Assembly (NCBI RefSeq): GCF_027912835.1
Contig: NZ_CP115768.1
Location: forward strand, 310,001-374,000
Reading direction: 5' to 3'
Length of the DNA: 64,000 nucleotides
From: Paracoccus sediminicola
Lineage (GTDB): Bacteria > Pseudomonadota > Alphaproteobacteria > Rhodobacterales > Rhodobacteraceae
Made by a program: the position numbers and the translations under genes. Numbering within the stretch: the stretch's first letter is position 1; each line of letters opens with the position of its first letter. Shown in pieces: positions 1-64,000 of this stretch. The notes beneath the pieces are model-generated. The model made no database searches. It was not told where the DNA came from and worked only from the letters and a program-made list of their open reading frames with translations.

Positions 1-95
1 TGGTGTCGAAAATCGTCGCGGATCATGGCGGCTGGCTTCGGTTCGAGTCTCGGCCGGGACGCACCGTTTTCCGCATTTCTCTACCAAAGGCTTGA
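1..95 (+). CDS. ntrB: NtrB nitrogen sensor kinase, 3' end only (partial)
   Basis: Reading from base 3 gives an open frame to a TGA at 93-95. Its last 30 residues contain VADHGG and end in RISLPKA, the typical end of a histidine-kinase HATPase domain (G2 box followed by the final beta strand). It stops four bases before the ntrC start, the usual ntrBC arrangement. NtrB is the PII-controlled cytoplasmic kinase and phosphatase of NtrC. Only the C-terminus is visible; the assignment rests on the fragment and on the neighbour. Confidence 0.75.
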   Translation, partial: VSKIVADHGGWLRFESRPGRTVFRISLPKA

Positions 96-99
96 TTTT

Positions 100-1530
100 A
101 TGGACGGAACCATTCTGATCGCCGATGACGACCGAAGCATTCGCACCGTGCTGAGCCAGGCGCTGACACGCGCGGGGTGCCGGGTTCATGCCACTGGGAG
201 CCTCCAGCAACTGCTGAAATGGGTCGAGGAGGGGCGCGGCGATCTGGTGGTGACCGATGTGATGATGCCGGACGGCAACGGGATCGACACCATCCCTGCG
301 ATCCGCCGCGCACGCCCGGCGCTGCCGGTGATCGTGATCTCGGCGCAGAACACCATCGTCACCGCCATCCGCGCCACCGAGGCGGAGGTGTTCGATTATC
401 TGCCCAAGCCCTTCGACCTGCCCGATTTGCTGGCCCGCGCGCGCGACGCGCTGTCGCGCCGGCCGCGGCAAGCCGAGCTGACCCCGCAGGTGCCGCAGAG
501 CCCGCCGACCGACCTGAGCACGTCCGAAAGCCCCAAGGAGGGCACGCTGCCGCTGATCGGACACGCGCCGTCGATGCAGGCGCTGTTCCGGCTGGTGGCC
601 AAGGTGCTGAACGCGGATCTGCCGGTGATGGTCAGCGGTCAGGCCGGGGTCGGCAAATCGACAATTGCCCGAGCGCTGCATGATTTCTCGGATCGTAGCT
701 CGGGGCCGCTGCGGGTTCTGACCCCCGCCGATGGCGCGTCGGAAGCGCTGTCTGGCGCGGTGCAGGCGGCGCGTGGCGGCAGCTTGCTGATCGAGAACCC
801 GGCCGGATTCGATTCCGCGGCGCAGACCCGGCTGCTGGCGCTTCTGGAGCAGCTTGACGGGATGAACGACGCGCCGCGGCTGATCTCGACCGGCGGGCCG
901 GATCCGCAGCAGGACATGGATGAGGGCCGGCTGCGGCCTGACCTGTTCTATCGTCTGGCCGGCGCGACCATTTCGGTTCCACCGCTTGCGGCGCGTCGCG
1001 ACGACCTTCCGGCGCTGGCGCGGCACCTGATGGCGCGCGCCACGGCGCAGGGGCTCGCCGGGCGCGAGCTGCCCGACGCCGTGCTGGCCGAGCTGCGCGG
1101 TCAGGACTATCCGGGCAATGTCCGCCAGCTTGAAAATCTGATCCGGCGGCTGGCGCTGACCGGATCTGGCCCGGTCAGCGTCGAGGAGCTGACCGAGATG
1201 CCGGGGCTTCCCGCGCCGATGCGTGGAACCGCCGAGCCCCAGCGCGCCTCGACGAATGGGCGCGGTCAGGGCCGGGCGGGGCAGCTTTCCGCGTCGGTCG
1301 CGGAGCATCTTCAACGTTATTTCGACCTTCATGGCGATGCGCTTCCGCCACCGGGGCTTTACGACCGTATCCTGCGCGAGATCGAAGTGCCGCTGCTGGA
1401 AATCGCCCTCGACGCGACCGGCGGAAACCAGCTTCGTTGCGCGGAATTGCTGGGGATCAACCGCAATACGCTGCGTAAGAAGCTCAGCGATCTGAATATT
1501 CAGGTGACACGCCGCCGCCGGGTGATGTAA
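100..1530 (+). CDS. ntrC: NtrC nitrogen response regulator, sigma-54-loop-less type
   Basis: 476 aa. I chose the ATG at 100 because the receiver domain starts there (MDGTILIADDD) and it lies 4 bp after the ntrB stop; an upstream in-frame ATG at 25 sits inside ntrB. The receiver spans about residues 4-118 (acidic pocket D10/D11, phosphoacceptor D53, K103). A central AAA+ domain follows, with Walker A GQAGVGKS near 180-187, and a C-terminal Fis-type HTH (LLGINRNTLRKKLSDL). The GAFTGA sigma-54 contact loop is absent, and the Walker B position reads LLIEN instead of a hydrophobic-DE motif. Rhodobacter capsulatus NtrC is known to lack GAFTGA and to act with sigma-70 RNA polymerase; I infer the same here. 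Confidence 0.93.
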   Translation: MDGTILIADDDRSIRTVLSQALTRAGCRVHATGSLQQLLKWVEEGRGDLVVTDVMMPDGNGIDTIPAIRRARPALPVIVISAQNTIVTAIRATEAEVFDYLPKPFDLPDLLARARDALSRRPRQAELTPQVPQSPPTDLSTSESPKEGTLPLIGHAPSMQALFRLVAKVLNADLPVMVSGQAGVGKSTIARALHDFSDRSSGPLRVLTPADGASEALSGAVQAARGGSLLIENPAGFDSAAQTRLLALLEQLDGMNDAPRLISTGGPDPQQDMDEGRLRPDLFYRLAGATISVPPLAARRDDLPALARHLMARATAQGLAGRELPDAVLAELRGQDYPGNVRQLENLIRRLALTGSGPVSVEELTEMPGLPAPMRGTAEPQRASTNGRGQGRAGQLSASVAEHLQRYFDLHGDALPPPGLYDRILREIEVPLLEIALDATGGNQLRCAELLGINRNTLRKKLSDLNIQVTRRRRVM

Positions 1531-1613
1531 AACGGTCACAGGGACGCGCAGAACGTCGCGCCCGTGCAACAAGATGCCGCCAAGAAGCGGCGCAGACCGA
1601 GCAGAGCGAGGCC

Positions 1614-3878
1614 ATGGCAGCACCCGGCCTGACATCCATGCGCACGTCGCGGCTGGCCGACAGGCTGGCCCGGCTGGCGGCGCGGCGCCGCTGGCGCACG
1701 GCGGCGACGCTGACCATCGTGATGGTCGGCGTGTTGCTGGGCGTGGCAACCGTCGCGGCGCTGATTTTCGTCGGCATTGCGGGCGGATCGCGGGTGCTCG
1801 GCCTGATCCTCGTGCTCGATTTCGTCTATCTGCTGTTCCTGCTGGGGATGGTGTTGACCCGGCTCGCGCAGATGATCGCCGCGCGGCGCCGTGTGCGCGC
1901 GGGTTCGCGGCTGCATGCCCGGCTGGTCGGAATCTTCGCGCTGATCGCGATGGTGCCGACCGTGCTGGTGGCGCTCTTCGCCGGGGTGGTCATCAATATC
2001 GGGCTTGAGGGCTGGTTCTCGGACCGGGTCCGCGAGGTGGTGACCAACGCGCAATCCGCCGCGATCGCCTATCAGACCGAGCATCGCGAGGATCTGACCG
2101 AGGACGCAACCTATATCGCCTCGGTCCTGCGCCGGGCCGCCGCCGCCGATCCGCTGATCGGAGACGGCGATCTGCGGCTTATCCTGACCGAGCAGCAGGC
2201 AGGTATCCAACGTGGTCTGCGCGAGGCCTATGTGATCGACGCCGCGGGGGCGATCCATGCCCGCGGCGAGCGGTCCTATGACTTCTGGTATGTCGATCCC
2301 ACGCCCGAACAATTCGACGCTGCCCGCGCCGACGGGGTGGTGCTGATCGAAGATTGGAATCAAAACGCGTTCCGCGCGCTCGTGGCGCTGCCACCGCTGG
2401 CCGACCGCTTCCTGTATGTTGCGCGTGACGTGGACGGGCGTCTGCTTGGCCTGCTGGACGAAACCCGAGAAACGATCGGCGAATACCGCCAGCTGGAACA
2501 GGACCGGGGCCGGGTGCTGCTGGAGTTCTCGCTGGTCTATCTCGGCTTTGCGCTGCTGCTGATTGCGGCGGCGATGTGGTTGGCGCTGTGGTTTGCCGAC
2601 CGGCTGTCGCGGCCAATCGGACGGCTCGCCGAAGCGTCTGAGCGGGTCGGCGAGGGCGATCTGGACTTGCAGATCCCCGAACCGGATACGGGCGATGAGA
2701 TCCAGACACTCGGTCAGAGCTTCAACCGAATGACCCGCCAGCTCAAGGCACAGCGCGAGCAGCTTGTCGAGACCCATCGCAGCAGTGAAGAACAGCGGCG
2801 GCTTTTCGATTCCGTGCTCTCCAGCGTCACGGCGGGGGTGATCGGGCTGGATGAGGAAGGCGATGTCGATTTCATGAACCGCTCGGCGATGCGCATGGTC
2901 GGGGTCGATCCCGCGCGCGACCATGACCGTCCCCTGGGCGAGGTGGTGCCGGAATTCGCGCCGCTGCTCGAACGGCTTTCGGGCACCGTCAACGAGTCGG
3001 TGCAGGACGAGATCCGGCTGGTTCGCGACGGCCGCATGGAGAGCCTGCTGGTCCGGCTGGCGATGCGGCACCGCGCCGATGGCGGGCTGGAAGGCTATGT
3101 GGTGGCGTTCGACGATGTGACCGATCTGGTCAGCGCGCAGCGCATGGCGGCCTGGGGCGATGTCGCCCGCCGCGTCGCCCATGAGATCAAGAATCCGCTC
3201 ACCCCGATCCAGCTTTCGGCCGAGCGGTTGCGGCGAAAATTCACGCGCATCGCGCCCGAGGGGGCCGAACGCGAGACGGTGGATTCCTATGTCGATGTCA
3301 TCATCCGCCAGACCAACGATCTGCGCCGGATCATCGACGAGTTCTCGCGCTTTGCCCGGATGCCAGAGCCGGACCGGCGTGAGACCGACATCGCCAAGTT
3401 GCTGCGCGATACGGTGCTGCTGCAACAGGATGCGGTGAACGCGGAACTTATCACGGACATTCCTGCCAAGCCGCTGCGTATCGATTGCGACCCGACGATG
3501 ATGGCGCAGGTCTTCACCAATCTTCTCAAGAATGCCTCGGAAGCGATTGACGGGATGCGCGACGCCCCGCCCGAGGGCTGGCAGCCGACGATCCGCGTCG
3601 AGATGGAGGAGGGGCCGGATTGGGTGGGTATCACCATCGCCGATAACGGGCCGGGCCTGCCCGAGGACCGGTCGCGGCTGTTTGAGCCCTATGTGACGCT
3701 GAAACCCGGCGGCACCGGGCTCGGCCTGCCCATCGTCAAGAAGATCATCGAGGAACATGGCGGCGGTCTGACCCTGACCGACGCCCCCGAGCGCGGCGCT
3801 ATGGCCGAGATCCGCCTGCCGCGCGAACGAAACCCCGTGCGCTTCGCACGCAAAAACAAAGAGCAGGACGTGACATGA
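1614..3878 (+). CDS. ntrY: NtrY membrane sensor histidine kinase
   Basis: 754 aa. Hydrophobic segments lie near residues 35-60, 70-90 and 105-130, followed by a periplasmic region and another TM near 300-320. A HAMP-like linker, a PAS domain (about 395-510), a HisKA box with H523 in VAHEIKNPLTP and a HATPase with N (NLLKNASEAI) and G boxes (DNGPGLP, GTGLGLPIVKK) follow. NtrY pairs with NtrX in nitrogen and redox control in alphaproteobacteria. It overlaps ntrX by 4 bp (ATGA), so the pair is translationally coupled. A long open frame on the opposite strand is a high-GC shadow. Confidence 0.95.
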   Translation: MAAPGLTSMRTSRLADRLARLAARRRWRTAATLTIVMVGVLLGVATVAALIFVGIAGGSRVLGLILVLDFVYLLFLLGMVLTRLAQMIAARRRVRAGSRLHARLVGIFALIAMVPTVLVALFAGVVINIGLEGWFSDRVREVVTNAQSAAIAYQTEHREDLTEDATYIASVLRRAAAADPLIGDGDLRLILTEQQAGIQRGLREAYVIDAAGAIHARGERSYDFWYVDPTPEQFDAARADGVVLIEDWNQNAFRALVALPPLADRFLYVARDVDGRLLGLLDETRETIGEYRQLEQDRGRVLLEFSLVYLGFALLLIAAAMWLALWFADRLSRPIGRLAEASERVGEGDLDLQIPEPDTGDEIQTLGQSFNRMTRQLKAQREQLVETHRSSEEQRRLFDSVLSSVTAGVIGLDEEGDVDFMNRSAMRMVGVDPARDHDRPLGEVVPEFAPLLERLSGTVNESVQDEIRLVRDGRMESLLVRLAMRHRADGGLEGYVVAFDDVTDLVSAQRMAAWGDVARRVAHEIKNPLTPIQLSAERLRRKFTRIAPEGAERETVDSYVDVIIRQTNDLRRIIDEFSRFARMPEPDRRETDIAKLLRDTVLLQQDAVNAELITDIPAKPLRIDCDPTMMAQVFTNLLKNASEAIDGMRDAPPEGWQPTIRVEMEEGPDWVGITIADNGPGLPEDRSRLFEPYVTLKPGGTGLGLPIVKKIIEEHGGGLTLTDAPERGAMAEIRLPRERNPVRFARKNKEQDVT

Positions 3879-5260
3879 GCGACATTCTGATCGTTGACGA
3901 CGAAAAGGACATCCGCGAGCTGATCGCGGATATTCTTCAGGACGAGGGTTTCGTGACCCGCACCGCAGCCAATTCGGACGAGGCGGTGGGGGCGCTCAAC
4001 GAGGCCGAACCGGCGCTGATGATCCTCGACATCTGGCTGAAGGACAGCCGCATGGACGGGATCGACATTCTCAAGCAGGTCAAGCGCAACAACCCCGATG
4101 TGCCGGTCATCATCATCTCGGGGCACGGCAATATCGAAATCGCCGTCGCCGCGATCCGGCAGGGTGCCTATGACTTCATCGAAAAGCCCTTCAATATCGA
4201 CCAGCTTCTGGTGGTCATCAACCGGGCGATGGAAACCAACCGGCTGCGGCGTGAGAACGCTCAGCTTCGCCGCGGCGATGTGAAGGCGGCGGACATGCTG
4301 GGGAGCTCGGCTTCCTTCAAACGGATGCGCGACCAGCTCGACAAGCTGTCCAAATCCAATGGCCGTGTGATGCTGACCGGCGAGCCGGGCGCGGGCAAGG
4401 AACTGGCGGCGCGCTATATCCATTCGCACAGCCCGCGCGCTGCGGCGCCCTTCGTGGTCGTGCCCTGCGCCACGATCGAGCCCGAACGCATGGAAGAGGT
4501 GTTGTTCGGTCGCGAGAGCCCGGATCGCGGGGTCGAGCCGGGGCTGCTGGAACAGGCGCATGGCGGGGTGATCTATTTCGACGAGGTGGCCGACATGCCC
4601 CTGGGCACCCAACCCAAGATCCTGCGCGTGCTGACCGAACAGCAATTCGCCCGCGCCGGTGGCTCGGACAAGGTGCGGGTCGATCTGAGGGTGATCTCTT
4701 CGACCAATCGCGACCTGACGGCAGAGATCGCCGCCGGTCGCTTCCGGCAAGAGCTCTACGACCGGCTGAACGTGGTGCCGCTGGTGGTCCCCTCGCTCGC
4801 CGAGCGGCGCGAGGATATCCCGATGCTGGCACTGCATTTCATGCAGCAGATGCATGACGAACAGGGTCTCGCGATGCGCGAGCTTTCCGATGACAGCGCG
4901 GCGGCGCTTCAGGTGATGGACTGGCCGGGCAATATCCGCCAGCTGCGCAACGTGATCGAGCGGGTGCTGATCTTGGCCGAGGATAGCGGTCCCATCAACC
5001 CGACGGAATTGCAGGGGCAGAGCGCCGAAGGCGGCGGTGCCGATACGCTGACACTCGGGCCCCGCATCACCTCTCTGCCGCTGCGCGAGGCGCGTGAGCT
5101 GTTCGAGCGGGAATATCTGGTGAACCAGATCAACCGCTTCGGCGGCAATATTAGCCGCACCGCGCAATTTGTCGGGATGGAGCGCAGCGCGCTGCACCGC
5201 AAGCTGAAATCGCTCGGAGTGGTCGGCGGTCGCGCGGTCGAAGAGGAAGAGACCGTCTGA
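3875..5260 (+). CDS. ntrX: NtrX response regulator
   Basis: 461 aa. Receiver domain with D52 as phosphoacceptor and K104, then AAA+ with Walker A GEPGAGKE (169-176) and an intact Walker B ending in FDE (about 230-237). A Fis-type HTH (GMERSALHRKLKSLG) closes the protein. Where sigma-54 activators carry GAFTGA, it reads FGRESPDRGVEPG (about 211-223), so direct sigma-54 activation is unlikely. The start overlaps the ntrY stop (ATGA). A terminator follows the stop codon. Confidence 0.95.
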   Translation: MSDILIVDDEKDIRELIADILQDEGFVTRTAANSDEAVGALNEAEPALMILDIWLKDSRMDGIDILKQVKRNNPDVPVIIISGHGNIEIAVAAIRQGAYDFIEKPFNIDQLLVVINRAMETNRLRRENAQLRRGDVKAADMLGSSASFKRMRDQLDKLSKSNGRVMLTGEPGAGKELAARYIHSHSPRAAAPFVVVPCATIEPERMEEVLFGRESPDRGVEPGLLEQAHGGVIYFDEVADMPLGTQPKILRVLTEQQFARAGGSDKVRVDLRVISSTNRDLTAEIAAGRFRQELYDRLNVVPLVVPSLAERREDIPMLALHFMQQMHDEQGLAMRELSDDSAAALQVMDWPGNIRQLRNVIERVLILAEDSGPINPTELQGQSAEGGGADTLTLGPRITSLPLREARELFEREYLVNQINRFGGNISRTAQFVGMERSALHRKLKSLGVVGGRAVEEEETV

Positions 5261-5282
5261 ACCTGCCGGTCCCGGACAGAAA

Positions 5283-5312
5283 AAAGGCGCGGGGTTGCTC
5301 CTGCGCCTTTCT
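5283..5312 (+). terminator. Rho-independent terminator after ntrX
   Basis: An 8-bp stem, AAAGGCGC at 5283-5290 and GCGCCTTT at 5303-5310, with a 12-base loop and T-rich flanks, lies 22 bp after the ntrX stop. The flanking A and T runs could let it work in both directions. Confidence 0.75.
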
Positions 5313-5365
5313 TCATCCTGATCGAAATATCCCGGGGGTCCGGGGGCAGCGCCCCCGGCCTCGTC

Positions 5366-6625
5366 TCAGGTCGCCTGCTGCAACTGCTTGAGCAGGGTGG
5401 TGTTCGCATAGCCGTCGGGCTCGACCCCGATGCGGCGCTGGAACGCCTTGATCCCGGCGATGGTGTTCTCGCCGATGGCGCCGTCCGGCTCGCCGACATT
5501 ATAGCCCAGCCGGTTCAGCAGACGCTGCACCTCTTCCTTCTGATTATGGGTCAGCGACCCGGCCGCGCGGGGGAAACTGCCGACGATGCCCGGCCCGCCG
5601 CCGATGCGGTTGGCCAGCATTGCAACGCCCAGCGAGTAATTGTCCGAAGCGTTATAGGCCCGCAGTGCCATGAAGTTGCGCGTCACCAGGAAGGCGGGGC
5701 CGGAACGCCCTGCCGGCGCGATGATCCCGCCTGCCGGAAGCGACTGCCCGCTGACCGAGCGCACGCCCTGCGCGGCCCATGCGCTGCCGGATTTGGTGTT
5801 GCTGCGCCCGGTCTGGCCATAGTTGAAGCCCTGGGGCAGGCGCACCTCGACCACCGCCGGCAGGCCCGTGACCCAGCCCGACCGCTTCAGATAGGCCGCC
5901 GTGGACGCAAGCGAATCCGTCGGGTCATCAGACCAGATGTCGCGACGTCCGTCGCCGGTGAAATCGACCGCATATTCCAGATAGGAGGTCGGCATGAACT
6001 GCGTGTGCCCCATCGCACCCGCCCAGCTTCCCAGCATGCCGGACGGGTTCACATCGCCCGCCTGGATGATCTTCAGCGCCGCAATGAGCTGTTTCGAGAA
6101 CATTTCGCCACGCCGCCCGTCATAGGCGAGGGTCGCCAGAGAGGGGATGATCTGCATCTTGCCGCGATTGCCGCCGAAATTCGATTCCATCCCCCAGATG
6201 GCCATGACGATATTCCGGTCAACGCCATAGCGCCCTTCGATCTGGCTCAGCGTGCTGGAATAGGTCCGCGCAAGTCCGCGGCCCTTGGTGGTGCGGCTGT
6301 CCGATGCAGCGCTGTCCAGATATTCCCAGACCGGGCGATTGAACTCGGCCTGCTTGCGGTCCAGCCGGATCACCTCGGGATTATAGCGAGCGATACGCAT
6401 CGCATTGTCGTAAGTCGCGGCGCTGACGCCCGAGGACAGGGCGCGCGGGCGGAAATTCTGGATCCAGTTCTGCAACCCGGCCTCGGAGGCCGGCGAGGCG
6501 GCGGGGATCGGCTCTGGCGTGGTCGAGGACCCGGTCGAGACCGAGCCGACCGGCGCCGTGGCGCAGGCGCTGAGAATGGCCAGCGCGGCCGCCGAAATTG
6601 TCAATCTGGTGATGGTTCTGCTCAT
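5366..6625 (-). CDS. Lytic murein transglycosylase (MltB family) with peptidoglycan-binding domain
   Basis: 419 aa. I chose the ATG at 6625, where the product starts with a signal peptide and lipobox (MSRTITRL...ILSAC at residues 14-18), rather than the longer frame upstream. The MltB/SLT catalytic domain covers about 45-330 and contains the catalytic-Glu context AIWGMESNFG plus MGHTQFMPTSYL. A C-terminal PG_binding_1 domain is at about 355-415 (RLLNRLGYNVGEPDGAIG). It would be an outer-membrane lipoprotein cleaving glycan strands to 1,6-anhydromuropeptides. It is convergent to ntrX. No sign that it belongs to the secretion locus. Confidence 0.92.
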   Translation of the reverse strand: MSRTITRLTISAAALAILSACATAPVGSVSTGSSTTPEPIPAASPASEAGLQNWIQNFRPRALSSGVSAATYDNAMRIARYNPEVIRLDRKQAEFNRPVWEYLDSAASDSRTTKGRGLARTYSSTLSQIEGRYGVDRNIVMAIWGMESNFGGNRGKMQIIPSLATLAYDGRRGEMFSKQLIAALKIIQAGDVNPSGMLGSWAGAMGHTQFMPTSYLEYAVDFTGDGRRDIWSDDPTDSLASTAAYLKRSGWVTGLPAVVEVRLPQGFNYGQTGRSNTKSGSAWAAQGVRSVSGQSLPAGGIIAPAGRSGPAFLVTRNFMALRAYNASDNYSLGVAMLANRIGGGPGIVGSFPRAAGSLTHNQKEEVQRLLNRLGYNVGEPDGAIGENTIAGIKAFQRRIGVEPDGYANTTLLKQLQQAT

Positions 6626-6729
6626 CTTATCCCTGCCCTTTGAAGGTGATTTACGGGCACGATAGCGCAGCTCAGTTGTCAGGAAAACCGGGTGGTGCAG
6701 CGCCGGGGGCGTCGGCGGAAAATCGCCGA

Positions 6730-7056
6730 TCAATGCTGCGGTCGCTCATCGGCGAAAAATGGCTCTATTTGCGCGACGATCACCGCGTTCTCGTCGAGGG
6801 CGCGCTGCATCAGGGCCCGGTCCTCTTCGCCGATTTCGTGGCCTTCCGCTTCACGCTCTTCCAGCGTGCCGTAGCCGGTGACATCCAGCGGCGCCATCTC
6901 GGCCTGTTTCAGGATCGCGACGGTCTCGCGGACCGCTTCGTCTTCGTCCTTTCCCGAGGCATAGCATAACAGCCCCGCCCCGGTGGCCCGTCTGGGCAAC
7001 CCGTCCCCTTCCGAGCGGCCGACCTGCACCAGCAGCGTATAGACTTGTTGCGCCAT
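6730..7056 (-). CDS. Small conserved hypothetical protein (108 aa)
   Basis: 108 aa. The ATG at 7056 was chosen because the sequence upstream of it in frame overlaps the divergent gene at 7097 and looks non-coding. The product starts MAQQVYTLLVQVG, is acidic and mixed alpha/beta, and has no signal peptide or membrane segment. The central EAVRETVAILKQAEMAPLDVT suggests a small ferredoxin-fold or YCII-like protein, but I do not recognise the family. It is divergent from the YbaK-type gene across 40 bp. Confidence 0.7.
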   Translation of the reverse strand: MAQQVYTLLVQVGRSEGDGLPRRATGAGLLCYASGKDEDEAVRETVAILKQAEMAPLDVTGYGTLEEREAEGHEIGEEDRALMQRALDENAVIVAQIEPFFADERPQH

Positions 7057-7096
7057 CCGCGCCCCCTTAACTCTTGGTTCAGCAAGGGAGTGCGTG

Positions 7097-7564
7097 ATGA
7101 GCAAGAGTTTGGCAAGGGTCGAAGCCGCGCTGCGAGAGGCCGGGATTGCCAGTGAGATCCGCGAGATGGGCGATACGCGCACCGCGGCGGATGCAGCGGC
7201 GGCGGTGGGCTGCGCGCTGGACCAGATCGCCAAGTCGATCATCTTCCGCGGCGAGAGCAGCGGGCATGTCGTGCTTTTTCTCACCGCCGGGGGAAATCGC
7301 GTCGATGCGAAGAAGGCCGCCGAACTGGCGGGAGAGCCGCTCGGAAAGGCAGATGCCGCGCTGATCCGGGCCGAGACGGGTTTTGCCATTGGCGGTGTCG
7401 CGCCGCTCGGGCATCTGTCGCCGGTCGCTGCCTATCTTGACCCGCGCCTCACCGAGTTCGCACGGGTCTGGGCCGCCGCGGGGACGCCGCGCCATGTGTT
7501 CGCGATATCTCCTGACGATCTCATGCGTGTCAGCGGTGCACGCGCGGCCGATTTCACCGCCTGA
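7097..7564 (+). CDS. YbaK/ProX-type aminoacyl-tRNA deacylase
   Basis: 155 aa, normal for the family. An AAGGGAG ribosome-binding site lies 7 bp upstream of the ATG at 7097; a GTG at 7094 is too close. Family signatures are the early ALREAGIASEIREM helix, the DQIAKSIIFR segment carrying the conserved Lys, and the G-GNRVDAKKAAEL and GGVAPLGH loops. Proteins of this type hydrolyse mischarged tRNAs such as Cys- or Ala-tRNA(Pro); which substrate applies cannot be read here. The stop overlaps the recO start by one base. Confidence 0.88.
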   Translation: MSKSLARVEAALREAGIASEIREMGDTRTAADAAAAVGCALDQIAKSIIFRGESSGHVVLFLTAGGNRVDAKKAAELAGEPLGKADAALIRAETGFAIGGVAPLGHLSPVAAYLDPRLTEFARVWAAAGTPRHVFAISPDDLMRVSGARAADFTA

Positions 7565-8304
7565 TGGAGTGGCGCGGCGAAGCCACGGTAATTGCGCGTC
7601 GCAAGCATGGCGAACATGCGGTGCTGTTAGAGGTGCTGAGCCTCGATGCGGGGCGTGTTTCGGGCATCGTGCCGGGCGGGGCGAGCCGGAAAAAGGCGGC
7701 GATGCTGCAACCCGGCAATCGCGTGGCGTTGTCGTGGCGGGCCCGGCTGGAAGATCAGCTTGGCACCTTCACCGCCGAACCGGCGGGGGCCCGGCCCGGT
7801 CTTCTGGCCGACGCGGCGGCGCTTGACGGCATGAACGCCACCGCCGCCCTGCTGCGCTTCGCCCTGCCGGAACGCGACCCGCATCCGCGCTTGGCGCAGG
7901 CTTCGGAAACGCTCTGGGATGCGATGGATGCGGGCGCGGACTGGGCCGAGGACTATCTCCGCTGGGAAGTGTTGTTGCTGGACGAGATGGGCTTCGGACT
8001 GGACCTGTCGCGCTGCGCGCTCAGCGGGGCGACCGAGGGGCTGAGCTATGTCAGCCCCAGCACGGGCCGGGCGGTGACGGCGGCCGCGGCGGGGGATTAT
8101 GCGCCGCGCCTGCTGCGCCTTCCGAAGATACTGGGCGGTCCGCCCAGCAATGATGAACTCGGCCATGCGTTGCGGCTGACCGGTCATTTTCTGCATCGCT
8201 GGCTGGCGGCGGAACATGTCGCGCGGCCCTTGCCCGCGGCGCGCGACCGGCTGGTGGCGCGGCTTACTCGGCCCGGAACCTCATCACGTGATCCGGCCCG
8301 GTAA
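7564..8304 (+). CDS. recO: DNA repair protein RecO
   Basis: 246 aa. The N-terminal OB-fold starts MEWRGEATVIARRKHGEHA and contains the characteristic VPGGASRKKAAMLQPGN stretch near residues 35-55. The helical C-terminal domain carries a single-cysteine remnant of the zinc site (LSRCALSGATEGLSYVSPS). RecO loads RecA with RecR on SSB-coated gaps. It starts on the last base of the tRNA deacylase stop codon. Its 3' end overlaps the convergent META-domain gene by 41 bp. Confidence 0.93.
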   Translation: MEWRGEATVIARRKHGEHAVLLEVLSLDAGRVSGIVPGGASRKKAAMLQPGNRVALSWRARLEDQLGTFTAEPAGARPGLLADAAALDGMNATAALLRFALPERDPHPRLAQASETLWDAMDAGADWAEDYLRWEVLLLDEMGFGLDLSRCALSGATEGLSYVSPSTGRAVTAAAAGDYAPRLLRLPKILGGPPSNDELGHALRLTGHFLHRWLAAEHVARPLPAARDRLVARLTRPGTSSRDPAR

Positions 8305-8635
8305 GCGTCAGGATGCGACCGTCACGCGCCGCGATGGCCGTCTGTTCCAGCGCGCCGAAAAACGTATCCTCTCCGGTTTCGGCAAGGCAGGCGCGGCGGG
8401 TGATCGCGATGGGCCCGAGATCGACCTGCGGCCAGTCCGAGACATTCTCGCTGCGATAGAGATTGCAGGGGCCCTGTCCCGACACGCTGTTTTGCGCGAT
8501 GTGCAATGTGGCGCTGCCCGGGATCGGCGCGCCGTCGATGTCGAGCAGCCGATAGCTGCCCTCGAAACCCGGAGGCGTCTGCCCACATCCCGCCAATAAC
8601 AGGCCCCCCGCCAGAACAAGATCAGAAAACTTCAT
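8264..8635 (-). CDS. META-domain (HslJ-like) lipoprotein, short form
   Basis: 123 aa with a signal peptide and lipobox (MKFSDLVLAGGLLLAGC, Cys17). The mature part resembles the META/HslJ beta-barrel fold: SYRLLDIDGAPIPG, then SGQGPCNLYRS and a late Cys in RRACLAETG, a pair that could form a disulfide. Function in the family is unclear (heat- and drug-stress proteins). It starts inside the end of the upstream META lipoprotein (14-bp overlap), forming a two-gene unit. Confidence 0.78.
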   Translation of the reverse strand: MKFSDLVLAGGLLLAGCGQTPPGFEGSYRLLDIDGAPIPGSATLHIAQNSVSGQGPCNLYRSENVSDWPQVDLGPIAITRRACLAETGEDTFFGALEQTAIAARDGRILTLTGPDHVMRFRAE

Positions 8636-9038
8636 CGCCGCGTGCCTCTCTGGGTTCGAAGATCATCTGCAAGCCGGGTCCGCTCAGCACAAGCCGGCTG
8701 CCGTCACGTTCGATCACCTCTGCGCGGGGCAGCAACGCGAGATACTCCGCCTCTGCCTGCTGGCGGACCGGGTCGGCGCAGGCCAGTTCCGTCGTCGCGA
8801 TCTCCTGCGCGCCGAAGGCGGGAGCGGTGCCTGCGCGGGCACCGGAATAGGCGTTGCAGGGCAGCACCCCGCTCAGCCGGTCGCCGTCGAGCCGCAGCGA
8901 GACATCCTGCGCAAAGGGCAGCCCGTTGAGCTGCGTCAGCTTCCAGTCGATCCCATCGATTCGCTCGGCCTCGGGCAGGGCCGGGGCCTGGCAGGCTGCG
9001 AGCAGTCCCGTGAAGACAAGCGTAGTTAGCCTTGTCAT
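8622..9038 (-). CDS. META-domain (HslJ-like) lipoprotein
   Basis: 138 aa. I prefer the ATG at 9038, which has GGAG six bases upstream and begins a lipoprotein signal (MTRLTTLVFTGLLAAC, Cys16); an in-frame ATG at 9053 is the alternative. The META fold is clear from IDWKLTQLNGLPF, GVLPCNAYSG and TELACADPVRQQAE, which includes the usual Cys pair. It is coupled to a second META lipoprotein downstream, so the two may be diverged duplicates. Confidence 0.82.
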   Translation of the reverse strand: MTRLTTLVFTGLLAACQAPALPEAERIDGIDWKLTQLNGLPFAQDVSLRLDGDRLSGVLPCNAYSGARAGTAPAFGAQEIATTELACADPVRQQAEAEYLALLPRAEVIERDGSRLVLSGPGLQMIFEPREARGDEVF

Positions 9039-9145
9039 ATCCGTCTCCGTCATTTCGCGACAGGATAGAGGCTTGCGTGGCGTGCTGCATCCAAATTTGA
9101 CGTGAACCGAGGCGGTGCGTGCCGATAAGCTGCCTCGCAGAATGG

Positions 9146-9175
9146 AAAACCCCCGCCGGCCGGGCCTGCGGGGGT
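9146..9175 (-). terminator. Rho-independent terminator of rpsU
   Basis: On the minus strand an 8-bp stem (ACCCCCGC/GCGGGGGT, plus strand 9149-9156 and 9168-9175) with an inner GC extension is followed by TTTT. It lies 27 bp after the rpsU stop. Confidence 0.7.
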
Positions 9176-9201
9176 CTTGAACCTCAATCGGTCCGCTTGT
9201 C

Positions 9202-9408
9202 TTACAGAGCGCCTTCGCGCTGTGCCTTTTTACGGGCCAGCTTGCGGGCGCGGCGCACGGCCTCGGCCTTTTCACGGGCCTTCTTGACGGAGGGTTTCTC
9301 GAAATGCTGCCGAAGCTTCATCTCGCGAAACACGCCTTCGCGCTGAAGCTTTTTCTTCAGGGCGCGCATTGCCTGTTCGACGTTGTTGTCGCGAACGTTA
9401 ACCTGCAT
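9202..9408 (-). CDS. rpsU: 30S ribosomal protein bS21
   Basis: 68 aa, typical size. It begins [20 protein letters not shown], contains [16 protein letters not shown] and ends in a highly basic Arg/Lys helix, the bS21 hallmarks. It sits in the small subunit near the anti-Shine-Dalgarno region and aids initiation. The gene is monocistronic with its own terminator, divergent from the COQ9-like gene. Confidence 0.96.
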
Positions 9409-9504
9409 GTGGTTGTCACCACCTTCCTAGGTTAGAGTTGATCGAAATTGCAGGAAGCGACGATATAGGGCGATTTTGCCCTCTTGTCCAGCCCGGAGGA
9501 ACCG

Positions 9505-10149
9505 ATGACCGACACACGCGACAGGCTTGCCGAGGCAGCCATCACACATGTGCCCTTCGACGGGATGAACATCAAGGCGGTGCGCGCGGGCGCGAGAGAT
9601 CTGGGCCTGTCTCCGGATATCGCCGAGGCATTCTTTCCAGGCGGCGGCGCGGATCTGGCGGGCTGGCTGCACCGGCGCGGCGACAGCAAGCTTGCCGACT
9701 GGTTGGAAACTGCGCCCGGCGGAAAGATCCGGGACCGCATTGCCGATGCGATCATGTTCCGGCTCGAGGCGACGGATAAGGAGATGGTTCGCGCCGCGTC
9801 TTCGGTGATGGCGCTGCCGCAAAACCAGCCGCTTGCCGCCAGGCTGGTCTGGGAAACCGCCGATACGATCTGGGACGGGCTGGGCGATACGTCGCGGGAT
9901 GTGAACTGGTATTCCAAGCGCGCGACGCTCTCGGCAGTGCATTCGGCCTGTGTGCTCTACTGGCTGGGAGACAACTCCGAAGGTTATGCCGACACGCGGG
10001 CCTTCATAGACCGGCGCATCGACGGGGTGATGCGGTTCGAAAAGCTGAAGGCCAGCGCTCGGAAGATCCCCGGCGCGACCATGCTGGCCGATCTGGCGAC
10101 CGGCTGGATCCGCGCCCCGAAATCCGCTGATGAGGGAGGACAGGCATGA
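9505..10149 (+). CDS. COQ9-family protein (ubiquinone biosynthesis accessory)
   Basis: 214 aa. The ATG at 9505 has GGAGGA eight bases upstream and is preferred to a start at 9484. The TetR-like N-terminal fold is visible (RLAEAAITHVPFDGMNIKAV), and the COQ9 core follows with DRIADAIMFRLEA, WETADTIWDGLGDTS-DVNWYSKRATLSAV and a C-terminal helix. COQ9 proteins bind lipid and support COQ7 hydroxylation. It overlaps the next gene by 4 bp. Confidence 0.9.
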   Translation: MTDTRDRLAEAAITHVPFDGMNIKAVRAGARDLGLSPDIAEAFFPGGGADLAGWLHRRGDSKLADWLETAPGGKIRDRIADAIMFRLEATDKEMVRAASSVMALPQNQPLAARLVWETADTIWDGLGDTSRDVNWYSKRATLSAVHSACVLYWLGDNSEGYADTRAFIDRRIDGVMRFEKLKASARKIPGATMLADLATGWIRAPKSADEGGQA

Positions 10150-11138
10150 CGCTGCCCGACGCAATGCGCGCGATAGAGATCGCCGAACCAGGCGGCCCCG
10201 ACATGCTGGTCGAGGTTCAGCGTCCGGTGCCGATGCCCTGCCATGACCAGATTGTCATCCGGCTGGCATATGCCGGGGTGAACCGCCCCGATGTGGCGCA
10301 GCGTCTGGGCAATTACGCCCCGCCGCCCAACGCCTCTGATCTGCCGGGGCTGGAGGGCGCGGGCGAGATCGTCGCCGTGGGCAGCGGGGTCACCGGCTGG
10401 AAGCCCGGCGACCGGGTCTGCGCGCTGCTGCCGGGCGGCGGCTATGCCGAATATGTCGCCTGCCACCATCTCCACGCGCTGCCGGTGCCCAAGACGATGT
10501 CACTGCGCGAGGCGGCGGCACTGCCCGAAACCGCCTTCACCGTCTGGTCGAATATGGTTATGCGTGGCGGCTTGCAGGCGGGCGAGAAGTTTCTCGTGCA
10601 TGGCGGCTCGTCCGGGATCGGCACGATGGCGATACAGGTGGCGACGGCGCTGGGCGCGCGGGTCTGGGCGACCGCGGGTACCGATGAGAAATGCGCCGCC
10701 TGCAAGGATCTGGGTGCCACGCCGATCAACTATCGCGACGAGGATTTCGTCGCCGTCATGCGCGAGGCGGGCGGTGCCGACCTGATCCTCGACATGGTTG
10801 GTGGAGATTATATCCAGAAGAACCTCAAATCGCTGGATATGGACGGGCGGCTCGTCCAGATCGCCTTTCTTCAGGGGCCTAAGGCAGAGATCAATTTCGC
10901 CCATCTCATGACGCGGCGGCTGACCATGACCGGCTCGACGCTGCGGCCCCAATCTGACGCGGCGAAGGCACGTATCGCGGCCGAGCTGCGCCGCCATCTC
11001 TGGCCGCTCATCGAGGCCGGGCGGGTGCGTATCCTGATCGACAGCGAGTATGATCTGGCCGAGGCGGCCGAGGCGCATCGACGCATGGAGAGCAGCGTCC
11101 ATATCGGCAAGATCGTGATGCGGGTGGCCGGGGATTGA
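10146..11138 (+). CDS. NAD(P)H quinone oxidoreductase (zinc-less MDR family)
   Basis: 330 aa. The GroES-like N-terminus contains AYAGVNRPDVAQRLGNY and LEGAGEIVAVGSGV. The Rossmann domain is LVHGGSSGIGTMAIQVATALGA, and there is DMVGGDYIQKNLKSL in the catalytic half. The catalytic zinc cysteines of alcohol dehydrogenases are missing, which places it with QOR/PIG3-type reductases. Its start overlaps the COQ9-like stop (ATGA), suggesting a shared role in quinone metabolism; the substrate is not identifiable. Confidence 0.9.
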   Translation: MTLPDAMRAIEIAEPGGPDMLVEVQRPVPMPCHDQIVIRLAYAGVNRPDVAQRLGNYAPPPNASDLPGLEGAGEIVAVGSGVTGWKPGDRVCALLPGGGYAEYVACHHLHALPVPKTMSLREAAALPETAFTVWSNMVMRGGLQAGEKFLVHGGSSGIGTMAIQVATALGARVWATAGTDEKCAACKDLGATPINYRDEDFVAVMREAGGADLILDMVGGDYIQKNLKSLDMDGRLVQIAFLQGPKAEINFAHLMTRRLTMTGSTLRPQSDAAKARIAAELRRHLWPLIEAGRVRILIDSEYDLAEAAEAHRRMESSVHIGKIVMRVAGD

Positions 11139-11212
11139 TCTTTCGCAGGGGCTGAAACTCCCGGCATGGCGGGGTCGTTGAACGGAATATGGTTTCTAGA
11201 AGGATCATCTTC

Positions 11213-12124
11213 ATGGCTGACGACCACGCCCCCGACCAACCTTTCCGCAGCGGCGCGCTGAGCGATCCGCGCTTGCCGCGCCCCGACTTTCCGGCGCAGG
11301 AGCAGGCGTTCCCGGGGCTTGCCTCGAAAATGGACCCGCTCCCGGATCATGGCGAGGAAAGCTATCGCGGGACAGGGCGACTGGCTGGAAAGCGTGCCCT
11401 TATCACCGGCGGCGACAGCGGCATCGGGGCTGCGGCGGCCATCGCCTATGCGCGCGAGGGGGCCGATGTGGCGATCAACTATCTGCCCGAGGAACAGGAA
11501 GATGCCGACCGGGTGATCGCCGCAATCGAGGCTGCGGGCCGCAAGGCCATCGCCATACCGGGCGACATCACCGACGAGGCGTTCTGTGCCTCGCTGGTGG
11601 AGCAGGCCGTTTCGGGTCTGGGCGGGCTGGATGTGCTGGTGAACAATGCCGGGCGGCAGCAGTTCTGCCACGATCTCGCCGATCTCACGACCGAGTCCTT
11701 CGATGCGACGATGAAGACCAATATCTATGCGCCGTTCTGGATCACCAAGGCAGCGCTGCCGCATCTGGAAAGCGGGGCGTCGATCATCATCACCTCGTCG
11801 GTGCAAGCCTTCTCTCCGGCAGGGATCCTGTTCGATTACGCGCAGAGCAAGGCTGCGAATGTGGCCTATGCGCAGTCATTGGCCAAGCAGCTCGGGCCGC
11901 GCGGGATCCGGGTGAATGCGGTCTGCCCCGGTCCTTACTGGACGGCATTGCAGATCTCGGGCGGTCAGCCGACCGAGAAGGCCGCCGAGCACGGAAAGTC
12001 GCAGCCGCTGGCCCGCCCCGGCCAGCCGGTCGAGATCGCGCCGATCTATGTGCTGCTGGCTTCGGATGAAGCGAGCTATATCACCGGAGAGTATTTCGGC
12101 TCGGTCGGCGGTAGCGGGCTCTGA
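11213..12124 (+). CDS. SDR-family oxidoreductase (YghA/YhdF-like)
   Basis: 303 aa. The ATG at 11213 follows AAGGA at eight bases and is preferred to 11189. After an N-terminal extension of about 50 residues rich in Pro and Asp (typical of the YghA/general stress protein 39 subgroup), the Rossmann motif is GGDSGIGAAAAIA. NNAGRQQ, the catalytic Ser in SSVQA and YAQSKAA (Tyr-Lys) complete the active site. NADP(H)-dependent; the substrate is unknown. It is a single gene after the QOR gene. Confidence 0.9.
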   Translation: MADDHAPDQPFRSGALSDPRLPRPDFPAQEQAFPGLASKMDPLPDHGEESYRGTGRLAGKRALITGGDSGIGAAAAIAYAREGADVAINYLPEEQEDADRVIAAIEAAGRKAIAIPGDITDEAFCASLVEQAVSGLGGLDVLVNNAGRQQFCHDLADLTTESFDATMKTNIYAPFWITKAALPHLESGASIIITSSVQAFSPAGILFDYAQSKAANVAYAQSLAKQLGPRGIRVNAVCPGPYWTALQISGGQPTEKAAEHGKSQPLARPGQPVEIAPIYVLLASDEASYITGEYFGSVGGSGL

Positions 12125-12127
12125 CGC

Positions 12128-12787
12128 TCAGCGCACCTGTTCCATGATGACGGCCTCGCGGCGGCAATCCTCGCGCACATCGGGGGCGCAGTCGCGGGGC
12201 TGAAGATCGCGGGTGAGGCAGATCCTCACCTCCTGCAACGCCTCGCTGCGGCAGGTGACGGTGATGCCATCTGCGGACATGGCGGGGTTATATTCCATGA
12301 AAGCCTGCTCGATCAGTGCCGGCGGGATCGAGATATCCTTGTCCAGATCGACAAAGTATTCGGGCAAGGCGACAGAACCGAATGCCTCGCGCGAGGTTTG
12401 ATAGTAATCCGCTGCCGACAGCCCCGAACAGCGCCCGTGTTTCTGCCACTGATACCAGGCGAGCCCGCCAGACCCCATGATGTCGGCCATGGCCTGAGAC
12501 TGCGCCCGCGACGGGTCGCGCTCGGCGGTGCGGCAGTTCTGCGGCCAGCCTTCCTCATATTGCGGCCAGAGCCCGTGCAGCACGAAATCCACCTTGCCGC
12601 CGGTCTCGCATTGGGTCGCGCCGCGCTTGTCGCCATCGGCGCGGCACCAGCTAGGGGACCAGCTTAGCGCCATCACATAATAGTCGAATTCGCCTGCACG
12701 ATGCGATTGCGCGGCGCCGGAAAGCGGCAAGGCGGCGGCAAACGCGGCGGCGATGATGGCCATGGCGGCGGGCGCTGTGCGAGGCAT
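12128..12787 (-). CDS. Ribonuclease T2 family protein, exported
   Basis: 219 aa. The ATG at 12787 starts a signal peptide (AAAMAIIAAAFAAALPLSGAAQ) and is preferred to longer starts. Both catalytic motifs are present: CAS I in VDFVLHGLWPQY and CAS II in WQKHGRCSG. Several cysteines would form disulfides in the periplasm. RNase T2 enzymes cleave RNA through 2',3'-cyclic intermediates. It is convergent to the SDR gene (3 bp apart). Confidence 0.93.
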   Translation of the reverse strand: MPRTAPAAMAIIAAAFAAALPLSGAAQSHRAGEFDYYVMALSWSPSWCRADGDKRGATQCETGGKVDFVLHGLWPQYEEGWPQNCRTAERDPSRAQSQAMADIMGSGGLAWYQWQKHGRCSGLSAADYYQTSREAFGSVALPEYFVDLDKDISIPPALIEQAFMEYNPAMSADGITVTCRSEALQEVRICLTRDLQPRDCAPDVREDCRREAVIMEQVR

Positions 12788-13067
12788 TCGGAAACTCCGG
12801 TCTGACGCCGCATTCTTAGCCGGAAGTCGCGGCGGAGGCGAGCGTCTCGTTGCGCGCTGCACCGGCCAGTGGCGCCGGGCAAAAACCGCCGAATGGATAT
12901 TTTTATCAGGATGAATCCGCGCGATGTCCTGCAAAAACCCCCGAAAACCTCTTTTCCTTGGCCGCGCATCGGCATATATACCGCTGCAATTCCCCAGAAA
13001 ACGTGGACTGGCAGCCGCCAAAAAGCCGTTTTCCCGGCCGGGAGAGATATGCGCAAGGAGTGATCCG

Positions 13068-13835
13068 ATGAACAAACCGCTGATGGCCAAAGCCACTGCC
13101 GTCTGGCTGATCGACAACACGACGCTCAGCTTCAAGCAGATCGCCGATTTCTGCGGCCTGCACGAATTGGAGGTGCAGGGGATCGCCGATGGCGACGTTG
13201 CCGCCGGCGTGAAAGGGTTCGATCCCGTGGCCTCGCATCAGCTCGATCACGAGGAAATCGAAAAGGGGCAGGCGGATCCGGCCTATAAGCTGAAGCTGAA
13301 ATACAACCCCGCCGCCGAGGGCGAGGAAAAACGTCGCGGGCCGCGCTATACGCCGTTGTCGAAGCGGCAGGACCGTCCGGCGGCGATCCTCTGGCTGGTC
13401 AAGTTCCACCCCGAGCTGGCCGATTCCCAGATCGCCAAGCTTGTCGGCACCACCAAGCCGACCATCCAGGCGATCCGCGAGCGGACCCACTGGAATATCC
13501 AGAACATTCAGCCCATCGACCCGGTGGCGCTGGGACTGGCAAAACAGACCGAGCTGGACGCTGCAGTGCAGAAAGCCGCGAAGAAACAGGCTGCCGATGG
13601 CGGTGTGATGTCGGATGACGAGCGCCGCAAGCTGGTCTCGACCGAAACCTCGCTGTCGATGGAGGACGAGCCCCGCCTGCCGAGCGCGATTGCCGGCCTG
13701 GAGAATTTCTCGCTGTCCAAGGATGAAGACGGTGAGGAAAAGGAGAAGGAGCGCGAATATGACGCGGAGAGCTTCTTCAACCTGCCGGATTCGGGTGACG
13801 ACACAGATGAGGATGACGGCGACGACAAGCGCTGA
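13068..13835 (+). CDS. trcR: Cell-cycle transcriptional regulator TrcR (DUF1013)
   Basis: 255 aa from the ATG at 13068 (AAGGAG upstream); a longer reading frame upstream is not needed. The DUF1013 core begins MNKPLMAKATAVWLIDNTTL, continues through ADFCGLHELEVQGIADG and HTH-like KLVGTTKPTIQAIRERTHWN, and ends in an acidic Ser/Asp/Glu-rich tail. TrcR is an alphaproteobacterial transcription factor that associates with RNA polymerase and supports ctrA expression. It carries its own terminator. Confidence 0.93.
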   Translation: MNKPLMAKATAVWLIDNTTLSFKQIADFCGLHELEVQGIADGDVAAGVKGFDPVASHQLDHEEIEKGQADPAYKLKLKYNPAAEGEEKRRGPRYTPLSKRQDRPAAILWLVKFHPELADSQIAKLVGTTKPTIQAIRERTHWNIQNIQPIDPVALGLAKQTELDAAVQKAAKKQAADGGVMSDDERRKLVSTETSLSMEDEPRLPSAIAGLENFSLSKDEDGEEKEKEREYDAESFFNLPDSGDDTDEDDGDDKR

Positions 13836-13853
13836 GTCGTTCGGAATGATGCA

Positions 13854-13883
13854 AAAGGCCCCGGATCGACCGGGGCCTTTTTC
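13854..13883 (+). terminator. Terminator between trcR and the convergent SH3 protein gene
   Basis: Perfect 11-bp stem (13854-13864 with 13870-13880), loop ATCGA, followed by a T run. The A run on the other side allows use from both strands. Confidence 0.8.
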
Positions 13884-13901
13884 ATAACCGCTGAACCGCG
13901 A

Positions 13902-15032
13902 TCAGCCGCCGTTCACGACGGCATCGGGGATCTCGTAGCGTTCCTCGCCGATGGTCACCACGGTCAGATCTCCGCGTCGCTCGCTGCTCAGCCCCTCTGC
14001 CGGGACCGGAGCGCCGGCTTCGAAACGGATCTCGCGGCTGCCGCCATCCGGCCATGCGATGGTGACGGTGGCCGTGCCTTCGCCTGTGCGCGTGACCGAC
14101 ATGGCGCAGTTGCGCGTCGGCATTCCGGCGGCGACCGAACAGGGAACTTCACCCGTCGCATCGGGCGCAGCGGAATCCGGTTTCGGGGCCGGTTTCTTGG
14201 CAGAGACCGCGGGGCTTTCGCGCGGCGGCTCTGACGACGGCGACCGGTCCGGGGCATCGGACGGGCGGGTGTCGTCAACGGCCATGCGGCTCGCTGCTTC
14301 GGCCGGTTTCGCGGGCGGGGCGGTCGATCCGATCGTCGCGGGCTCGGGCGCTTCTGCGCCGGGCTCTGCCGCCGAGAGATGCGTGCCAACCGCCCATCCG
14401 GTGACCGCCGTTCCGCTGGTGGTACTGACCTGGCACCACTGCGTCCCGCCTAGCGGCTTGCAGCCGTCATTGCGCAGCTCGGCACCATTGCCGACCGTGG
14501 TCAGCACCTCGGCATCGGTCGACGGCTCCGAGCGGATGTTCAGCTGCCCGTCGACACCGGAAACGGTCCAGAGATCCGGCCCTTCGGCAGAGATCGTCGC
14601 GCCGTCACCGCCCGTCGCTTCGCCGCCATCGACACTGACCGCGAGGGTGTAGTTCGCCGTCTCGCCACGCCGCCCCGCGCTCGGCATCAGATAAGCGCGG
14701 ATCAGATAGCTGCCCTCTGCGGGCATGGTCAGCGTCGCCTCGAGCCCGGCGGTGCTGCCGATAAAGATCGCCTCATCCTCACCGGGCGTCGCGCCGGGGG
14801 CGAATATATTGAAATAGCTGGTCGGATTATCCGTCTCCATACGGACCGACAGCGTCTGGCCCTTTCGCGCGGTGAGCGCGAAATCGGCGACTTCGCGTCC
14901 GGCGATGCTGCCCTCGATCCGGGTGCCGGTCTCGCCGACCGGGAAAATGATCGGGTTGGCGGCGTTCTGCCCCCAGACGGGCACGCAGAGCGCAACGGTG
15001 ATGGCGGTTGCCGAGAGGAGCCTGCCGAACAT
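13902..15032 (-). CDS. Exported SH3-domain protein, hypothetical
   Basis: 376 aa. The ATG at 15032 has GAGG six bases upstream; a TTG at 15044 is the alternative. A signal peptide ending about VWGQ is followed by a beta-rich domain resembling a pre-peptidase/inhibitor fold (IEGSIAGREVADFALTARKGQ). A bacterial SH3 domain (LNIRSEPSTDAEVLTTVGNG, with two Cys) lies near residues 165-225. A Pro/Ala/Ser linker and a C-terminal beta domain (TVTIAWPDGGSREIRFEAG) close the protein. Probably periplasmic. Function unknown. Confidence 0.8.
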   Translation of the reverse strand: MFGRLLSATAITVALCVPVWGQNAANPIIFPVGETGTRIEGSIAGREVADFALTARKGQTLSVRMETDNPTSYFNIFAPGATPGEDEAIFIGSTAGLEATLTMPAEGSYLIRAYLMPSAGRRGETANYTLAVSVDGGEATGGDGATISAEGPDLWTVSGVDGQLNIRSEPSTDAEVLTTVGNGAELRNDGCKPLGGTQWCQVSTTSGTAVTGWAVGTHLSAAEPGAEAPEPATIGSTAPPAKPAEAASRMAVDDTRPSDAPDRSPSSEPPRESPAVSAKKPAPKPDSAAPDATGEVPCSVAAGMPTRNCAMSVTRTGEGTATVTIAWPDGGSREIRFEAGAPVPAEGLSSERRGDLTVVTIGEERYEIPDAVVNGG

Positions 15033-15169
15033 GAGATGCCTCAATTCTGTTTCTTCTGTTTTCGCGGGTCTCGCGCGCGGGGCGCGTCGCGCGAGATAAT
15101 GCGCATATCTTTGCTGAATGGCAGCTTATACGGGCCCAGTTCGCGTAACTGTGTCAGCGTGTGAGCAGG

Positions 15170-16642
15170 TCAGATCGACAGGCAGATATATTTCATCTCC
15201 AGATAGTCGTCGATGCCGTGCCGGCTGCCTTCGCGCCCAAGACCCGATTGCTTGACGCCACCGAACGGTGCCATTTCGGTCGAGATGATGCCGGTATTCA
15301 CGCCGACGATCCCGTATTCCAGCGCCTCCTGCACACGGGTGATGCGGGTGATATCGCGGGCGTAGAAATAGCAGGCGAGGCCGAAGATGGTGTTGTTGGC
15401 CTTCTTGATCGCCTCGTCGTCGCTGTCGAAGCGGAAGAGCGGGGCGAGCGGGCCGAAGGTTTCCTCGGTCGCGACCTTCATCTCGTCAGTGACGCCGGTC
15501 ACGACGGTCGGTTCGAAGAATAACCCGTCCTTGCGCTTTCCGCCGGTCACGATTTCGCCGCCATGATCCACCACATCCGCGATATGTTCCTGCACCTTCT
15601 CGACCGCATCCTCGTTGATGAGCGGGCCGGTGGTCACGCCGTCTTCCATCCCGTCACCGACGCGAAGCTTTTCGACGGCGGCAGCGAGTTTCTTCGAAAA
15701 GGCGTCATAGACACCCGACTGCACATAGATCCGGTTGGCGCAGACACAGGTCTGGCCGTTATTGCGGAATTTCGACGCCATCGCGCCCTCGACCGCCGCA
15801 TCCAGATCGGCATCGTCGAACACGATGAAGGGGGCATTGCCGCCCAGCTCCATCGAGCATTTGAGAACCTGATCCGCTGCCTGCGCCAGCAGGATCCGAC
15901 CCACCGCCGTCGAGCCGGTGAAGGTCAGCTTGCGGATCAGCGGATTCTCGCAGAATTCCTTGCCGATCTCGCTGCTGCGCGAGGAGGTCACGATCGAGAA
16001 GATCCCCTTCGGCAGCCCGGCGCGTTCGCCCAGAACCGCCATGGCCAGGGCCGAAAGCGGGGTCTCGGCGGCGGGGCGTCCGACAAAGCCGCAGCCCACG
16101 GCGAGGGCCGGGCCGCATTTGCGGGCGATCATGGCGTTGGGGAAATTCCACGGCGTGATCGAGCCGACCACCCCGATGGGCTGGCGGATCACGGTCAGCC
16201 GCTTGTCGGGCTGGTGGCCGGGGATGGTCTCGCCATAGACACGCTTGGCCTCTTCTCCGAACCATTCGATGAAGCTGGCGCCATAGGCGATTTCGCCCTT
16301 GGCCTCCTGTAGCGGTTTGCCCATCTCGGCAGTGAGGATACGTCCCAGATCCTCCTGGTTGTCCATCATCAGATCGAACCATTTGCGCATGATCTGGGCG
16401 CGCTCTTTGGCGGTGCGTGCGGACCAGTCCTTCATCGCCTCGGCGGCGGCATCGATGGCGCGGGCCACCTCGGCGCGGGACAGGTCGGCAACCTCGGCGA
16501 TGACATCGCCGCGCGCCGGGTTGGTCACCTGAAACGTCTTGCCGTCATCGGCATCGATCCACTCGCCCGCGACATAGGCGCGGGTCTCCAGAAGCGAGGG
16601 GTCCTTGAGCTGCATCTTGAGATCGGTGGCATGCTTGGTCAT
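15170..16642 (-). CDS. gabD: NAD(P)-dependent succinate-semialdehyde dehydrogenase
   Basis: 490 aa. Aldehyde dehydrogenase signatures: ITPWNFPNAMIARK, the cofactor loop FTGSTAVGR, catalytic Glu in MELGGNAPF and catalytic Cys in GQTCVCANR. The second Cys two residues later (CVC) is usual in GabD enzymes, which oxidise succinate semialdehyde to succinate in GABA breakdown. The C-terminus GGVKQSGLGREGSRHGIDDYLE fits. No gabT nearby. Confidence 0.93.
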   Translation of the reverse strand: MTKHATDLKMQLKDPSLLETRAYVAGEWIDADDGKTFQVTNPARGDVIAEVADLSRAEVARAIDAAAEAMKDWSARTAKERAQIMRKWFDLMMDNQEDLGRILTAEMGKPLQEAKGEIAYGASFIEWFGEEAKRVYGETIPGHQPDKRLTVIRQPIGVVGSITPWNFPNAMIARKCGPALAVGCGFVGRPAAETPLSALAMAVLGERAGLPKGIFSIVTSSRSSEIGKEFCENPLIRKLTFTGSTAVGRILLAQAADQVLKCSMELGGNAPFIVFDDADLDAAVEGAMASKFRNNGQTCVCANRIYVQSGVYDAFSKKLAAAVEKLRVGDGMEDGVTTGPLINEDAVEKVQEHIADVVDHGGEIVTGGKRKDGLFFEPTVVTGVTDEMKVATEETFGPLAPLFRFDSDDEAIKKANNTIFGLACYFYARDITRITRVQEALEYGIVGVNTGIISTEMAPFGGVKQSGLGREGSRHGIDDYLEMKYICLSI

Positions 16643-16867
16643 GGCGTCCTGTCCTTGTCTGGGGCTTCAGTTACGCTCGCGCGTTTGGCCCGTCATGACA
16701 AGCCCGCATCTCGGCCTGGAACCGGGCGAGGCGCGCCTGTTTGCCGAGCGAGGGGTGAACAACTTCGGATCACGCATTTGCGTAGCCGACGTGATGCAAC
16801 GATCCCTGCATGGCGGATGTTGTCAGCTCATCGCCGGTGGGAACCGGCTCAGCTACTGGAGTGAGAT

Positions 16868-17536
16868 ATGTACAAGATTTTCGCAGCCACCACCGCCGCT
16901 TCGCTGGTTTTCGCGGGCACGGCCTTTGCACAGACCGCCGCAACTGCGGGCACCGATCTGAACCTGCGCGCCGGTCCCGGCGTCCAGCATGAGGTGACCG
17001 GCGTCATCACCGGCGGCGACGAGGTCAGCGTCGTGGGCTGCATCGAGTCGGCCAACTGGTGCGAGGTGAATTACGGCGATCAGAACGGTTGGGCTTACGG
17101 CGATTATCTGGCCGCCAAGGTCGGTGAAGAGTTCAAGCCGATCTATCCGAATCGCCAGGAAATCGGCGTTACCATCATCGAGAGCGAAGAGATCGACCCT
17201 GAAGAGCAGGGCCAGAACGCCGCCGTCGGCGCAGGCACCGGTGCCGCGATGGGCGCGTTGATCGCCGGCCCGCTGGGCGCCATCGTCGGGGCGACGGCAG
17301 GCACCGCTGCGGGCGCCGCTGCAACCGAGCCGGAAGAGACCGTGACCACCTATGTCGAGGAAAACCCGCAAGAGCCGGTCATGCTGGAAGGTGAAGTCGT
17401 CGTCGGCGCCGGTATCCCGGAAGAAGTCACGCTCTACGACATCCCGGAAAACGAGCAGTATCAGTATGTGACCATCAACGGTCAGCGCGTTCTGGTGAAC
17501 CCGGACGACCGCAAGATCGTTTACGTGTATCGCTAA
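16868..17536 (+). CDS. Exported SH3 and DUF1236-type protein with glycine zipper
   Basis: 222 aa. A signal peptide ending in AFAQ is followed by an SH3 domain (DLNLRAGPGVQHEV, residues about 28-80, Cys pair CIESANWC). A Gly/Ala zipper region near 120-160 (AAVGAGTGAAMGALIAGPLG) could insert in a membrane. The C-terminal DUF1236-type stretch reads QYQYVTINGQRVLVNPDDRKIVYVYR in pieces (about 195-222). Likely envelope-associated. A strong terminator follows. Confidence 0.85.
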   Translation: MYKIFAATTAASLVFAGTAFAQTAATAGTDLNLRAGPGVQHEVTGVITGGDEVSVVGCIESANWCEVNYGDQNGWAYGDYLAAKVGEEFKPIYPNRQEIGVTIIESEEIDPEEQGQNAAVGAGTGAAMGALIAGPLGAIVGATAGTAAGAAATEPEETVTTYVEENPQEPVMLEGEVVVGAGIPEEVTLYDIPENEQYQYVTINGQRVLVNPDDRKIVYVYR

Positions 17537-17556
17537 GTTCCCTCTTGGCGATCGGG

Positions 17557-17583
17557 AAGGCGGGGTTTCGGCCCCGCCTTTTT
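17557..17583 (+). terminator. Rho-independent terminator
   Basis: Nine-bp perfect stem AAGGCGGGG (17557-17565) with CCCCGCCTT (17572-17580), six-base loop and a T run, directly after the DUF1236-type gene. Confidence 0.85.
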
Positions 17584-17587
17584 CATT

Positions 17588-18586
17588 TTATCCCGCCGGA
17601 TCAGCGATCTGGTGCCAGCTTCTTTGAAGGTCTCCGGGCCGTTGCCGGGCGGCATGGACACCGCGGGCAATCGCGCGCGCCAGCACCGAGGCGGCGGCAT
17701 GGCCGAGCTGGAACGGCGTGACGGCCGGGTCCGGCAGCGGCTTTTCGCCGGTCGAGACAGAAAAGACCAGATCCCCGTCGAACGGCGTATGGCTGGGCAC
17801 AATGGCGCGGGCCATGCCGTCATGCGCTGCCGTCGCGAGCCGTTGCAGCGCGGCTTTGCTCAGCGCCGCGTCGGTGGCGACGATGGCGATGGTCGTGGCT
17901 TCTCCGCTTTGTTTCACCGGCAGGGGCTCATGGCCGGGATCGGGGTTCGGCGCCAGGCCGAGCCCGCCGAACTCTCCTCCGAGCTCCCAGGGCGCGGCCC
18001 AGAAATGTGGCCCATCGCCCATCGTGACAGTGCCGAGCGCATTGATAACAACGAGCGCTCCGACCGTCACGCCGCAATCCAGCACCGTCGAGGCCGAGCC
18101 GAGCCCGCCTTTCAGCGTGCCGGTCATCGCTCCGAAACCTGCGCCTGCAGTGCCGATCTCGAATGCGTCCCCCGCCGCATCGAACGCGCGGCGTCCCAGC
18201 GCCGGATAGGGGTTGCCTGTCCAGCCCTTGTCGCCGCCATTGAGCAGATCGAAGACGATGGCCCCCGGCGCGATGGGCACGCGCGCGTCGCCGACGGCAA
18301 AGCCGCGCCCCTGCGCCCGCAGCCCGTCCATCACCCCATCCCCCGCCGACAACCCGAAGGCAGAGCCGCCCGACAGGAAAAGCGCATCGATCTGTTCGAC
18401 GAGCTTGTCGGGGGCCAGCAGATCGGTCTCTCGCGTACCGGGTGCGCCGCCCATGACATGCACCGCCGCCGCGAAGGGCTTGTCCGCAGCAAGCACCGTC
18501 GTGCCCGACCGCAGCGCCTCGTCATGCGCGTTCCCGACCCGCAGACCGGCGATGTCGGTGATGAGGTTTCTTCGTCCCTGCTGCAT
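17588..18586 (-). CDS. P1-family peptidase (DmpA-like aminopeptidase)
   Basis: 332 aa from the ATG at 18586, which has CAGGAGA upstream. Conserved P1 blocks: NLITDIAGLRVGNA at the start, LFLSGGSAFGL, FDLLNGGDKGW, GTAGAGFGAMTGTLKGGLGSAS and VGALVVINALG. P1 enzymes are Ntn hydrolases that self-cleave to expose a Ser or Thr nucleophile; the GLGSAST region is in the right area but I cannot fix the cut site. It is the last clearly housekeeping gene before the accessory region. Confidence 0.9.
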   Translation of the reverse strand: MQQGRRNLITDIAGLRVGNAHDEALRSGTTVLAADKPFAAAVHVMGGAPGTRETDLLAPDKLVEQIDALFLSGGSAFGLSAGDGVMDGLRAQGRGFAVGDARVPIAPGAIVFDLLNGGDKGWTGNPYPALGRRAFDAAGDAFEIGTAGAGFGAMTGTLKGGLGSASTVLDCGVTVGALVVINALGTVTMGDGPHFWAAPWELGGEFGGLGLAPNPDPGHEPLPVKQSGEATTIAIVATDAALSKAALQRLATAAHDGMARAIVPSHTPFDGDLVFSVSTGEKPLPDPAVTPFQLGHAAASVLARAIARGVHAARQRPGDLQRSWHQIADPAG

Positions 18587-18869
18587 CTGCGGCTCTCCTG
18601 TGATCGCCCGTCCAACTCTGGTCCGGCGGCGCGCGTGGTGCAAGCACGGCGCGCGGCCTGGGGCCGCACGAACCGCAGCGTCTGGTCCGCACCAAGGCGT
18701 TCAGCTTTTGGCGCAAGTTTCCGCCGAACCGGTCAAGCCGCCCGGATTTGTCGTGGACCGACAGGAAAGCGTCATACAGTCTTGCTCTTGATGGAACTGC
18801 CTTGGCTGTCCGCCATCCATCGTCGCATCGTCCTGGCCGATGCGAGCCTGCCATACGGGAGTAACGAGC

Positions 18870-21800
18870 ATGTTTGTCCTGGGTCTTCGCCCGCAGCAGA
18901 TCGCCGACCGGATCACCGCATTACCGCGCCAGTTCGCCCCCAAACCCGAACCGAAATCGTCCGAGCGCAATGGCGGATGCACCGATCTGCCGGAGGTGAA
19001 ACTGCCCGATACCGGCTCTGGCCGGCGCGGCGGTGAGCCACCGGTCAAGGTCGAGCCGCTTGGCGACGGCACTGGCTCGGGCATCGTCGATGCCGCCAAG
19101 GGCGCGAAGGACGGGGTTCTGATCGCAGAGGGCGTCGACGGGCTGAACGGAGAGGGCGATTCCGCCTATCTGCGCATGACCCCCGCCATCGGGGCGGCGG
19201 GAAATTTGCGCGTGGCGGAACTCGGCGGAGAGGCGATGCTGGGCGCCGATATGCGGGTGACGCAGAATGGCGAGGGCGATGACGCCACCTATACGCTGCG
19301 CTATGAAAAACACGCGCTTGCCGGTGCGACCGGGAAGATGGGCACCGATACTCTGGGTCGCGGACGCGCTGACAAGACGGGCGAGGATCTGCCCGTCGAC
19401 GCCGCCGGGAAGGCTGCGCTCAGCGGACAGTCCTTCGATGCGGTCGAAATGACCTTCGACAGTAAGGAGGACGCGATCCGCGCCGCCGAAACGCTGCAAC
19501 GACTGACGCTGGCGGATGCTGCAGGCGATGTGTTCGGTGCGACCGGCCCCGGCCTGGGGCCTATTGGAATTGCGACCGGCTCTGGCGGTAATCCTTTGGC
19601 AAACCCGCTGAACGGGGACGGCGCGCCGGGTCCACTCGCGCAGCGTTTGGCGGGAGTCTCGGCCGAGGATATGGCCCATCTCGAGGAGAATATCACCGCC
19701 TATGAATCCACATTCGGGGGACGTCAGCGCCTCGCGCTGGAACTGGGCGGCGATGTTAAGCATTTCGACGCCGCCGTCGAGGGCCGTGTCGATCCGACCC
19801 AGCGGATCACGCGCCGCGTCGAACTGGCCACCGACACTCAGGCGGGCAGTCTGAGCTATACGATGCGGGCGGGAGTGGATGTGACCGGCTCGCAAAAGCT
19901 GAAGAAGGGTTTCGAGGCGCAGGGTGCCGGGATCGGCGGGCGCGTCGCGAACCTCAAGGATCTCGCCTCGGCCAGCACCGAGGTAACGCTGAACTACGAA
20001 CTTCCCGCCAATACCGATCCGACCCGCTCACCCGGCGGTCGACCGGTGCCGGAATATGATGCCTTGACCGGAAAGGGCGATCTGGAACTCGATTCTGTGC
20101 AGCTTCGTCAGGAGGCCGAGTTCAGCGCGCAGTCGCTTCATGATCCGTCCCGCACCGATCTGCGCCGTCTTTCGGCAGAGGTCACGTTAAATGACCCCGA
20201 TCAAATCAAAACCGCCATGTCGCGGCTCCGCGACGGCGATTTCGAAGGCGCGGCGGCCGCGAGCGGTGCCGAGGTCGAACTGAACAGCCAGGAAATTTCG
20301 CGCTCCGGTGTGGACACTGTGAGCGGGGTCAGCTTCGACTTCGGGATCGGCAATGTCGACGCCTCGGTCATTTTCGAAAGCGGCGTGGACGAGATCACCG
20401 CCGAGCACAGCCTCACCGTCTCAGCCGGTCACCCGAAGGCGGTCGCGGAGGGGTTGCCGGGCGGCATGGCGAGATCAACCGGCGCCACCCGGATCCCGCC
20501 GGGACCGGAGGATGACGGCAAGACATTTGTTGTCACACCATGGAGCGGTGCGGCCATGAGGGACGCGCCCGGCGGGGCGCAGGACACGGTGATCCAGAGT
20601 GGCAGCTTTCTGCGCGACACAGGCGATCGCGGGACCGATGCCGCCGGAAATGACTTTATCAAGGTCAGCGGCACCGATGTGAACGATCGCCCCGTCGAGG
20701 GCTGGGTCGCCGCCGACATTCTGGCCCCGCATAGCAGCGCTACCGGCGCGATGGACGCGACCGGGCGCACCAACCCGTCGCTGGAACACCAGCGCTATGA
20801 CGCGGTGACAGTGGAAAATGACGACAATCTCTGGGATCTTGCCAAGCAATACGGAGCGGACCCGCAGGAAATGGTGGCGCTGAACCGCGATCACCTGCAA
20901 AACCCGTCGCTTATCTTCAAGGGCGACACCGTCTATATGCCCGGCACTTCACGCGGACCGGAGCCGGAGACGATAGCGCAACCGGCGACGCCTCCGGCTG
21001 CGAGTTCGCCGCTCGCGCCCGAGCGCGCAACCTCCGAGCGTTCAGGGTCGCCGGGAAGCGAGGTGCCGACCAACCCGGAACCGACATCCGGGGCGGAGCC
21101 GGGTCGCGTATCGGACGACGAGACCTCGCCTGATCTTCCAAGCGGCAGCGGTGCGCAGCCCGTGCCGCCCGGATACCCCGGTTCTGCCAGTAGCCCACAG
21201 CCGTCGCCCGGCCCGGTTTACGGACCGCAGAATCCGGCACCGACTGCCAGCGAAGCGCCCGCGGAAACCGATCCCGCCGCGCCTTCGCCCGCGCCGGCAG
21301 CTGGTCCCGGCGACGCCGGTGGTCGCGCTGATCTGGATCGGATCCTGCAGGAATATCAGGTCCGCGAGGACCAGATGGTCGAGGAATATCGCCCCAAATT
21401 CGCAGGCGTCGAAATCTCGGTGTTTCCGGCGCAGCGCGTGACTAGGGCCGAAGCCGATCTGCTGGACCGGCTGAGCGCGTTCGAGCTGAAGGATATGAAG
21501 GACATCAAGGACGCCGCCTATGCGCGGGCCGATGCGCAGATCCCGCAGACCGGTGCGGATGGCATGCCCGTGGCCGGCGGCAATGACGGGCATAACGATG
21601 CTTTCCGCCACGCCTATTGGAATGCGACGATGACGAGCCGCTTCGGCGAGGATTACGCCGCATCCTTCGCCACGGCGCATGAGGGCGTGCCCAACAACCA
21701 GGCGGATCGCGAGGCGATGGATCTCTATAACAACGAGGTCGGACGCCGCATCGCCGTTGAAAACCCCGATGCCACTGCCGATGAACTCGCCGATCTGGTC

Positions 21801-21956
21801 TATGCGGCGCTTGAGAATGGCGAATTGCTGGTTATCGACGGCCAGAACGAGTTGGCTTATTCCGATCAGGTCGCCATCGGAGCGACCGGGATCGCCGATG
21901 ACGCACCGCATTTTGGCGGAAACGCTCCGCCGCAACTCGATGATGCGACCTCGTGA
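18870..21956 (+). CDS. 1028-aa multidomain protein: LysM plus DUF6973-like C-terminal domain, candidate secreted toxin or effector
   Basis: Start at ATG 18870 (GGAG eight bases before). No signal peptide. Residues about 40-560 are Gly/Asp-rich with beta-strand character and no recognised family. Residues about 565-630 look SH3-like (AMRDAPGGAQDTVIQSGSFL, VEGWVAADIL). A LysM repeat is at about 642-692 (NDDNLWDLAKQYGADPQEM). A Pro/Ser-rich linker spans about 693-820. The C-terminal domain carries HNDAFRHAYWNA, FATAHEGV and MDLYNNEVGRR (about 904-965), which I recognise as DUF6973-like, a domain found at the C-terminus of large secreted or toxin-like proteins. It overlaps the next gene by one base and lies just upstream of the T3SS. 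Secretion by the T3SS is an inference. Confidence 0.75.
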   Translation: MFVLGLRPQQIADRITALPRQFAPKPEPKSSERNGGCTDLPEVKLPDTGSGRRGGEPPVKVEPLGDGTGSGIVDAAKGAKDGVLIAEGVDGLNGEGDSAYLRMTPAIGAAGNLRVAELGGEAMLGADMRVTQNGEGDDATYTLRYEKHALAGATGKMGTDTLGRGRADKTGEDLPVDAAGKAALSGQSFDAVEMTFDSKEDAIRAAETLQRLTLADAAGDVFGATGPGLGPIGIATGSGGNPLANPLNGDGAPGPLAQRLAGVSAEDMAHLEENITAYESTFGGRQRLALELGGDVKHFDAAVEGRVDPTQRITRRVELATDTQAGSLSYTMRAGVDVTGSQKLKKGFEAQGAGIGGRVANLKDLASASTEVTLNYELPANTDPTRSPGGRPVPEYDALTGKGDLELDSVQLRQEAEFSAQSLHDPSRTDLRRLSAEVTLNDPDQIKTAMSRLRDGDFEGAAAASGAEVELNSQEISRSGVDTVSGVSFDFGIGNVDASVIFESGVDEITAEHSLTVSAGHPKAVAEGLPGGMARSTGATRIPPGPEDDGKTFVVTPWSGAAMRDAPGGAQDTVIQSGSFLRDTGDRGTDAAGNDFIKVSGTDVNDRPVEGWVAADILAPHSSATGAMDATGRTNPSLEHQRYDAVTVENDDNLWDLAKQYGADPQEMVALNRDHLQNPSLIFKGDTVYMPGTSRGPEPETIAQPATPPAASSPLAPERATSERSGSPGSEVPTNPEPTSGAEPGRVSDDETSPDLPSGSGAQPVPPGYPGSASSPQPSPGPVYGPQNPAPTASEAPAETDPAAPSPAPAAGPGDAGGRADLDRILQEYQVREDQMVEEYRPKFAGVEISVFPAQRVTRAEADLLDRLSAFELKDMKDIKDAAYARADAQIPQTGADGMPVAGGNDGHNDAFRHAYWNATMTSRFGEDYAASFATAHEGVPNNQADREAMDLYNNEVGRRIAVENPDATADELADLVYAALENGELLVIDGQNELAYSDQVAIGATGIADDAPHFGGNAPPQLDDATS

Positions 21957-22477
21957 TGAAGAGACAGCGGAACAGCCTGATCATCGCCGCGCTCGGTATT
22001 GCCGGTCTGATCGGCCTGTGGGAGATGCGTGCCGACGCCGAAAACACAACCGGCTCGGCGGGTGAGGCGCAGATAGAAGAGACGGCCATGATCGACAGAA
22101 TAGCCGAGTTTGCCGCGGCAGGCCCGAACGGTGCGGCGCTGAATCTGGCCGAGGTGACCGATTTCGACTGGGACCAGGTCTATGGTTTCAGCGCGACCAT
22201 GCCGCCGGAGATGCTGGAACAGGCCTTGGGTGCCGCCTACCGCCCTGAACTCGCCAAATTGCGCGAGAGCTGGTACGAAGATGATGCGCTGCTGGTGTTC
22301 ACCCGCGACGACGAGATCGTCGAGCAGGTCGCCTTCACCAGCGAGCCGCGTCTGGTCGGCACCGACGCCAGGGCCTATGGCACTGATGCGGCACTGGTCG
22401 TGCACACGAAAGACCCCGGCCCATATGTCTCGGTGCGCCTTGTCGCTCAGCCGCCGGAGCCGATGGCGGGACAGTGA
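21956..22477 (+). CDS. Small membrane-anchored protein, partner of the LysM/DUF6973 protein
   Basis: 173 aa. The ATG at 21956 overlaps the upstream stop (TGATG), so translation is coupled; a GTG at 21953 is the alternative. A basic N-terminus plus one hydrophobic segment (SLIIAALGIAGLIGLW, about 7-22) anchors an acidic periplasmic domain. I recognise no family. The tight coupling to a putative toxin suggests an immunity protein, a chaperone or a companion subunit; only position supports this. Confidence 0.65.
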   Translation: MKRQRNSLIIAALGIAGLIGLWEMRADAENTTGSAGEAQIEETAMIDRIAEFAAAGPNGAALNLAEVTDFDWDQVYGFSATMPPEMLEQALGAAYRPELAKLRESWYEDDALLVFTRDDEIVEQVAFTSEPRLVGTDARAYGTDAALVVHTKDPGPYVSVRLVAQPPEPMAGQ

Positions 22478-22496
22478 AAGCCACCGACGCGAAGAA

Positions 22497-22519
22497 AGGC
22501 CCGGCATCGCGCCGGGCCT
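22497..22519 (+). terminator. Hairpin after the putative toxin-partner pair
   Basis: Perfect 9-bp stem AGGCCCGGC (22497-22505) and GCCGGGCCT (22511-22519), five-base loop. The following T run is poor, so termination may be partial. It lies between convergent genes. Confidence 0.55.
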
Positions 22520-22540
22520 CGTTCGATGCGCCGGCGGAGC

Positions 22541-23527
22541 TCAGAACCCCTGCGTCATGTAGCGATACGATTCCCAGCTATGCATCTCGTATGAACCCGC
22601 TCCCCAGTTGTTCAGTCGCATGAGCTGATTTGCCGCCGAGCTCATCCCGGACATGGAACCCTGCGCCGCGCGAAGCTGCGCGATCTCCATCAGCGGTTCT
22701 TTCAACGGTCCGGCAAAGGCGCCCATTTCCATGAAATGGATCAGCTCGGGGCTGGCCTCGCGCTCGGCATCGGTCATCGGAATATCGACCGCCGCAAGCC
22801 AGTGGATCACATCGTCCGTCCCGAGGATCTTTTCCATCGTCGCGGCGGGCGGGATTTCTTCCCGGAAAAGAACTGCGAGCGCGGCTTCGCGTTCGGACGC
22901 GTCCAGCTCGGGCCAGGCCGCCTCGACCCCGTCCGCCCAGGCCTGAAGCCGGGTCGGGAAGACCAGATTGACCTGCTGTCCCTCGCCGTCCCAGGCCTCG
23001 TGAACGAGCGCGGCGGGATCGCCCTCGGGGATGACCGACAGCCCGTCCTGATCCTGCAGCGCCTTCATCCGCCCGAGCGCGGCCACATCGCTGCTGGCCA
23101 GACCCATGCCGGTGATCAGCTCCTCTTCGAACGGGTCAGCCTCTTCCCATGCCGCGAGCGGGGCGAAGCTGCCGGCCGGCTCGCCCGAGAGGGCGGCGGC
23201 GGTGGTCAGCGTGTCACGCGCCAGATCATACATCGCGCCACGCGTCGCGGGCTCGCTGCCCTCTCGGGCCAGAGTCGCAGCCTGCACGAAAGCGGGCGGT
23301 GCCTTTTCCGCGAGAAGCGGCTCGACAGCATAGGCAGAGATGAGGCGGCGCATGTCCTCTTCGATCTGAGCGGCGTCCTCGGGCTGCGATTCGCTGCCCA
23401 TCATTTTCTGATAGGCCTCCGCCATGCGAGGTGCCCAGATATCGGGATCGGCAGGGGCTGCGCCCGCCGTGGCGGCACATGAGGCCAAAAGCGAGGTCAG
23501 CGCAATTTTTCTGGTCAGGACAGCCAT
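22541..23527 (-). CDS. Exported hypothetical protein between the putative effector and the T3SS operon
   Basis: 328 aa. The ATG at 23527 has AAAGGAG upstream and starts a signal peptide (MAVLTRKIALTSLLASCAATAGA). The mature protein is acidic and largely alpha-helical, with many Ala/Glu/Met, no membrane segments and no motif I know. The C-terminus is aromatic (SWESYRYMTQGF). It is transcribed towards the putative effector pair and divergent from the SctC N-domain gene. A T3SS link is possible from position only. Confidence 0.7.
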   Translation of the reverse strand: MAVLTRKIALTSLLASCAATAGAAPADPDIWAPRMAEAYQKMMGSESQPEDAAQIEEDMRRLISAYAVEPLLAEKAPPAFVQAATLAREGSEPATRGAMYDLARDTLTTAAALSGEPAGSFAPLAAWEEADPFEEELITGMGLASSDVAALGRMKALQDQDGLSVIPEGDPAALVHEAWDGEGQQVNLVFPTRLQAWADGVEAAWPELDASEREAALAVLFREEIPPAATMEKILGTDDVIHWLAAVDIPMTDAEREASPELIHFMEMGAFAGPLKEPLMEIAQLRAAQGSMSGMSSAANQLMRLNNWGAGSYEMHSWESYRYMTQGF

Positions 23528-23716
23528 GCCTGGCTCCTTTGCTGAACAACGGACATGACGATACTGGCGCGATCGGGTGATGCTTGCATGACCCGCGCGC
23601 CGCTGTGCGCGAGAAGCTGCCGAAACCTGCATCCGACCAGCAAATACACGCTTATCGCAATTTGTCTTCATGGACCTGTCACAGTCCCTGTCCTAGCCTG
23701 CCTGCGGGTGAAGTGA

Positions 23717-24343
23717 ATGTTACGAGATTTCGGCGCTCAGATGTCACGGATTGCGCCGGTCCTCCGGTTGATTTCGCTTGGCTTGACGATGCTGGTCGCA
23801 ACACTGGGCGAAGCGCGGGCTCAGCTGGACGTGTCTAGCGATAACGAAATGCTTGAGCTTCCGTTTCCCTATGAGGCGAATGAAGTGCAGATCGAGGCGA
23901 TGATGCAGGACGTGATGAGCAAGACCGACATGCCGGTGATTCTCGCCGAGAATCTGGGCGGACGGGTCTCTGTTTCCAATCCTGACGGCACGTTGCGTGA
24001 TCTGCTGGATGAGATGGCGCGCGACGGTAAGGCGGCCTGGTGGTTCGACGGGCGCGCGATCCATATCGAGGGCGCGGGCAGCATGGTCAGCCGTCTGATT
24101 CCGCTGAACGGTTTCAGCATCGGCGAGTTGCGCGATCAGCTTGCCGAAACCGGCCTGGCAAGCGACCGCTACCCGCTGCGCGGCGGTGCCGACGCCGAGA
24201 TGGCGCGGCTGGTGGCGCCGCAGGGCTATGCCGATGCGGTGGCCGAGCTGGCGGCGCATATGACCGCCACCCGCGAAGAAACCGCGCCAGCCGAAAAAAG
24301 ACTGCCCACGGTCATCCGCGGAAGGGGCCGCGTCCGGCAATGA
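23717..24343 (+). CDS. SctC N-terminal (N0-N1) secretin-like protein, RhcC1-like, no pore domain
   Basis: 208 aa. The ATG at 23717 is used; an in-frame ATG at 23741 also precedes the signal peptide (ending about ARAQ). The mature part matches the T3SS secretin N0/N1 pattern: FPYEANEVQIEAMMQDV, then WWFDGRAIHIEG, SRLIPLNGF, and YPLRGGADAEMARLVAP, which corresponds to the family's RFPLR...VSGPPRYV block. It ends there in a basic tail; no secretin pore domain follows. Rhizobial systems also split the secretin (RhcC1/RhcC2). Probably a periplasmic ring piece working with the secretin at 39988. First gene of the T3SS unit. Confidence 0.78.
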   Translation: MLRDFGAQMSRIAPVLRLISLGLTMLVATLGEARAQLDVSSDNEMLELPFPYEANEVQIEAMMQDVMSKTDMPVILAENLGGRVSVSNPDGTLRDLLDEMARDGKAAWWFDGRAIHIEGAGSMVSRLIPLNGFSIGELRDQLAETGLASDRYPLRGGADAEMARLVAPQGYADAVAELAAHMTATREETAPAEKRLPTVIRGRGRVRQ

Positions 24344-24374
24344 TCGGCGCGGAATGCAATATCAAGGAGTACTC

Positions 24375-24680
24375 ATGACCATGAACCAGGATAATGCCGA
24401 CCGGATCGACGATCTGCATCTGATGATGGCGGCCGCGATCTTATGCGGTCAGCGCGGGGTCGAGGCCGAGTTGATGCCGATCTTCGACAGCTGGGCGCAG
24501 CATTATCCCGAAGACGCGCTCGCCAATATCGGGCGCGGCCTGTTCATGATCGGGAACGGCAATGCCGAGGCCGGATACCAGATGATCGCCCAGGCTGCCG
24601 AGACCGCAAAGACCCGGGTCGATCAGGCCCGCGAGGTGCTTGCCTCGCTCGAACAGGACATGCCCGAACTCGCCCGCTGA
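24375..24680 (+). CDS. Small TPR-like T3SS chaperone candidate (SctG/HrpB1-like)
   Basis: 101 aa, start ATG 24375 with AAGGAG five bases upstream. All-helical, no signal peptide; the repeats ALANIGRGLFMIGNGNAEAGY and TRVDQAREVLASLEQDM look like a TPR pair. In Yersinia-type operons the SctG needle chaperone is a TPR protein of this size placed between secretin and SctI/J genes, as here. Its MPIFDSW...A motif is echoed in the next protein (TPIFEAI), suggesting tandem paralogues. Confidence 0.6.
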   Translation: MTMNQDNADRIDDLHLMMAAAILCGQRGVEAELMPIFDSWAQHYPEDALANIGRGLFMIGNGNAEAGYQMIAQAAETAKTRVDQAREVLASLEQDMPELAR

Positions 24681-24696
24681 TCCGAAGGAGCCCGTC

Positions 24697-25146
24697 ATGA
24701 AGATCGACCGCGCCGATATGAAGCTGCTGATCGAAGCCGGATATAGCGGAGTAATGCGAGGCATCGATACCGATCTGACCCCGATCTTCGAAGCGATTGG
24801 CGAATGGATGCCGCAATATGCGGCGGGCGAGATCGGCATCGCGCTTCAGGAGATGGTGGCAGGCCGTTTCGCGGAGGCGGATGAGCGGTTGACCCGGATC
24901 ATCGGCTCGGATCTCGAAGGGCGGGACGAGGCGCGGGCGATCCTCGCCATGTGCAAGTCGATCGAGAATGAGCACGACGAGGCACGCCGCCTTCAGCAGG
25001 AATTGAAGGGCACCGGAGGGGCTGCCGAAGCCTTCACCGATCTTCTGGTGGATGGTGTCCCAGAGACCACGCAGGGAAATCAGGGCCTTGCGATGGCGAC
25101 CGACGCCGAGCTCGCGCGCGGCGGTCAGGATGCAGAGCGGGCATGA
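24697..25146 (+). CDS. Helical HrpB1/TPR-like T3SS accessory protein
   Basis: 149 aa from the ATG at 24697 (AAGGAG upstream). Helical repeat pattern in about residues 5-105 (YAAGEIGIALQEMVAGRFAEAD, then EARAILAMCKSIEN), similar in layout to HrpB1/HrpK-family T3SS proteins and to the preceding gene. The last 40 residues are low-complexity. No signal peptide. Likely a cytoplasmic chaperone; partner unknown. Confidence 0.58.
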   Translation: MKIDRADMKLLIEAGYSGVMRGIDTDLTPIFEAIGEWMPQYAAGEIGIALQEMVAGRFAEADERLTRIIGSDLEGRDEARAILAMCKSIENEHDEARRLQQELKGTGGAAEAFTDLLVDGVPETTQGNQGLAMATDAELARGGQDAERA

Positions 25147-25166
25147 TACCCAGGATGGAGACGTAA

Positions 25167-25385
25167 ATGGGACTGTTTAGCGGAATTTCCAACGCGCTTG
25201 GCGGCATCGGCAAGGCGTTGGGTCTCGGCCAGATCATGAAAAGCATTTCGGGCCTTCTGAACTCGCCATTCGGCGCGCTGATGAAACTGGCCTTCCCGCA
25301 GCTCGCTCTGGCCAGCTCGTTCCTGAATTTCAGCGGCATGATGGGCAATCTTGCCGGCGGTATCGGCGGAGGCGCTGAATACTGA
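25167..25385 (+). CDS. Small hydrophobic Gly-rich protein (72 aa), possible T3SS substrate
   Basis: 72 aa, start ATG 25167 preceded by GGAGACGTAA. Begins MGLFSGISNALGGIGKALGLG, with a hydrophobic centre (FPQLALASSFLNFSGMMG) and a GGIGGGAEY end. No signal peptide, and the size fits T3SS needle, filament or small translocator subunits. Position after two chaperone-like genes and before sctI supports a secreted component, but no needle motif is evident. The 51-aa product at 35815 is a competing needle candidate. Confidence 0.5.
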   Translation: MGLFSGISNALGGIGKALGLGQIMKSISGLLNSPFGALMKLAFPQLALASSFLNFSGMMGNLAGGIGGGAEY

Positions 25386-25849
25386 ATTTCGGGCCGGGAA
25401 AAGGGGGATCGGTCGCCAGCAACTTCCACCCTCTTTTCCCGCCTTTTCGCCCGCCGCTCGCGGGCCACATGAAACAGATAGTTAACGGACCAGAATGACC
25501 CGACCCGCCACAGACAGCCACGACACAGCGCGCAACACCGCGCTGATGCGGGCATGGCTTCGCCGCCGCATGACACGGCGCGCGGGCGGTCGTCTGTCCA
25601 ACCCGTTCCTCCGCCTGTCCCGGGCGGTGGGCCGCGTCCTGACGGCGCGCCGTGTCCGGCTTTGCAACCCGGGCCGTCTTTCCCTGACCATCCGTATCCA
25701 ACCCGGCCTTCACTGCCTGACTGCCCTTGGCCTCGGCCTTGCGGGCGGCGGCGGCGGCAGTCCGGGCGATGCGGTCAAGGTCCGACATGTGCCGATTACT
25801 CCGCGCCACGAGGCGGAGCCAGTCCAGAGAATGACGAGAGGCCCAAGAC
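25386..25849. other. 464-bp gap inside the T3SS unit with two competing open frames
   Basis: No RNA gene or recognisable domain. On the plus strand 25495-25866 is open (123 codons, strongly basic Arg-rich product, no clear ribosome-binding site, ending 17 bp inside sctI). On the minus strand 25787 down to about 25590 is open and reads like an Ala/Lys-rich protein (MSDLDRIARTAAAAARKAEA). The two frames share codon register, so high GC at wobble positions cannot separate them. Neither is called as a gene. Confidence 0.4.
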
Positions 25850-26188
25850 ATGGTCACAGCAGTTAACGCCGTCGCAACCCCCGCCGCCGCCACGCCTGCA
25901 CAGGATCCGGTGCTGAGCGATCTCGCACAGGCGACGCTGGAACGGCTGGGCAATATGCACAGCAATTTCAACGAAAGCGCCGTTGCCATGCGCAGCCAGA
26001 CCGAGGCCGCCCCGGCCACCGGCGTGGCGTCGGGACAGGGAGACGATCTCGCCCGGTCGGTGCAGGCTGCGGCGGATGCGTTCCGCACCGCCTCGCAGGT
26101 GCAAAGCCAGATCGTGCAGTTCTCGATGGCGACCTCGATTTCGCAGAGCCTCGGAAATAATCTCAACAGCTTCCTGAAAGGGACCTGA
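25850..26188 (+). CDS. sctI: SctI inner-rod protein (YscI/HrpB family)
   Basis: 112 aa, ATG 25850 with GAGAGG upstream. A Pro/Ala-rich N-terminus is followed by a helical C-terminal third (AADAFRTASQVQSQIVQFSMATSISQSL) ending NNLNSFLKGT, the hairpin pattern of inner-rod subunits. It immediately precedes sctJ, as in Yersinia and in rhizobial clusters (nopB-rhcJ). The rod connects the SctRST gate to the needle and is itself exported early. Confidence 0.75.
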   Translation: MVTAVNAVATPAAATPAQDPVLSDLAQATLERLGNMHSNFNESAVAMRSQTEAAPATGVASGQGDDLARSVQAAADAFRTASQVQSQIVQFSMATSISQSLGNNLNSFLKGT

Positions 26189-26212
26189 GCCGCGCTCAGC
26201 CGGGTCACTGTG

Positions 26213-27007
26213 ATGCGTATATATCGTTTTCTCATCGCATTCTGTGCGATGCTCGCCCTCGCGGGCTGCAAGGCCGAACTCTATACCGGGCTCACCGAGC
26301 GCGAGGCGAATGAAATGGTCGCGGCGCTGATGGGGGCCGGCATCCCCGCATCTAAGACGGGTGGGGCCGAAGGTGTCGCGGTCTCGGTAGATGAGGCGCG
26401 TTTCCCCGAAGCGATGGCTCTGCTGGACAAGCGCGGCCTGCCAGCGCGCCAATACGAGAGCATGGGCGAGGTGTTCGAGAAAGAGGGGCTCGTGTCTTCT
26501 CCAACCGAGGAACGTGCCCGGCTGATCTATGCGCTGAGCGAGGAGCTTTCCCGAACCGTGGCCGAAATCGACGGGGTGCTGTCGGCGCGGATCCATGTCG
26601 TGCTGCCGGAATCGGACATGCTTGGCCGTGACGTAAAGCCATCCTCGGCGTCGGTCTTCGTGCGCTATGCGGCGGATACGAATGTTCAGGACTACGCCTC
26701 GCAGATCAAGTTGCTGGTGGCGAATTCCATCGAGGGTCTGCTCTACGACAATATCACCGTAGTCATGGTGCCCGCGGCCGCGGATGCCGAAGAGGCCGCG
26801 CCGGTCGAATTCGCCAATGTGCTCGGGATCTGGACCCATCCGGGCTCTGAGCAGCGCCTTTGGCTGACGCTCGGCGGGCTGGCGGCGGCTGTGTTGGCGC
26901 TGGCGGCGGGGCTGGGACTGATGCTGTGGCGCGGCAGCCGAAAACCGCGCCGGTCCGCGACATCGCCGGTCCTGACAGACGATCTTGGCGAGGAGGCAGG
27001 GCCATGA
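26213..27007 (+). CDS. sctJ: SctJ inner-membrane ring lipoprotein
   Basis: 264 aa from ATG 26213 (GTG 26210 possible). Lipoprotein signal MRIYRFLIAFCAMLALAGC, then the YscJ/FliF ring-building fold: LYTGLTEREANEMVAALMGAGIPA, QYESMGEVFEKEGLVSSPTEER, LSEELSRTVAEIDGVLSARIHVVLPE and SASVFVRY. A C-terminal TM (about 210-232) ends in a basic cytoplasmic tail. Length of about 260 is that of SctJ, not of flagellar FliF (about 550), which separates this locus from flagella. Overlaps sctK by 4 bp. Confidence 0.95.
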   Translation: MRIYRFLIAFCAMLALAGCKAELYTGLTEREANEMVAALMGAGIPASKTGGAEGVAVSVDEARFPEAMALLDKRGLPARQYESMGEVFEKEGLVSSPTEERARLIYALSEELSRTVAEIDGVLSARIHVVLPESDMLGRDVKPSSASVFVRYAADTNVQDYASQIKLLVANSIEGLLYDNITVVMVPAAADAEEAAPVEFANVLGIWTHPGSEQRLWLTLGGLAAAVLALAAGLGLMLWRGSRKPRRSATSPVLTDDLGEEAGP

Positions 27008-27657
27008 GCGCCGGCGCGTCCCGCACCGATCCGGCGCAGGGCGCAGCAGCGCAGAGACGGGCGCGGCTGATGGCAGCGCGTGCGGTGAGGACGCATCCCG
27101 GGTTGTCGGCGAAGGGCCGTCTGGCCGGACGTCTGGGCCAGGATCTGGCCCCGTTGAATATAGATGATACTTATGATGCCTCGGGTCTTGATCTGGTTCT
27201 GGACCGCGACCTTGCGGCGCGCGTCTTCGAAGCTGCCGCGGCGGCTTTGATGGCGACGCGGCTGTCGCGGCTCATCACCTCTGATGCGCTGGCCGGTTCG
27301 GGTATTTCGGCCGAGGCGCGCGGCTTTGCGCTGCGGCACCGGGCGTTGTCCCTGCCCGACGACGACACCCTTCCGGATCATGCGAAACTTGTGGGTCAGC
27401 TGGCGGCACTGTGGGCGTCAACTCTGCCCGAGCCCTTTGCGGCGGAATATGGCGGCGGCGCGTCCCTGCCTGAGATGCCGACAGCGAAGCCCGGCTCCGC
27501 TCCGGCGCCGCGTAAGCGCCGATTCCGCCTGCGCCGCGCGCCGCAAGTCGTGCTGGGTTCGCATGGCGCCGCGCGGCAGGAGAACCGCTTTCTTGCCGCG
27601 CTGAATGCCGCGATTGAGGCCCTCTCTGGGTCTGCGCGCGGGGAAGTTGCCGCATGA
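27004..27657 (+). CDS. sctK: SctK sorting-platform protein (NolU-like)
   Basis: 217 aa. The ATG at 27004 overlaps the sctJ stop (ATGA); upstream in-frame sequence lies inside sctJ. Sequence is weakly conserved; helical, with HRALSLPDDDTLPDHAKL and a basic segment PRKRRFRLRRAPQ near 165-180. Assigned from order J-K-L-N, the same as rhcJ-nolU-rhcL-rhcN. SctK joins the ring base to SctQ pods of the cytoplasmic sorting platform. Confidence 0.72.
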   Translation: MSAGASRTDPAQGAAAQRRARLMAARAVRTHPGLSAKGRLAGRLGQDLAPLNIDDTYDASGLDLVLDRDLAARVFEAAAAALMATRLSRLITSDALAGSGISAEARGFALRHRALSLPDDDTLPDHAKLVGQLAALWASTLPEPFAAEYGGGASLPEMPTAKPGSAPAPRKRRFRLRRAPQVVLGSHGAARQENRFLAALNAAIEALSGSARGEVAA

Positions 27658-28247
27658 GCCGTTCGCGCATTCTCAGCCGCGATGAGGTGGGCCGGCTGCG
27701 CGCGGCTGACCGCATCCTGCGTGACGCAGAACGGGCCGAACGGGAAAGCCGCGAACACAGCGCGAAGCTGGAACAGGATATCGTCAGCGAGGCCCGGCTG
27801 AAGGCGATGCGAGAATCGGCCAGGACCGCAGCCAGCCTGATTGCGCGGGCTGAAGAGGCCGCCGAGGCACGGCTGCGCGATCTGGAACCCGAGCTGGCGC
27901 GGCTGGTGGCGCAGACCGTGCGCAGCATTCTCGGCGATTTCGAGCCGGAAGAGGCCAGCTATCTTGCCGCGCGGCAGGCTCTGTCGAAACTGCGCGACCA
28001 TCGGCGCGGTCGCATCTTCGCGGCGCCGGAGATGGCGGGGCCGGTGGGTCGCGCCGTGGACGATCTGGGCGAGAACGGCCCCGAGATCCTGTCGGTGATC
28101 CCCGATCCCGCGATGGAGCGCGGCAGCGCCGTACTGAGCAGCGACCGGGGCAGCACAGAAATCGGGCTGGACAGGCTGACGGCACAGGCGCTTTCGCCTT
28201 GGGAACGCAGCAATGCAACAGGCGGCCAGGATGGGGACGGATCATGA
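27654..28247 (+). CDS. sctL: SctL stator protein of the T3SS ATPase
   Basis: 197 aa, ATGA overlap with sctK. Arg/Glu/Ala-rich coiled coil over about residues 10-85 (RILRDAERAERESREHSAKLEQDI), then the FliH/SctL C-terminal fold (LARLVAQTVRSILGDFEPEEA) and a GSAVLSSDRGSTEIGLDRLTAQ end. SctL dimers connect SctN to SctQ and restrain its ATPase activity. Confidence 0.9.
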   Translation: MSRSRILSRDEVGRLRAADRILRDAERAERESREHSAKLEQDIVSEARLKAMRESARTAASLIARAEEAAEARLRDLEPELARLVAQTVRSILGDFEPEEASYLAARQALSKLRDHRRGRIFAAPEMAGPVGRAVDDLGENGPEILSVIPDPAMERGSAVLSSDRGSTEIGLDRLTAQALSPWERSNATGGQDGDGS

Positions 28248-29572
28248 CCGAGATCGCCGCCAACCCGCTGTTGGATCAGCTTCGCGCCCGCGCCAGCCGG
28301 ATCGAAGCGGTCGAGTTGCGTGGCCGGGTCACGCGCATTCTCGGCTGCGTGGTTCATGCCCGGATGGCCGATGGGCGCGTGGGCGAGGAATGTCTGCTGC
28401 GCGATCCGGTCAGCCGGGTCGAGATCACCGCCGAGATCATCGGCTTCGACGGCGAAGAGGCGATTCTCGCGCCGTCGGGCGATGTGCGTGGTCTGTCGTC
28501 GCGCACCGAAGTGTTGCCGACCCGCGCCGAACCGCTGGGGCCCGCCGGGCCGGAGCTTCTGGGCCGCGTGGTGGATGGGTTCGGCCGTCCCCTCGATGAC
28601 GGCGCGGCAATCAAGGGCTCGGCGTCGCTGAACGCGGCCCCGCCGGGGCCATTGCAGCGGCCTGTGATCGACCGGCCCTTCGCGACCGGGGTGCGCGCCA
28701 TAGACGGGCTGTTGACCATGGGAGAGGGGCAGCGCATGGGCGTTTTCGGCGCCGCCGGTGTCGGGAAATCGACCTTGCTGTCGCAGATCATCCGGGGTGC
28801 GGATGCCGATGCCATCGTGCTCGGACTGATCGGCGAGCGGGGGCGGGAGGTGGCCGAGTTTCTGGAACGCGATCTCGGCCCCGAGGGGCGCAAGCGGGCA
28901 GCGGTGTTCGTCGCCACCTCGGATCGGCCCGCCACGGAACGGCTGCGCGCCACGCTGGCAGCGACGGCCTGCGCCGAAGATCTGCGCCGGCGCGGCAAAC
29001 GCGTGCTGCTGTTGATCGACAGCATCACCCGTGTCGCCCGCGCGCTGCGGGAAATCGGGCTCGCCGCTGGTGAGCCTCCGGTCAGGCGCGGCTTCCCACC
29101 GTCGGTCTTTGCCGCGCTGCCGCGCCTGGTGGAACGACCCGGACGGACGCGCGATGGGGTGATCACCGCCATCTATACGATCCTGGTCGAGGGCGACGAT
29201 GACGATGCCGATCCCGTCGCGGACGAAATGCGCAGCCTGTTGGACGGCCATATCATCCTGTCACGCAATATGGCCGCGCAGGGGCATTACCCTGCCATCG
29301 ATGTGCTGCGCAGCAAGAGCCGGATCATGGGGGCCGTCTCTGCACCCGATCAGATGAGCCAGAGCCAGCGCATCGCCGCGCGGCTGGCGAAGCTGAACGA
29401 GATCGAGATCCTTGTGCAGGTCGGGGAATATCGCGCCGGCGCCGATCCCCTGGCCGACGAGGCGCTGAAGATGCGCGCCCAGACCGAAGCCTTCCTGCGT
29501 CAGGGCAGCGATGAGCGCAGCTCGCGCGACGAGACGCTCGGGGCGCTCGCGGCTCTGGTGAGTGAGCCATGA
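28244..29572 (+). CDS. sctN: SctN T3SS ATPase
   Basis: 442 aa from ATG 28244 (ATGA overlap with sctL). Walker A GAAGVGKST near residues 168-176, catalytic Glu context GLIGERGREV, Walker B VLLLIDSITRVARA, and TILVEGDDDDADPVADEMRSLLDGHI typical of FliI/SctN rotary ATPases. The short N-terminal domain and the following SctO gene fit the T3SS form. It forms the hexamer that unfolds substrates and releases chaperones. Confidence 0.96.
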   Translation: MTEIAANPLLDQLRARASRIEAVELRGRVTRILGCVVHARMADGRVGEECLLRDPVSRVEITAEIIGFDGEEAILAPSGDVRGLSSRTEVLPTRAEPLGPAGPELLGRVVDGFGRPLDDGAAIKGSASLNAAPPGPLQRPVIDRPFATGVRAIDGLLTMGEGQRMGVFGAAGVGKSTLLSQIIRGADADAIVLGLIGERGREVAEFLERDLGPEGRKRAAVFVATSDRPATERLRATLAATACAEDLRRRGKRVLLLIDSITRVARALREIGLAAGEPPVRRGFPPSVFAALPRLVERPGRTRDGVITAIYTILVEGDDDDADPVADEMRSLLDGHIILSRNMAAQGHYPAIDVLRSKSRIMGAVSAPDQMSQSQRIAARLAKLNEIEILVQVGEYRAGADPLADEALKMRAQTEAFLRQGSDERSSRDETLGALAALVSEP

Positions 29573-30084
29573 CACAGCGTCTGTATCAGGTCGACCGGCT
29601 GGTGCAGCTTGCCGAGCTGCGTGAAGAGGCAGCGCGGCGCGGGGTGGCGGCGGCGCTGCATGCCCTGTCGGAGCAGCGGTCCGAGAAGCGTCGGGCCGAG
29701 GCGGCGCTGGCGGCGCTGTCCCGCGAACAGGCCGAGCGGCGCGCGGCATTGCGCGATCCGCTTATCGGTTCGGCGCAGCTGCGCGGAGCGCTGTCATCGG
29801 TGCTGACCACATTCGAGGCGGATCGCGACCGCGAGGCGCAGGCGCAGGCGGCGATTGCCGCCGCCGCTCAGGCGATCACCGCCGCCGAAAAAGAGCTCGA
29901 CGAGGCCCGAACGTCCCTGCTGCGTGCATGCCGTCTGTCGGAAAAGCGCCGCCGGATGCGCGCGCCCATTGCCGAAGCCATTGCGCGGCAGCGTGAACGG
30001 CGCGAGGAGGCCGAGGCCGAAGAAACCCGCATGATCCGTCGTGTCACGAGCGCAGCCGCCATGCTGGATGAGAACGCGCGATGA
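29569..30084 (+). CDS. sctO: SctO stalk protein (YscO/FliJ-like)
   Basis: 171 aa, ATGA overlaps at both ends. Almost entirely a long Arg/Glu/Ala coiled-coil hairpin (AELREEAARRGVAAALHALSE to REEAEAEETRMIRRVTSAA). Lies between sctN and sctQ, the standard place for the FliJ-like stalk that couples the ATPase to SctV. No separate SctP ruler gene lies next to it. Confidence 0.85.
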   Translation: MTQRLYQVDRLVQLAELREEAARRGVAAALHALSEQRSEKRRAEAALAALSREQAERRAALRDPLIGSAQLRGALSSVLTTFEADRDREAQAQAAIAAAAQAITAAEKELDEARTSLLRACRLSEKRRRMRAPIAEAIARQRERREEAEAEETRMIRRVTSAAAMLDENAR

Positions 30085-31310
30085 GAGATTCCGGGCTCGA
30101 TACGCAGGCGCTGACCGGGCGGCTGGTGCTCTCTGGTCCAGCTTCGGGAGTGGCTGAGGGCGACGCGCCGCGGCAGGCGGTTCTCGCGCGGCGCCGGCTT
30201 GGCCGCGAGCAGGCTGATGTTCAGAACCTGCTCTGCCGTCATCGCGGGCCAGTCACGCTGCGCGCCGGCGGCGTGGCCTTGCAGGCCTGGCTCGCCGCGC
30301 CGATTAACATGCCTGCGGGCGGGGTCTGGCTGGGGCTGGAGATCGACAGTTATCCCGCGCGGATCGGTCTGTCCTGGGGCCACGCGCGCCGCCTGACCGG
30401 GCTGCCGCTGGAAAGCGCCGACCCCGGCGACGCCGCGCTGCTGATCGAAGAGGCGTTGTCGGGCTGGCTGGACGATGTCGAGGATCAGACCAGCCTGTCA
30501 TTGCGGCTGACGCGGCTGTCCGCCGAGGCCCCTGACGACACCATGTTGCGCTTCAGCCTCCGGGCCGAGCTGCGCAGCCGCAGCGCGCCGGCGCCACAGC
30601 GACTGAACCTGCCGCTGGCGCTTTCTGCCGAGGCCGGGCGCAGCTTTGCCGCCGCGCTGACGCGCTGGAACCGGCCCCGCGGCATCCCCGGCGGAGTTTT
30701 CCTGAAGGTCAGCGCCGAGATCGATTCAATGCGGCTGAGTATGCAAGAGCTGCGCTCTCTCGTGCCAGGCGATGCGCTTGTCCTGCCGGATCTGCCGCAG
30801 GCTGGTCATGTGCTGATCGAATCGCAGCTGATCGCCCCGGCAATGCCGGGCTCTGACGGGCCGTTGCCCGATCGCTGGGTGCTGCAATCCGGCTTTGCGC
30901 CGCGCGCGCCTTTTTCCCTGATCTCAAGTGACGAGTCGAAAATCACGATGTCCGATGATACGCCGAAAGACCCCGCCGCCGAGACCGCGCCTCGCACTGA
31001 CGAGAAGCAGGCCGAGGGGCGGAATGACGAGACTGAAACGAGCGCGGCGAAACCTCCGCGCCAGCCCGAGCCCGAACAGCCCTCGACGCTCGATGCGGTC
31101 GAGATGCGGCTGTCGTTCCGATTGGGCGAGACGCTCATGTCGGTTGCGGATCTGCGCAAGGCCGGGCCGGGGACGGTGGTGACGCTGGATCGCCCGGACG
31201 GAGCGGTTGTCGATATTCTCGCCAATGGCCAGCTCATCGGCACCGGCGAGGTGATCGCCGTCGCCGGGCAGCGCGCGGTCGAGATCCGCAGCCTCTTCGG
31301 CGACGACTGA
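30081..31310 (+). CDS. sctQ: SctQ sorting-platform/C-ring protein
   Basis: 409 aa, ATGA overlap with sctO. The poorly conserved N-terminal half is followed by a charged linker (TPKDPAAETAPRTDEKQAEG, about 292-335) and a C-terminal SpoA domain (LSFRLGETLMSVADLRKAGPG then VVDILANGQLIGTGEVIAV). An in-frame ATG at 30948, right before the linker, could give a separate C-terminal SctQ fragment as in Yersinia and Salmonella; its ribosome-binding site is weak. Confidence 0.92.
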   Translation: MRDSGLDTQALTGRLVLSGPASGVAEGDAPRQAVLARRRLGREQADVQNLLCRHRGPVTLRAGGVALQAWLAAPINMPAGGVWLGLEIDSYPARIGLSWGHARRLTGLPLESADPGDAALLIEEALSGWLDDVEDQTSLSLRLTRLSAEAPDDTMLRFSLRAELRSRSAPAPQRLNLPLALSAEAGRSFAAALTRWNRPRGIPGGVFLKVSAEIDSMRLSMQELRSLVPGDALVLPDLPQAGHVLIESQLIAPAMPGSDGPLPDRWVLQSGFAPRAPFSLISSDESKITMSDDTPKDPAAETAPRTDEKQAEGRNDETETSAAKPPRQPEPEQPSTLDAVEMRLSFRLGETLMSVADLRKAGPGTVVTLDRPDGAVVDILANGQLIGTGEVIAVAGQRAVEIRSLFGDD

Positions 31311-31318
31311 CGCGCGAT

Positions 31319-31972
31319 ATGGAAAGCCCGTTTCCGCTTCTGATCGCCGCCACGGGGCTGATGATCGTCCCGTTTCTGGTCGTCAGCCTGACGGCATTCG
31401 TAAAGATCGCCGTGGTGCTTTTTCTTGTGCGCAGCGCCCTTGGCGTGCAGCAGACGCCGCCGAATCTGGTGCTGTATGGCGTCACCATCGTGCTGACATC
31501 CTATGTCATGTCGCCGGTCCTGGCAGAATCCTTCGCCGCGATGACCAATAACGGCAACATGACCGCGCTGCCCGATCCGACGGAATGGCCCGGGATGTTG
31601 CAGCGCGGGCTGGAGCCGGTGCGCGAGTTCCTGCTGCGCTTCACGACGGACGAGGACAGGGCGTTCTTCCTCTCGGCTGCTGAGGAAATGCACGCCGACA
31701 CCACGGTGACGCCCTCGGACAGCGACATCTTCATCCTCGCCCCGGCCTTTGTCACGGCCGAGCTGACCCGCGCATTCGAGATTGGCGTGCTGCTGTATCT
31801 GCCGTTCATCGTGGTCGATCTGGTCATCACCAATATCCTGACCGCGATGGGGATGATGATGGTCTCTCCGACGCTGATATCGTTGCCCTTCAAGGTGCTG
31901 CTCTTCGTCGCCGTTGATGGCTGGACGCGGCTGACCCACGGGCTGGTCATGAGCTATGTGCCGGGGGCCTGA
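31319..31972 (+). CDS. sctR: SctR export-gate membrane protein
   Basis: 217 aa, ATG 31319. Family motifs: FVKIAVVLFLVRSALGVQQTPPN and the C-terminal FEIGVLLYLPFIVVDLVITNIL, followed by MGMMMVSPTLISLPFKVLLFV. Four hydrophobic segments. SctR5-SctT1-SctS4 form the export gate above the SctU/SctV ring. The stop is 2 bp from the sctS start. Confidence 0.97.
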   Translation: MESPFPLLIAATGLMIVPFLVVSLTAFVKIAVVLFLVRSALGVQQTPPNLVLYGVTIVLTSYVMSPVLAESFAAMTNNGNMTALPDPTEWPGMLQRGLEPVREFLLRFTTDEDRAFFLSAAEEMHADTTVTPSDSDIFILAPAFVTAELTRAFEIGVLLYLPFIVVDLVITNILTAMGMMMVSPTLISLPFKVLLFVAVDGWTRLTHGLVMSYVPGA

Positions 31973-31974
31973 GC

Positions 31975-32229
31975 ATGAGACTGTATGATTCGCTCACCCA
32001 GGCGCTGATCCTGATCCTGCAATTGTCGCTGCCGGTCATCATCGCGGCGACCGCTGTCGGGCTGGTCATCGGGCTGGTGCAGGCGCTGACCCAGATCCAG
32101 GATCAGACCCTGCCCCACGCGCTGAAGCTGCTGGCGGTGGCGGGGGTCATCATCATCCTCGGCGGCGGGCTGGCCGCGCAGCTTGTGGCGTTCGCCGAGG
32201 ACGTGTTCTCGCGGATCGCGACGGGATGA
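31975..32229 (+). CDS. sctS: SctS export-gate membrane protein
   Basis: 84 aa with two TM helices (ALILILQLSLPVIIAATAVGL and LKLLAVAGVIIILGGGLAAQL) and the conserved loop VQALTQIQDQTLPHALK between them. ATGA overlap with sctT. Confidence 0.97.
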   Translation: MRLYDSLTQALILILQLSLPVIIAATAVGLVIGLVQALTQIQDQTLPHALKLLAVAGVIIILGGGLAAQLVAFAEDVFSRIATG

Positions 32230-33053
32230 CCGAACTTGCCGACACGTTGCCTGACAGCGTGACGCGGATTCTCGTGCTGCTCGCAGTGGTGGGCGCGCGG
32301 CCTATGGGCTTCGTGATGCTGCATCCGATCTTCGGGCGGTTCGGCATCAGCAGCGGCGTGCTGCGCGGCGCGGTCATCGTGGCGATGGTGGCGCCGGTGC
32401 TGCCCGGGGCCGCGGCGATGATTACGGCAGATCCGGGCATCGTCGCGCCCGCCGCGGTGCCGGGGCTGATCCTGGCCGAGCTGTTCATCGGCGCCTTGCT
32501 GGGTCTGATGACCGGAATCCCGTTCTGGGCAGCTTCGGCGGCGGGCGATCTGATCGACAACCAGCGAAGCGCTTCGATGGCGAATCTGATGGACCCGCAA
32601 TCTTCGGGCGAGACCTCGGTGACGGGCACGCTGCTGTTTCTGACCTGCATTCTCGTTCTGGCGGCAGAGGGCGTGCTGTTTCCGACCATTTTCGGCCCCC
32701 TAATGGAGAGCTATCGCCTGTTTCCGGCGCTCTCCGGCCTGTCGCTGCCCGATCCGCGTCAGGGCGCGCTGGCGCTCGGCCTGCTGGATCAGCTTCTTCG
32801 CGCCGGGGTCATCATGGCGCTGCCGATCCTCATCCCGCTCCTGCTGACCGAGATCGTGGTCGCGATTGCCACGAAATACACCCAGCAGATCAATGCGATG
32901 TTCCTGTCGATGTCGATCAAGCAGGGCGTGAATGCGTTGCTGATGCTGGTCTATACGGTGCTGCTCGCCAGCTATGCGATGAGCCAGATCGGGCAGGGCC
33001 CGTTCGGAACCGAGGCGCTTGCACCCTTCCTGCGGGGCAGCGTCGATGAGTAA
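32226..33053 (+). CDS. sctT: SctT export-gate membrane protein
   Basis: 275 aa, six to eight hydrophobic segments. Family features: MTGIPFWAASAAGDLIDNQRSASMANLMDPQSSGETS and the LPILIPLLLTEIVVAIATKYTQQINAMF segment in parts. Overlaps sctU by 8 bp (ATGAGTAA). Confidence 0.96.
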   Translation: MTELADTLPDSVTRILVLLAVVGARPMGFVMLHPIFGRFGISSGVLRGAVIVAMVAPVLPGAAAMITADPGIVAPAAVPGLILAELFIGALLGLMTGIPFWAASAAGDLIDNQRSASMANLMDPQSSGETSVTGTLLFLTCILVLAAEGVLFPTIFGPLMESYRLFPALSGLSLPDPRQGALALGLLDQLLRAGVIMALPILIPLLLTEIVVAIATKYTQQINAMFLSMSIKQGVNALLMLVYTVLLASYAMSQIGQGPFGTEALAPFLRGSVDE

Positions 33054-34077
33054 CGAGACTTCGGAAGAAAAAAACCTTCCGCCGTCGCAGCACAAGCTGC
33101 GCAAGGCGCGCGAAAAGGGGCAGGTGGTGACCTCGAAAGAAGCGCTCGCCTCGGTCTCGATGGCTGCGGTGCTGATCTATCTGTTCATGCGCCGCGACGC
33201 GATCAGCGCGGATCTTCAAACGCTGTTCATGCTGGAGGAGGTCACCGATGCGGGATTTGCCGGGGCGCTCGCGGAAAAGGCGCGGATCTGTTTCAGGCTG
33301 GCGGTGGGGATCGTGCTGCCGATTCTCATCACCGTTGTCACCGTCTCGGTTCTGGGCGGGGTGGTGGTTTCGGGCGGGCCGGTCTTCTCGACCCATCCGC
33401 TGATCCCGGATTTCAACAAGATCAACCCGGCTGGCGGGTTTAAAAAGATCTTCGGGCGCCGCGCGATGATGGGGTTCCTGATGCATTGCGTTCGGCTGAT
33501 CACGCTGTTGGTCGCACCGGCGCTGATTCTATGGGGCAGCTTCGGGGCTCTGATGGCGGCGCCGCCCTGCGGGCTGGGATGCATGGGCGAGGCGATACAG
33601 GCGATGCTGGTGCCGCTGCTCATCGCCTTGCTGACCATGTTGGTCGTGGCGATGTTGCTGGATTACCTCGTGCAGCGCTCGGAGTTCATGCGCGAACAGA
33701 AGATGTCGATCACCGAGTTCAAGCGTGAGCTGAAGGATCAGGATGGCGACCCGCTTCTGAAAGGCCAGATGCGTCAGGACCAGCGGGCGATGGTCGAGCG
33801 TCCCACCGGGCTGTCGCAGGCCACGGCGCTGATCCATGACGCACCGAACAGCGTCGTCGGGCTGCGCTATGTCGATGGGGACACCCCCGCGCCGCTCGTG
33901 GTGATCCGCGCGCGCGGCGGTGATTCGGTGAGTCGCATCTTGCGCGCAGCAGCGGCGAGGATCCGGATCAGCCACGATCCGGCAGCGGTGGCGGCGATTT
34001 CCGGCGTGGCGGTCGGCGATTATGTTGTCGAGGACGATCAGATCGAAGCGATTGCGCATTTCCTGCGGCCGGGCTGA
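33046..34077 (+). CDS. sctU: SctU export switch protein with altered autocleavage motif
   Basis: 343 aa from ATG 33046. Start region KNLPPSQHKLRKAREKGQVV is diagnostic; four TM segments span about 45-215, then a cytoplasmic domain with EFMREQKMSITEFKRELKDQDGDP. The sequence aligned with the autocleavage loop reads IHDAPNSVVGLRY, so the family NPTH (cleaved between Asn and Pro) is replaced by DAPN at residues 265-268 (bases 33838-33849). The flanking Y-x-x-G-x-x-P-x-P context (YVDGDTPAPLVV) is kept. SctU normally switches export from early to late substrates after self-cleavage; that reaction looks impossible here. Confidence 0.93.
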   Translation: MSNETSEEKNLPPSQHKLRKAREKGQVVTSKEALASVSMAAVLIYLFMRRDAISADLQTLFMLEEVTDAGFAGALAEKARICFRLAVGIVLPILITVVTVSVLGGVVVSGGPVFSTHPLIPDFNKINPAGGFKKIFGRRAMMGFLMHCVRLITLLVAPALILWGSFGALMAAPPCGLGCMGEAIQAMLVPLLIALLTMLVVAMLLDYLVQRSEFMREQKMSITEFKRELKDQDGDPLLKGQMRQDQRAMVERPTGLSQATALIHDAPNSVVGLRYVDGDTPAPLVVIRARGGDSVSRILRAAAARIRISHDPAAVAAISGVAVGDYVVEDDQIEAIAHFLRPG

Positions 34078-34136
34078 GCCGAAGCTTGCAGCGGAATCTT
34101 CCTGCGTGCGTTGCTGCGCGAAACGGCGACCGATGA

Positions 34137-34169
34137 CCAGAAAAAGCCCCACCCGGTGAGGGGCGGGGC
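34137..34169 (-). terminator. Terminator of the GDPH-motif protein gene
   Basis: Minus-strand hairpin: GCCCC at 34146-34150 pairs with GGGGC at 34165-34169, extended past one mismatch by CCC with GGG, followed on the minus strand by TTTTT (34141-34145). It lies between sctU and the convergent gene. Confidence 0.7.
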
Positions 34170-34206
34170 CGTGATTGTCATGGGTTCAATGACCGGGTCG
34201 CCAGTA

Positions 34207-35277
34207 TCAGCTATAGCTGTTCCAGCTGTTATAGCCCGAGTTGCTCGCCGAGGAGAGCAGCGAGTTGGTGAGCGTGGCGTAACCCAGCATCATCGCGAAC
34301 TGCATGGTTTCCTGCGCCATGTCGACATAACGGCTGTTCTGGGCGTCGTCGGCGTTGTGGCTGCCGAAGCTGGTGTCGAACAGCGCGCCGACCTCGTAGC
34401 TCTCTACCGTGTCCTTGTCACCACGGCGCGACATGGAGCCGTCGGCCCGCTCGATCGCGCCGCCGCCCTGGGCGCCTTTGCCCTTGTCGCCGTTGCGCGC
34501 CTTGCCGTCGCCGTCGAAGGTCTGGCCGATCAGACCGTGGGGGCGCACGCCGTCCGACACCGCGTTGGCGGTATCGATATCCATGTTGATCATGTTGCCC
34601 TTGGTCTGGAATTCGACCTCCCACTCGCCTTTCTTGACGGTGATATCGTCGCCGTTCTTCTCGACATAGCCGCCGCCGCTCAGCCCGACGCGGTCGCCAT
34701 CCTTCAGCGCCTGCCCGTTAACGATGACGGCGCCGCTCTTGTCGACCTCGACATAGTTGCTGCCGGCGGTGATTCCGGCCTTGCCGACCACGGTCGCGCC
34801 GCCATTCCCCCATTTCTCGAAGGTGCCGTTCATCTGGAAGCCGCGATCGGAGAGCAGGTTGTAGGTCTTGCCCGCCTCGCCCTGCACATCGTATTTGCCG
34901 CCATCGGCGCCGATGAAATGGGGGTCGCCCCAGATCCGCGCCGAGCCCGAGATGGCGGGCTGTTCGGTCTGTTCGGAGGCGTTCCAAAGCGATTCGCCGT
35001 CGAACCCTTTCGAGCCGTTCCACAGCGCGTCGTCGAGGAACGAGAACTCCCCCGCGCCGCTGGCGCTTCCGCTGCCTTCGCTGCCGCTTTCATTGCCGCC
35101 CAGCATCCGCGCGAGGCTTGCAAGCCCGGCAAATGCCATCAGCATGTCGAAGCCCTGCAGGCCAGAGTTCGACCCCGCGCCGCCAAAGAGGCCGCCAAAC
35201 CCCCGCTGCGACTGGCATCCGGTCGTCCCGGAGCATTGAGGCGTGAAGTAATTGTAGGTGTTGCTGATGCTTGTCAT
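34207..35277 (-). CDS. GDPH-motif (DUF1521/VWD-like) protein, NopE-type candidate T3SS effector
   Basis: 356 aa. The ATG at 35277 has AGAGGG six bases before; the ATG at 35283 abuts the site. Ser/Asn/Thr-rich N-terminus with no signal peptide (MTSISNTYNYFTPQCSG), a Gly/Met-rich hydrophobic stretch near 40-60, then a domain starting ARIWGDPHFIGADGGKYDVQG (about 115-135) with TYNLLSDRG and later RPHGLIGQTFDGDG. This matches the VWD/DUF1521 pattern. In Bradyrhizobium NopE1/NopE2, DUF1521 is a T3SS-secreted domain that self-cleaves at GD-PH when calcium is bound. Several Asp/Gly-rich loops could bind calcium. Divergent from the second T3SS unit. Confidence 0.72.
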   Translation of the reverse strand: MTSISNTYNYFTPQCSGTTGCQSQRGFGGLFGGAGSNSGLQGFDMLMAFAGLASLARMLGGNESGSEGSGSASGAGEFSFLDDALWNGSKGFDGESLWNASEQTEQPAISGSARIWGDPHFIGADGGKYDVQGEAGKTYNLLSDRGFQMNGTFEKWGNGGATVVGKAGITAGSNYVEVDKSGAVIVNGQALKDGDRVGLSGGGYVEKNGDDITVKKGEWEVEFQTKGNMINMDIDTANAVSDGVRPHGLIGQTFDGDGKARNGDKGKGAQGGGAIERADGSMSRRGDKDTVESYEVGALFDTSFGSHNADDAQNSRYVDMAQETMQFAMMLGYATLTNSLLSSASNSGYNSWNSYS

Positions 35278-35386
35278 CGTCATCCCTCTTTACGGTGGTT
35301 AACACTACTCAGTCGCCAGCGAGGCTTACTGTCCAGAAAGAATGTGACGATTTAGTGGCAGCGCCTTACCCTGCGCGGAAAGCTGC

Positions 35387-35437
35387 GTAACAAAACCGCA
35401 CGACACGCGAGAATCTGCCAGTCGGAATAGTTGTTAC
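35387..35437. promoter_or_regulatory. Inverted repeat in the divergent T3SS intergenic region
   Basis: GTAACAA (35387-35393) and TTGTTAC (35431-35437) form 7-bp inverted arms 37 bp apart, in the 273-bp AT-richer region between the GDPH protein gene and the SctE-like gene. A shared control site is possible. No known T3SS box (tts or hrp) is recognised. Confidence 0.35.
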
Positions 35438-35550
35438 TTATGCGCGATGATATTGTCTTGCCGCCGTCATAAATCTCGTCGAGCCTCCGGGTGAAGATGT
35501 CGTGCACCTCTGTACGGCATCCGTGAATGACGATCCGAATGGAGGAAGAT

Positions 35551-35799
35551 GTGTCCGAACGTGCAATCGAGATCGTCGAGCTGGACAGGCGCTTTGGGAA
35601 TGATCCTGACGGGGTCGAGCTGAAGCGCCTCACGGAACGGCTTGAGGCAGGTAAAGGGCGTGTGGTCCAGGAGATGGGCCGTGGGGTGAGCACTGACGAA
35701 TATGCCCGGCTCTCCCTTCTCGCTCAGGCGTATGATGCTGGCATCGATGCGCTGCCGAAGCTGTGGGCATCCATCAATGAAGACCAAAACCCCTTGTAA
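35551..35799 (+). CDS. SctE-like needle chaperone candidate (82 aa)
   Basis: 82 aa when started at the GTG at 35551, which follows GGAGG by five bases; an in-frame ATG at 35527 lacks a ribosome-binding site. Helical and charged: RFGNDPDGVELKRLTERLEA, then MGRGVSTDEYARLSLLAQAYDAGIDALPKLW. The pattern D-P...L...L followed by G-S-EY...A resembles YscE-type (T3SS needle E) chaperones. It heads the second T3SS unit and directly precedes the 51-aa needle candidate, as yscE precedes yscF. Confidence 0.62.
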   Translation: MSERAIEIVELDRRFGNDPDGVELKRLTERLEAGKGRVVQEMGRGVSTDEYARLSLLAQAYDAGIDALPKLWASINEDQNPL

Positions 35800-35814
35800 A
35801 GAGAGAGTGCTACA

Positions 35815-35970
35815 ATGCTGAATATCGGTTCCTCGCTCGCTGAGATGAAGAAGATGCAGGAAACGGCTCTGGCCACCCAGACCGAAATCAACAAGCAGCA
35901 GATGCTGTTCAACAGCGCCATGGCCGCGAAAGACGCGTCCAAGAAGGCCTGGGACAAGGTAAGCGGGTAA
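35815..35970 (+). CDS. 51-aa helical protein, needle-subunit (SctF) candidate
   Basis: Too short for usual ORF cut-offs. ATG 35815 with AGAGAG upstream; TAA at 35968-35970. Begins MLNIGSSLAEMKKMQETALA and ends AMAAKDASKKAWDKVSG: a single amphipathic helix rich in Met, Ala, Gln and Lys, no Cys. Placed between a SctE-like gene and sctD, which is where sctF sits in E-F(-G) clusters. It is shorter than known needle proteins (about 60-85 aa) and lacks the loop Pro residues, so it could instead be another small secreted component. Confidence 0.5.
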   Translation: MLNIGSSLAEMKKMQETALATQTEINKQQMLFNSAMAAKDASKKAWDKVSG

Positions 35971-35986
35971 GTCTCCGTTGTCTTTC

Positions 35987-36008
35987 GGGCGCGGCTCCGG
36001 TCGCGCCC
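35987..36008 (+). other. Intercistronic hairpin between needle candidate and sctD
   Basis: Perfect 7-bp GC stem GGGCGCG (35987-35993) and CGCGCCC (36002-36008), eight-base loop, no following T run. Could stabilise the upstream mRNA or lower expression of downstream genes relative to a highly made needle subunit. Inference from position only. Confidence 0.4.
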
Positions 36009-36081
36009 ATTCCCGAATAATGCGTTTCGCGGTCCGGCCCGGCCGGATCGGGCGACGCGGTTAAGCGATGCGGTGTTACCC

Positions 36082-37059
36082 ATGACCAGCCAAGCGAAGC
36101 CCTTTTTGCTGACAGTTCTCAGCGGCCCCAATGCCGGCGCCACCGCCCGCATTGCCTCGGGTCGCTTTTCCATTGGCGGCGGAGAAAGCGACCGGATCGT
36201 GCTCTCGGGTCTGCCGGCCGATCGTCTGGCGCTGCGCCTGACGGATGATCGCGTGCGGCTGCGCCCCGCAGGTGCCGAGATCCGTTACGAGGATCATCAC
36301 AGCGGCGAGCTGCGGATTCTCCGGGCCGACAAGACCCATGAGGCCGAGTTGCCTGCGACGCTACGGCTCGATGCCGAAACGAGCATCCTGCTTTCGCGCA
36401 CCGGCGCGCATGGTCCGGCAAAGCGTGGCCTGCGGGCCGGTGCCGGTGCTGCCGGGCTGGCGCTGGCGGCGGGGTTGTGGATCGGTGCGCAATTCGGCGG
36501 TCCGGCGACGCCGGCCAATGCCGCCTTCAGCGCGGTCGAGAGCGCCGATACAGCGATTGCGGCTGCCGGCACTCCGGGCGTGGCAGACGCTACCGCGGAA
36601 GATTTCGAAACGACGACAACCGGCGCCGCGCGGCTTGTCGCCACCTCGCCCCGGCTGAGCTGCGATGCGGAATGCGTCGAGGGGATTTCGACAGAATTCC
36701 GCGCCCGGATGCGCGATGCCGGGCTGACCGGTCTGACGCTGCGCGCCGAGGATGGTGTGCTGCGCGTCGATGGCACGATGTCGGCTGAACAAGCTGGCGT
36801 CTGGCGCGAATTGAGGGCGAAATTCGAAGCCGAGAACGGGCAGAGCCTGCCGCTTGTCGCCCAGATCAGCGAGGGTCAGCCCAAGCCGGTTCTGGCGATC
36901 GCCTCTGTCTGGCTGGGTCAGGATCCCGAGATCCGCACCCGAAGCGGCGATGTGCTGCGCGTCGGCGATCAGACGGGCGATGGCTGGACGGTCGAGGCGA
37001 TCTCGCGCGGGGAGGTCGGTCTGGAGCGGGACGGCGAACAGATCAGCGTGCGGTTCTGA
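36082..37059 (+). CDS. sctD: SctD inner-membrane ring protein
   Basis: 325 aa from ATG 36082 (a GTG at 36073 is the alternative). N-terminal FHA-like domain (FLLTVLSGPNAGATARIASG, SIGGGESDRIVL) to about residue 95, a TM near 118-138 (AGAAGLALAAGLWIGAQFGG), and a periplasmic part with a BON-like repeat (LRAEDGVLRVDGTMSAEQAG) and a late DVLRVGDQTGDGWTVEAIS segment. This cytoplasmic-FHA, TM, periplasmic layout is that of SctD, shorter than YscD (about 420). Confidence 0.88.
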   Translation: MTSQAKPFLLTVLSGPNAGATARIASGRFSIGGGESDRIVLSGLPADRLALRLTDDRVRLRPAGAEIRYEDHHSGELRILRADKTHEAELPATLRLDAETSILLSRTGAHGPAKRGLRAGAGAAGLALAAGLWIGAQFGGPATPANAAFSAVESADTAIAAAGTPGVADATAEDFETTTTGAARLVATSPRLSCDAECVEGISTEFRARMRDAGLTGLTLRAEDGVLRVDGTMSAEQAGVWRELRAKFEAENGQSLPLVAQISEGQPKPVLAIASVWLGQDPEIRTRSGDVLRVGDQTGDGWTVEAISRGEVGLERDGEQISVRF

Positions 37060-37064
37060 GCGTC

Positions 37065-37415
37065 ATGGCCAACCAGATCACGCCCTTTCCGCCCACCCGC
37101 AGCCTTGCGCCAAGCCGGGCCGACCAGGCCCCGCGCCACAGCCCGGTTTCCGCCCCGCAACCCCCGCAACAGGGCGAGCCGCGTCGCAGCGAAGCGCCCG
37201 CCGAACGGCTTCAGGGCTTTGCTGCGATCATGCAGGACGGCCTGGGCCAGACGCGCCTGCCCAACGCGCTGGAGCTCGTCGCGGCGCTCGATGCCGCACG
37301 CGACCATGCGGCGATGGCGGATAAGGCCGTGCCGGGCCTGGGCAAGCTCGTCTCTGCGGTGATCGAGGACGAGTCGCGCAAGCTGGCCCGCTATCTCGAC
37401 CTGCGTGGCGTCTAG
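37065..37415 (+). CDS. SctX-like T3SS protein candidate (116 aa)
   Basis: 116 aa, ATG 37065. Pro/Arg-rich disordered first half, then a helical second half (LPNALELVAALDAARDHAAMA, GLGKLVSAVIEDESRKLARYL). Size, disordered start and helical C-terminus fit SctX, and the order is X-like, TPR protein, sctV, as in yscX-yscY-yscV. Sequence similarity is not obvious to me. A degenerate ruler (SctP) is another idea, but it is very short for that. Confidence 0.5.
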   Translation: MANQITPFPPTRSLAPSRADQAPRHSPVSAPQPPQQGEPRRSEAPAERLQGFAAIMQDGLGQTRLPNALELVAALDAARDHAAMADKAVPGLGKLVSAVIEDESRKLARYLDLRGV

Positions 37416-37430
37416 CCGGATCGGAACGAC

Positions 37431-37940
37431 GTGTCTCAGCTTCCTCAGTCCCTCCCCATAGATGCGCGCTATCTCGACGACGAGCTTTACGCCGATACGC
37501 CAGAGATCACCGATCTGAGCGGCTGGAGTTTCGACGACGCTGGCACCGGCTGGGCTGGGCGGGATGAAACGCTGCCGCGCGAACATGGGCGGACGCTTGC
37601 CGGGCTCGGGCTGGTCTATCTGCGTCATAACCATCCGGCGCGGGCGATGGTGCTGGGTCTTGCGGCAATGTCGATGGGCGATCTGCGCCCGGCCACAATC
37701 CTCATGGTCGGCGAGGCGATGCTGGCTGCGGGCGATCCCGAACAGGCGCTGAGCGTGCTGAGCCGGTTCGACCGCGATGACGGGCTGGAAGAGACGCCTA
37801 GCCAGGCCGAACGCGCGGCGCGGCATTATCTCGCGGCGCGAGTGCTCTATCGGCGCGGAAATATCGAGGCCGCGCAGGACGAAATGGCCATCGCGCGCAA
37901 GATCGCAGCAACCGGCGCATCGGCCGGAGACGCGCCATGA
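37431..37940 (+). CDS. TPR protein, SctY-like chaperone candidate
   Basis: 169 aa; GTG start at 37431. TPR units in LAGLGLVYLRHNHPARAMVLGLAAMSMGD, MVGEAMLAAGDPEQALSVLSRF and HYLAARVLYRRGNIEAAQDEM. ATGA overlap with sctV. In systems with SctX/SctY, the TPR chaperone SctY binds SctX and both bind SctV; direct placement before sctV suggests the same. Confidence 0.62.
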   Translation: MSQLPQSLPIDARYLDDELYADTPEITDLSGWSFDDAGTGWAGRDETLPREHGRTLAGLGLVYLRHNHPARAMVLGLAAMSMGDLRPATILMVGEAMLAAGDPEQALSVLSRFDRDDGLEETPSQAERAARHYLAARVLYRRGNIEAAQDEMAIARKIAATGASAGDAP

Positions 37941-39991
37941 ACCTCGTCACCGGGTTTCTGCGTCGCGTGACCGCCAGCCAGGACTTGGCGCTTGTGGTGC
38001 TGCTGATCCTGATCGTGTTCATGATCGTGCTGCCGCTGCCGACCTGGCTGATCGATCTGGCAATCGGCTTCAACCTGTCGCTTTCGGTGCTGATCCTCAT
38101 CGTCGCGGTCTATCTGCGCAATCCCGTTTCGCTTTCGACGCTGCCGGCGATCCTTCTCTTTGCGACGCTGTTCAGGCTGGCCATCGGCATCTCGACCACG
38201 CGGATGATCCTGTTGCAGGCGGATGCCGGGCGCATCGTCGAGACCTTCGGGGAATTCGTGCTCGGCGGTTCGCTGGTGGTCGGCATCGTGGTGTTTCTCA
38301 TCATCACCATCGTGCAGTTCATCGTCATCACCAAAGGATCCGAGCGTGTGGCCGAGGTCTCGGCGCGGTTCTCGCTCGACGCGCTGCCGGGGCGGCAGAT
38401 GTCCATCGACAGCGACATGCGCGCGGGCGAGATCGACATGGCCGAGGCGCGACGCCGCCGCGAAGCATTGCAGATGGAAAGCGAATTCTACGGTGCCATG
38501 GACGGCGCGATGAAATTCGTGAAGGGCGACGCGATTGCCGGGCTGATCATCATTGCGGTGAATATTCTGGGCGGGCTTGGCGTCGGCGTCGGGCAGAACG
38601 GGATGAGTTTCCCCGACGCGCTGCAACTCTATTCGGTGCTGACCGTCGGTGACGGGATGGTCAGCCAGATCCCGGCGCTCATCATCGCGATCAGCTCGGG
38701 CATCGTCATCACCCGGATCACGCATGAGGGATCGTCGGATCTCGGCCGCGATATTGCCGCACAGATCGGTGGCAGCGCGCGCCCGCTCTATGTCGCCGCG
38801 GTCGTGTTGCTGGGTTTCGCCGCGATCCCGGGCTTCCCGACCCTGACCTTCATCGCACTTTCGGCGGCCTTCGCGGTGGCCGGGCTGCTCGCCTCGCGCC
38901 GCGCCCGTGCGAGCGACGAGGCCGCGCTGGAGGCCAATCAGGGCCGGGTGGAAACGCGGCAGGATCTGCTGATGGTGCCGATGCCGCCGGTGCAGCTTTC
39001 GGTCGGCTCGGGGATACTGGGCAGTGTCGAGCGCGGGGCATTCGAGGATGCCGCGCTGCGTGAGCGCACGCGGCTCTTCGACGAACTCGGCGTGCCATTT
39101 CCACGGCTTCAGCTTTCCGCCGATCCGGCGATGCCCGAGGATCGCTGGCAGTTGCGGGTCGAGAATGTGCCGGTGGCCGAAGGTCAGATGCCGGTGCGCA
39201 AATTGCGGCTGACCGATCAGCCCGATGCGGCGCGCATCGCCGGGGCGCCGGTCGAACGCGGAGGCGACGCAGCGGCGGATCTGCAAGGCTGGTGGTGCCC
39301 GCAGGATGCGGCGAACGATCTGCGCCGCGCCGGTATCCCGTTTCAGACCCCGTCCGACGCGCTTGTCCGCATGGTCGGCACCCGCCTGCCGCGTCATGCC
39401 GCCGAATTTCTCGGTGTGCAGGAGGTCAGCGCGCTGCTTTCCGCAACCGAGGCCCGCTATGCCAGCCTCGTCGCCGAGGCACAGAAGGCGCTGCCCTTGC
39501 AGAAGATCGCGGCAGTGCTGCGCCGTCTGGTGGAGGAGGAGATCCCGATCCGCAACATGCGGATCGTTCTGGAAACCATCGTGGACTGGGCCCCGCGCGA
39601 GAAAGACCCGGAACTTCTGGCCGAATATGTTCGCGCCGCGCTCGCCCGGCAGATCAGCTTCAAATATGCCGACGAGGATCGCCTCATCCCGGCCTATGTC
39701 GTCGAAGCGGATATCGAGGAAACGATTCGCGGCGCCATCCGTCAGGCGCCCTCCGGCGTCTATCTTGCGCTCGAGGCGCAGCAATCGCGCAAGCTTCTCG
39801 ATACGCTGAAATCCGCGGTCGGCGATGTGTCCGGCCATGTCCGCCCACCGGTGTTTCTGTCCAGTATGGATATTCGCCGGTTCCTGCGCCGCTTCCTGGC
39901 CAATCACGACATCAACCTTGCGGTGATGTCGCACAAGGAAGTCGCGCCCAATTACAAGGTCCAACCTCTCGCCATGTTGACAATCAAATGA
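37937..39991 (+). CDS. sctV: SctV major export apparatus protein
   Basis: 684 aa. About seven to eight TM segments to residue 315. The FHIPEP signature is present as RNPVSLSTLPAILLFATLFRLAIGISTTRMIL, followed by FSLDALPGRQMSIDSDMRAG in the FHIPEP loop. The C-terminal domain (about 345-684) forms the nonameric export ring and includes EIPIRNMRIVLETIVDWAP. ATGA overlaps on both sides, including with the downstream secretin, so SctV and the outer-membrane pore are translationally coupled. Confidence 0.96.
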   Translation: MNLVTGFLRRVTASQDLALVVLLILIVFMIVLPLPTWLIDLAIGFNLSLSVLILIVAVYLRNPVSLSTLPAILLFATLFRLAIGISTTRMILLQADAGRIVETFGEFVLGGSLVVGIVVFLIITIVQFIVITKGSERVAEVSARFSLDALPGRQMSIDSDMRAGEIDMAEARRRREALQMESEFYGAMDGAMKFVKGDAIAGLIIIAVNILGGLGVGVGQNGMSFPDALQLYSVLTVGDGMVSQIPALIIAISSGIVITRITHEGSSDLGRDIAAQIGGSARPLYVAAVVLLGFAAIPGFPTLTFIALSAAFAVAGLLASRRARASDEAALEANQGRVETRQDLLMVPMPPVQLSVGSGILGSVERGAFEDAALRERTRLFDELGVPFPRLQLSADPAMPEDRWQLRVENVPVAEGQMPVRKLRLTDQPDAARIAGAPVERGGDAAADLQGWWCPQDAANDLRRAGIPFQTPSDALVRMVGTRLPRHAAEFLGVQEVSALLSATEARYASLVAEAQKALPLQKIAAVLRRLVEEEIPIRNMRIVLETIVDWAPREKDPELLAEYVRAALARQISFKYADEDRLIPAYVVEADIEETIRGAIRQAPSGVYLALEAQQSRKLLDTLKSAVGDVSGHVRPPVFLSSMDIRRFLRRFLANHDINLAVMSHKEVAPNYKVQPLAMLTIK

Positions 39992-41229
39992 ACCAGTTGA
40001 TCCGTTTACCGCTTTCCCTGGCCCTCGGCGCCATTCTCGTCATGATGATGCTGACGACCGATGCCGTGGCCCAGACCCGCATGGTCATCACCGAAGGAGA
40101 GGGCCGCGCCATCGACCTTCCCGCCGGGACCGAGACGGTCTTCGTCGCCGATCCCAGCATCGCCGACGCGCAGGCCATGGCTCCCGGCTCGATCTATGTG
40201 ACCGGGATGTCTTCGGGACGCACAAATCTCGTCTTGAGTGACATCAACAATAACCAGATCGGCACCTACACGATCGAGGTGCAGGCCGCTGGCGGCGGTG
40301 CCGGGGCATTGCTGGATGACGGTTTGTCGGCGCAGCAGCGCGAGAATGTCGTCATCATTTCGGGGAATGCGGGCAATGTGAACGCGGCGCGCTCAGTTGC
40401 GGCGGCGCAGGGCGCGTTCGAATCCCAAGGGCTCCAGGTGCAGGACCAGACCAGCTATAGCGGCGGCACGCAGGTTTCGCTGCGGGTGCGCTTTGTCGAG
40501 GCATCGCGCAACGATCTGCAACGGCTGGGTGTCAATCTTGCTGCGCTCGGATCGTCGTCCGGCGGGCCGCTGCGGGTGACCACGGGGCTGGCCGATCCGA
40601 GCGGCTTCATCGGCGGCGGCAGCGCGGGCGGGCCGGCCATCGGAGGCGCGGCGACGTCGGGCAGCTTCACCATCGACACGCTGATCGACGCGCTGGAAAC
40701 ACGCGGCGCGGTGCAAATCCTGTCCGAGCCGACGCTGACGACCACCTCTGGCACGCGGGCCAGCTTTCGCGCCGGGGGCGAGATCGCCTATCCGATCAAT
40801 CAGGGCGACGGGGTGATCTCGGCCGGGTTCAAGGAATATGGCGTGTCCATCGATTTCACCCCGACCATCCTGCCCAATAATCGCATCGCCATCGAGGTTC
40901 AGCCCGAGGTGAGCTTTCTCGACGCCTCGAGCTCTGTCTCGGTCGAGGGGTTTCAGGTGCCGGGCGTCTCGGTGCGCCGGGCCGATACGACGGTCGAGGT
41001 GGCCAGCGGCCAGACCTTCGCGATTGCCGGGCTGTACGAACAATTCTCCGAAAACGAATCGCAGGGCGTGCCGGGCTTCGGCAATGTGCTTGGAAATAAT
41101 TCCCGCACCCGGCGCGAGCGCGAGCTGATCATCTTCATCACGCCCTATCTCTCGGAAGCGCGTGACGTCGCGCAGCCACGTGCACAGCGCCGCGCGCCGC
41201 AAGCCAGCGTGGGGTTCATGACACGATGA
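39988..41229 (+). CDS. Full-length secretin of CpaC/RcpA (Tad) type, probable T3SS outer-membrane pore
   Basis: 413 aa from ATG 39988, overlapping the sctV stop (ATGA). Signal peptide ending AVAQ. Pilus-assembly N-terminal domain (about 30-105: ITEGEGRAIDLPAGTETVFV, DPSIADAQAMAPGSIYVTG), BON-like segment (NVVIISGNAGNVNAARSVAA), then the secretin pore (about 165-395) with ALETRGAVQILSEPTLTTTSG, YGVSIDFTPTIL and ELIIFITPYLSEA. This layout is that of Tad pilus CpaC/RcpA, not canonical SctC. No Tad motor, platform or pilin genes lie in the window, so it most likely serves the T3SS together with the N0/N1 protein at 23717, like RhcC2. Confidence 0.88.
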   Translation: MNQLIRLPLSLALGAILVMMMLTTDAVAQTRMVITEGEGRAIDLPAGTETVFVADPSIADAQAMAPGSIYVTGMSSGRTNLVLSDINNNQIGTYTIEVQAAGGGAGALLDDGLSAQQRENVVIISGNAGNVNAARSVAAAQGAFESQGLQVQDQTSYSGGTQVSLRVRFVEASRNDLQRLGVNLAALGSSSGGPLRVTTGLADPSGFIGGGSAGGPAIGGAATSGSFTIDTLIDALETRGAVQILSEPTLTTTSGTRASFRAGGEIAYPINQGDGVISAGFKEYGVSIDFTPTILPNNRIAIEVQPEVSFLDASSSVSVEGFQVPGVSVRRADTTVEVASGQTFAIAGLYEQFSENESQGVPGFGNVLGNNSRTRRERELIIFITPYLSEARDVAQPRAQRRAPQASVGFMTR

Positions 41230-41645
41230 AAAGGCTTATATTCCTTGCCCCGCTGATGCTCGCCGCCTGTGCCGAGCCGATGATCAAGGATTCGGATGTG
41301 ATCCGGAATGCAGCCGATCCCGCCTATACCTATAGCGAGGGCGGCCAGATCATCCCCAGCTCATGCCTGGGCCGGGCCTCCAGCTATTCCGGCACGGCCT
41401 CGGCCTGTCAACGCGACGTGGCCTTTGCCCGGCAGGTGGTGAATCCGTCGGATCTCGTCGCGCCGCGTCCGGCCGGTCCGCCGCCAGCGGGGCCCGTGGG
41501 CCGCGCCGTTGATAGCTATGTCAATCCAGAGCCGCCGATCACCTCAGGGGTGCCGGATGTGCCGGGTTCTGCACCGACGGGACGGATGCTGACAGGGCAG
41601 GGCGGGGCGCCTTACGACCCATACGCGCCACAGATGCCATATTAG
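41226..41645 (+). CDS. CpaD/RcpB-like lipoprotein
   Basis: 139 aa, ATGA overlap with the secretin. Signal and lipobox MKRLIFLAPLMLAAC (Cys15). The segment ACQRDVAFARQVVNPSDLVAPR (about 60-82), followed by GPVGRAVDSY, resembles the conserved CpaD block (Cys...N/D-LA...V-x-x-P-x-DL-x-x-PR...Y). The C-terminal 45 residues are Pro/Gly-rich. CpaD/RcpB is an outer-membrane partner of the Tad secretin, which strengthens the view of a borrowed Tad module. Confidence 0.68.
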   Translation: MKRLIFLAPLMLAACAEPMIKDSDVIRNAADPAYTYSEGGQIIPSSCLGRASSYSGTASACQRDVAFARQVVNPSDLVAPRPAGPPPAGPVGRAVDSYVNPEPPITSGVPDVPGSAPTGRMLTGQGGAPYDPYAPQMPY

Positions 41646-41691
41646 AGTGGTTTGGCGGCCGGATGGCTGCCGCCGCCCGTCGCGCATGATC

Positions 41692-42435
41692 TCAGCTTGC
41701 CAGCACGCCAAAGGCGTCCATGCCCTTGGTCCGGGCGCGGCGGCCAAGGGTCAGGATCTCGTTGATCTCATCCGATCCCAGCCCAAGCTGCGCGCCATCC
41801 TGCCGGGCGAAGGCGTCATAACCGGTCATGCCGCCGACAAGAACCAGATTTCGCCGATGCGAATAGGTCGAATCCGGCGCGAATGCGGCAGCGCGTGCGA
41901 TCGCATAGGCTTCGGGATCGCCTGACAGCCCGCCGACAATCGCGATATTGGTGCGCACATCCAGATTGCGCGGCGCCGTCGCACTGGCGGCATCCAGAAC
42001 CTGCCGCGCTTCCGAGAGCCTGTTCAGCCCTGCCAGCGCGCCAGCCCTTAGCAGGGTCGAGCGGATATCGGTGCCTCCGGCCTGCCGCACGGTCTCGAGC
42101 GCGCCGGAATAATCCCCGAGCGCGAGCTGGCCTTCGCCGAAGCCAAGCCGCGCCTGCCGATCCGTCGAATCGACGAGAAGCGCCTCGCGATAGGCCCCCA
42201 TCGCCTCGCTCCAATTGCCGCTTTCCGCCTGCATGTCGCCGATATTGCGCAGCGCCGCCGAGTCGTTCGGATCGCGTTGAAGATCCCCGCGCAACTCGGC
42301 CAGCCGCTGCGTCGATGTGGTCAGCGCGGAAGGATCCTGCCCGAAATTCGGATCGGCACAGCCAGCCAGCGCGGTCAGGACGGCAAGAAGGGGCGCGTGG
42401 CGCGGGCGGACGAAACTGAAAACTGGATATGACAT
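41692..42435 (-). CDS. TadD-like TPR lipoprotein
   Basis: 247 aa. Signal with lipobox LTALAGC (Cys26). TPR repeats: RDPNDSAALRNIGDMQAESG, EAMGAYREALLVDSTDRQARL, GEGQLALGDYSGALETV. The later part (NLVLVGGMTGYDAFARQDG, near 205-223) matches the TadD end region. TadD-type proteins are secretin pilotins or assembly factors in Tad systems. Convergent to the T3SS unit, 46 bp from the CpaD-like gene. Confidence 0.78.
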   Translation of the reverse strand: MSYPVFSFVRPRHAPLLAVLTALAGCADPNFGQDPSALTTSTQRLAELRGDLQRDPNDSAALRNIGDMQAESGNWSEAMGAYREALLVDSTDRQARLGFGEGQLALGDYSGALETVRQAGGTDIRSTLLRAGALAGLNRLSEARQVLDAASATAPRNLDVRTNIAIVGGLSGDPEAYAIARAAAFAPDSTYSHRRNLVLVGGMTGYDAFARQDGAQLGLGSDEINEILTLGRRARTKGMDAFGVLAS

Positions 42436-42924
42436 GACAAGACCCGGATTTTACTGCTTACTTGATAGTTGAGCCGCAGGCTTCTTTTCCACAGAATTAT
42501 GACGTTTGGGAAACAGCCGAAGGCGGGACACCGCTATTCTGACAGGTCTTTCCGCGGTTTCTTGCCGATGCGGACCAAGTTGCGTGTGGTGGCAGTCAGG
42601 TCGTCGCGGGAAAGTTGTGAATGCATGATCCCGCCGCTGCGCCATATACATGCCGGGGAATCAGCGCGCCGCGTGCGGCAGCATCCATGCAGGCCAACTC
42701 ACCAGAAGGCGCCGATCCGACTTGGCCTGTTCAAACCCTGCCACACGCCAGATCGGCCGGTTCAACGGGTTTCTTTTCGTCAAAGATAAACACGCGCGCG
42801 GCAGTTCGCGGTCGTCCGGGCAGCGCTCGCGCCCGGAAACATGCGGGACCGCAGGCCTCGGCGCGGCGGCAGCCTAACTTTCTGGACAGAAATGATTTTA
42901 TCGGCTTCGCCTCGTGGCGCGTTC
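42436..42924. other. Upstream part of the 572-bp intergenic region before phoA
   Basis: The gap runs to 43007; the Pho boxes within it are listed separately. This part holds an AT-richer patch near 42450-42560, next to the TadD-like gene, that could carry its promoter. Several open frames cross the region, but none has a convincing ribosome-binding site or protein-like composition. No RNA gene recognised. Confidence 0.4.
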
Positions 42925-42964
42925 TTGTCACCCGAGCTCCGCAAAACTGTCAGACCGCTGTTAC
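42925..42964 (+). promoter_or_regulatory. Pho-box array upstream of phoA
   Basis: CTGTCAG-ACCG-CTGTTAC at 42947-42964 fits the PhoB consensus of two CTGTCAT-like heptamers with 4-bp spacers. Going upstream in the same 11-bp phase are GCTCCGC (42936, poor) and TTGTCAC (42925, good). It lies 44 bp before the phoA start. Predicts phosphate-starvation induction by PhoB. Confidence 0.75.
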
Positions 42965-43007
42965 AGGGCGCTGCCATGTACCGCGTCGAACAACTCCGGA
43001 GACCGCC

Positions 43008-44591
43008 ATGAATATCTCGAAATTCACCCTGTCCCTCGCCGGGATCTTCTTCGCCTCTACGGCGCTCGCCCAAATCGAGATCCGTCAGCAGGACGACCAG
43101 TGGTTCAGCGATGCGCAGAGCCGTATTGCCGAGCTGGAAGCAGTGCAGCCGAACACGGGCAAAGCCAAGAACGTCATTCTGTTCATCGCGGACGGCAATG
43201 GCGTCGGCACCAACTATGCGACGCGCCTGTTCGTCGGGCAGCAGGACGGCGGCAATGGCGAAGGCCATGTCCTGCCGCAGGAAGAATTCCCGAACCTCGC
43301 TCTGGTCAAGACCTATACCACCAACGGCCAGACCCCGGATTCCGCGCCTACCGCCAGCGCCATGAACAGCGGCATCAAGTCGCGCAACGGGACGATCAAT
43401 GTCGGTGATGCGGGCGGTTATGACAATTGCGAAGGTGCGGCGAATGCTGGCCTGACAACCTTCTCGGAGATGGTGTCCGACATGGGCAAGTCCGTCGGCA
43501 TCGTCTCGACCGCGCGGATTACCCACGCCACCCCGGCAGCGGTGTATGCCAAGACCACCAATCGCGACTGGGAGGACGACACCCAGCTTCCGGAGAACTG
43601 TGCCCAGAAGGATATCGCAGCGCAGCTTGTCGATGCAATCGACGCAGGAACGGTGGATTTCGTCATGGGCGGCGGTCGCCGCCATTTCCTGCCCAACGGC
43701 ATCACCGATGAGGAAGGCGATGAGGGCCGCCGCACCGATGACCGGAACCTCATCGACGAAGTTCAGGAGAAGGGCTGGCAATATGTCTGGAACTCGGAGA
43801 CCGCAGCCGGCATCAAGCCGGGTCAGCCGGTGCTGGGCCTCTTTGAATCCAGCCACATGCAGTATGAGGAAGACCGCGAGGATGAACCGAGCCTCGCCGA
43901 GATGACCTCGATGGCGATCGACAACCTGTCGGGCAACGAAGAGGGCTTTTATCTGCAGGTCGAAGCGGGCCGTGTCGATCACGCCAATCACGACGGCAAT
44001 CTGCACCGCGCCGTCACCGATGGCGCTGCCTTCGCCGAAGCGATCGAGCAGGCCATCGCCAAGGTGGATCTCGAAGAAACGCTGGTCATCGTAACCGCCG
44101 ACCACGAGCACGCCATCGCCTTCAATGGCTATTGCGGGATTGGCTCCCCGATCACCGGGCTTTGCTATAATGTCGACGACAATGGCAGCACGCATAGCGA
44201 CGAGCCTGCTCAGGGTCTGGATGGCAAGCCCTATACCGTGGCAGGCTATCTGAACGGGGCCGGGTCGATCCTTAAGGAGATCGTGCCGGAGGATGATCCG
44301 AATGCTGCCGACGCGGAAGGCGATGGCGCGCAGCAGCCCGAGGCTTCGGCTGAGAGTGAGGCCGCGCAGCAGGGTCCGGCAGAGTTCTCGGGCTCGCGTC
44401 CCGATCTGACCCAGGATGAAGCGACCGATCCGGACTATATGCAGCAGGCGCTGATCCCGATGACCTCTGAAACCCATTCGGGCGAGGATGTCGCCCTGAT
44501 GGCCGCCGGACCCTGGTCGCATCTGTTCCGGGGCGTGATCGAGCAGAACCTGATCTTCCACGTGATGAACAAGGCTGTCACCGCCGAGTAA
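43008..44591 (+). CDS. phoA: Alkaline phosphatase (PhoA family)
   Basis: 527 aa from ATG 43008 (CGGAG upstream); longer frames upstream are ignored. Signal peptide ending ALAQ. Metal-site and nucleophile motifs: NVILFIADGNG, catalytic Ser in PDSAPTASAMNSG, STARITHATPAAVYA, VMGGGRRHFLP, EAGRVDHANHDGN, TADHEHA and a late ETHSGEDV. Periplasmic release of phosphate from monoesters. It has an unusually acidic, Gln/Ala/Glu-rich insert near 430-460. Confidence 0.93.
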   Translation: MNISKFTLSLAGIFFASTALAQIEIRQQDDQWFSDAQSRIAELEAVQPNTGKAKNVILFIADGNGVGTNYATRLFVGQQDGGNGEGHVLPQEEFPNLALVKTYTTNGQTPDSAPTASAMNSGIKSRNGTINVGDAGGYDNCEGAANAGLTTFSEMVSDMGKSVGIVSTARITHATPAAVYAKTTNRDWEDDTQLPENCAQKDIAAQLVDAIDAGTVDFVMGGGRRHFLPNGITDEEGDEGRRTDDRNLIDEVQEKGWQYVWNSETAAGIKPGQPVLGLFESSHMQYEEDREDEPSLAEMTSMAIDNLSGNEEGFYLQVEAGRVDHANHDGNLHRAVTDGAAFAEAIEQAIAKVDLEETLVIVTADHEHAIAFNGYCGIGSPITGLCYNVDDNGSTHSDEPAQGLDGKPYTVAGYLNGAGSILKEIVPEDDPNAADAEGDGAQQPEASAESEAAQQGPAEFSGSRPDLTQDEATDPDYMQQALIPMTSETHSGEDVALMAAGPWSHLFRGVIEQNLIFHVMNKAVTAE

Positions 44592-44611
44592 GCGGGTCGC
44601 CGGAATTCGAG

Positions 44612-44643
44612 CGGGGCGGGACATTGCGATCCTGCCCCGTTTT
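44612..44643 (+). terminator. Terminator after phoA
   Basis: Stem GGGGC-GGGA with TCCT-GCCCC (about 44613-44621 and 44630-44638) followed by GTTTTC. Confidence 0.6.
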
Positions 44644-44692
44644 CATGTCTAGCTACCAGCGCATCCCTGCGCCGATACCGCAGCCAGCGCGG

Positions 44693-45247
44693 TCAGTTCC
44701 GCCACACTTCCAGCTCGGGCAGATCGGTGACGGACAGTCCCAGCGTCTGCATCGCGGCCAGCGAGATCTGGCTGCCCGCGCCGCCGCCCGCGAGGGGCTG
44801 CAAATCGACATTTGCCGATTTGCCGTTTTCCGGGTTGACCACGCGCCCTTTCGCTGGGGCATCGACAAGCGGCGTTTTCAGCCAGAACCCGCCCTCGGTG
44901 GCGTCGCCCAATGATGCGACGGTGGTGCCGATAATTCCGCCACCGCTGGCCGGAGCCGCTGCCGCGGCTTTTTCCTCGGCGGTGGTCGTGTCCAGCGCGG
45001 CGACGGTCTGCGCGCCGCCCTGCAAGATAGCGCCCGCGGATTGCGAGGCACCCGCGGGCACGGCGGCTGAGGCCGGTGCAGCGTCGGCAGCGGGCTCGAC
45101 ATAACCGCCGGTCTCGCTGCCTGCCGCTTGCCCTTCGCGCGCCGCGGCCTGCTCGCGGGACACGATCCCGGTGCCGCCGGCGAGGCCGCAGGCGCTCATC
45201 ATCATCGTTACCAGGCAAAGCGCCGTGGCGGTCTGGGTGCGGATCAT
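44693..45247 (-). CDS. Hypothetical lipoprotein
   Basis: 184 aa. ATG 45247 with AGAGGAA seven bases upstream. Lipobox VTMMMSAC (Cys20), then an Ala/Gly/Glu-rich low-complexity region to about 130 and a short conserved-looking end (GFWLKTPLVDAPAKGRVV, QISLAAMQTLGLSVTDLPEL). No family recognised. Convergent to phoA and divergent from moaA. Similar small lipoproteins are common in Rhodobacterales; no tie to the T3SS is evident. Confidence 0.7.
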   Translation of the reverse strand: MIRTQTATALCLVTMMMSACGLAGGTGIVSREQAAAREGQAAGSETGGYVEPAADAAPASAAVPAGASQSAGAILQGGAQTVAALDTTTAEEKAAAAAPASGGGIIGTTVASLGDATEGGFWLKTPLVDAPAKGRVVNPENGKSANVDLQPLAGGGAGSQISLAAMQTLGLSVTDLPELEVWRN

Positions 45248-45346
45248 GCTCGATTCCTCTCGATTTCCGCCGGAGGCTAGCGTCGCGCCGGGCGCGGCGC
45301 AATGGCCGCGCTTGAAGCGGGGCAGGGTTCGGCCTATCTCGGGAAG

Positions 45347-46351
45347 ATGCAGCCGCAACCGCTCATTGACCCGTTCGCCCGCCCCATCACCTATCTCAGG
45401 GTGTCGGTTACCGATCGCTGCGATTTTCGCTGCACCTACTGCATGGCCGAACATATGCAGTTCCTGCCCAAGCGTGACCTGCTGTCGCTGGAAGAGCTTG
45501 ACCGGCTGTGCACGGCCTTTGTCGGGCTGGGCGTGCGCAAGCTGCGCATTACCGGGGGTGAGCCGCTGGTCCGGCGCGACATCATGTCCTTTTTCCGCGC
45601 CGTGTCGCGTCATTTGGGTGATGGGCTGGACGAGCTGACGCTCACCACCAATGGCAGCCAACTCGCGCGTTTTGCCGGAGAACTGGCGGAAATCGGTGTG
45701 CGCCGGGTGAATGTGTCGCTCGACACGCTCGATCCGGAGAAATTCGCCCGCATCACCCGCTGGGGGCGTCTGCCGCAGGTGATGGCGGGGCTCGAAGCCG
45801 CAAAGTCCGCCGGGCTTCGCGTCAAGATCAACGCCGTGGCCCTGAAGGGCTTCAACGATTCCGAGCTGTTCGATCTGGTCGAATGGTGCGCGGCAGAAGA
45901 TCACGACCTGACCTTCATCGAGGTCATGCCGATGGGCGACATGGGCGAAGAGGCGCGGCTGGATCAGTACTGGCCGCTGTCGGATCTGCGCGCGAGCCTT
46001 GCCGCGCGCTATACGCTCGTCGATCTGGCCGAGCGCACGGGCGGGCCGGCGCGCTATGTCAGGCTGGCAGAGACCGGCCAGAAGATCGGTTTCATCACCC
46101 CGCTGAGCCATAATTTCTGCGAAAGCTGCAACCGGGTCCGCGTCACCTGCACGGGCGAGCTGTTCATGTGCCTCGGTCAGGAGGATCGCGCCGATCTGCG
46201 CGCGCCCCTGCGTGCGTCACCTGATGACGGGCTGCTGACAGAGGCGATCCGCGCGGCGATTGCCCGCAAGCCCAAGGGCCATGATTTCGACTATTCCCGC
46301 CAGCGCGTCGCAGGCCAGATGAGCCGTCACATGAGCCATACCGGCGGCTGA
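45347..46351 (+). CDS. moaA: GTP 3',8-cyclase MoaA
   Basis: 334 aa from ATG 45347 (GGGA nearby; an earlier in-frame ATG at 45302 is less likely). Radical-SAM cluster CDFRCTYC near residues 26-33, [10 protein letters not shown], and the C-terminal second cluster cysteines in [19 protein letters not shown]. The protein ends in a Gly-Gly pair, needed for activity in MoaA. First step of molybdenum cofactor synthesis. Confidence 0.95.
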
Positions 46352-46387
46352 CAGCACCCCTTTGCCGGCGCAGCCTCGCGCAGCGTC

Positions 46388-47554
46388 TCAGGCGATGGGC
46401 ATCCGCTGTTCCACGATCTCGGCCAGCCAGCTTGCCCCGAAGGGGATCGCGTCATCGGCAAAGCGGTATTCCGGATGATGCAGCATCGCCGTATCGCCGT
46501 TGCCGAGAAAGATATAAGCGCCGGGCCGCTCGTTGAGCATAAAGCTGAAATCCTCTCCGGCCATCATCGGGGCGACATCGGTATCGACATCGCCAGCGAC
46601 GGCGCGGGCAACCTCGGCGGCGTGCCTCACGGGTTCGGCGTGATTGGACGTCACCGGATAGCCATAATGATAATCCAGTTCGGCCCGGGCACCGAACGCG
46701 GCGGCGGTGTTCTCGACCACGCGGGCAATCGCCTTGGCCTGAAGCTCGCGCACGCCGTCATCAAGGCTGCGGGCGGTGCCGCGGATCTTGACCACCTGTG
46801 GGATCACGTTATGCGCGGTAGAGTCGGTGCTCATCGTGCAGCACGACACGACCCCGCTTTTCAGCGGATCGACATTGCGCGACACCACCGATTGCAGCGC
46901 CACCACGATCTGCGAGGCGACAAGCAGCGTGTCGATGCACTCATCGGGCTTTGCGGCATGGCCGCCCTTGCCGGTGACGGTGATCTCGAATTCATCCGCA
47001 GCGGCCATGATGCCGCCCTCGCGGATGGCGAACTGTCCGACCGGAATGCCGGGCATATTGTGCAGCCCATAGAATTCCTGCACCGGCCAGCGTTCGAGAA
47101 GCCCATCCTCAAGCATGGTCCGCGCACCGGCGCCGCCTTCCTCGGCGGGCTGGAAGATCAGTATCGCGGTGCCGTCAAAATTCCGTGTTTCGGCCAGATA
47201 TTTCGCCGCACCGAGCAGCATGGAGGTGTGGCCGTCATGTCCGCAGGCATGCATCTTGCCGGGCGCGGTCGAAGCGAATTCCAGCCCGGTTGCCTCGTGG
47301 ATCGGCAGCGCGTCCATATCGGCGCGCAGCGCGATCATCCGTCCCGACGCGTCGTTGCGGCCCCGGATCACGGCCACAACTCCGCTGCGGCCGACCCCCT
47401 CGGTGACCTCGTCGGCACCGAATTCCCGCAACAGCTCGGCCACCCGGCCAGCGGTGCGATGCACATCGTAATCCAGCTCGGGATGGGCATGGAAATCATG
47501 GCGCCAGGCAGTGATCTCGGGCAACAGCTCGGCGAAGCGGTTCTTGACGGGCAT
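46388..47554 (-). CDS. M20 family amidohydrolase (hippurate/N-acyl amino acid hydrolase type)
   Basis: 388 aa from ATG 47554 with AAAGGAG upstream. Motifs: WRHDFHAHPELDYDVHRTA, ALRADMDALPI, metal ligands in HACGHDGHTSMLLGAA, catalytic FQPAEEGGAGA and GKGGHAAKPDECID in the lid domain. Two-metal hydrolase removing acyl groups from amino acids; exact substrate not readable. Convergent to moaA. Confidence 0.92.
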   Translation of the reverse strand: MPVKNRFAELLPEITAWRHDFHAHPELDYDVHRTAGRVAELLREFGADEVTEGVGRSGVVAVIRGRNDASGRMIALRADMDALPIHEATGLEFASTAPGKMHACGHDGHTSMLLGAAKYLAETRNFDGTAILIFQPAEEGGAGARTMLEDGLLERWPVQEFYGLHNMPGIPVGQFAIREGGIMAAADEFEITVTGKGGHAAKPDECIDTLLVASQIVVALQSVVSRNVDPLKSGVVSCCTMSTDSTAHNVIPQVVKIRGTARSLDDGVRELQAKAIARVVENTAAAFGARAELDYHYGYPVTSNHAEPVRHAAEVARAVAGDVDTDVAPMMAGEDFSFMLNERPGAYIFLGNGDTAMLHHPEYRFADDAIPFGASWLAEIVEQRMPIA

Positions 47555-47639
47555 GGAGTTCTCCTTTCTGCGCAGCTTGGCAAGCGGCGGCCCCGCGCGC
47601 AACTGTCTTGCCGGGCAGGGAACGCGCCGCGCCGGGCGG

Positions 47640-49457
47640 TTACTCCACCGTCACAGATTTCGCGAGGTTGCGCGGCTGATCGACATCGGTCCCCTTGGCG
47701 ACCGCCGTGTAATAGGCCAGATACTGCATCGGCACCGCATAGACGATGGGCCGGAACACCCCGCCGCCTTCAGGCATTGCCAGCCCGGCGCGAATCCCGT
47801 CTCCGGCCTCGCTGAGGCCGTCATTATCCGAGATCAGCAGCACCTGACCGTGACGCGCCATGACTTCCTGCATGTTCGAGACGGTCTTCTCGAACAGCGC
47901 ATCGCGCGGCGCCACCACGACCACGGGCATGTTCTGGTCGATCAGCGCGATGGGGCCGTGTTTCAGCTCGCCCGAGGCATAGCCCTCGGCATGGATATAG
48001 CTGAGCTCCTTCAGCTTCAGCGCCCCTTCGAGTGCTACCGGATAAAGCGGCCCGCGGCCCAGAAACAGCACGTCATCCGCTTCCGATAGCCACTCGGCCA
48101 GTTCGGCGCAGGCCTCGGCGCTGTTCAATGCCTGATTGACCAGGGCGGGGATCGCGCGCAGATCGGCCAGATGTGCTGCCAGCCCGGCATCGTCGATACA
48201 GCCACGGTCATGCGCGGCTTTCAGAGCCAGCACCGCAAGCACCGCAAGCTGGCAGGTAAAGGCCTTGGAAGAGGCGACGCAGACTTCGACCCCGGCCAGT
48301 GTCGGCAGGGCGGTGTCGGTATCGCGCGCAATGGCAGAGGTGCCGACATTCACCACGCCGATCGTCCTGGCCACCTTGCCGCGCGCGTAATGCAGCGCCG
48401 CCAACGTGTCTGCGGTCTCGCCCGACTGGCTGATGAAAAGCCCCCAGCTTTTTTCCGACAGCGGCGGCTCGCGATAGCGGAACTCCGAGGCGACATCGAG
48501 ATCGCAGGGCAGGCCGGCGAGCTGTTCAAACCAGTATTTCGCGACATGGCCGGCCAGATAGGCGGTGCCGCATGCGACCATCGTCAGCCGGTCCACGGTC
48601 GAGAAATCCATCCCATCCGGCAGAACGATCCGGTCGTCCTTCACATAGTGGTTCAGCACATCGCCGAGAACGGCGGGCTGTTCGGCGATCTCCTTGGCCA
48701 TGAAATGACGGTAGCCGCCCTTGTCGATGGCGGTCGCGCCGACATCGATCTGGGCGATGTCCCGGCTGACCGGGTTCGCATCGGCATCGAAAATATCGCT
48801 GCCCTCGCGCGTGACGACGACATGATCGCCATCTTCCAGATAGGTGATCCGGTCGGTGAACGGGGCGAGCGCGATCGCGTCCGAGCCGACGAACATCTCA
48901 CCCTCGCCATGACCGACGACCAGCGGGCTGCCCTTGCGCGCGGCGACCATCAGATCGCCCTCTCCGTCGAAGAGGAAGGCGAGTGCGAAGGCCCCTTGCA
49001 AGCGAGAGAGCGTCGCGCGCGCAGCCTCGACCGGGCTCTTGCCCTCATCCATATGCTTCGCGGTCAGCATGGCGACGGTTTCGGTATCGGTGTCGGATTC
49101 GGGGGCATATCCTGCCGCGACCAGCTCTTCGCGGAGTTCCCTGAAGTTCTCGATGATTCCGTTATGGACAACCGCCACCCGCCCGCGTCGATGCGGATGT
49201 GCGTTGATCTCGGTCGCCGCTCCATGAGTTGCCCATCGCGTATGGCCAATGCCCGAGCGGCCCGAGAGCGGCTCGGTGACCAGCCGGTCGGACAAATGCA
49301 CCAGCTTGCCCACCGCACGCCGCCGGTCCAGCCGACCTTCGCCGTCAATCGTGGCGACTCCTGCGCTGTCATAGCCGCGATATTCCAGCCGCTTGAGCGC
49401 CTCGACCAGCTGTGGCGCGACCTGGTGGCTGCCGAGAATTCCGATAATGCCACACAT
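47640..49457 (-). CDS. glmS: Glutamine-fructose-6-phosphate aminotransferase
   Basis: 605 aa. N-terminal Cys2 nucleophile (MCGIIGILGSH), GIGHTRWATHG, HNGIIEN and two SIS domains (FISQSGETADTLAAL; FLGRGPLYPVALEGALKLKE), ending in KSVTVE. Makes glucosamine-6-phosphate for cell wall and LPS. TGATG overlap with glmU. Confidence 0.96.
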   Translation of the reverse strand: MCGIIGILGSHQVAPQLVEALKRLEYRGYDSAGVATIDGEGRLDRRRAVGKLVHLSDRLVTEPLSGRSGIGHTRWATHGAATEINAHPHRRGRVAVVHNGIIENFRELREELVAAGYAPESDTDTETVAMLTAKHMDEGKSPVEAARATLSRLQGAFALAFLFDGEGDLMVAARKGSPLVVGHGEGEMFVGSDAIALAPFTDRITYLEDGDHVVVTREGSDIFDADANPVSRDIAQIDVGATAIDKGGYRHFMAKEIAEQPAVLGDVLNHYVKDDRIVLPDGMDFSTVDRLTMVACGTAYLAGHVAKYWFEQLAGLPCDLDVASEFRYREPPLSEKSWGLFISQSGETADTLAALHYARGKVARTIGVVNVGTSAIARDTDTALPTLAGVEVCVASSKAFTCQLAVLAVLALKAAHDRGCIDDAGLAAHLADLRAIPALVNQALNSAEACAELAEWLSEADDVLFLGRGPLYPVALEGALKLKELSYIHAEGYASGELKHGPIALIDQNMPVVVVAPRDALFEKTVSNMQEVMARHGQVLLISDNDGLSEAGDGIRAGLAMPEGGGVFRPIVYAVPMQYLAYYTAVAKGTDVDQPRNLAKSVTVE

Positions 49458-50824
49458 CAGGCCGTGTCCTTCTTTGATTTCTGATCCCGCAATGCCTGCA
49501 TGATGCGCCCTGCCAATCCTGGCTTGTTGGTCTGGCGGGCCCGTCCCAGCCCAAGCGCGTCCTCGGGCACATCCTGGGTGATGACCGAGCCAGAGCCTGT
49601 CATCGCCCGGGCGCCCACACGCACCGGCGCAACCAGCATCGTGTCAGAGCCGATAAAGGCCTCGGCCCCGATCTCGGTGCGGTGCTTCATCACCCCGTCA
49701 TAATTGCAGGTGATCGTCCCCGCGCCGATATTGGTCCGCTCGCCGATATGGGCGTCGCCGAGATAGGTCAGATGGCCGACCTTCACGCCTTCCTCCAGCA
49801 CGGAGTTCTTGATTTCGACGAAGTTACCGACATGGGCATCGCCGCCTAGCTCGGCGCCGGGGCGCAGGCGAGCGAAGGGCCCGACCGTCGCGCCGGTGGA
49901 GAGGTGGCACCCCTCGAGATGGCAGAAGCCGAGCACCTCGGCGCCGCTTTCCACGGTGACGCCGGGGCCGAAGATGACATTCGGCCCGATGATCGCGTCG
50001 CGTCCGATATGGGTGTCAAGCGCAAACCAAACCGTTTCAGGCGCGGTTAGTGTAATTCCCTCGGCCAGCGCCTCGGCGCGGCGGCGGGTCTGGAAAATGG
50101 CCTCGGCGCGGGCCAGTTCGGCACGGGAATTGACGCCGAGCGTCTCTGCCTCGTCGCAGGTCACGACCGCGGCCCGATGGCCGGCTGCGCGCGCGAGGCC
50201 CGGAATGTCGGTCAGGTAATACTCGCCCGACGCATTGTCATTGCCGAGCCGCGCGGTGAATTCGCGCAGCAGCGCCGCATCGGCCGCCATCACGCCGGAA
50301 TTGCACAGCCGGATCGCGCGGGTGGCTTCATCCGCGTCCTTGAACTCGACGATCCGCTCCAGCGTGCCATCGGCATCCGTCACCAGCCGCCCATAGCGGC
50401 CCGGATCGGCTGCCTCGAATCCGAGCACCACCACATCTGCATCATGCGCGGCCAGATCAGCCAGCGTCGCCGCGCCGATAAAGGGTGTGTCGCCGTAAAG
50501 CACGATCACCCGGCCCGCGAACCCCTCTAGCGCCGGCAGCGCCTGCGCGACCGCATGTCCGGTGCCGAGCTGTTCGGTCTGAAGCGCGATCTGCGCCGAC
50601 CCGTCCAGCTTCGCGACGGCCTTGGTCACATGCTCGGCCCCGTGCCCGGCCACAACGATGATCCGCGACGGGTTGAGGCTGCGCGCGGCGGCAAGCGCAT
50701 GGCCCACCATCGGGACCGCGCCCACCTTGTGCAGCACCTTCGGCAGGTCCGACTTCATCCGGCTGCCCTGTCCGGCGGCCAGAATGACCACTGCGATGTC
50801 CTGATCCTGCTGTCCCGCCGTCAT
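49457..50824 (-). CDS. glmU: Bifunctional UDP-GlcNAc pyrophosphorylase / GlcN-1-P acetyltransferase
   Basis: 455 aa. Nucleotidyltransferase signature VILAAGQGSRMKSDLPKVLH, then a left-handed beta-helix of hexapeptide repeats from about 245 (IGRDAIIGPNVIFGPGVTVE, VKVGHLTYLGDAHIG). Directly upstream of glmS, a common Rhodobacterales pair covering the first and last two steps to UDP-GlcNAc. Confidence 0.96.
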   Translation of the reverse strand: MTAGQQDQDIAVVILAAGQGSRMKSDLPKVLHKVGAVPMVGHALAAARSLNPSRIIVVAGHGAEHVTKAVAKLDGSAQIALQTEQLGTGHAVAQALPALEGFAGRVIVLYGDTPFIGAATLADLAAHDADVVVLGFEAADPGRYGRLVTDADGTLERIVEFKDADEATRAIRLCNSGVMAADAALLREFTARLGNDNASGEYYLTDIPGLARAAGHRAAVVTCDEAETLGVNSRAELARAEAIFQTRRRAEALAEGITLTAPETVWFALDTHIGRDAIIGPNVIFGPGVTVESGAEVLGFCHLEGCHLSTGATVGPFARLRPGAELGGDAHVGNFVEIKNSVLEEGVKVGHLTYLGDAHIGERTNIGAGTITCNYDGVMKHRTEIGAEAFIGSDTMLVAPVRVGARAMTGSGSVITQDVPEDALGLGRARQTNKPGLAGRIMQALRDQKSKKDTA

Positions 50825-50928
50825 GCTGCCCGCTTCGTCGTTTGCTGTTTCTTGTCCAGCGGTTTACCCCTAGCGGGCGGCTGGCCGCAAGCCGGGCTGC
50901 TTCACAGGTTTTGACGAAAGGTTTCAAT

Positions 50929-51624
50929 ATGGCGGGAACGGTTGTCTTCGACCTTGACGGCACGCTGGCGGATACGGCAGCGGACCTGATCGCAGCGGCG
51001 AATGCGGCACTTGCCGCTCGGGGGCTGGACGGGCTGGACCCGGCTGCCGATGCGGCGATTGCCTTTCACGGCGGGCGGGCGATGCTGCGCGAAGGCTATG
51101 CGCGGGCCGGCGACGAGTTTCTTATCCCGCCCGGCGCGGAGGACGCCGATCTGGCCCGGCTGCTCGAGGAATATGACGCAAATATCGCAGCGCAGACGCG
51201 GCTCTATCCGGGGGTCGAGCCCGCGCTGAGCCAGCTTGCCGCCGATGGGCACCTGCTCGCTGTGTGCACCAACAAGCCCGAGGGTCTGGCCGAAAAATTA
51301 CTGCGCGAGCTCGGCATCCGCGATGCCTTCGCGGCGATGATAGGTGCGGATACGCTGCCGGTGCGCAAACCCGACCCGATGCCCTATCGCGAGGCGGTGC
51401 AACGCGCCGGGGGCGAGGTCGCAGAATCCTTTCTGATCGGAGACACCGTCACCGACGCGAAAACCGCCGCGGCAGCGGGTGTCAGGGTGGCGCTCGTCGC
51501 GTTCGGACCAGAGGGCGAAGACATCAGGCGGCTGAACCCGGATGCGTTGCTGCGCAGCTATGACGATCTGCCGGCGCTGGCCCTTGACTGGCTGATCCGC
51601 CCGGACATGGCCGCGAGCATCTGA
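50929..51624 (+). CDS. gph: Phosphoglycolate phosphatase-like HAD hydrolase
   Basis: 231 aa from ATG 50929 (GAAAGG upstream). HAD motif I FDLDGTLADT, motif II VCTNKP, motif III Lys in PVRKPDPMP and motif IV IGDTVTDAKTA. Typical Gph length and cap domain. Divergent from glmU. Confidence 0.88.
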   Translation: MAGTVVFDLDGTLADTAADLIAAANAALAARGLDGLDPAADAAIAFHGGRAMLREGYARAGDEFLIPPGAEDADLARLLEEYDANIAAQTRLYPGVEPALSQLAADGHLLAVCTNKPEGLAEKLLRELGIRDAFAAMIGADTLPVRKPDPMPYREAVQRAGGEVAESFLIGDTVTDAKTAAAAGVRVALVAFGPEGEDIRRLNPDALLRSYDDLPALALDWLIRPDMAASI

Positions 51625-51667
51625 TCTGCCTGCTTCTCCGGTGTCTGGCCGCCCATGGCGACGAGGC

Positions 51668-52084
51668 TCAGCCCATGCCGCCGAGTTCCATCAGCACCTG
51701 CCATTCCGCCTCGGTCACCGGCTGGACCGATAGGCGCGAATTATTGACCAGCACCATGTCCTTCAGCCGTGGCTCTTCCTTGGCCTGATCCAGCGTGACC
51801 GTCGTCCGGAGCGGTTCGATCGCCTTGATGTCGACGCATTCCCAGCGCTCGTCATCGGTGGTCGAATCGGGATGAGCCTCTGCCACCACCTCGACGATGC
51901 CGACGCATTCCTTCCCGATATTCGAGTGATACAGAACGCCGCGATCGCCCTTCTTCATGTCGCGCATATTATTGCGCGCCTGATAATTGCGCACGCCGTC
52001 CCATTCCTCGCCCGCATCGCCCTTGGCCACCAGATCGTCCCAGCCAAAGACATTCGGTTCGGATTTGAACAACCAGTAGCCCAT
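51668..52084 (-). CDS. EVE domain-containing protein
   Basis: 138 aa from ATG 52084. Starts [20 protein letters not shown] and has GVRNYQARNNMRDMKKGD, VLYHSNIGKECVGIVEV and LVNNSRLSVQPV, the EVE (PUA-like) fold. EVE proteins may bind modified nucleic acids. Its first base overlaps the YciI-like stop. Confidence 0.9.
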   Translation of the reverse strand: MGYWLFKSEPNVFGWDDLVAKGDAGEEWDGVRNYQARNNMRDMKKGDRGVLYHSNIGKECVGIVEVVAEAHPDSTTDDERWECVDIKAIEPLRTTVTLDQAKEEPRLKDMVLVNNSRLSVQPVTEAEWQVLMELGGMG

Positions 52085-52359
52085 CAGCCGATCACCTTCT
52101 TCCATTCGGTGACGCTCACGCTTTCGAACAGACCGGCCTTGCCGTAGGGATCGCCAGCGGCCCACGCCTTCGCGGCGTCCAGATCCGGCGCTTCGAGAAT
52201 GACCAGCGAGCCGCACATTTTCCCGTCTTCCATCAGCGGGCCGCCCAGCATGACGATGCCGGTCTCGTTGATATAATCGAGATGGGCGGGGCGGTTTTCC
52301 TGACGAATGGGCAGAGCGCCCTCCTTGTCTTTGCAGATCACGGCGTAAAGCGGCATCAT
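52084..52359 (-). CDS. YciI family protein
   Basis: 91 aa. Start at the ATG pair 52359/52356; GGAGG spacing slightly favours 52356. YCII features: [48 protein letters not shown]. Small ferredoxin-like alpha/beta enzyme-type fold; function unclear. Coupled to gpsA upstream. Confidence 0.88.
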
Positions 52360-53288
52360 TCCTCCTTCAGTGGTCGGCTGAGCAGTTGCAGAACGGTATC
52401 TGCCACGCTGGCGCGGCCTTCGGCAAGCGCTGCGACGGAATCGGCAATCGGCATCGGGATGCCGCGATCCGCGGCGAGCGCGCTGACCGCCTGCGCGGTT
52501 TTCGCGCCCTCGACGGTGATCGTGCCGTCAAAGCTTTCACCCGCGCCGAGCGCACGGCCATAGCGGAAATTTCGCGACAGGTCCGATGTGGCCGTCAGCA
52601 CAAGATCACCCAGACCGGACAGCCCGGCCAGCGTCTCGGCCCGCGCCCCCAACCTTATTGCCAGCCGGGTCATCTCGGCAAATCCGCGGGTGATGAGCGC
52701 GGCGCGGGCGCTGTCGCCCAGCCGGGCGCCGATGGCGACACCCGCCGCGATGGCGATCACGTTCTTCAGCGCGCCGCCCAGCTCTGCCCCGCGCAGATCG
52801 TCGGTCCGATACAGCCTCAGCGTCGGGGTCGACAGGCTGTGCTGCAACGCCTCGGCCTCTTGATCGGCGCAGGCGAGTGTCAGTGCGGTGGGCAGGCCGC
52901 GAGCGATATCAGCGGCGAAGCTAGGGCCGGTGAGTATGGCGATGCTGGCCTTTGGGCAGGATTGCGCGATCAGTGTCGACGGCGAATCTCCGGTCGCGAG
53001 ATCGATCCCCTTTGCCGTGTTGACCAATGCGCGCCCGTCCAGCGCCGCGCCGTGATCGGCAAGAAATCCGCGCAGCGCCTGCGCCGGCAAGGCGAGGATC
53101 ACGATCTTCTGCCGGGCCTGTTCGAGATCCTCGGTCAGCCTCACCGTATCGGGGATAGGCACACCGGGCAGACGCGGCGCCTCGCGCCCCTTTGGCAGCC
53201 GCCGGGCCCAGAGCGTCACCGGCTGAGTCTCGCTCAGCGCGCAGGCCAGAGCGGTGCCAAAAGCGCCTGCGCCGAGGATCCCGATCAT
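52356..53288 (-). CDS. gpsA: NAD(P)H-dependent glycerol-3-phosphate dehydrogenase
   Basis: 310 aa. N-terminal Rossmann [48 protein letters not shown] (catalytic Lys) and [21 protein letters not shown]. Makes sn-glycerol-3-phosphate for phospholipids. Confidence 0.95.
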
Positions 53289-53593
53289 TGCTCATCCCCC
53301 GCGGTCAGGTCGATACCGTTGCGTTTGCAGAACCACAGGAAAAGTGGCGTTTCCATGAAGGAAAGCGACAGCAGGCTGAACAGGAACCAGTTCGTGTCGA
53401 AAAGGAGGGCGTCGAAACTGATGCGGGCACCGCCGAACAGCCCCCATGCCGTTACCAACGCGATCCCCGTCAAAACCAGATCCGTGCGCAGCATCCGGTT
53501 CAGCGTCCGCTGCCGCATTGTGGGGTAGATCCCCAGATAGGCCGTTGCCAGGATGGTGGCATTGACGGACAGGATTTGCAGCTCCGGGCTCAC
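53285..53593 (-). CDS. Small membrane protein, hypothetical
   Basis: 102 aa with three hydrophobic segments ([54 protein letters not shown]). Overlaps tsaD and gpsA by 4 bp each, so it belongs to the tsaD-gpsA operon. No family recognised. Confidence 0.75.
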
Positions 53594-54654
53594 GCCTTGG
53601 CTCCTTTGCGCCCCGCGCCCAGCATCGGGACCGCGGCTTCATCCAGCGGCCAGCGGGGGCGGCCGGCCAGATCCATGCCGTCGCGGCGACCGAGGCGAAA
53701 AGCCTCGATCCCGGCCCAGGCGATCATCGCGGCATTATCGGTGCAAAGCCGCAGCGGCGGGGCGAGAAACCGCGCCCCGGCCTCGGCTGCGACGATTTTC
53801 AGCGCCTCGCGGATCGTCGCATTCGCCGCCACCCCGCCCGCCACAGCCAGGACCGGAGCCGGGTGGGCGGAAAGCGCGCGCCGGGTCTTTTCGGCCATGA
53901 CCTCGGCCACTGCGCTCTGAAACCCGGCGCAGAGATCGGCGCGATCCTGCCGCGTCAGCCCGCCTTGACGCGCGCTCAGATCGTCGCGCAGCCGCAGCAC
54001 GGCGGTTTTCAGCCCCGAGAACGACATGTCGCAGCCTGGCCGGTCCAATAGCGGGCGGGGCAGGGCGAAACGCGCCGCGTCGCCCGTTTGCGCCTCGGCC
54101 TCGACTGCGGGGCCGCCGGGCTGCGCCAGTCCAAGCAACCGGGCCACCTTGTCGAAGGCCTCGCCCGGCGCGTCGTCGATGGTCCCGCCCAGACGCTGGA
54201 AGCGATCCGGTCCCGCCACATGCAGAAACTGGCAATGCCCGCCGGACACCAGCAGCATGAGATAGGGGTAGGCGATCCCATCGGTCAGGCGCGGGGTCAG
54301 GGCGTGACCGGCCAGATGGTTCACCCCGACAAGAGGCAGCCCGCTGCCCGCGGCGATGCCCTTGGCCAGCATCACCCCGGCCATCACCCCACCGATCAGC
54401 CCGGGCCCCGCGGTCACCGCGATTCCGTCAAGCCCGGAGAGATCCAGCCCTGCCTCATCCAGAGCCGCCTCGACGCAGAGATCCAGCCTCTCGGCATGGG
54501 CGCGGGCGGCGATCTCGGGCACGACGCCGCCGAACGCGGCGTGCAGATCGTTCTGCCCGGCGACGACGGACGACAATATGCTGCCATCATCGCGCACGAC
54601 GGCGGCTGCGGTGTCGTCGCAGCTGCTTTCGATGCCGAGGAAAACGAGTGTCAT
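53590..54654 (-). CDS. tsaD: tRNA N6-threonylcarbamoyladenosine synthase subunit TsaD
   Basis: 354 aa from ATG 54654. Starts [20 protein letters not shown]; metal-binding HLAGH in [35 protein letters not shown] and [12 protein letters not shown]. Transfers threonylcarbamoyl to A37 of ANN-decoding tRNAs. Divergent from hemD. Confidence 0.95.
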
Positions 54655-54717
54655 GGTTGCGGTCCTTCGCCCGGAGCGGCTACTCCATCCAGATAGCCCC
54701 CCGACAGCGGAGCCGCA

Positions 54718-55407
54718 ATGACCGCGCCTCTTTGCCTTCTGACCCGACCCGAGGCGCAATCCCGCGCCTTCGCCGCGGAATTGCCCGGTGTCGACTGCCT
54801 GATCGCGCCGTTGTTGCGCATCGTCGCGGTCCCGTTTGAACGAAGCCAGGTCGACGCGGCTCCGGGGCTGGTCTTTACATCGGCCCATGCGGTCGGCGCG
54901 GCAGGGCCGGGGCAGGGCCGCGCCGCGCTCTGCGTCGGGCCGCAAACGGCCCAGGCGGCGCGAGAGGCCGGCTTTACCGTGACCGAGGGACCGGGCGATG
55001 GCGACGGGCTGATCCCGATGCTTCGCGAGCGGCCCGGCTGGCTGCATCTGCGCGGACGCCATGTCGCGGTCCAGCTGCCTGTGCCGGGGATCGTGGTCTA
55101 TGATCAGCTTGCGATGCCCCTGTCAGAGGCCGGACAAAAGGCGCTTGACGGCAAGCGACCGCTGATCCTGCCGCTGTTTTCCCCGCGCAGCGCTGCGCTG
55201 ATCTCGGGCCCTGCCGCCAGTGCCGCGGCATCGATCGTCAGCGTGGCGATCAGCGCCCGGTCCGATGCCGCCTATCGCGGCAAATCGGTGCGGCGGCTTA
55301 TCGCCGAGTATCCGGCGCGGCAGGCGATGGTCGATGCGGTCATGGCGCTGATTTCATTGGAACGAAGCGGTCAGCCGTGGGTTGAGGCGGAAAGGGGCGG
55401 TCGCTAG
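54718..55407 (+). CDS. hemD: Uroporphyrinogen-III synthase
   Basis: 229 aa. Weakly conserved family; [51 protein letters not shown] and FSPRSAALI give the HEM4 fold. Placement before a mitofilin-like gene and hemY, divergent from tsaD, is the usual alphaproteobacterial arrangement. Confidence 0.88.
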
Positions 55408-55467
55408 ACTGCCTTCGAAACCGGTCCGGCCAAGCCGTCGACCGACGTAATTTCAGGGGGATAAGAC

Positions 55468-56979
55468 GTGGCCACGTCCGGTAAGCCGAACAAGAACGGA
55501 AAGAAGACAACCGCCAGGAAATCGCAGCCTTCCGACAAGACGGTCGTCCCGTCGACAAAGGTCGATGCGGGCGAGGCCACAGTCTCGCGGATACCGCCCT
55601 CGCAGCCGATCGAGTCAGGGCTCGTTGGCGGCGCAGAGGGCACCACGCCCGCCTCGCGGAAGGCTTCGGCGACGAAATCCGGCGGAAGCGCGTTGCCGAA
55701 TACCCAGGGCCGCACCGAAACCGCCGCCGAAGCCAAGCAAAGCGATCTGCCGAAGGGCGATGTTCCCGCCGCAGCTGTCGGCGGAGGGTCCGCGTCGCGC
55801 AAGAAATCCTCTGCGGGCGGCTCGGGGTTCTGGCCGACCGCGCTTGGCGGTGTGGTGGCCGCAGGGCTGGGTGCCGCAGCAGCGATCATTGCAATGCCGT
55901 ATCTTGACGGCACCGGCGACGAGGCCGCTGTGGAACAAATCGACCCGGATGCGGTGACCTCCGACGCAGTTGCTGCTGCCACTGAGGCTGCCAGAGCCGA
56001 GGTGGCAGGGCTTCGCGACGAGGCGGTCGCCGCTGCCGAAGAGGCCGGCGCACAGGCCGCGCAGGAGATTATCGCCGAGATGCCCGAAGGGGTGGACACC
56101 ACGGCAGAGGTCCAGGCGGCGCTTCAGGCGCAAGCCGAACAGATCGCCGCCCTTGAGGAGGCTCTGGCGCAGCAGGAACAGAGCGCGGCGGCCCCGGCAT
56201 CGGGTTCCGGCAGCGACGTACCTTCACAGCAAGGCACCGCTTCGGACGAGCCGACCGAAAGCGCATCGGCCGGCCCGGATATGGCGGCGCAGCTCGAGGA
56301 ACTTCGCCAGCAGCTCTCGGCTCAGCAGGAAACCATCGCCGAACTCTCCAATCGTCCGCAGGTCGATCCCGAGGCGCTCGAGCGGGTCGAGACGCTTGCC
56401 CAGAACGCAGAGCAGGTCAAATCGGAAATCGAGTCCGCCGCCGCCGAAGCGCGCGACAGCCTGTCCTCGGTCCAGTCCGAGGCCGAGGCAGCCACGCAGC
56501 GGGCGCAGGCGGTCGCATCAGTCGCAGCCCTTGGCGCGGCTCTGGAGCGGGGCGGTTCGCCGACCGAGGCGGTCGAGCAGCTCGAGAATTCCGGCGTCGA
56601 GGTGCCCGAGCCGCTGGCGCAGGAAGATCTTCCGACGCTGGACCAGGTCCAGATCGGCTTCGACGCGGCCTCGCGCGCGGCGCTGCGGGCCTCGTTGCAG
56701 GCCGGGGACGGCAATGGCGGCGCGATGGGCGCAGTCGGGAATTTCCTGCGTATGCAGACTGGCGCGCGCTCGGTCGAGCCGCGGGAAGGCAACAGCGCCG
56801 ATGCGATCCTGTCACGCGCCGGGGCGCTGGTCGAACAGGGCGATCTGAGCACCGCGCTGGAGGAGCTTCAGGCCTTGCCGGATGCCGGGCAGGAGGCGAT
56901 GGCCGACTGGCGCGCCCAGGCAGAGGCCTATCTCGCTGCCGAAGCCGCGCTGAACGACGTCGCAAACACGCTGAACTGA
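55468..56979 (+). CDS. Mitofilin-like inner membrane protein (COG4223)
   Basis: 503 aa; GTG start at 55468 after GGGGATAAGAC. Basic and Pro-rich N-terminus, one TM near 118-142 (FWPTALGGVVAAGLGAAAAIIA), long Ala/Glu/Gln coiled coil (about 160-370), and a C-terminal helical domain. Bacterial mitofilin proteins sit next to hemY in alphaproteobacteria and are linked to membrane curvature and haem synthesis. Confidence 0.82.
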   Translation: MATSGKPNKNGKKTTARKSQPSDKTVVPSTKVDAGEATVSRIPPSQPIESGLVGGAEGTTPASRKASATKSGGSALPNTQGRTETAAEAKQSDLPKGDVPAAAVGGGSASRKKSSAGGSGFWPTALGGVVAAGLGAAAAIIAMPYLDGTGDEAAVEQIDPDAVTSDAVAAATEAARAEVAGLRDEAVAAAEEAGAQAAQEIIAEMPEGVDTTAEVQAALQAQAEQIAALEEALAQQEQSAAAPASGSGSDVPSQQGTASDEPTESASAGPDMAAQLEELRQQLSAQQETIAELSNRPQVDPEALERVETLAQNAEQVKSEIESAAAEARDSLSSVQSEAEAATQRAQAVASVAALGAALERGGSPTEAVEQLENSGVEVPEPLAQEDLPTLDQVQIGFDAASRAALRASLQAGDGNGGAMGAVGNFLRMQTGARSVEPREGNSADAILSRAGALVEQGDLSTALEELQALPDAGQEAMADWRAQAEAYLAAEAALNDVANTLN

Positions 56980-56989
56980 GGGGTTAATC

Positions 56990-58843
56990 ATGCTGCTGTC
57001 TTTGTTGAAGATCCTTCTGTTCTTCGCCGTGATCCTCGCGGTCGCGCTGGGGCTGAATGCGCTGTCGGCGACCTCGGAAGGGGTGCGGGTCGTGCTGGCC
57101 GGAACCGAATACACGCTCGGCCCGATCCAGGCGGTTGTCGCACTGCTGATCCTGCTGGTCGCGGTCTGGTTGCTGTTCAAACTGCTGGGCATTGCCTGGG
57201 CGTTCCTGCGCTTCGTGATGGGGGATGAAACGGCGATCAACCGCTATTTCGCCCGGTCGCGCCGCGAAAAGGGGCTTGAGGCGCTGTCGCAGGGTCTGCT
57301 GGCCGTGGCGGCAGGCGACGCCAAGGAAGCGCAGAGTCAGGCCGCGAAAGCGAATAAATATCTGGACGACAAGCGCGCGACGCGGCTTCTGGCCGCGCAG
57401 GCGGCTGAAGTTGCCGGCGATGACAGCCAGGCCGAGACCGTCTATCGCGAGATGCTCGAAGACGACCGCACCCGCTTTGTGGGCGTGCGCGGTCTGCTGA
57501 AACAGAAGCTCTCGGCGGGCGACACCGAAACGGCGCTGCAATTGGCGCAGAAGGCTTATGCGCTGCGCCCGCGTCATACCGAAACGCAGAACACGCTTCT
57601 CGAATTGACCACCAAGCAGGGTGACTGGAAGGGCGCTCGTGGCATTCTCAAGGACAAGCGTCGTCAGGGCGATCTGCCGAAAGACGTCCATATCCGCCGC
57701 GATGCCGTGCTGGCACTTCAGGAAGCGCGCAACGTGCTGGCCGGCGGCACCTCGGTTTCCGCGCGCGAGGCGGCGATCTCGGCAGCGAAGGCCTCGCCCG
57801 ATCTGATCCCGGCGGTGGTGCTGGCGGCGCGCAGCTATATGGCGCAGAAGGATCCGCGCAATGCCGAGCGTCTGCTGGAGAAGGCCTGGTCGGTCAACCC
57901 GCATCCCGATCTCGCCGCGACCTTTGCCGCGATCAAACCGGACGAGACCCCGAACCAGCGTCTGCGGCGCTTCGAATCACTGATGAAGAAGAACGCGGAT
58001 CACGAGGAAACCCGGCTTCTGCGCGCCGAGCTGCTGCTCGCCAACGAAGATTTCCCCGGCGCGCGCCGGGCGCTCGGCGATCTGGCCGAGACCCATCCGA
58101 CGACGCGGACCTTGTCGATCATGGCCGCTGTGGAACGTGGCGAGGGCGGGGACGACGCGGCGGTCCGGGCCTGGCTGGTCAAGGCGATGAACGCTTCGCG
58201 CGGGCCGCAATGGGTCTGTGACAAATGCGAACATGTCATGGATGAATGGGCGCCGATCTGCGAAAACTGTGGCGGTTTCGACACGCTCAGCTGGCGCGAG
58301 CCTGCGCAGAAGCGCGGCACCTCGGTTGCGACCTCCGGGGCCGAGCTGTTGCCGCTACTGGTGGGGCGTCCCTCGGACAGGGATGAGCCCGAGACGACGC
58401 CGGGAGATAACGCGCAACCGGTGAACGAAACCGAGTCTGTGCCGGAAGCTGCTCAAGCCAATGGCGCGGCGAGCGGTTCTGTGGTTGCGGATGTTGCGCC
58501 GGGCATCGTGCCGCGCGAATCCGACTTCGTTAACGAGCCGGCTGTTACGCAGGCGAAGCAGGCGCCGGCACCCAAGATCGTGCCCGCCAGTGAATCCCCC
58601 ACTCCGGCGCATGCGAAACCGACGCCTGCGCGTGACGAGACCACTGTCACGACCCGCACCCCAGTCGACGGGCGCGATGCCGAGCCGCTACACGAGCCAG
58701 TGCGGCCTGATGTAGAGCCGCCCGAAGACGCCTCGCTCCCCCCGGCCCGCGAGGCCGACCGGTCCAGCCGTCTTGTGCTCGATGCGGACAACCCACCCCG
58801 GCCCGATGTCGAGCCGATCGACAAGGCCGACAAGCCGCGCTGA
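56990..58843 (+). CDS. hemY: HemY protein (TPR, haem biosynthesis-associated)
   Basis: 617 aa. Two N-terminal TM segments (LLSLLKILLFFAVILAVALGL; AVVALLILLVAVWLLFKLLG), HemY_N features, then TPR repeats to about 400. A zinc-ribbon-like CDKC...CENC (about 409-427, followed by GGFDTLSW) comes next, then a disordered Pro/Glu-rich tail of about 180 residues. HemY supports late haem synthesis; the ribbon recalls LapB-type rubredoxin ends. Confidence 0.9.
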   Translation: MLLSLLKILLFFAVILAVALGLNALSATSEGVRVVLAGTEYTLGPIQAVVALLILLVAVWLLFKLLGIAWAFLRFVMGDETAINRYFARSRREKGLEALSQGLLAVAAGDAKEAQSQAAKANKYLDDKRATRLLAAQAAEVAGDDSQAETVYREMLEDDRTRFVGVRGLLKQKLSAGDTETALQLAQKAYALRPRHTETQNTLLELTTKQGDWKGARGILKDKRRQGDLPKDVHIRRDAVLALQEARNVLAGGTSVSAREAAISAAKASPDLIPAVVLAARSYMAQKDPRNAERLLEKAWSVNPHPDLAATFAAIKPDETPNQRLRRFESLMKKNADHEETRLLRAELLLANEDFPGARRALGDLAETHPTTRTLSIMAAVERGEGGDDAAVRAWLVKAMNASRGPQWVCDKCEHVMDEWAPICENCGGFDTLSWREPAQKRGTSVATSGAELLPLLVGRPSDRDEPETTPGDNAQPVNETESVPEAAQANGAASGSVVADVAPGIVPRESDFVNEPAVTQAKQAPAPKIVPASESPTPAHAKPTPARDETTVTTRTPVDGRDAEPLHEPVRPDVEPPEDASLPPAREADRSSRLVLDADNPPRPDVEPIDKADKPR

Positions 58844-58918
58844 TTGCGGCGAAATTCGCGCCGATAGGGTCTTTTCCCCCGCGCCGGAAACTGCTATCCG
58901 GCGCGGCACGCAGACGGG

Positions 58919-58994
58919 GCCGGTGTAGCTCAGCTGGTAGAGCACGTCATTCGTAATGATGGGGTCGTAGGTTCGAGTCCTATCACCGGCACCA
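58919..58994 (+). tRNA. tRNA-Thr, anticodon CGT
   Basis: 76 bases including an encoded CCA. Acceptor GCCGGTG/CACCGGC, D arm GCTCAGCTGGTAGAGC, anticodon stem CGTCA/TGATG (one G-T pair) with loop TTCGTAA, and T arm GTAGGTTCGAGTCCTAT. Anticodon CGU reads ACG. Confidence 0.97.
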
Positions 58995-59045
58995 CCCCTG
59001 CGGCGCTTCCGAGTATCTGGGTTTGCGACGCGGTCGCTCCGGGGC

Positions 59046-59798
59046 TCACAGCGTTCCCGCGTCGAGATTTGCGCAGAGCTTGAGATAGGACGGATCGAAC
59101 CTCGCCAGCCGCGTGAGTCGTTCCAGATCGAGCAGTCGGATTTGCTGACCGTGCCATTCGATCAGCCCCCTCTGGCGCAGCTCGCGCACGGCGCGGTTGA
59201 TATGCACCGGCGAATAGCCAAGCGCGTCGCCCAGATCGCGTTGCAGAATCGGCAGCGAAAACACACCGCTATTCACCGCATCCGCCTCTGAAAGGCGGAA
59301 ATGCAGCTCGCAGAGCAGATGGGCCAGATGCCCAGCGACATTTAGCCGGGCTGACGCGGCGAGCCATTGCCGGCTGATCGCGGCCTCGCGCGCTGTCAGG
59401 CTCATGAACAGCCTCGCCAGCCGAGGGCTTTCGGTGGTCGCGCGACGCAGTTCTTCGTGGTCGATATAGTTGACCGTGGTCGGTCCGCAGGCGACGAGCC
59501 CATGCAGCAACCGTGTGAGTATGAACCCGTCCAGAGCAACGATATCGCCCGGAACCTTCAGCCCGGTGATCACCCGCTTGCGATGCTCGCTGTCGACCTT
59601 GAGCTGGCAGATTGCCATCCCTTGCGCGATCACGCAGCTCTGCGCCGTCCGCTCGTTTCCGCAGAAGATCATGTCACCATCGGCGAGTCGCACCTGACGA
59701 GAACGAATCAGACCGATTCGTTCGAACAGGTCCGCCGAGATCGCTGCATGGCGCTGCAATTGAGCGATGAAAACGGAAGGTAAAGAGAAACTCAGCAT
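59046..59798 (-). CDS. Crp/Fnr family transcriptional regulator
   Basis: 250 aa from ATG 59798; a TTG at 59846 is a weaker alternative. N-terminal cyclic-nucleotide-like sensor domain (about 15-125: LADGDMIFCGNERTAQSC, VITGLKVPGDIVAL), dimer helix, and Crp-type HTH (LPILQRDLGDALGYSPVHINRAVRELRQRG, about 195-225). No FNR-type Cys cluster. Divergent from aglE, so control of the agl operon or of itself is possible. Confidence 0.88.
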   Translation of the reverse strand: MLSFSLPSVFIAQLQRHAAISADLFERIGLIRSRQVRLADGDMIFCGNERTAQSCVIAQGMAICQLKVDSEHRKRVITGLKVPGDIVALDGFILTRLLHGLVACGPTTVNYIDHEELRRATTESPRLARLFMSLTAREAAISRQWLAASARLNVAGHLAHLLCELHFRLSEADAVNSGVFSLPILQRDLGDALGYSPVHINRAVRELRQRGLIEWHGQQIRLLDLERLTRLARFDPSYLKLCANLDAGTL

Positions 59799-60113
59799 GA
59801 CGCGAATGAGATTCCCAATTCGACGCCTGCTGTCCAACAAAATCAACGCTAACCATCAATTTTTAACTAAAGTTTCAATTAGTTAGGGTTAATTAAATGT
59901 TAATGGTTAATGCCGCGACTGAGAAGCTCCGCGTGCGAAGACGAGCTGCGTCTATTTCGGGCAGATCGCCCGCCAAAAACCAGGTTTCGTGGCCGGGCCT
60001 GCGGGCCGCAGGCGGCGCCGATGTGTCAGTGCTGGTGACCATTTGACATTCCCGCTCTGCGCGCTGAGTTTGAGAGAAACCCGCCTGGCGGGACAACCAA
60101 CGGAGGAGATGTG
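59799..60113. other. 315-bp divergent intergenic region, Crp-type gene to aglE
   Basis: The part near 59840-59915 is strikingly AT-rich against a high-GC background and carries the inverted and direct repeats listed separately. The aglE-proximal part has normal GC and ends in a strong GGAGGAG ribosome-binding site at 60102-60108. No gene or RNA recognised. Confidence 0.5.
59864..59911. promoter_or_regulatory. Candidate operator: inverted repeat plus GTTAAT direct repeats
   Basis: TAACTAA (59864-59870), 8-bp spacer, TTAGTTA (59879-59885): a perfect 22-bp palindrome of Crp/Fnr-site size, 66 bp upstream of the Crp-type gene start. GTTAAT repeats follow at 59888, 59899 and 59906. Binding by the adjacent regulator is inference. 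Confidence 0.45.
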
Positions 60114-61469
60114 ATGACAAGAATAATTATGGGCTCCGCGGCTGTGATAGCGCTCACAGCGAGTGTCGCTCAGGCGCAGATGATCTTCGAGCCGGGCGAG
60201 GACGATCGTTTCAACTGGGACAGCCTCGATGCCTTTGCCGAGGAGTATTCCGGGCTCGACGGGCAAAGCTTCACGATCCTCGGGCCCTGGCTCGGTCAGG
60301 ATCTCGAACTGTTCGAATCGGTGCTGCCCTATTTCGAAGAAGCGACCGGCGCTCAGGTCGAATATAATGGCTCGGACAGTTTCGAGCAGCAGATCGTGAT
60401 CGACAGCGAGGCCGGCTCTCCGCCCGACATGGCCGTGTTCCCGCAACCGGGCCTGGCCGCGGGTCTGGCCGCGAAGGGCCAGCTTCAGCCGCTGCCCGAG
60501 GAAACCCGCCAGTGGATCGTCGACAACTATGCCGCCGGCGAAAGCTGGGCCGACCTTGTCACCTATGCCGGACCCGAAGGCGAAGAACAGGTCTATGCCT
60601 TCCCCTACAAGGCCGACGTGAAATCGCTGGTCTGGTATGTCCCGGAGAACTTCGAGGATGCCGGTTATGAAGTCCCCGAGACGCTCGAGGATCTCAAGGC
60701 GCTGACCGAGCAGATTGCGGCGGATGGCGAAACGCCCTGGTGCATCGGGCTGGGTTCGGGCGGCGCGACCGGCTGGCCGGCGACCGATTGGGTCGAAGAT
60801 CTGATGCTGCGGCTGAACTCGCCGGAGGATTACGACGCCTGGACCACCAACGAGATCCCCTTCAACGATCCCAAGGTGCTCGCGGCGATCGAGGAATTCG
60901 GCTGGTTCGCAAAGAACGAGGATTTCGTATCGGGCGGTGTCGGTTCGGTGGCGGCTACCGATTTCCGTGAAAGCCCCGCCGGTCTCTTTGAATACCCGCC
61001 CGGCTGCTATCTGCATCGCCAGGCGAGCTTCATCCCGACCTTCTTCCCGGAGGGCACCTTCATCGGTGAAGATGTAGATTTCTTCTACCTCCCGGCCTCG
61101 TCCGAAAACGATCAGGGCCAGCCGGTTCTGGGCGGCGGAACGCTGTTTTCGGTGCTGACGGAAAACGAGGCGGCGATGGCCTTCATCGAGTTCCTCAAGA
61201 CTCCGATCGCGCAGGAAATCTGGATGGCGCAAACCGGCTTCCTGACGCCGCATACCGGGGTCAATACCGAGGTCTATGGCGATGAGACGCTGAAGCGTAT
61301 GGGCGACATCCTTCTGAACGCGACCACGTTCCGCTTCGACGGCTCGGATCTGATGCCGGGCGCGATCGGGGCAGGCGCGTTCTGGACCGGCATGGTCGAT
61401 TATGTCGGCGGGCAGTCCGCCGAAGACTCGGCAGCCGCGATCCAGTCCACCTGGGACACGCTGAACTGA
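60114..61469 (+). CDS. aglE: Alpha-glucoside ABC transporter substrate-binding protein
   Basis: 451 aa from ATG 60114 (GGAGGAG upstream). Signal peptide ending AQAQ, then a family-1 solute-binding fold: FTILGPWLGQDLELFESVLP, VEYNGSDSFEQQI, PPDMAVFPQPGL, WYVPENFEDAGYEVPETLED. Order and partners (aglF, aglG, aglA) support the AglE assignment for trehalose, maltose or sucrose-type sugars. Confidence 0.9.
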   Translation: MTRIIMGSAAVIALTASVAQAQMIFEPGEDDRFNWDSLDAFAEEYSGLDGQSFTILGPWLGQDLELFESVLPYFEEATGAQVEYNGSDSFEQQIVIDSEAGSPPDMAVFPQPGLAAGLAAKGQLQPLPEETRQWIVDNYAAGESWADLVTYAGPEGEEQVYAFPYKADVKSLVWYVPENFEDAGYEVPETLEDLKALTEQIAADGETPWCIGLGSGGATGWPATDWVEDLMLRLNSPEDYDAWTTNEIPFNDPKVLAAIEEFGWFAKNEDFVSGGVGSVAATDFRESPAGLFEYPPGCYLHRQASFIPTFFPEGTFIGEDVDFFYLPASSENDQGQPVLGGGTLFSVLTENEAAMAFIEFLKTPIAQEIWMAQTGFLTPHTGVNTEVYGDETLKRMGDILLNATTFRFDGSDLMPGAIGAGAFWTGMVDYVGGQSAEDSAAAIQSTWDTLN

Positions 61470-61478
61470 GGCGAAACC

Positions 61479-61502
61479 GGCCGGCCCCAGCCGGGGCCGG
61501 CC
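61479..61502 (+). other. Strong hairpin between aglE and aglF
   Basis: Perfect 10-bp stem GGCCGGCCCC/GGGGCCGGCC with loop AGCC, followed by CATTTTC, 10 bp after the aglE stop. Likely an attenuator or mRNA stabiliser that keeps the binding protein more abundant than the permeases. Confidence 0.65.
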
Positions 61503-61523
61503 CATTTTCGGGGAGGAACGGGG

Positions 61524-62519
61524 ATGGAATTATTCCTGCTGGCCGTGGGCACGATCATCATCGGCGTTTTCGGCTGCGTATTGTGGTTCTGGGGATCGAA
61601 TTTCGTCCTCGATTCCATCTATCCGCCGCGCGGGCCGAATGCGGGCGAGAATATCCGCCGTGCCAGCACGATCCGCCCCTGGTTGTTTCTCGGCCCGGCG
61701 ATCCTGTTTCTCGGGGTGTATCTTGTCTACCCGGTGGTGAACTCGCTCTGGCTGTCGCTTCTGAACGGGTCGAGCACACGCTTCATCGGCGTCGATAACT
61801 ATACCTGGCTGGTCGGCGACTCGAAATTCCAGGAGTCGATGATCAACAATTTCTTCTGGCTGCTGATCGTGCCGGCGCTGTCGACGCTGTTCGGGCTGAT
61901 CGCCGCACAGCTGACCGACCGCATCCGCTGGGGCAATATCGGCAAGTCGCTGATCTTCATGCCGATGGCGATCTCTTTCGTGGGTGCGGGTGTCATCTGG
62001 AAGCTGATCTATGAATATCGCGAGCCCGGAGCCGAGCAGATCGGTCTGCTGAATGCCATCGTTCAGGCGCTGGGCGGCGACCCGCAGACCTGGCTGACAC
62101 TTCAGCCCTGGAACAACTTCTTCCTGATGATCGTGCTGGTCTGGATCCAGACCGGCTTTGCCATGGTGATCCTCTCGGCCGCGTTGCGCGGCATCCCCGA
62201 AGAAACCATCGAAGCCGCGGTGCTGGACGGTGCCTCGCACTGGCAGATCTTCTTCAAGATCAAGGTGCCGCAGATCATGGGCACCATCGCCGTTGTCTGG
62301 ACCACGATCACCATCACCGTGCTGAAGGTCTTCGACATCGTCTTCGTGATGACCAACGGCCAGTGGGGCACGCAGGTGCTGGCGAACCTGATGTATGACT
62401 GGATGTTCCGCGGGACGCCCGATTACGGACGCGGCTCGGCCATCGCCATCGTGCTGATGGTGCTGGTGCTGCCGATCATGATCTGGAACATCAGGAACGT
62501 CCGCAAGGAGATGCGCTGA
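61524..62519 (+). CDS. aglF: Alpha-glucoside ABC transporter permease
   Basis: 331 aa, GGGGAGG before ATG 61524. MalF-type permease with about seven to eight TM segments; the ABC-interacting EAA loop reads EAAVLDGASHWQIFFKIKVPQI. TGATG overlap with aglG. Confidence 0.92.
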   Translation: MELFLLAVGTIIIGVFGCVLWFWGSNFVLDSIYPPRGPNAGENIRRASTIRPWLFLGPAILFLGVYLVYPVVNSLWLSLLNGSSTRFIGVDNYTWLVGDSKFQESMINNFFWLLIVPALSTLFGLIAAQLTDRIRWGNIGKSLIFMPMAISFVGAGVIWKLIYEYREPGAEQIGLLNAIVQALGGDPQTWLTLQPWNNFFLMIVLVWIQTGFAMVILSAALRGIPEETIEAAVLDGASHWQIFFKIKVPQIMGTIAVVWTTITITVLKVFDIVFVMTNGQWGTQVLANLMYDWMFRGTPDYGRGSAIAIVLMVLVLPIMIWNIRNVRKEMR

Positions 62520-63649
62520 TGGAAGGCATGGCCGGACAGAAATCCTCGCTCACCTGGGCGGTGAATATCGCAGCTCTGCTGCTGGTGATCCTCTGGACCA
62601 TCCCGACTGCGGGTCTGCTGGTCTCGTCCTTCCGCGACCGCGATCAGATCTCGGCGACGGGGTGGTGGAAATCCATGGTCGCGCAAGAGCAGACCGGCTT
62701 CGTGCGCACGGGCGGAGCGGACGATCAGGTGCAGGATGGCGATCTTTACGTGCTTGAGGGCAGCCTCGTCGAAGAGGGTCAGACGCTTGCCGCCTGGGGC
62801 ACCAGCTCGCGCGATCCGGGGGCCTTCGCGCCGGGGGATTCGACCGAGGTGGACGGCGCCACGCTGAGCGTGGCCGAGAATGGCGGCTATCGGCTCGAAT
62901 CGACCGTGCCCTTCGAAATGCGGCGCGGCGAGCGGATCTTCGTCGTTACCGAGAGCCCGCCAAGCTTCACCACCGAGAATTACAGCCGGGTTCTGAACGC
63001 CGAGGGGATCGGTCGTGCCTTCATGAACACCATGACGGTAACCATTCCGGCGACGGTGATCCCGATCCTGATCGCGGCCTTCGCAGCCTATGCGCTGGCG
63101 TGGATGGAGTTCCCGGGCCGAGCGCTGCTGACCGCGGCGGTGGTCGGCTTGCTGGTCGTGCCGCTACAGGTCTCGCTGATCCCGCTGCTGAGGCTTCACA
63201 ACGAGATCGGGCTCGGCAAGGGGTATGTCGGCATCTGGCTTGCCCATACGGGCTTCGGTCTGCCACTGGCGGTTTATTTGCTGCGCAACTACATGGCCGG
63301 ACTGCCCCGCGAGGTGATCGAGTCCGCCCGCGTCGACGGCGCGACGGAGTTCCAGATCTTCCGCAAGATCATCCTGCCGCTGTCCTTCCCGGCACTGGCC
63401 TCATTTGCGATCTTCCAGTTCCTCTGGGTCTGGAACGACCTTCTCGTGGCCACCGTGTTCCTCGGCAATACCCGTGAACAGCTGGTCATGACCGGCGTGC
63501 TGCGCGAGTTGATGGGGTCGCGCGGCGGTGACTGGGAAATCCTCGCCACCTCTGCATTCATCTCGATTGCCGTTCCGCTGCTTGTGTTCTTCGCCATGCA
63601 GAAATATCTGGTCCGCGGCCTGCTGGCAGGATCGGTCAAGGGTGGATGA
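62519..63649 (+). CDS. aglG: Alpha-glucoside ABC transporter permease
   Basis: 376 aa. MalG-type permease with a large periplasmic domain inserted after the first TM (about 45-155), as is usual for AglG. EAA loop ESARVDGATEFQIFRKIILPLS. Overlaps aglA. Confidence 0.92.
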   Translation: MEGMAGQKSSLTWAVNIAALLLVILWTIPTAGLLVSSFRDRDQISATGWWKSMVAQEQTGFVRTGGADDQVQDGDLYVLEGSLVEEGQTLAAWGTSSRDPGAFAPGDSTEVDGATLSVAENGGYRLESTVPFEMRRGERIFVVTESPPSFTTENYSRVLNAEGIGRAFMNTMTVTIPATVIPILIAAFAAYALAWMEFPGRALLTAAVVGLLVVPLQVSLIPLLRLHNEIGLGKGYVGIWLAHTGFGLPLAVYLLRNYMAGLPREVIESARVDGATEFQIFRKIILPLSFPALASFAIFQFLWVWNDLLVATVFLGNTREQLVMTGVLRELMGSRGGDWEILATSAFISIAVPLLVFFAMQKYLVRGLLAGSVKGG

Positions 63650-64000
63650 TGACACAGTTGGACAAGGCGAAGGACTGGTGGAAAGGCGCGGTGATCTATC
63701 AGGTCTATCCGCGCAGCTATCAGGACACGACGGGGGACGGGACGGGCGATCTGGCGGGCATCACCGACAGGTTGGACTACATCGCCTCGCTCGGGGCGGA
63801 TGCGGTCTGGATCTCGCCCTTCTTCCGGTCGCCGATGAAGGATTTCGGCTATGATGTCAGCGATTACCGCGACATCGACCCGATCTTCGGGACCATGTCC
63901 GATTTCGATACGCTCGTGTTGCGTGCGCATGAACTCGGGCTGAAGGTGCTGATCGATCTGGTGCTGTCGCACAGCTCGGACCAGCATCCCTGGTTCGTCG
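63649..64000 (+). CDS. aglA: Alpha-glucosidase (GH13), 5' part, cut by window end
   Basis: About 117 codons visible; ATG at 63649 or 63646, overlapping the aglG stop. GH13 start is clear: WWKGAVIYQVYPRSYQD, GDLAGITDRLDYIASLGADAVWISPF, DYRDIDPIFGTMSDFD and conserved region I near VLIDLVLSHSSDQH. Cytoplasmic hydrolysis of imported alpha-glucosides. Confidence 0.9.
   Translation, partial: MTQLDKAKDWWKGAVIYQVYPRSYQDTTGDGTGDLAGITDRLDYIASLGADAVWISPFFRSPMKDFGYDVSDYRDIDPIFGTMSDFDTLVLRAHELGLKVLIDLVLSHSSDQHPWFV

Follow-up and report, generated by a model that had tools for sequence, protein, structure and literature searches.

An early-branching Rhc-type type III secretion system in Paracoccus with a split secretin and a Tad-type pore

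The type III secretion system (T3SS) in the window, by which we mean the whole 64,000-nucleotide stretch of Paracoccus sediminicola DNA analysed here, raises the question of where its outer-membrane pore came from. A first-pass annotation had proposed that the pore was borrowed from a Tad pilus and that the secretin is split between two genes; it pointed to a similar split in rhizobia and asked whether the two are the same event. Here, we read the locus as the outer-membrane part of an Rhc-type split-secretin T3SS, consisting of an N0/N1 ring, a Tad-type pore and a TPR pilotin, with a pore import shared with Rhc subgroup II. We give this reading a probability of roughly 0.83.

The split secretin and its Tad origin are already known for Rhc-family T3SSs, both having been published for rhizobia in 2012 (PMC3459982, PMC3574062). 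Abby and Rocha 2012 (PMC3459982) placed the rhizobial RhcC2 among Tad secretins and recognised in RhcC1 what is left of the N-terminal part of an ordinary T3SS secretin; they proposed RhcC1 as a linker from SctD to RhcC2, and state that the N0-N1 region of SctC normally contacts SctD. Passages of Gazi et al. 2012 (PMC3574062) describe Rhc subgroups I–III and a split secretin in the P. syringae T3SS-2. The TPR lipoprotein Y4yS was proposed as a TadD-like pilotin in portions of Mercante et al. 2015 (PMC4311626), which also mention a CpaD-like lipoprotein, and the same pilotin proposal appears in a commentary (PMC4500985). In P. aeruginosa, the last RcpA residues bind TadD, according to an excerpt of PMC10499894. 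Among the titles listed by the literature search, none concerns a Paracoccus T3SS, and no paper combined Paracoccus, type III secretion and Rhc. The window is a new, early-branching, non-rhizobial member of the Rhc-type split-secretin T3SS. Three points below were not met in the literature searched, namely the position of Paracoccus as first branch, the conflict between core and pore in subgroup I, and the N3-strand tail of RhcC1.

The two halves of the secretin and their neighbours

The T3SS features of the window are as follows.

23717..24343, plus strand: RhcC1-like protein of 208 aa (signal-like N-terminus, T3SS-type N0 and N1, short tail TVIRGRG; no pore domain)
26210..27007, plus strand: SctJ, inner-membrane ring lipoprotein (TIGR02544 above cut-off)
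28199..29572, plus strand: SctN, ATPase (TIGR01026, FliI/YscN subfamily, above cut-off)
30081..31310, plus strand: SctQ, cytoplasmic ring (PF01052, FliMN_C)
33019..34077, plus strand: SctU, export switch (TIGR01404 E 1e-59, under its cut-off; true start probably slightly inside the open reading frame)
36073..37059, plus strand: SctD, inner-membrane ring (FHA-like domain, BON-like domain 3, Y4yQ C-terminal domain; PF23893 and PF21934 above cut-off; TIGR02500 E 1e-19, under its cut-off)
37431..37940, plus strand: small TPR protein before sctV (TPR matches under cut-off; gene order)
37937..39991, plus strand: SctV, export gate (TIGR01399 hrcV above cut-off)
39988..41229, plus strand: RhcC2-like secretin of CpaC/RcpA type, outer-membrane pore (PF13629 and PF00263; match to RcpA 8odn; trees)
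41226..41645, plus strand: short CpaD-like lipoprotein (lipobox LAAC; PF09476 E 0.0035, under cut-off)
41692..42435, minus strand: TPR lipoprotein, TadD-like, probable pilotin (TPR; lipobox LAGC; position)

The product of the gene at 23717 matches TIGR02516 at positions 4–141 in a profile search and resembles InvG N0/N1 in sequence and in predicted fold; it is a separate RhcC1, with T3SS-type N0/N1 and no secretin domain. About 16 kb downstream, and coupled to sctV via ATGA, the gene at 39988 encodes an RhcC2 secretin that domains, PDB match and trees all assign to the CpaC/RcpA type, and that ends in VGFMTR (a single-sequence structure model of it was poor, with pLDDT 35, and was left out of the evidence). 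No single chain with N0-N1-N3-secretin that groups with canonical SctC was found in the window. The split proposed in the first-pass annotation, a CpaC/RcpA-type pore with a separate N0/N1 gene, is therefore confirmed by domain, structure and PDB matches, and the tree, in which the secretin groups away from canonical SctC, bears out a Tad-type pore beside sctV. A window secretin divided between two ancestries, with a pore of Tad type, is thus supported.

The neighbours point the same way. The CpaD-like gene overlaps the secretin stop by ATGA, and its profile and position are kept in relatives. The gene at 41692 has the TPR repeats, the lipobox and the place beside the secretin of a TadD-type pilotin, and its product is 33% identical to Skermanella TadD over 164 aa; by analogy, it is expected to be the secretin pilotin. 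Upstream, the order sctD, two small ORFs, sctV, rhcC2 and TPR gene is that of Rhc subgroup II, and the small TPR protein sits where, in the sections of PMC3574062 that cover gene order, the SctY-like proteins of subgroup II sit.

The Tad domain order of the secretin and its CpaD-like and TadD-like neighbours would also suit the secretin of a Tad-like pilus, or one serving two machines, whose place beside sctV is incidental. Searches of the genome (99.99% complete) speak strongly against this. The secretin is its only PF00263 match. No T2SSF protein (TadB/TadC, PilC, GspF) was found, while a control genome, Caulobacter, did match; the three PF00437 ATPases above cut-off are TrbB / VirB11, with no CpaF motor ATPase among them. 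The search covered T2SSF and T2SSE proteins, and within it the genome has neither the TadB/TadC nor the CpaF part of a Tad pilus. The complete Tad locus just outside the window that the first-pass annotation had named as one finding that would overturn it did not appear. The genus gives the same picture. A secretin is carried by 21 of 121 sampled Paracoccus genomes and a split-secretin T3SS by 12, and the genomes with T2SSF (7/121) and those with a T3SS do not overlap. In each of the 12 T3SS genomes there is a single secretin, encoded downstream of sctV, and a stand-alone N0/N1 gene is likewise present in every one; eleven systems are of the window type and one (G081) of subgroup II type. Eleven of these genomes have a full-length SctV above the family cut-off, that of the twelfth (G093) being interrupted by contig ends; weaker SctV-family matches in most other Paracoccus genomes include flagellar FlhA and were left unsorted. 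The secretin thus appears to be used by no Tad pilus, and the pilus explanation, which these searches refute except in the event that the assembly is missing a Tad locus, is highly improbable.

Trees of the pore and of the core

A genome scan retained 80 SctV loci, out of 564 loci encoding a relative. A Tad-type secretin lies directly 3' of sctV in 16 of the 80 (L006–L010, L040, L044, L058, L059, L062, L068, L070, L073, L080, L081 and L082), and in L036 it lies farther from sctV on the opposite strand. The full series of sctD, small ORF, small TPR ORF, sctV, secretin, CpaD-like gene and TPR gene also occurs on annotated plasmids of R. johnstonii, S. meliloti and Phyllobacterium. Since the annotated Tad loci examined run CpaB-CpaC-CpaD-(CpaE)-CpaF-TadB-TadC-TPR, the T3SS loci contain the counterparts of CpaC, CpaD and TadD but not those of the motor.

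Secretin trees were built from 84, 63, 61 and 81 rows, the careful 63-row tree being the 84-row set less 12 rows and 9 outgroup rows. The window group joins subgroup II at 100/99 in two careful trees, at 99 and 97 SH-aLRT in two others, and in all but one of 300 bootstrap trees. The RhcC2 of subgroup I, to which the pNGR234a gene (L257) belongs, falls among Tad secretins of Azospirillaceae, Burkholderiaceae and one further genome (100/97, 97/87); rows L234 and L225/L231 were assigned to their groups by their position in the tree. Every subgroup I secretin (11/11) matches a Tad secretin better than any of subgroup II, and every subgroup II secretin (13/13) matches a Tad secretin better than any of subgroup I. 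The CpaD tree repeats this result, placing subgroup I with Skermanella and Azospirillum CpaD (96/90), on the Azospirillaceae side, and subgroup II likewise apart (100/99). The Paracoccus CpaD-like lipoprotein stands beside Burkholderiaceae Tad, a placement that perhaps reflects a short, fast-evolving protein.

The core tree combined SctV, SctN, SctJ and SctU in sets of 39 and 27 rows; in the larger set, SctN is present in 26, SctJ in 25 and SctU in 20 rows, and 8 rows are of unusual composition. Both sets unite all split-secretin systems in one clade, with support of 100/100. Within it the Paracoccus group branches first, the remainder being united at 100/99 (39 rows) and 99/98 (27 rows). The window therefore lies in one clade with the Rhc systems and is not nested in subgroup II; because Paracoccus branches before subgroups I and II, we do not class it as subgroup II. 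The SctV tree alone puts the Paracoccus group beside Rhc with no settled branching order. Subgroup I is nested within the core clade, where it joins L058, L036 and L012, and in the larger set also L072 (support 94/95 and 98/96). The RhcC1 tree (141 columns) places L058 with subgroup I (94/79) and L036 and L012 apart, so that the collar seems, judging from these sequences, to follow the core in part. A weakly supported branch (68/87) separates its 28 genuine stand-alone RhcC1 rows from the rest. We discarded an AU test of whether the stand-alone RhcC1 form one clade (p 0.0248), since the group had wrongly included L074, a canonical SctC interrupted by a contig end.

Two other histories of the pore have to be weighed against an import common to Paracoccus and subgroup II. 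One is an independent Tad import in Paracoccus, in which case the shared gene order would stem from two separate insertions of the block next to sctV or from its transfer between systems. Consistent with it, the Paracoccus secretins resemble Tad and subgroup II about equally (of seven, 4 have their best match outside their own group in subgroup II and 3 in Tad), they sit on a long stem branch of 1.1–1.6 changes per site, and the core tree sets Paracoccus outside both subgroups. The joint secretin clade recovered in both careful trees and in nearly every bootstrap tree argues against it, as does the identical order of sctV, secretin, lipoprotein and TPR gene with the two small ORFs before sctV, and we regard it as unlikely.

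The other is the published scenario as usually read, namely one Tad import in the common ancestor of all split-secretin T3SSs, inherited vertically by subgroups I and II and Paracoccus. AU tests leave room for it, as one clade of all T3SS-associated Tad-type secretins is not rejected (p 0.264, 0.199 and 0.286), nor when CpaD is added and Paracoccus left out (p 0.115; the CpaD row L258, an over-long open frame of 569 aa, entered with its last 200 aa). Vertical descent, however, predicts that the secretins follow the core. Secretins of subgroups I and II as one clade without Paracoccus gave p 0.0135, and a clade joining the subgroup I secretins to L058, L036 and L234 (together with L235, whose protein duplicates that of L036) gave p 7e-7, both groups having been named from the core tree after the secretin tree had been viewed. 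The core data in turn reject subgroup I as outermost (p 0.0043), none of the 300 bootstrap trees unites all T3SS secretins, and the subgroup I secretins without exception match Tad better than subgroup II. In its strict vertical form this scenario is already contradicted, and overall it seems to us improbable, on a par with an independent import in Paracoccus. The conflict between core and secretin leads us to propose that a second Tad cassette took the place of the original pore in subgroup I. Its RhcC2 looks like a later, second Tad import, with a single ultimate Tad origin not rejected; alternatively, an unsampled T3SS lineage may have supplied the new pore. The question whether rhizobia and the window share one event thus divides: the import of the window is common to Rhc subgroup II, and that of subgroup I looks separate in trees and topology tests.

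The history favoured here, an import common to Paracoccus and subgroup II, would run as follows. As the trees suggest, an ancestor of the alphaproteobacterial T3SS clade would have lost the C-terminal part of SctC and acquired in its stead the secretin-CpaD-TPR block of a Tad locus. Paracoccus would represent the earliest surviving branch of the split-secretin clade in our sample, its pore common to subgroup II.

Proposed joint, pilotin and assembly

We infer that the two halves form one ring, and the tail of RhcC1 offers a candidate for the joint between them. All 30 stand-alone RhcC1 proteins carry [VILM][FIVY][RH]G after N1, followed by a variable end, and two further ones (L324 and L325) fit as well. 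Full-length SctC has VFPLK, VFRLR or IFKLK at the same place, a segment that we interpret as the first N3 strand. A pattern for the first N3 strand, devised after the tails had been viewed, fits 11 of 12 full-length SctC, the twelfth (L074) reading LFRLK, and the R/H-G form occurs in 0 of the 12. G202 is invariant in both alignments. In a structure model of the 23717 product, the tail is of low confidence and has no strand. From its sequence, the tail looks like the first strand of a lost N3 domain with an R/H-G cap, and we propose it as a candidate joint with the pore.

At the other end of the pore, G[FYL] occurs within the last six residues of 12/12 Paracoccus-type secretins (11 from Paracoccus, 1 from a Shimia MAG), 16/16 of subgroup II, 7/9 of subgroup I, 21/23 of Tad and 1/15 canonical SctC; its presence in 4/4 Paracoccus GspD makes the pattern loose and not specific. 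The window tip, VGFMTR, ends in a basic residue, whereas D or E is the final residue in 14 of the 23 Tad secretins. When columns of the TPR protein were scanned for co-variation with the last secretin residue (46 pairs of related rows, 6 Tad loci having no usable TPR), the best column had r -0.73. This column was dropped as evidence, as it lies just before the conserved NLA motif and not at it, and could not be mapped to P. aeruginosa TadD; no TadD chain for mapping the window TPR protein was found among the best 60 of 78 PDB matches.

In the assembly we propose, the 208-aa protein would sit on the SctD/SctJ base as the lower periplasmic ring, in the place that N0-N1 occupies in an ordinary SctC. 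A collar on SctD is likely, because this protein has the N0-N1 fold and SctC N0-N1 meets SctD. The secretin, Tad-type by family, would form the gated outer-membrane pore above that ring. The TadD-like TPR lipoprotein would pilot it, probably by gripping its C-terminal GF tip, and the CpaD-like lipoprotein may assist it.

A broader hypothesis, to which we give even odds, is that the pore is a swappable Tad cassette of secretin and CpaD-like lipoprotein, with two or more exchanges during which the core retained its N0/N1 collar. Paracoccus and subgroup II would still have the first import, which an Azospirillaceae-like cassette would have replaced in subgroup I, with the N3 strand of RhcC1 and its R/H-G cap as the docking piece enabling the swap.

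Relation to known systems and implications

The window moves the origin of the split secretin from rhizobia and plant hosts to an older, non-rhizobial branch. It offers a natural test of how a machine changes its pore without losing its base, and points to the conserved RhcC1 tail as a specific candidate for the joint. It also brings to light a likely second exchange of the pore in textbook systems. If that swap is true, the usual statement of a single Tad origin for the rhizobial secretin needs correcting.

Rhc subgroup II (pNGR234b; the R. johnstonii, S. meliloti and Phyllobacterium plasmids; and P. syringae T3SS-2, likened here solely from its description in passages of PMC3574062) shares with the window a stand-alone RhcC1, a Tad-type RhcC2 directly after sctV, a short CpaD-like lipoprotein followed by a TPR gene in either orientation, a pair of small ORFs separating sctD from sctV, and one secretin clade. 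It differs in that the core proteins of the window branch outside subgroups I and II. In addition, in most subgroup II loci examined the RhcC1/sctJ block is transcribed divergently from sctD, and sctU follows the TPR gene; in the window, RhcC1 to SctU form one forward block ahead of sctD. Rhc subgroup I (pNGR234a, Bradyrhizobium, M. loti) likewise has RhcC1 (NolW), a Tad-type RhcC2, a CpaD-type lipoprotein and a TPR lipoprotein (Y4yS). Unlike in the window, however, its RhcC2 lies behind a response-regulator gene away from sctV, and its CpaC and CpaD group with Azospirillaceae Tad genes (CpaC also with Burkholderiaceae) and apart from those of the window. The Tad CpaC-CpaD-TadD set (P. aeruginosa RcpA/TadD, 8odn) resembles the window in secretin architecture, GF-type C-terminal tip, lipoprotein and TPR pilotin, whereas in the window genome TadB/TadC and CpaF were not found and the secretin stands beside a T3SS core. 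Finally, canonical SctC (InvG, MxiD, EscC) has the N0-N1 fold of the 23717 product, but in the window one gene encodes this fold and a second one the pore, which comes from a different family.

Split-secretin systems in Paracoccus and beyond

One Paracoccus genome (G081; loci L090, L129 and L139) carries a T3SS of subgroup II in place of the Paracoccus type, and its secretin has that of Cereibacter flavus (L040) as nearest relative. Thus, the genus has two different split-secretin systems.

Related arrangements were also seen outside Paracoccus. The Klebsiella pneumoniae plasmid pAP855 (L114), typed as conjugative, holds a subgroup II-like T3SS with the Tad-type secretin directly after sctV, and more Klebsiella plasmids were among the matches listed. 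At the T3SS locus of a Halomonas sp. PA16-9 plasmid (L261), the Tad-type secretin extends across two overlapping open frames. The Geminicoccaceae genome G543 has a split T3SS (L012) that includes RhcC1, and no secretin was found within 10 kb of its sctV. At another site, G543 encodes a secretin resembling those of subgroup II (L234).

CpaC-type secretins and lone pilus N-domains

CpaC-type secretins were found in six Paracoccus genomes (L091–L095 and L106), none of which is among the 12, of 121 sampled, with a split-secretin T3SS. No CpaB match occurs in the 3.5 kb read at these loci, whereas the other Tad loci examined have one.

Several alphaproteobacterial genomes contain small open frames with the pilus N-domain PF13629 alone, about 3 kb away from a full-length CpaC-type frame. 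Three examples (genome:contig:position), of 159–176 aa, are:

G128:C1:366762
G243:C2:2525525
G219:C5:18096

Genes within and beside the T3SS block

Two further genes of the window concern the surroundings of the T3SS genes:

34207–35283, minus strand, 358-aa protein; sole match VWD, weak (E 0.002, below the cut-off)
18840–21956, plus strand, 1038-aa protein with LysM and DUF6973 (DUF6973 E 9e-24)

The former lies within the T3SS block, oriented against it, and its product is possibly secreted. The latter lies a short way upstream of the block and may encode a secreted or wall-acting product. In a Phyllobacterium T3SS, too, a LysM protein is found, adjoining sctT.
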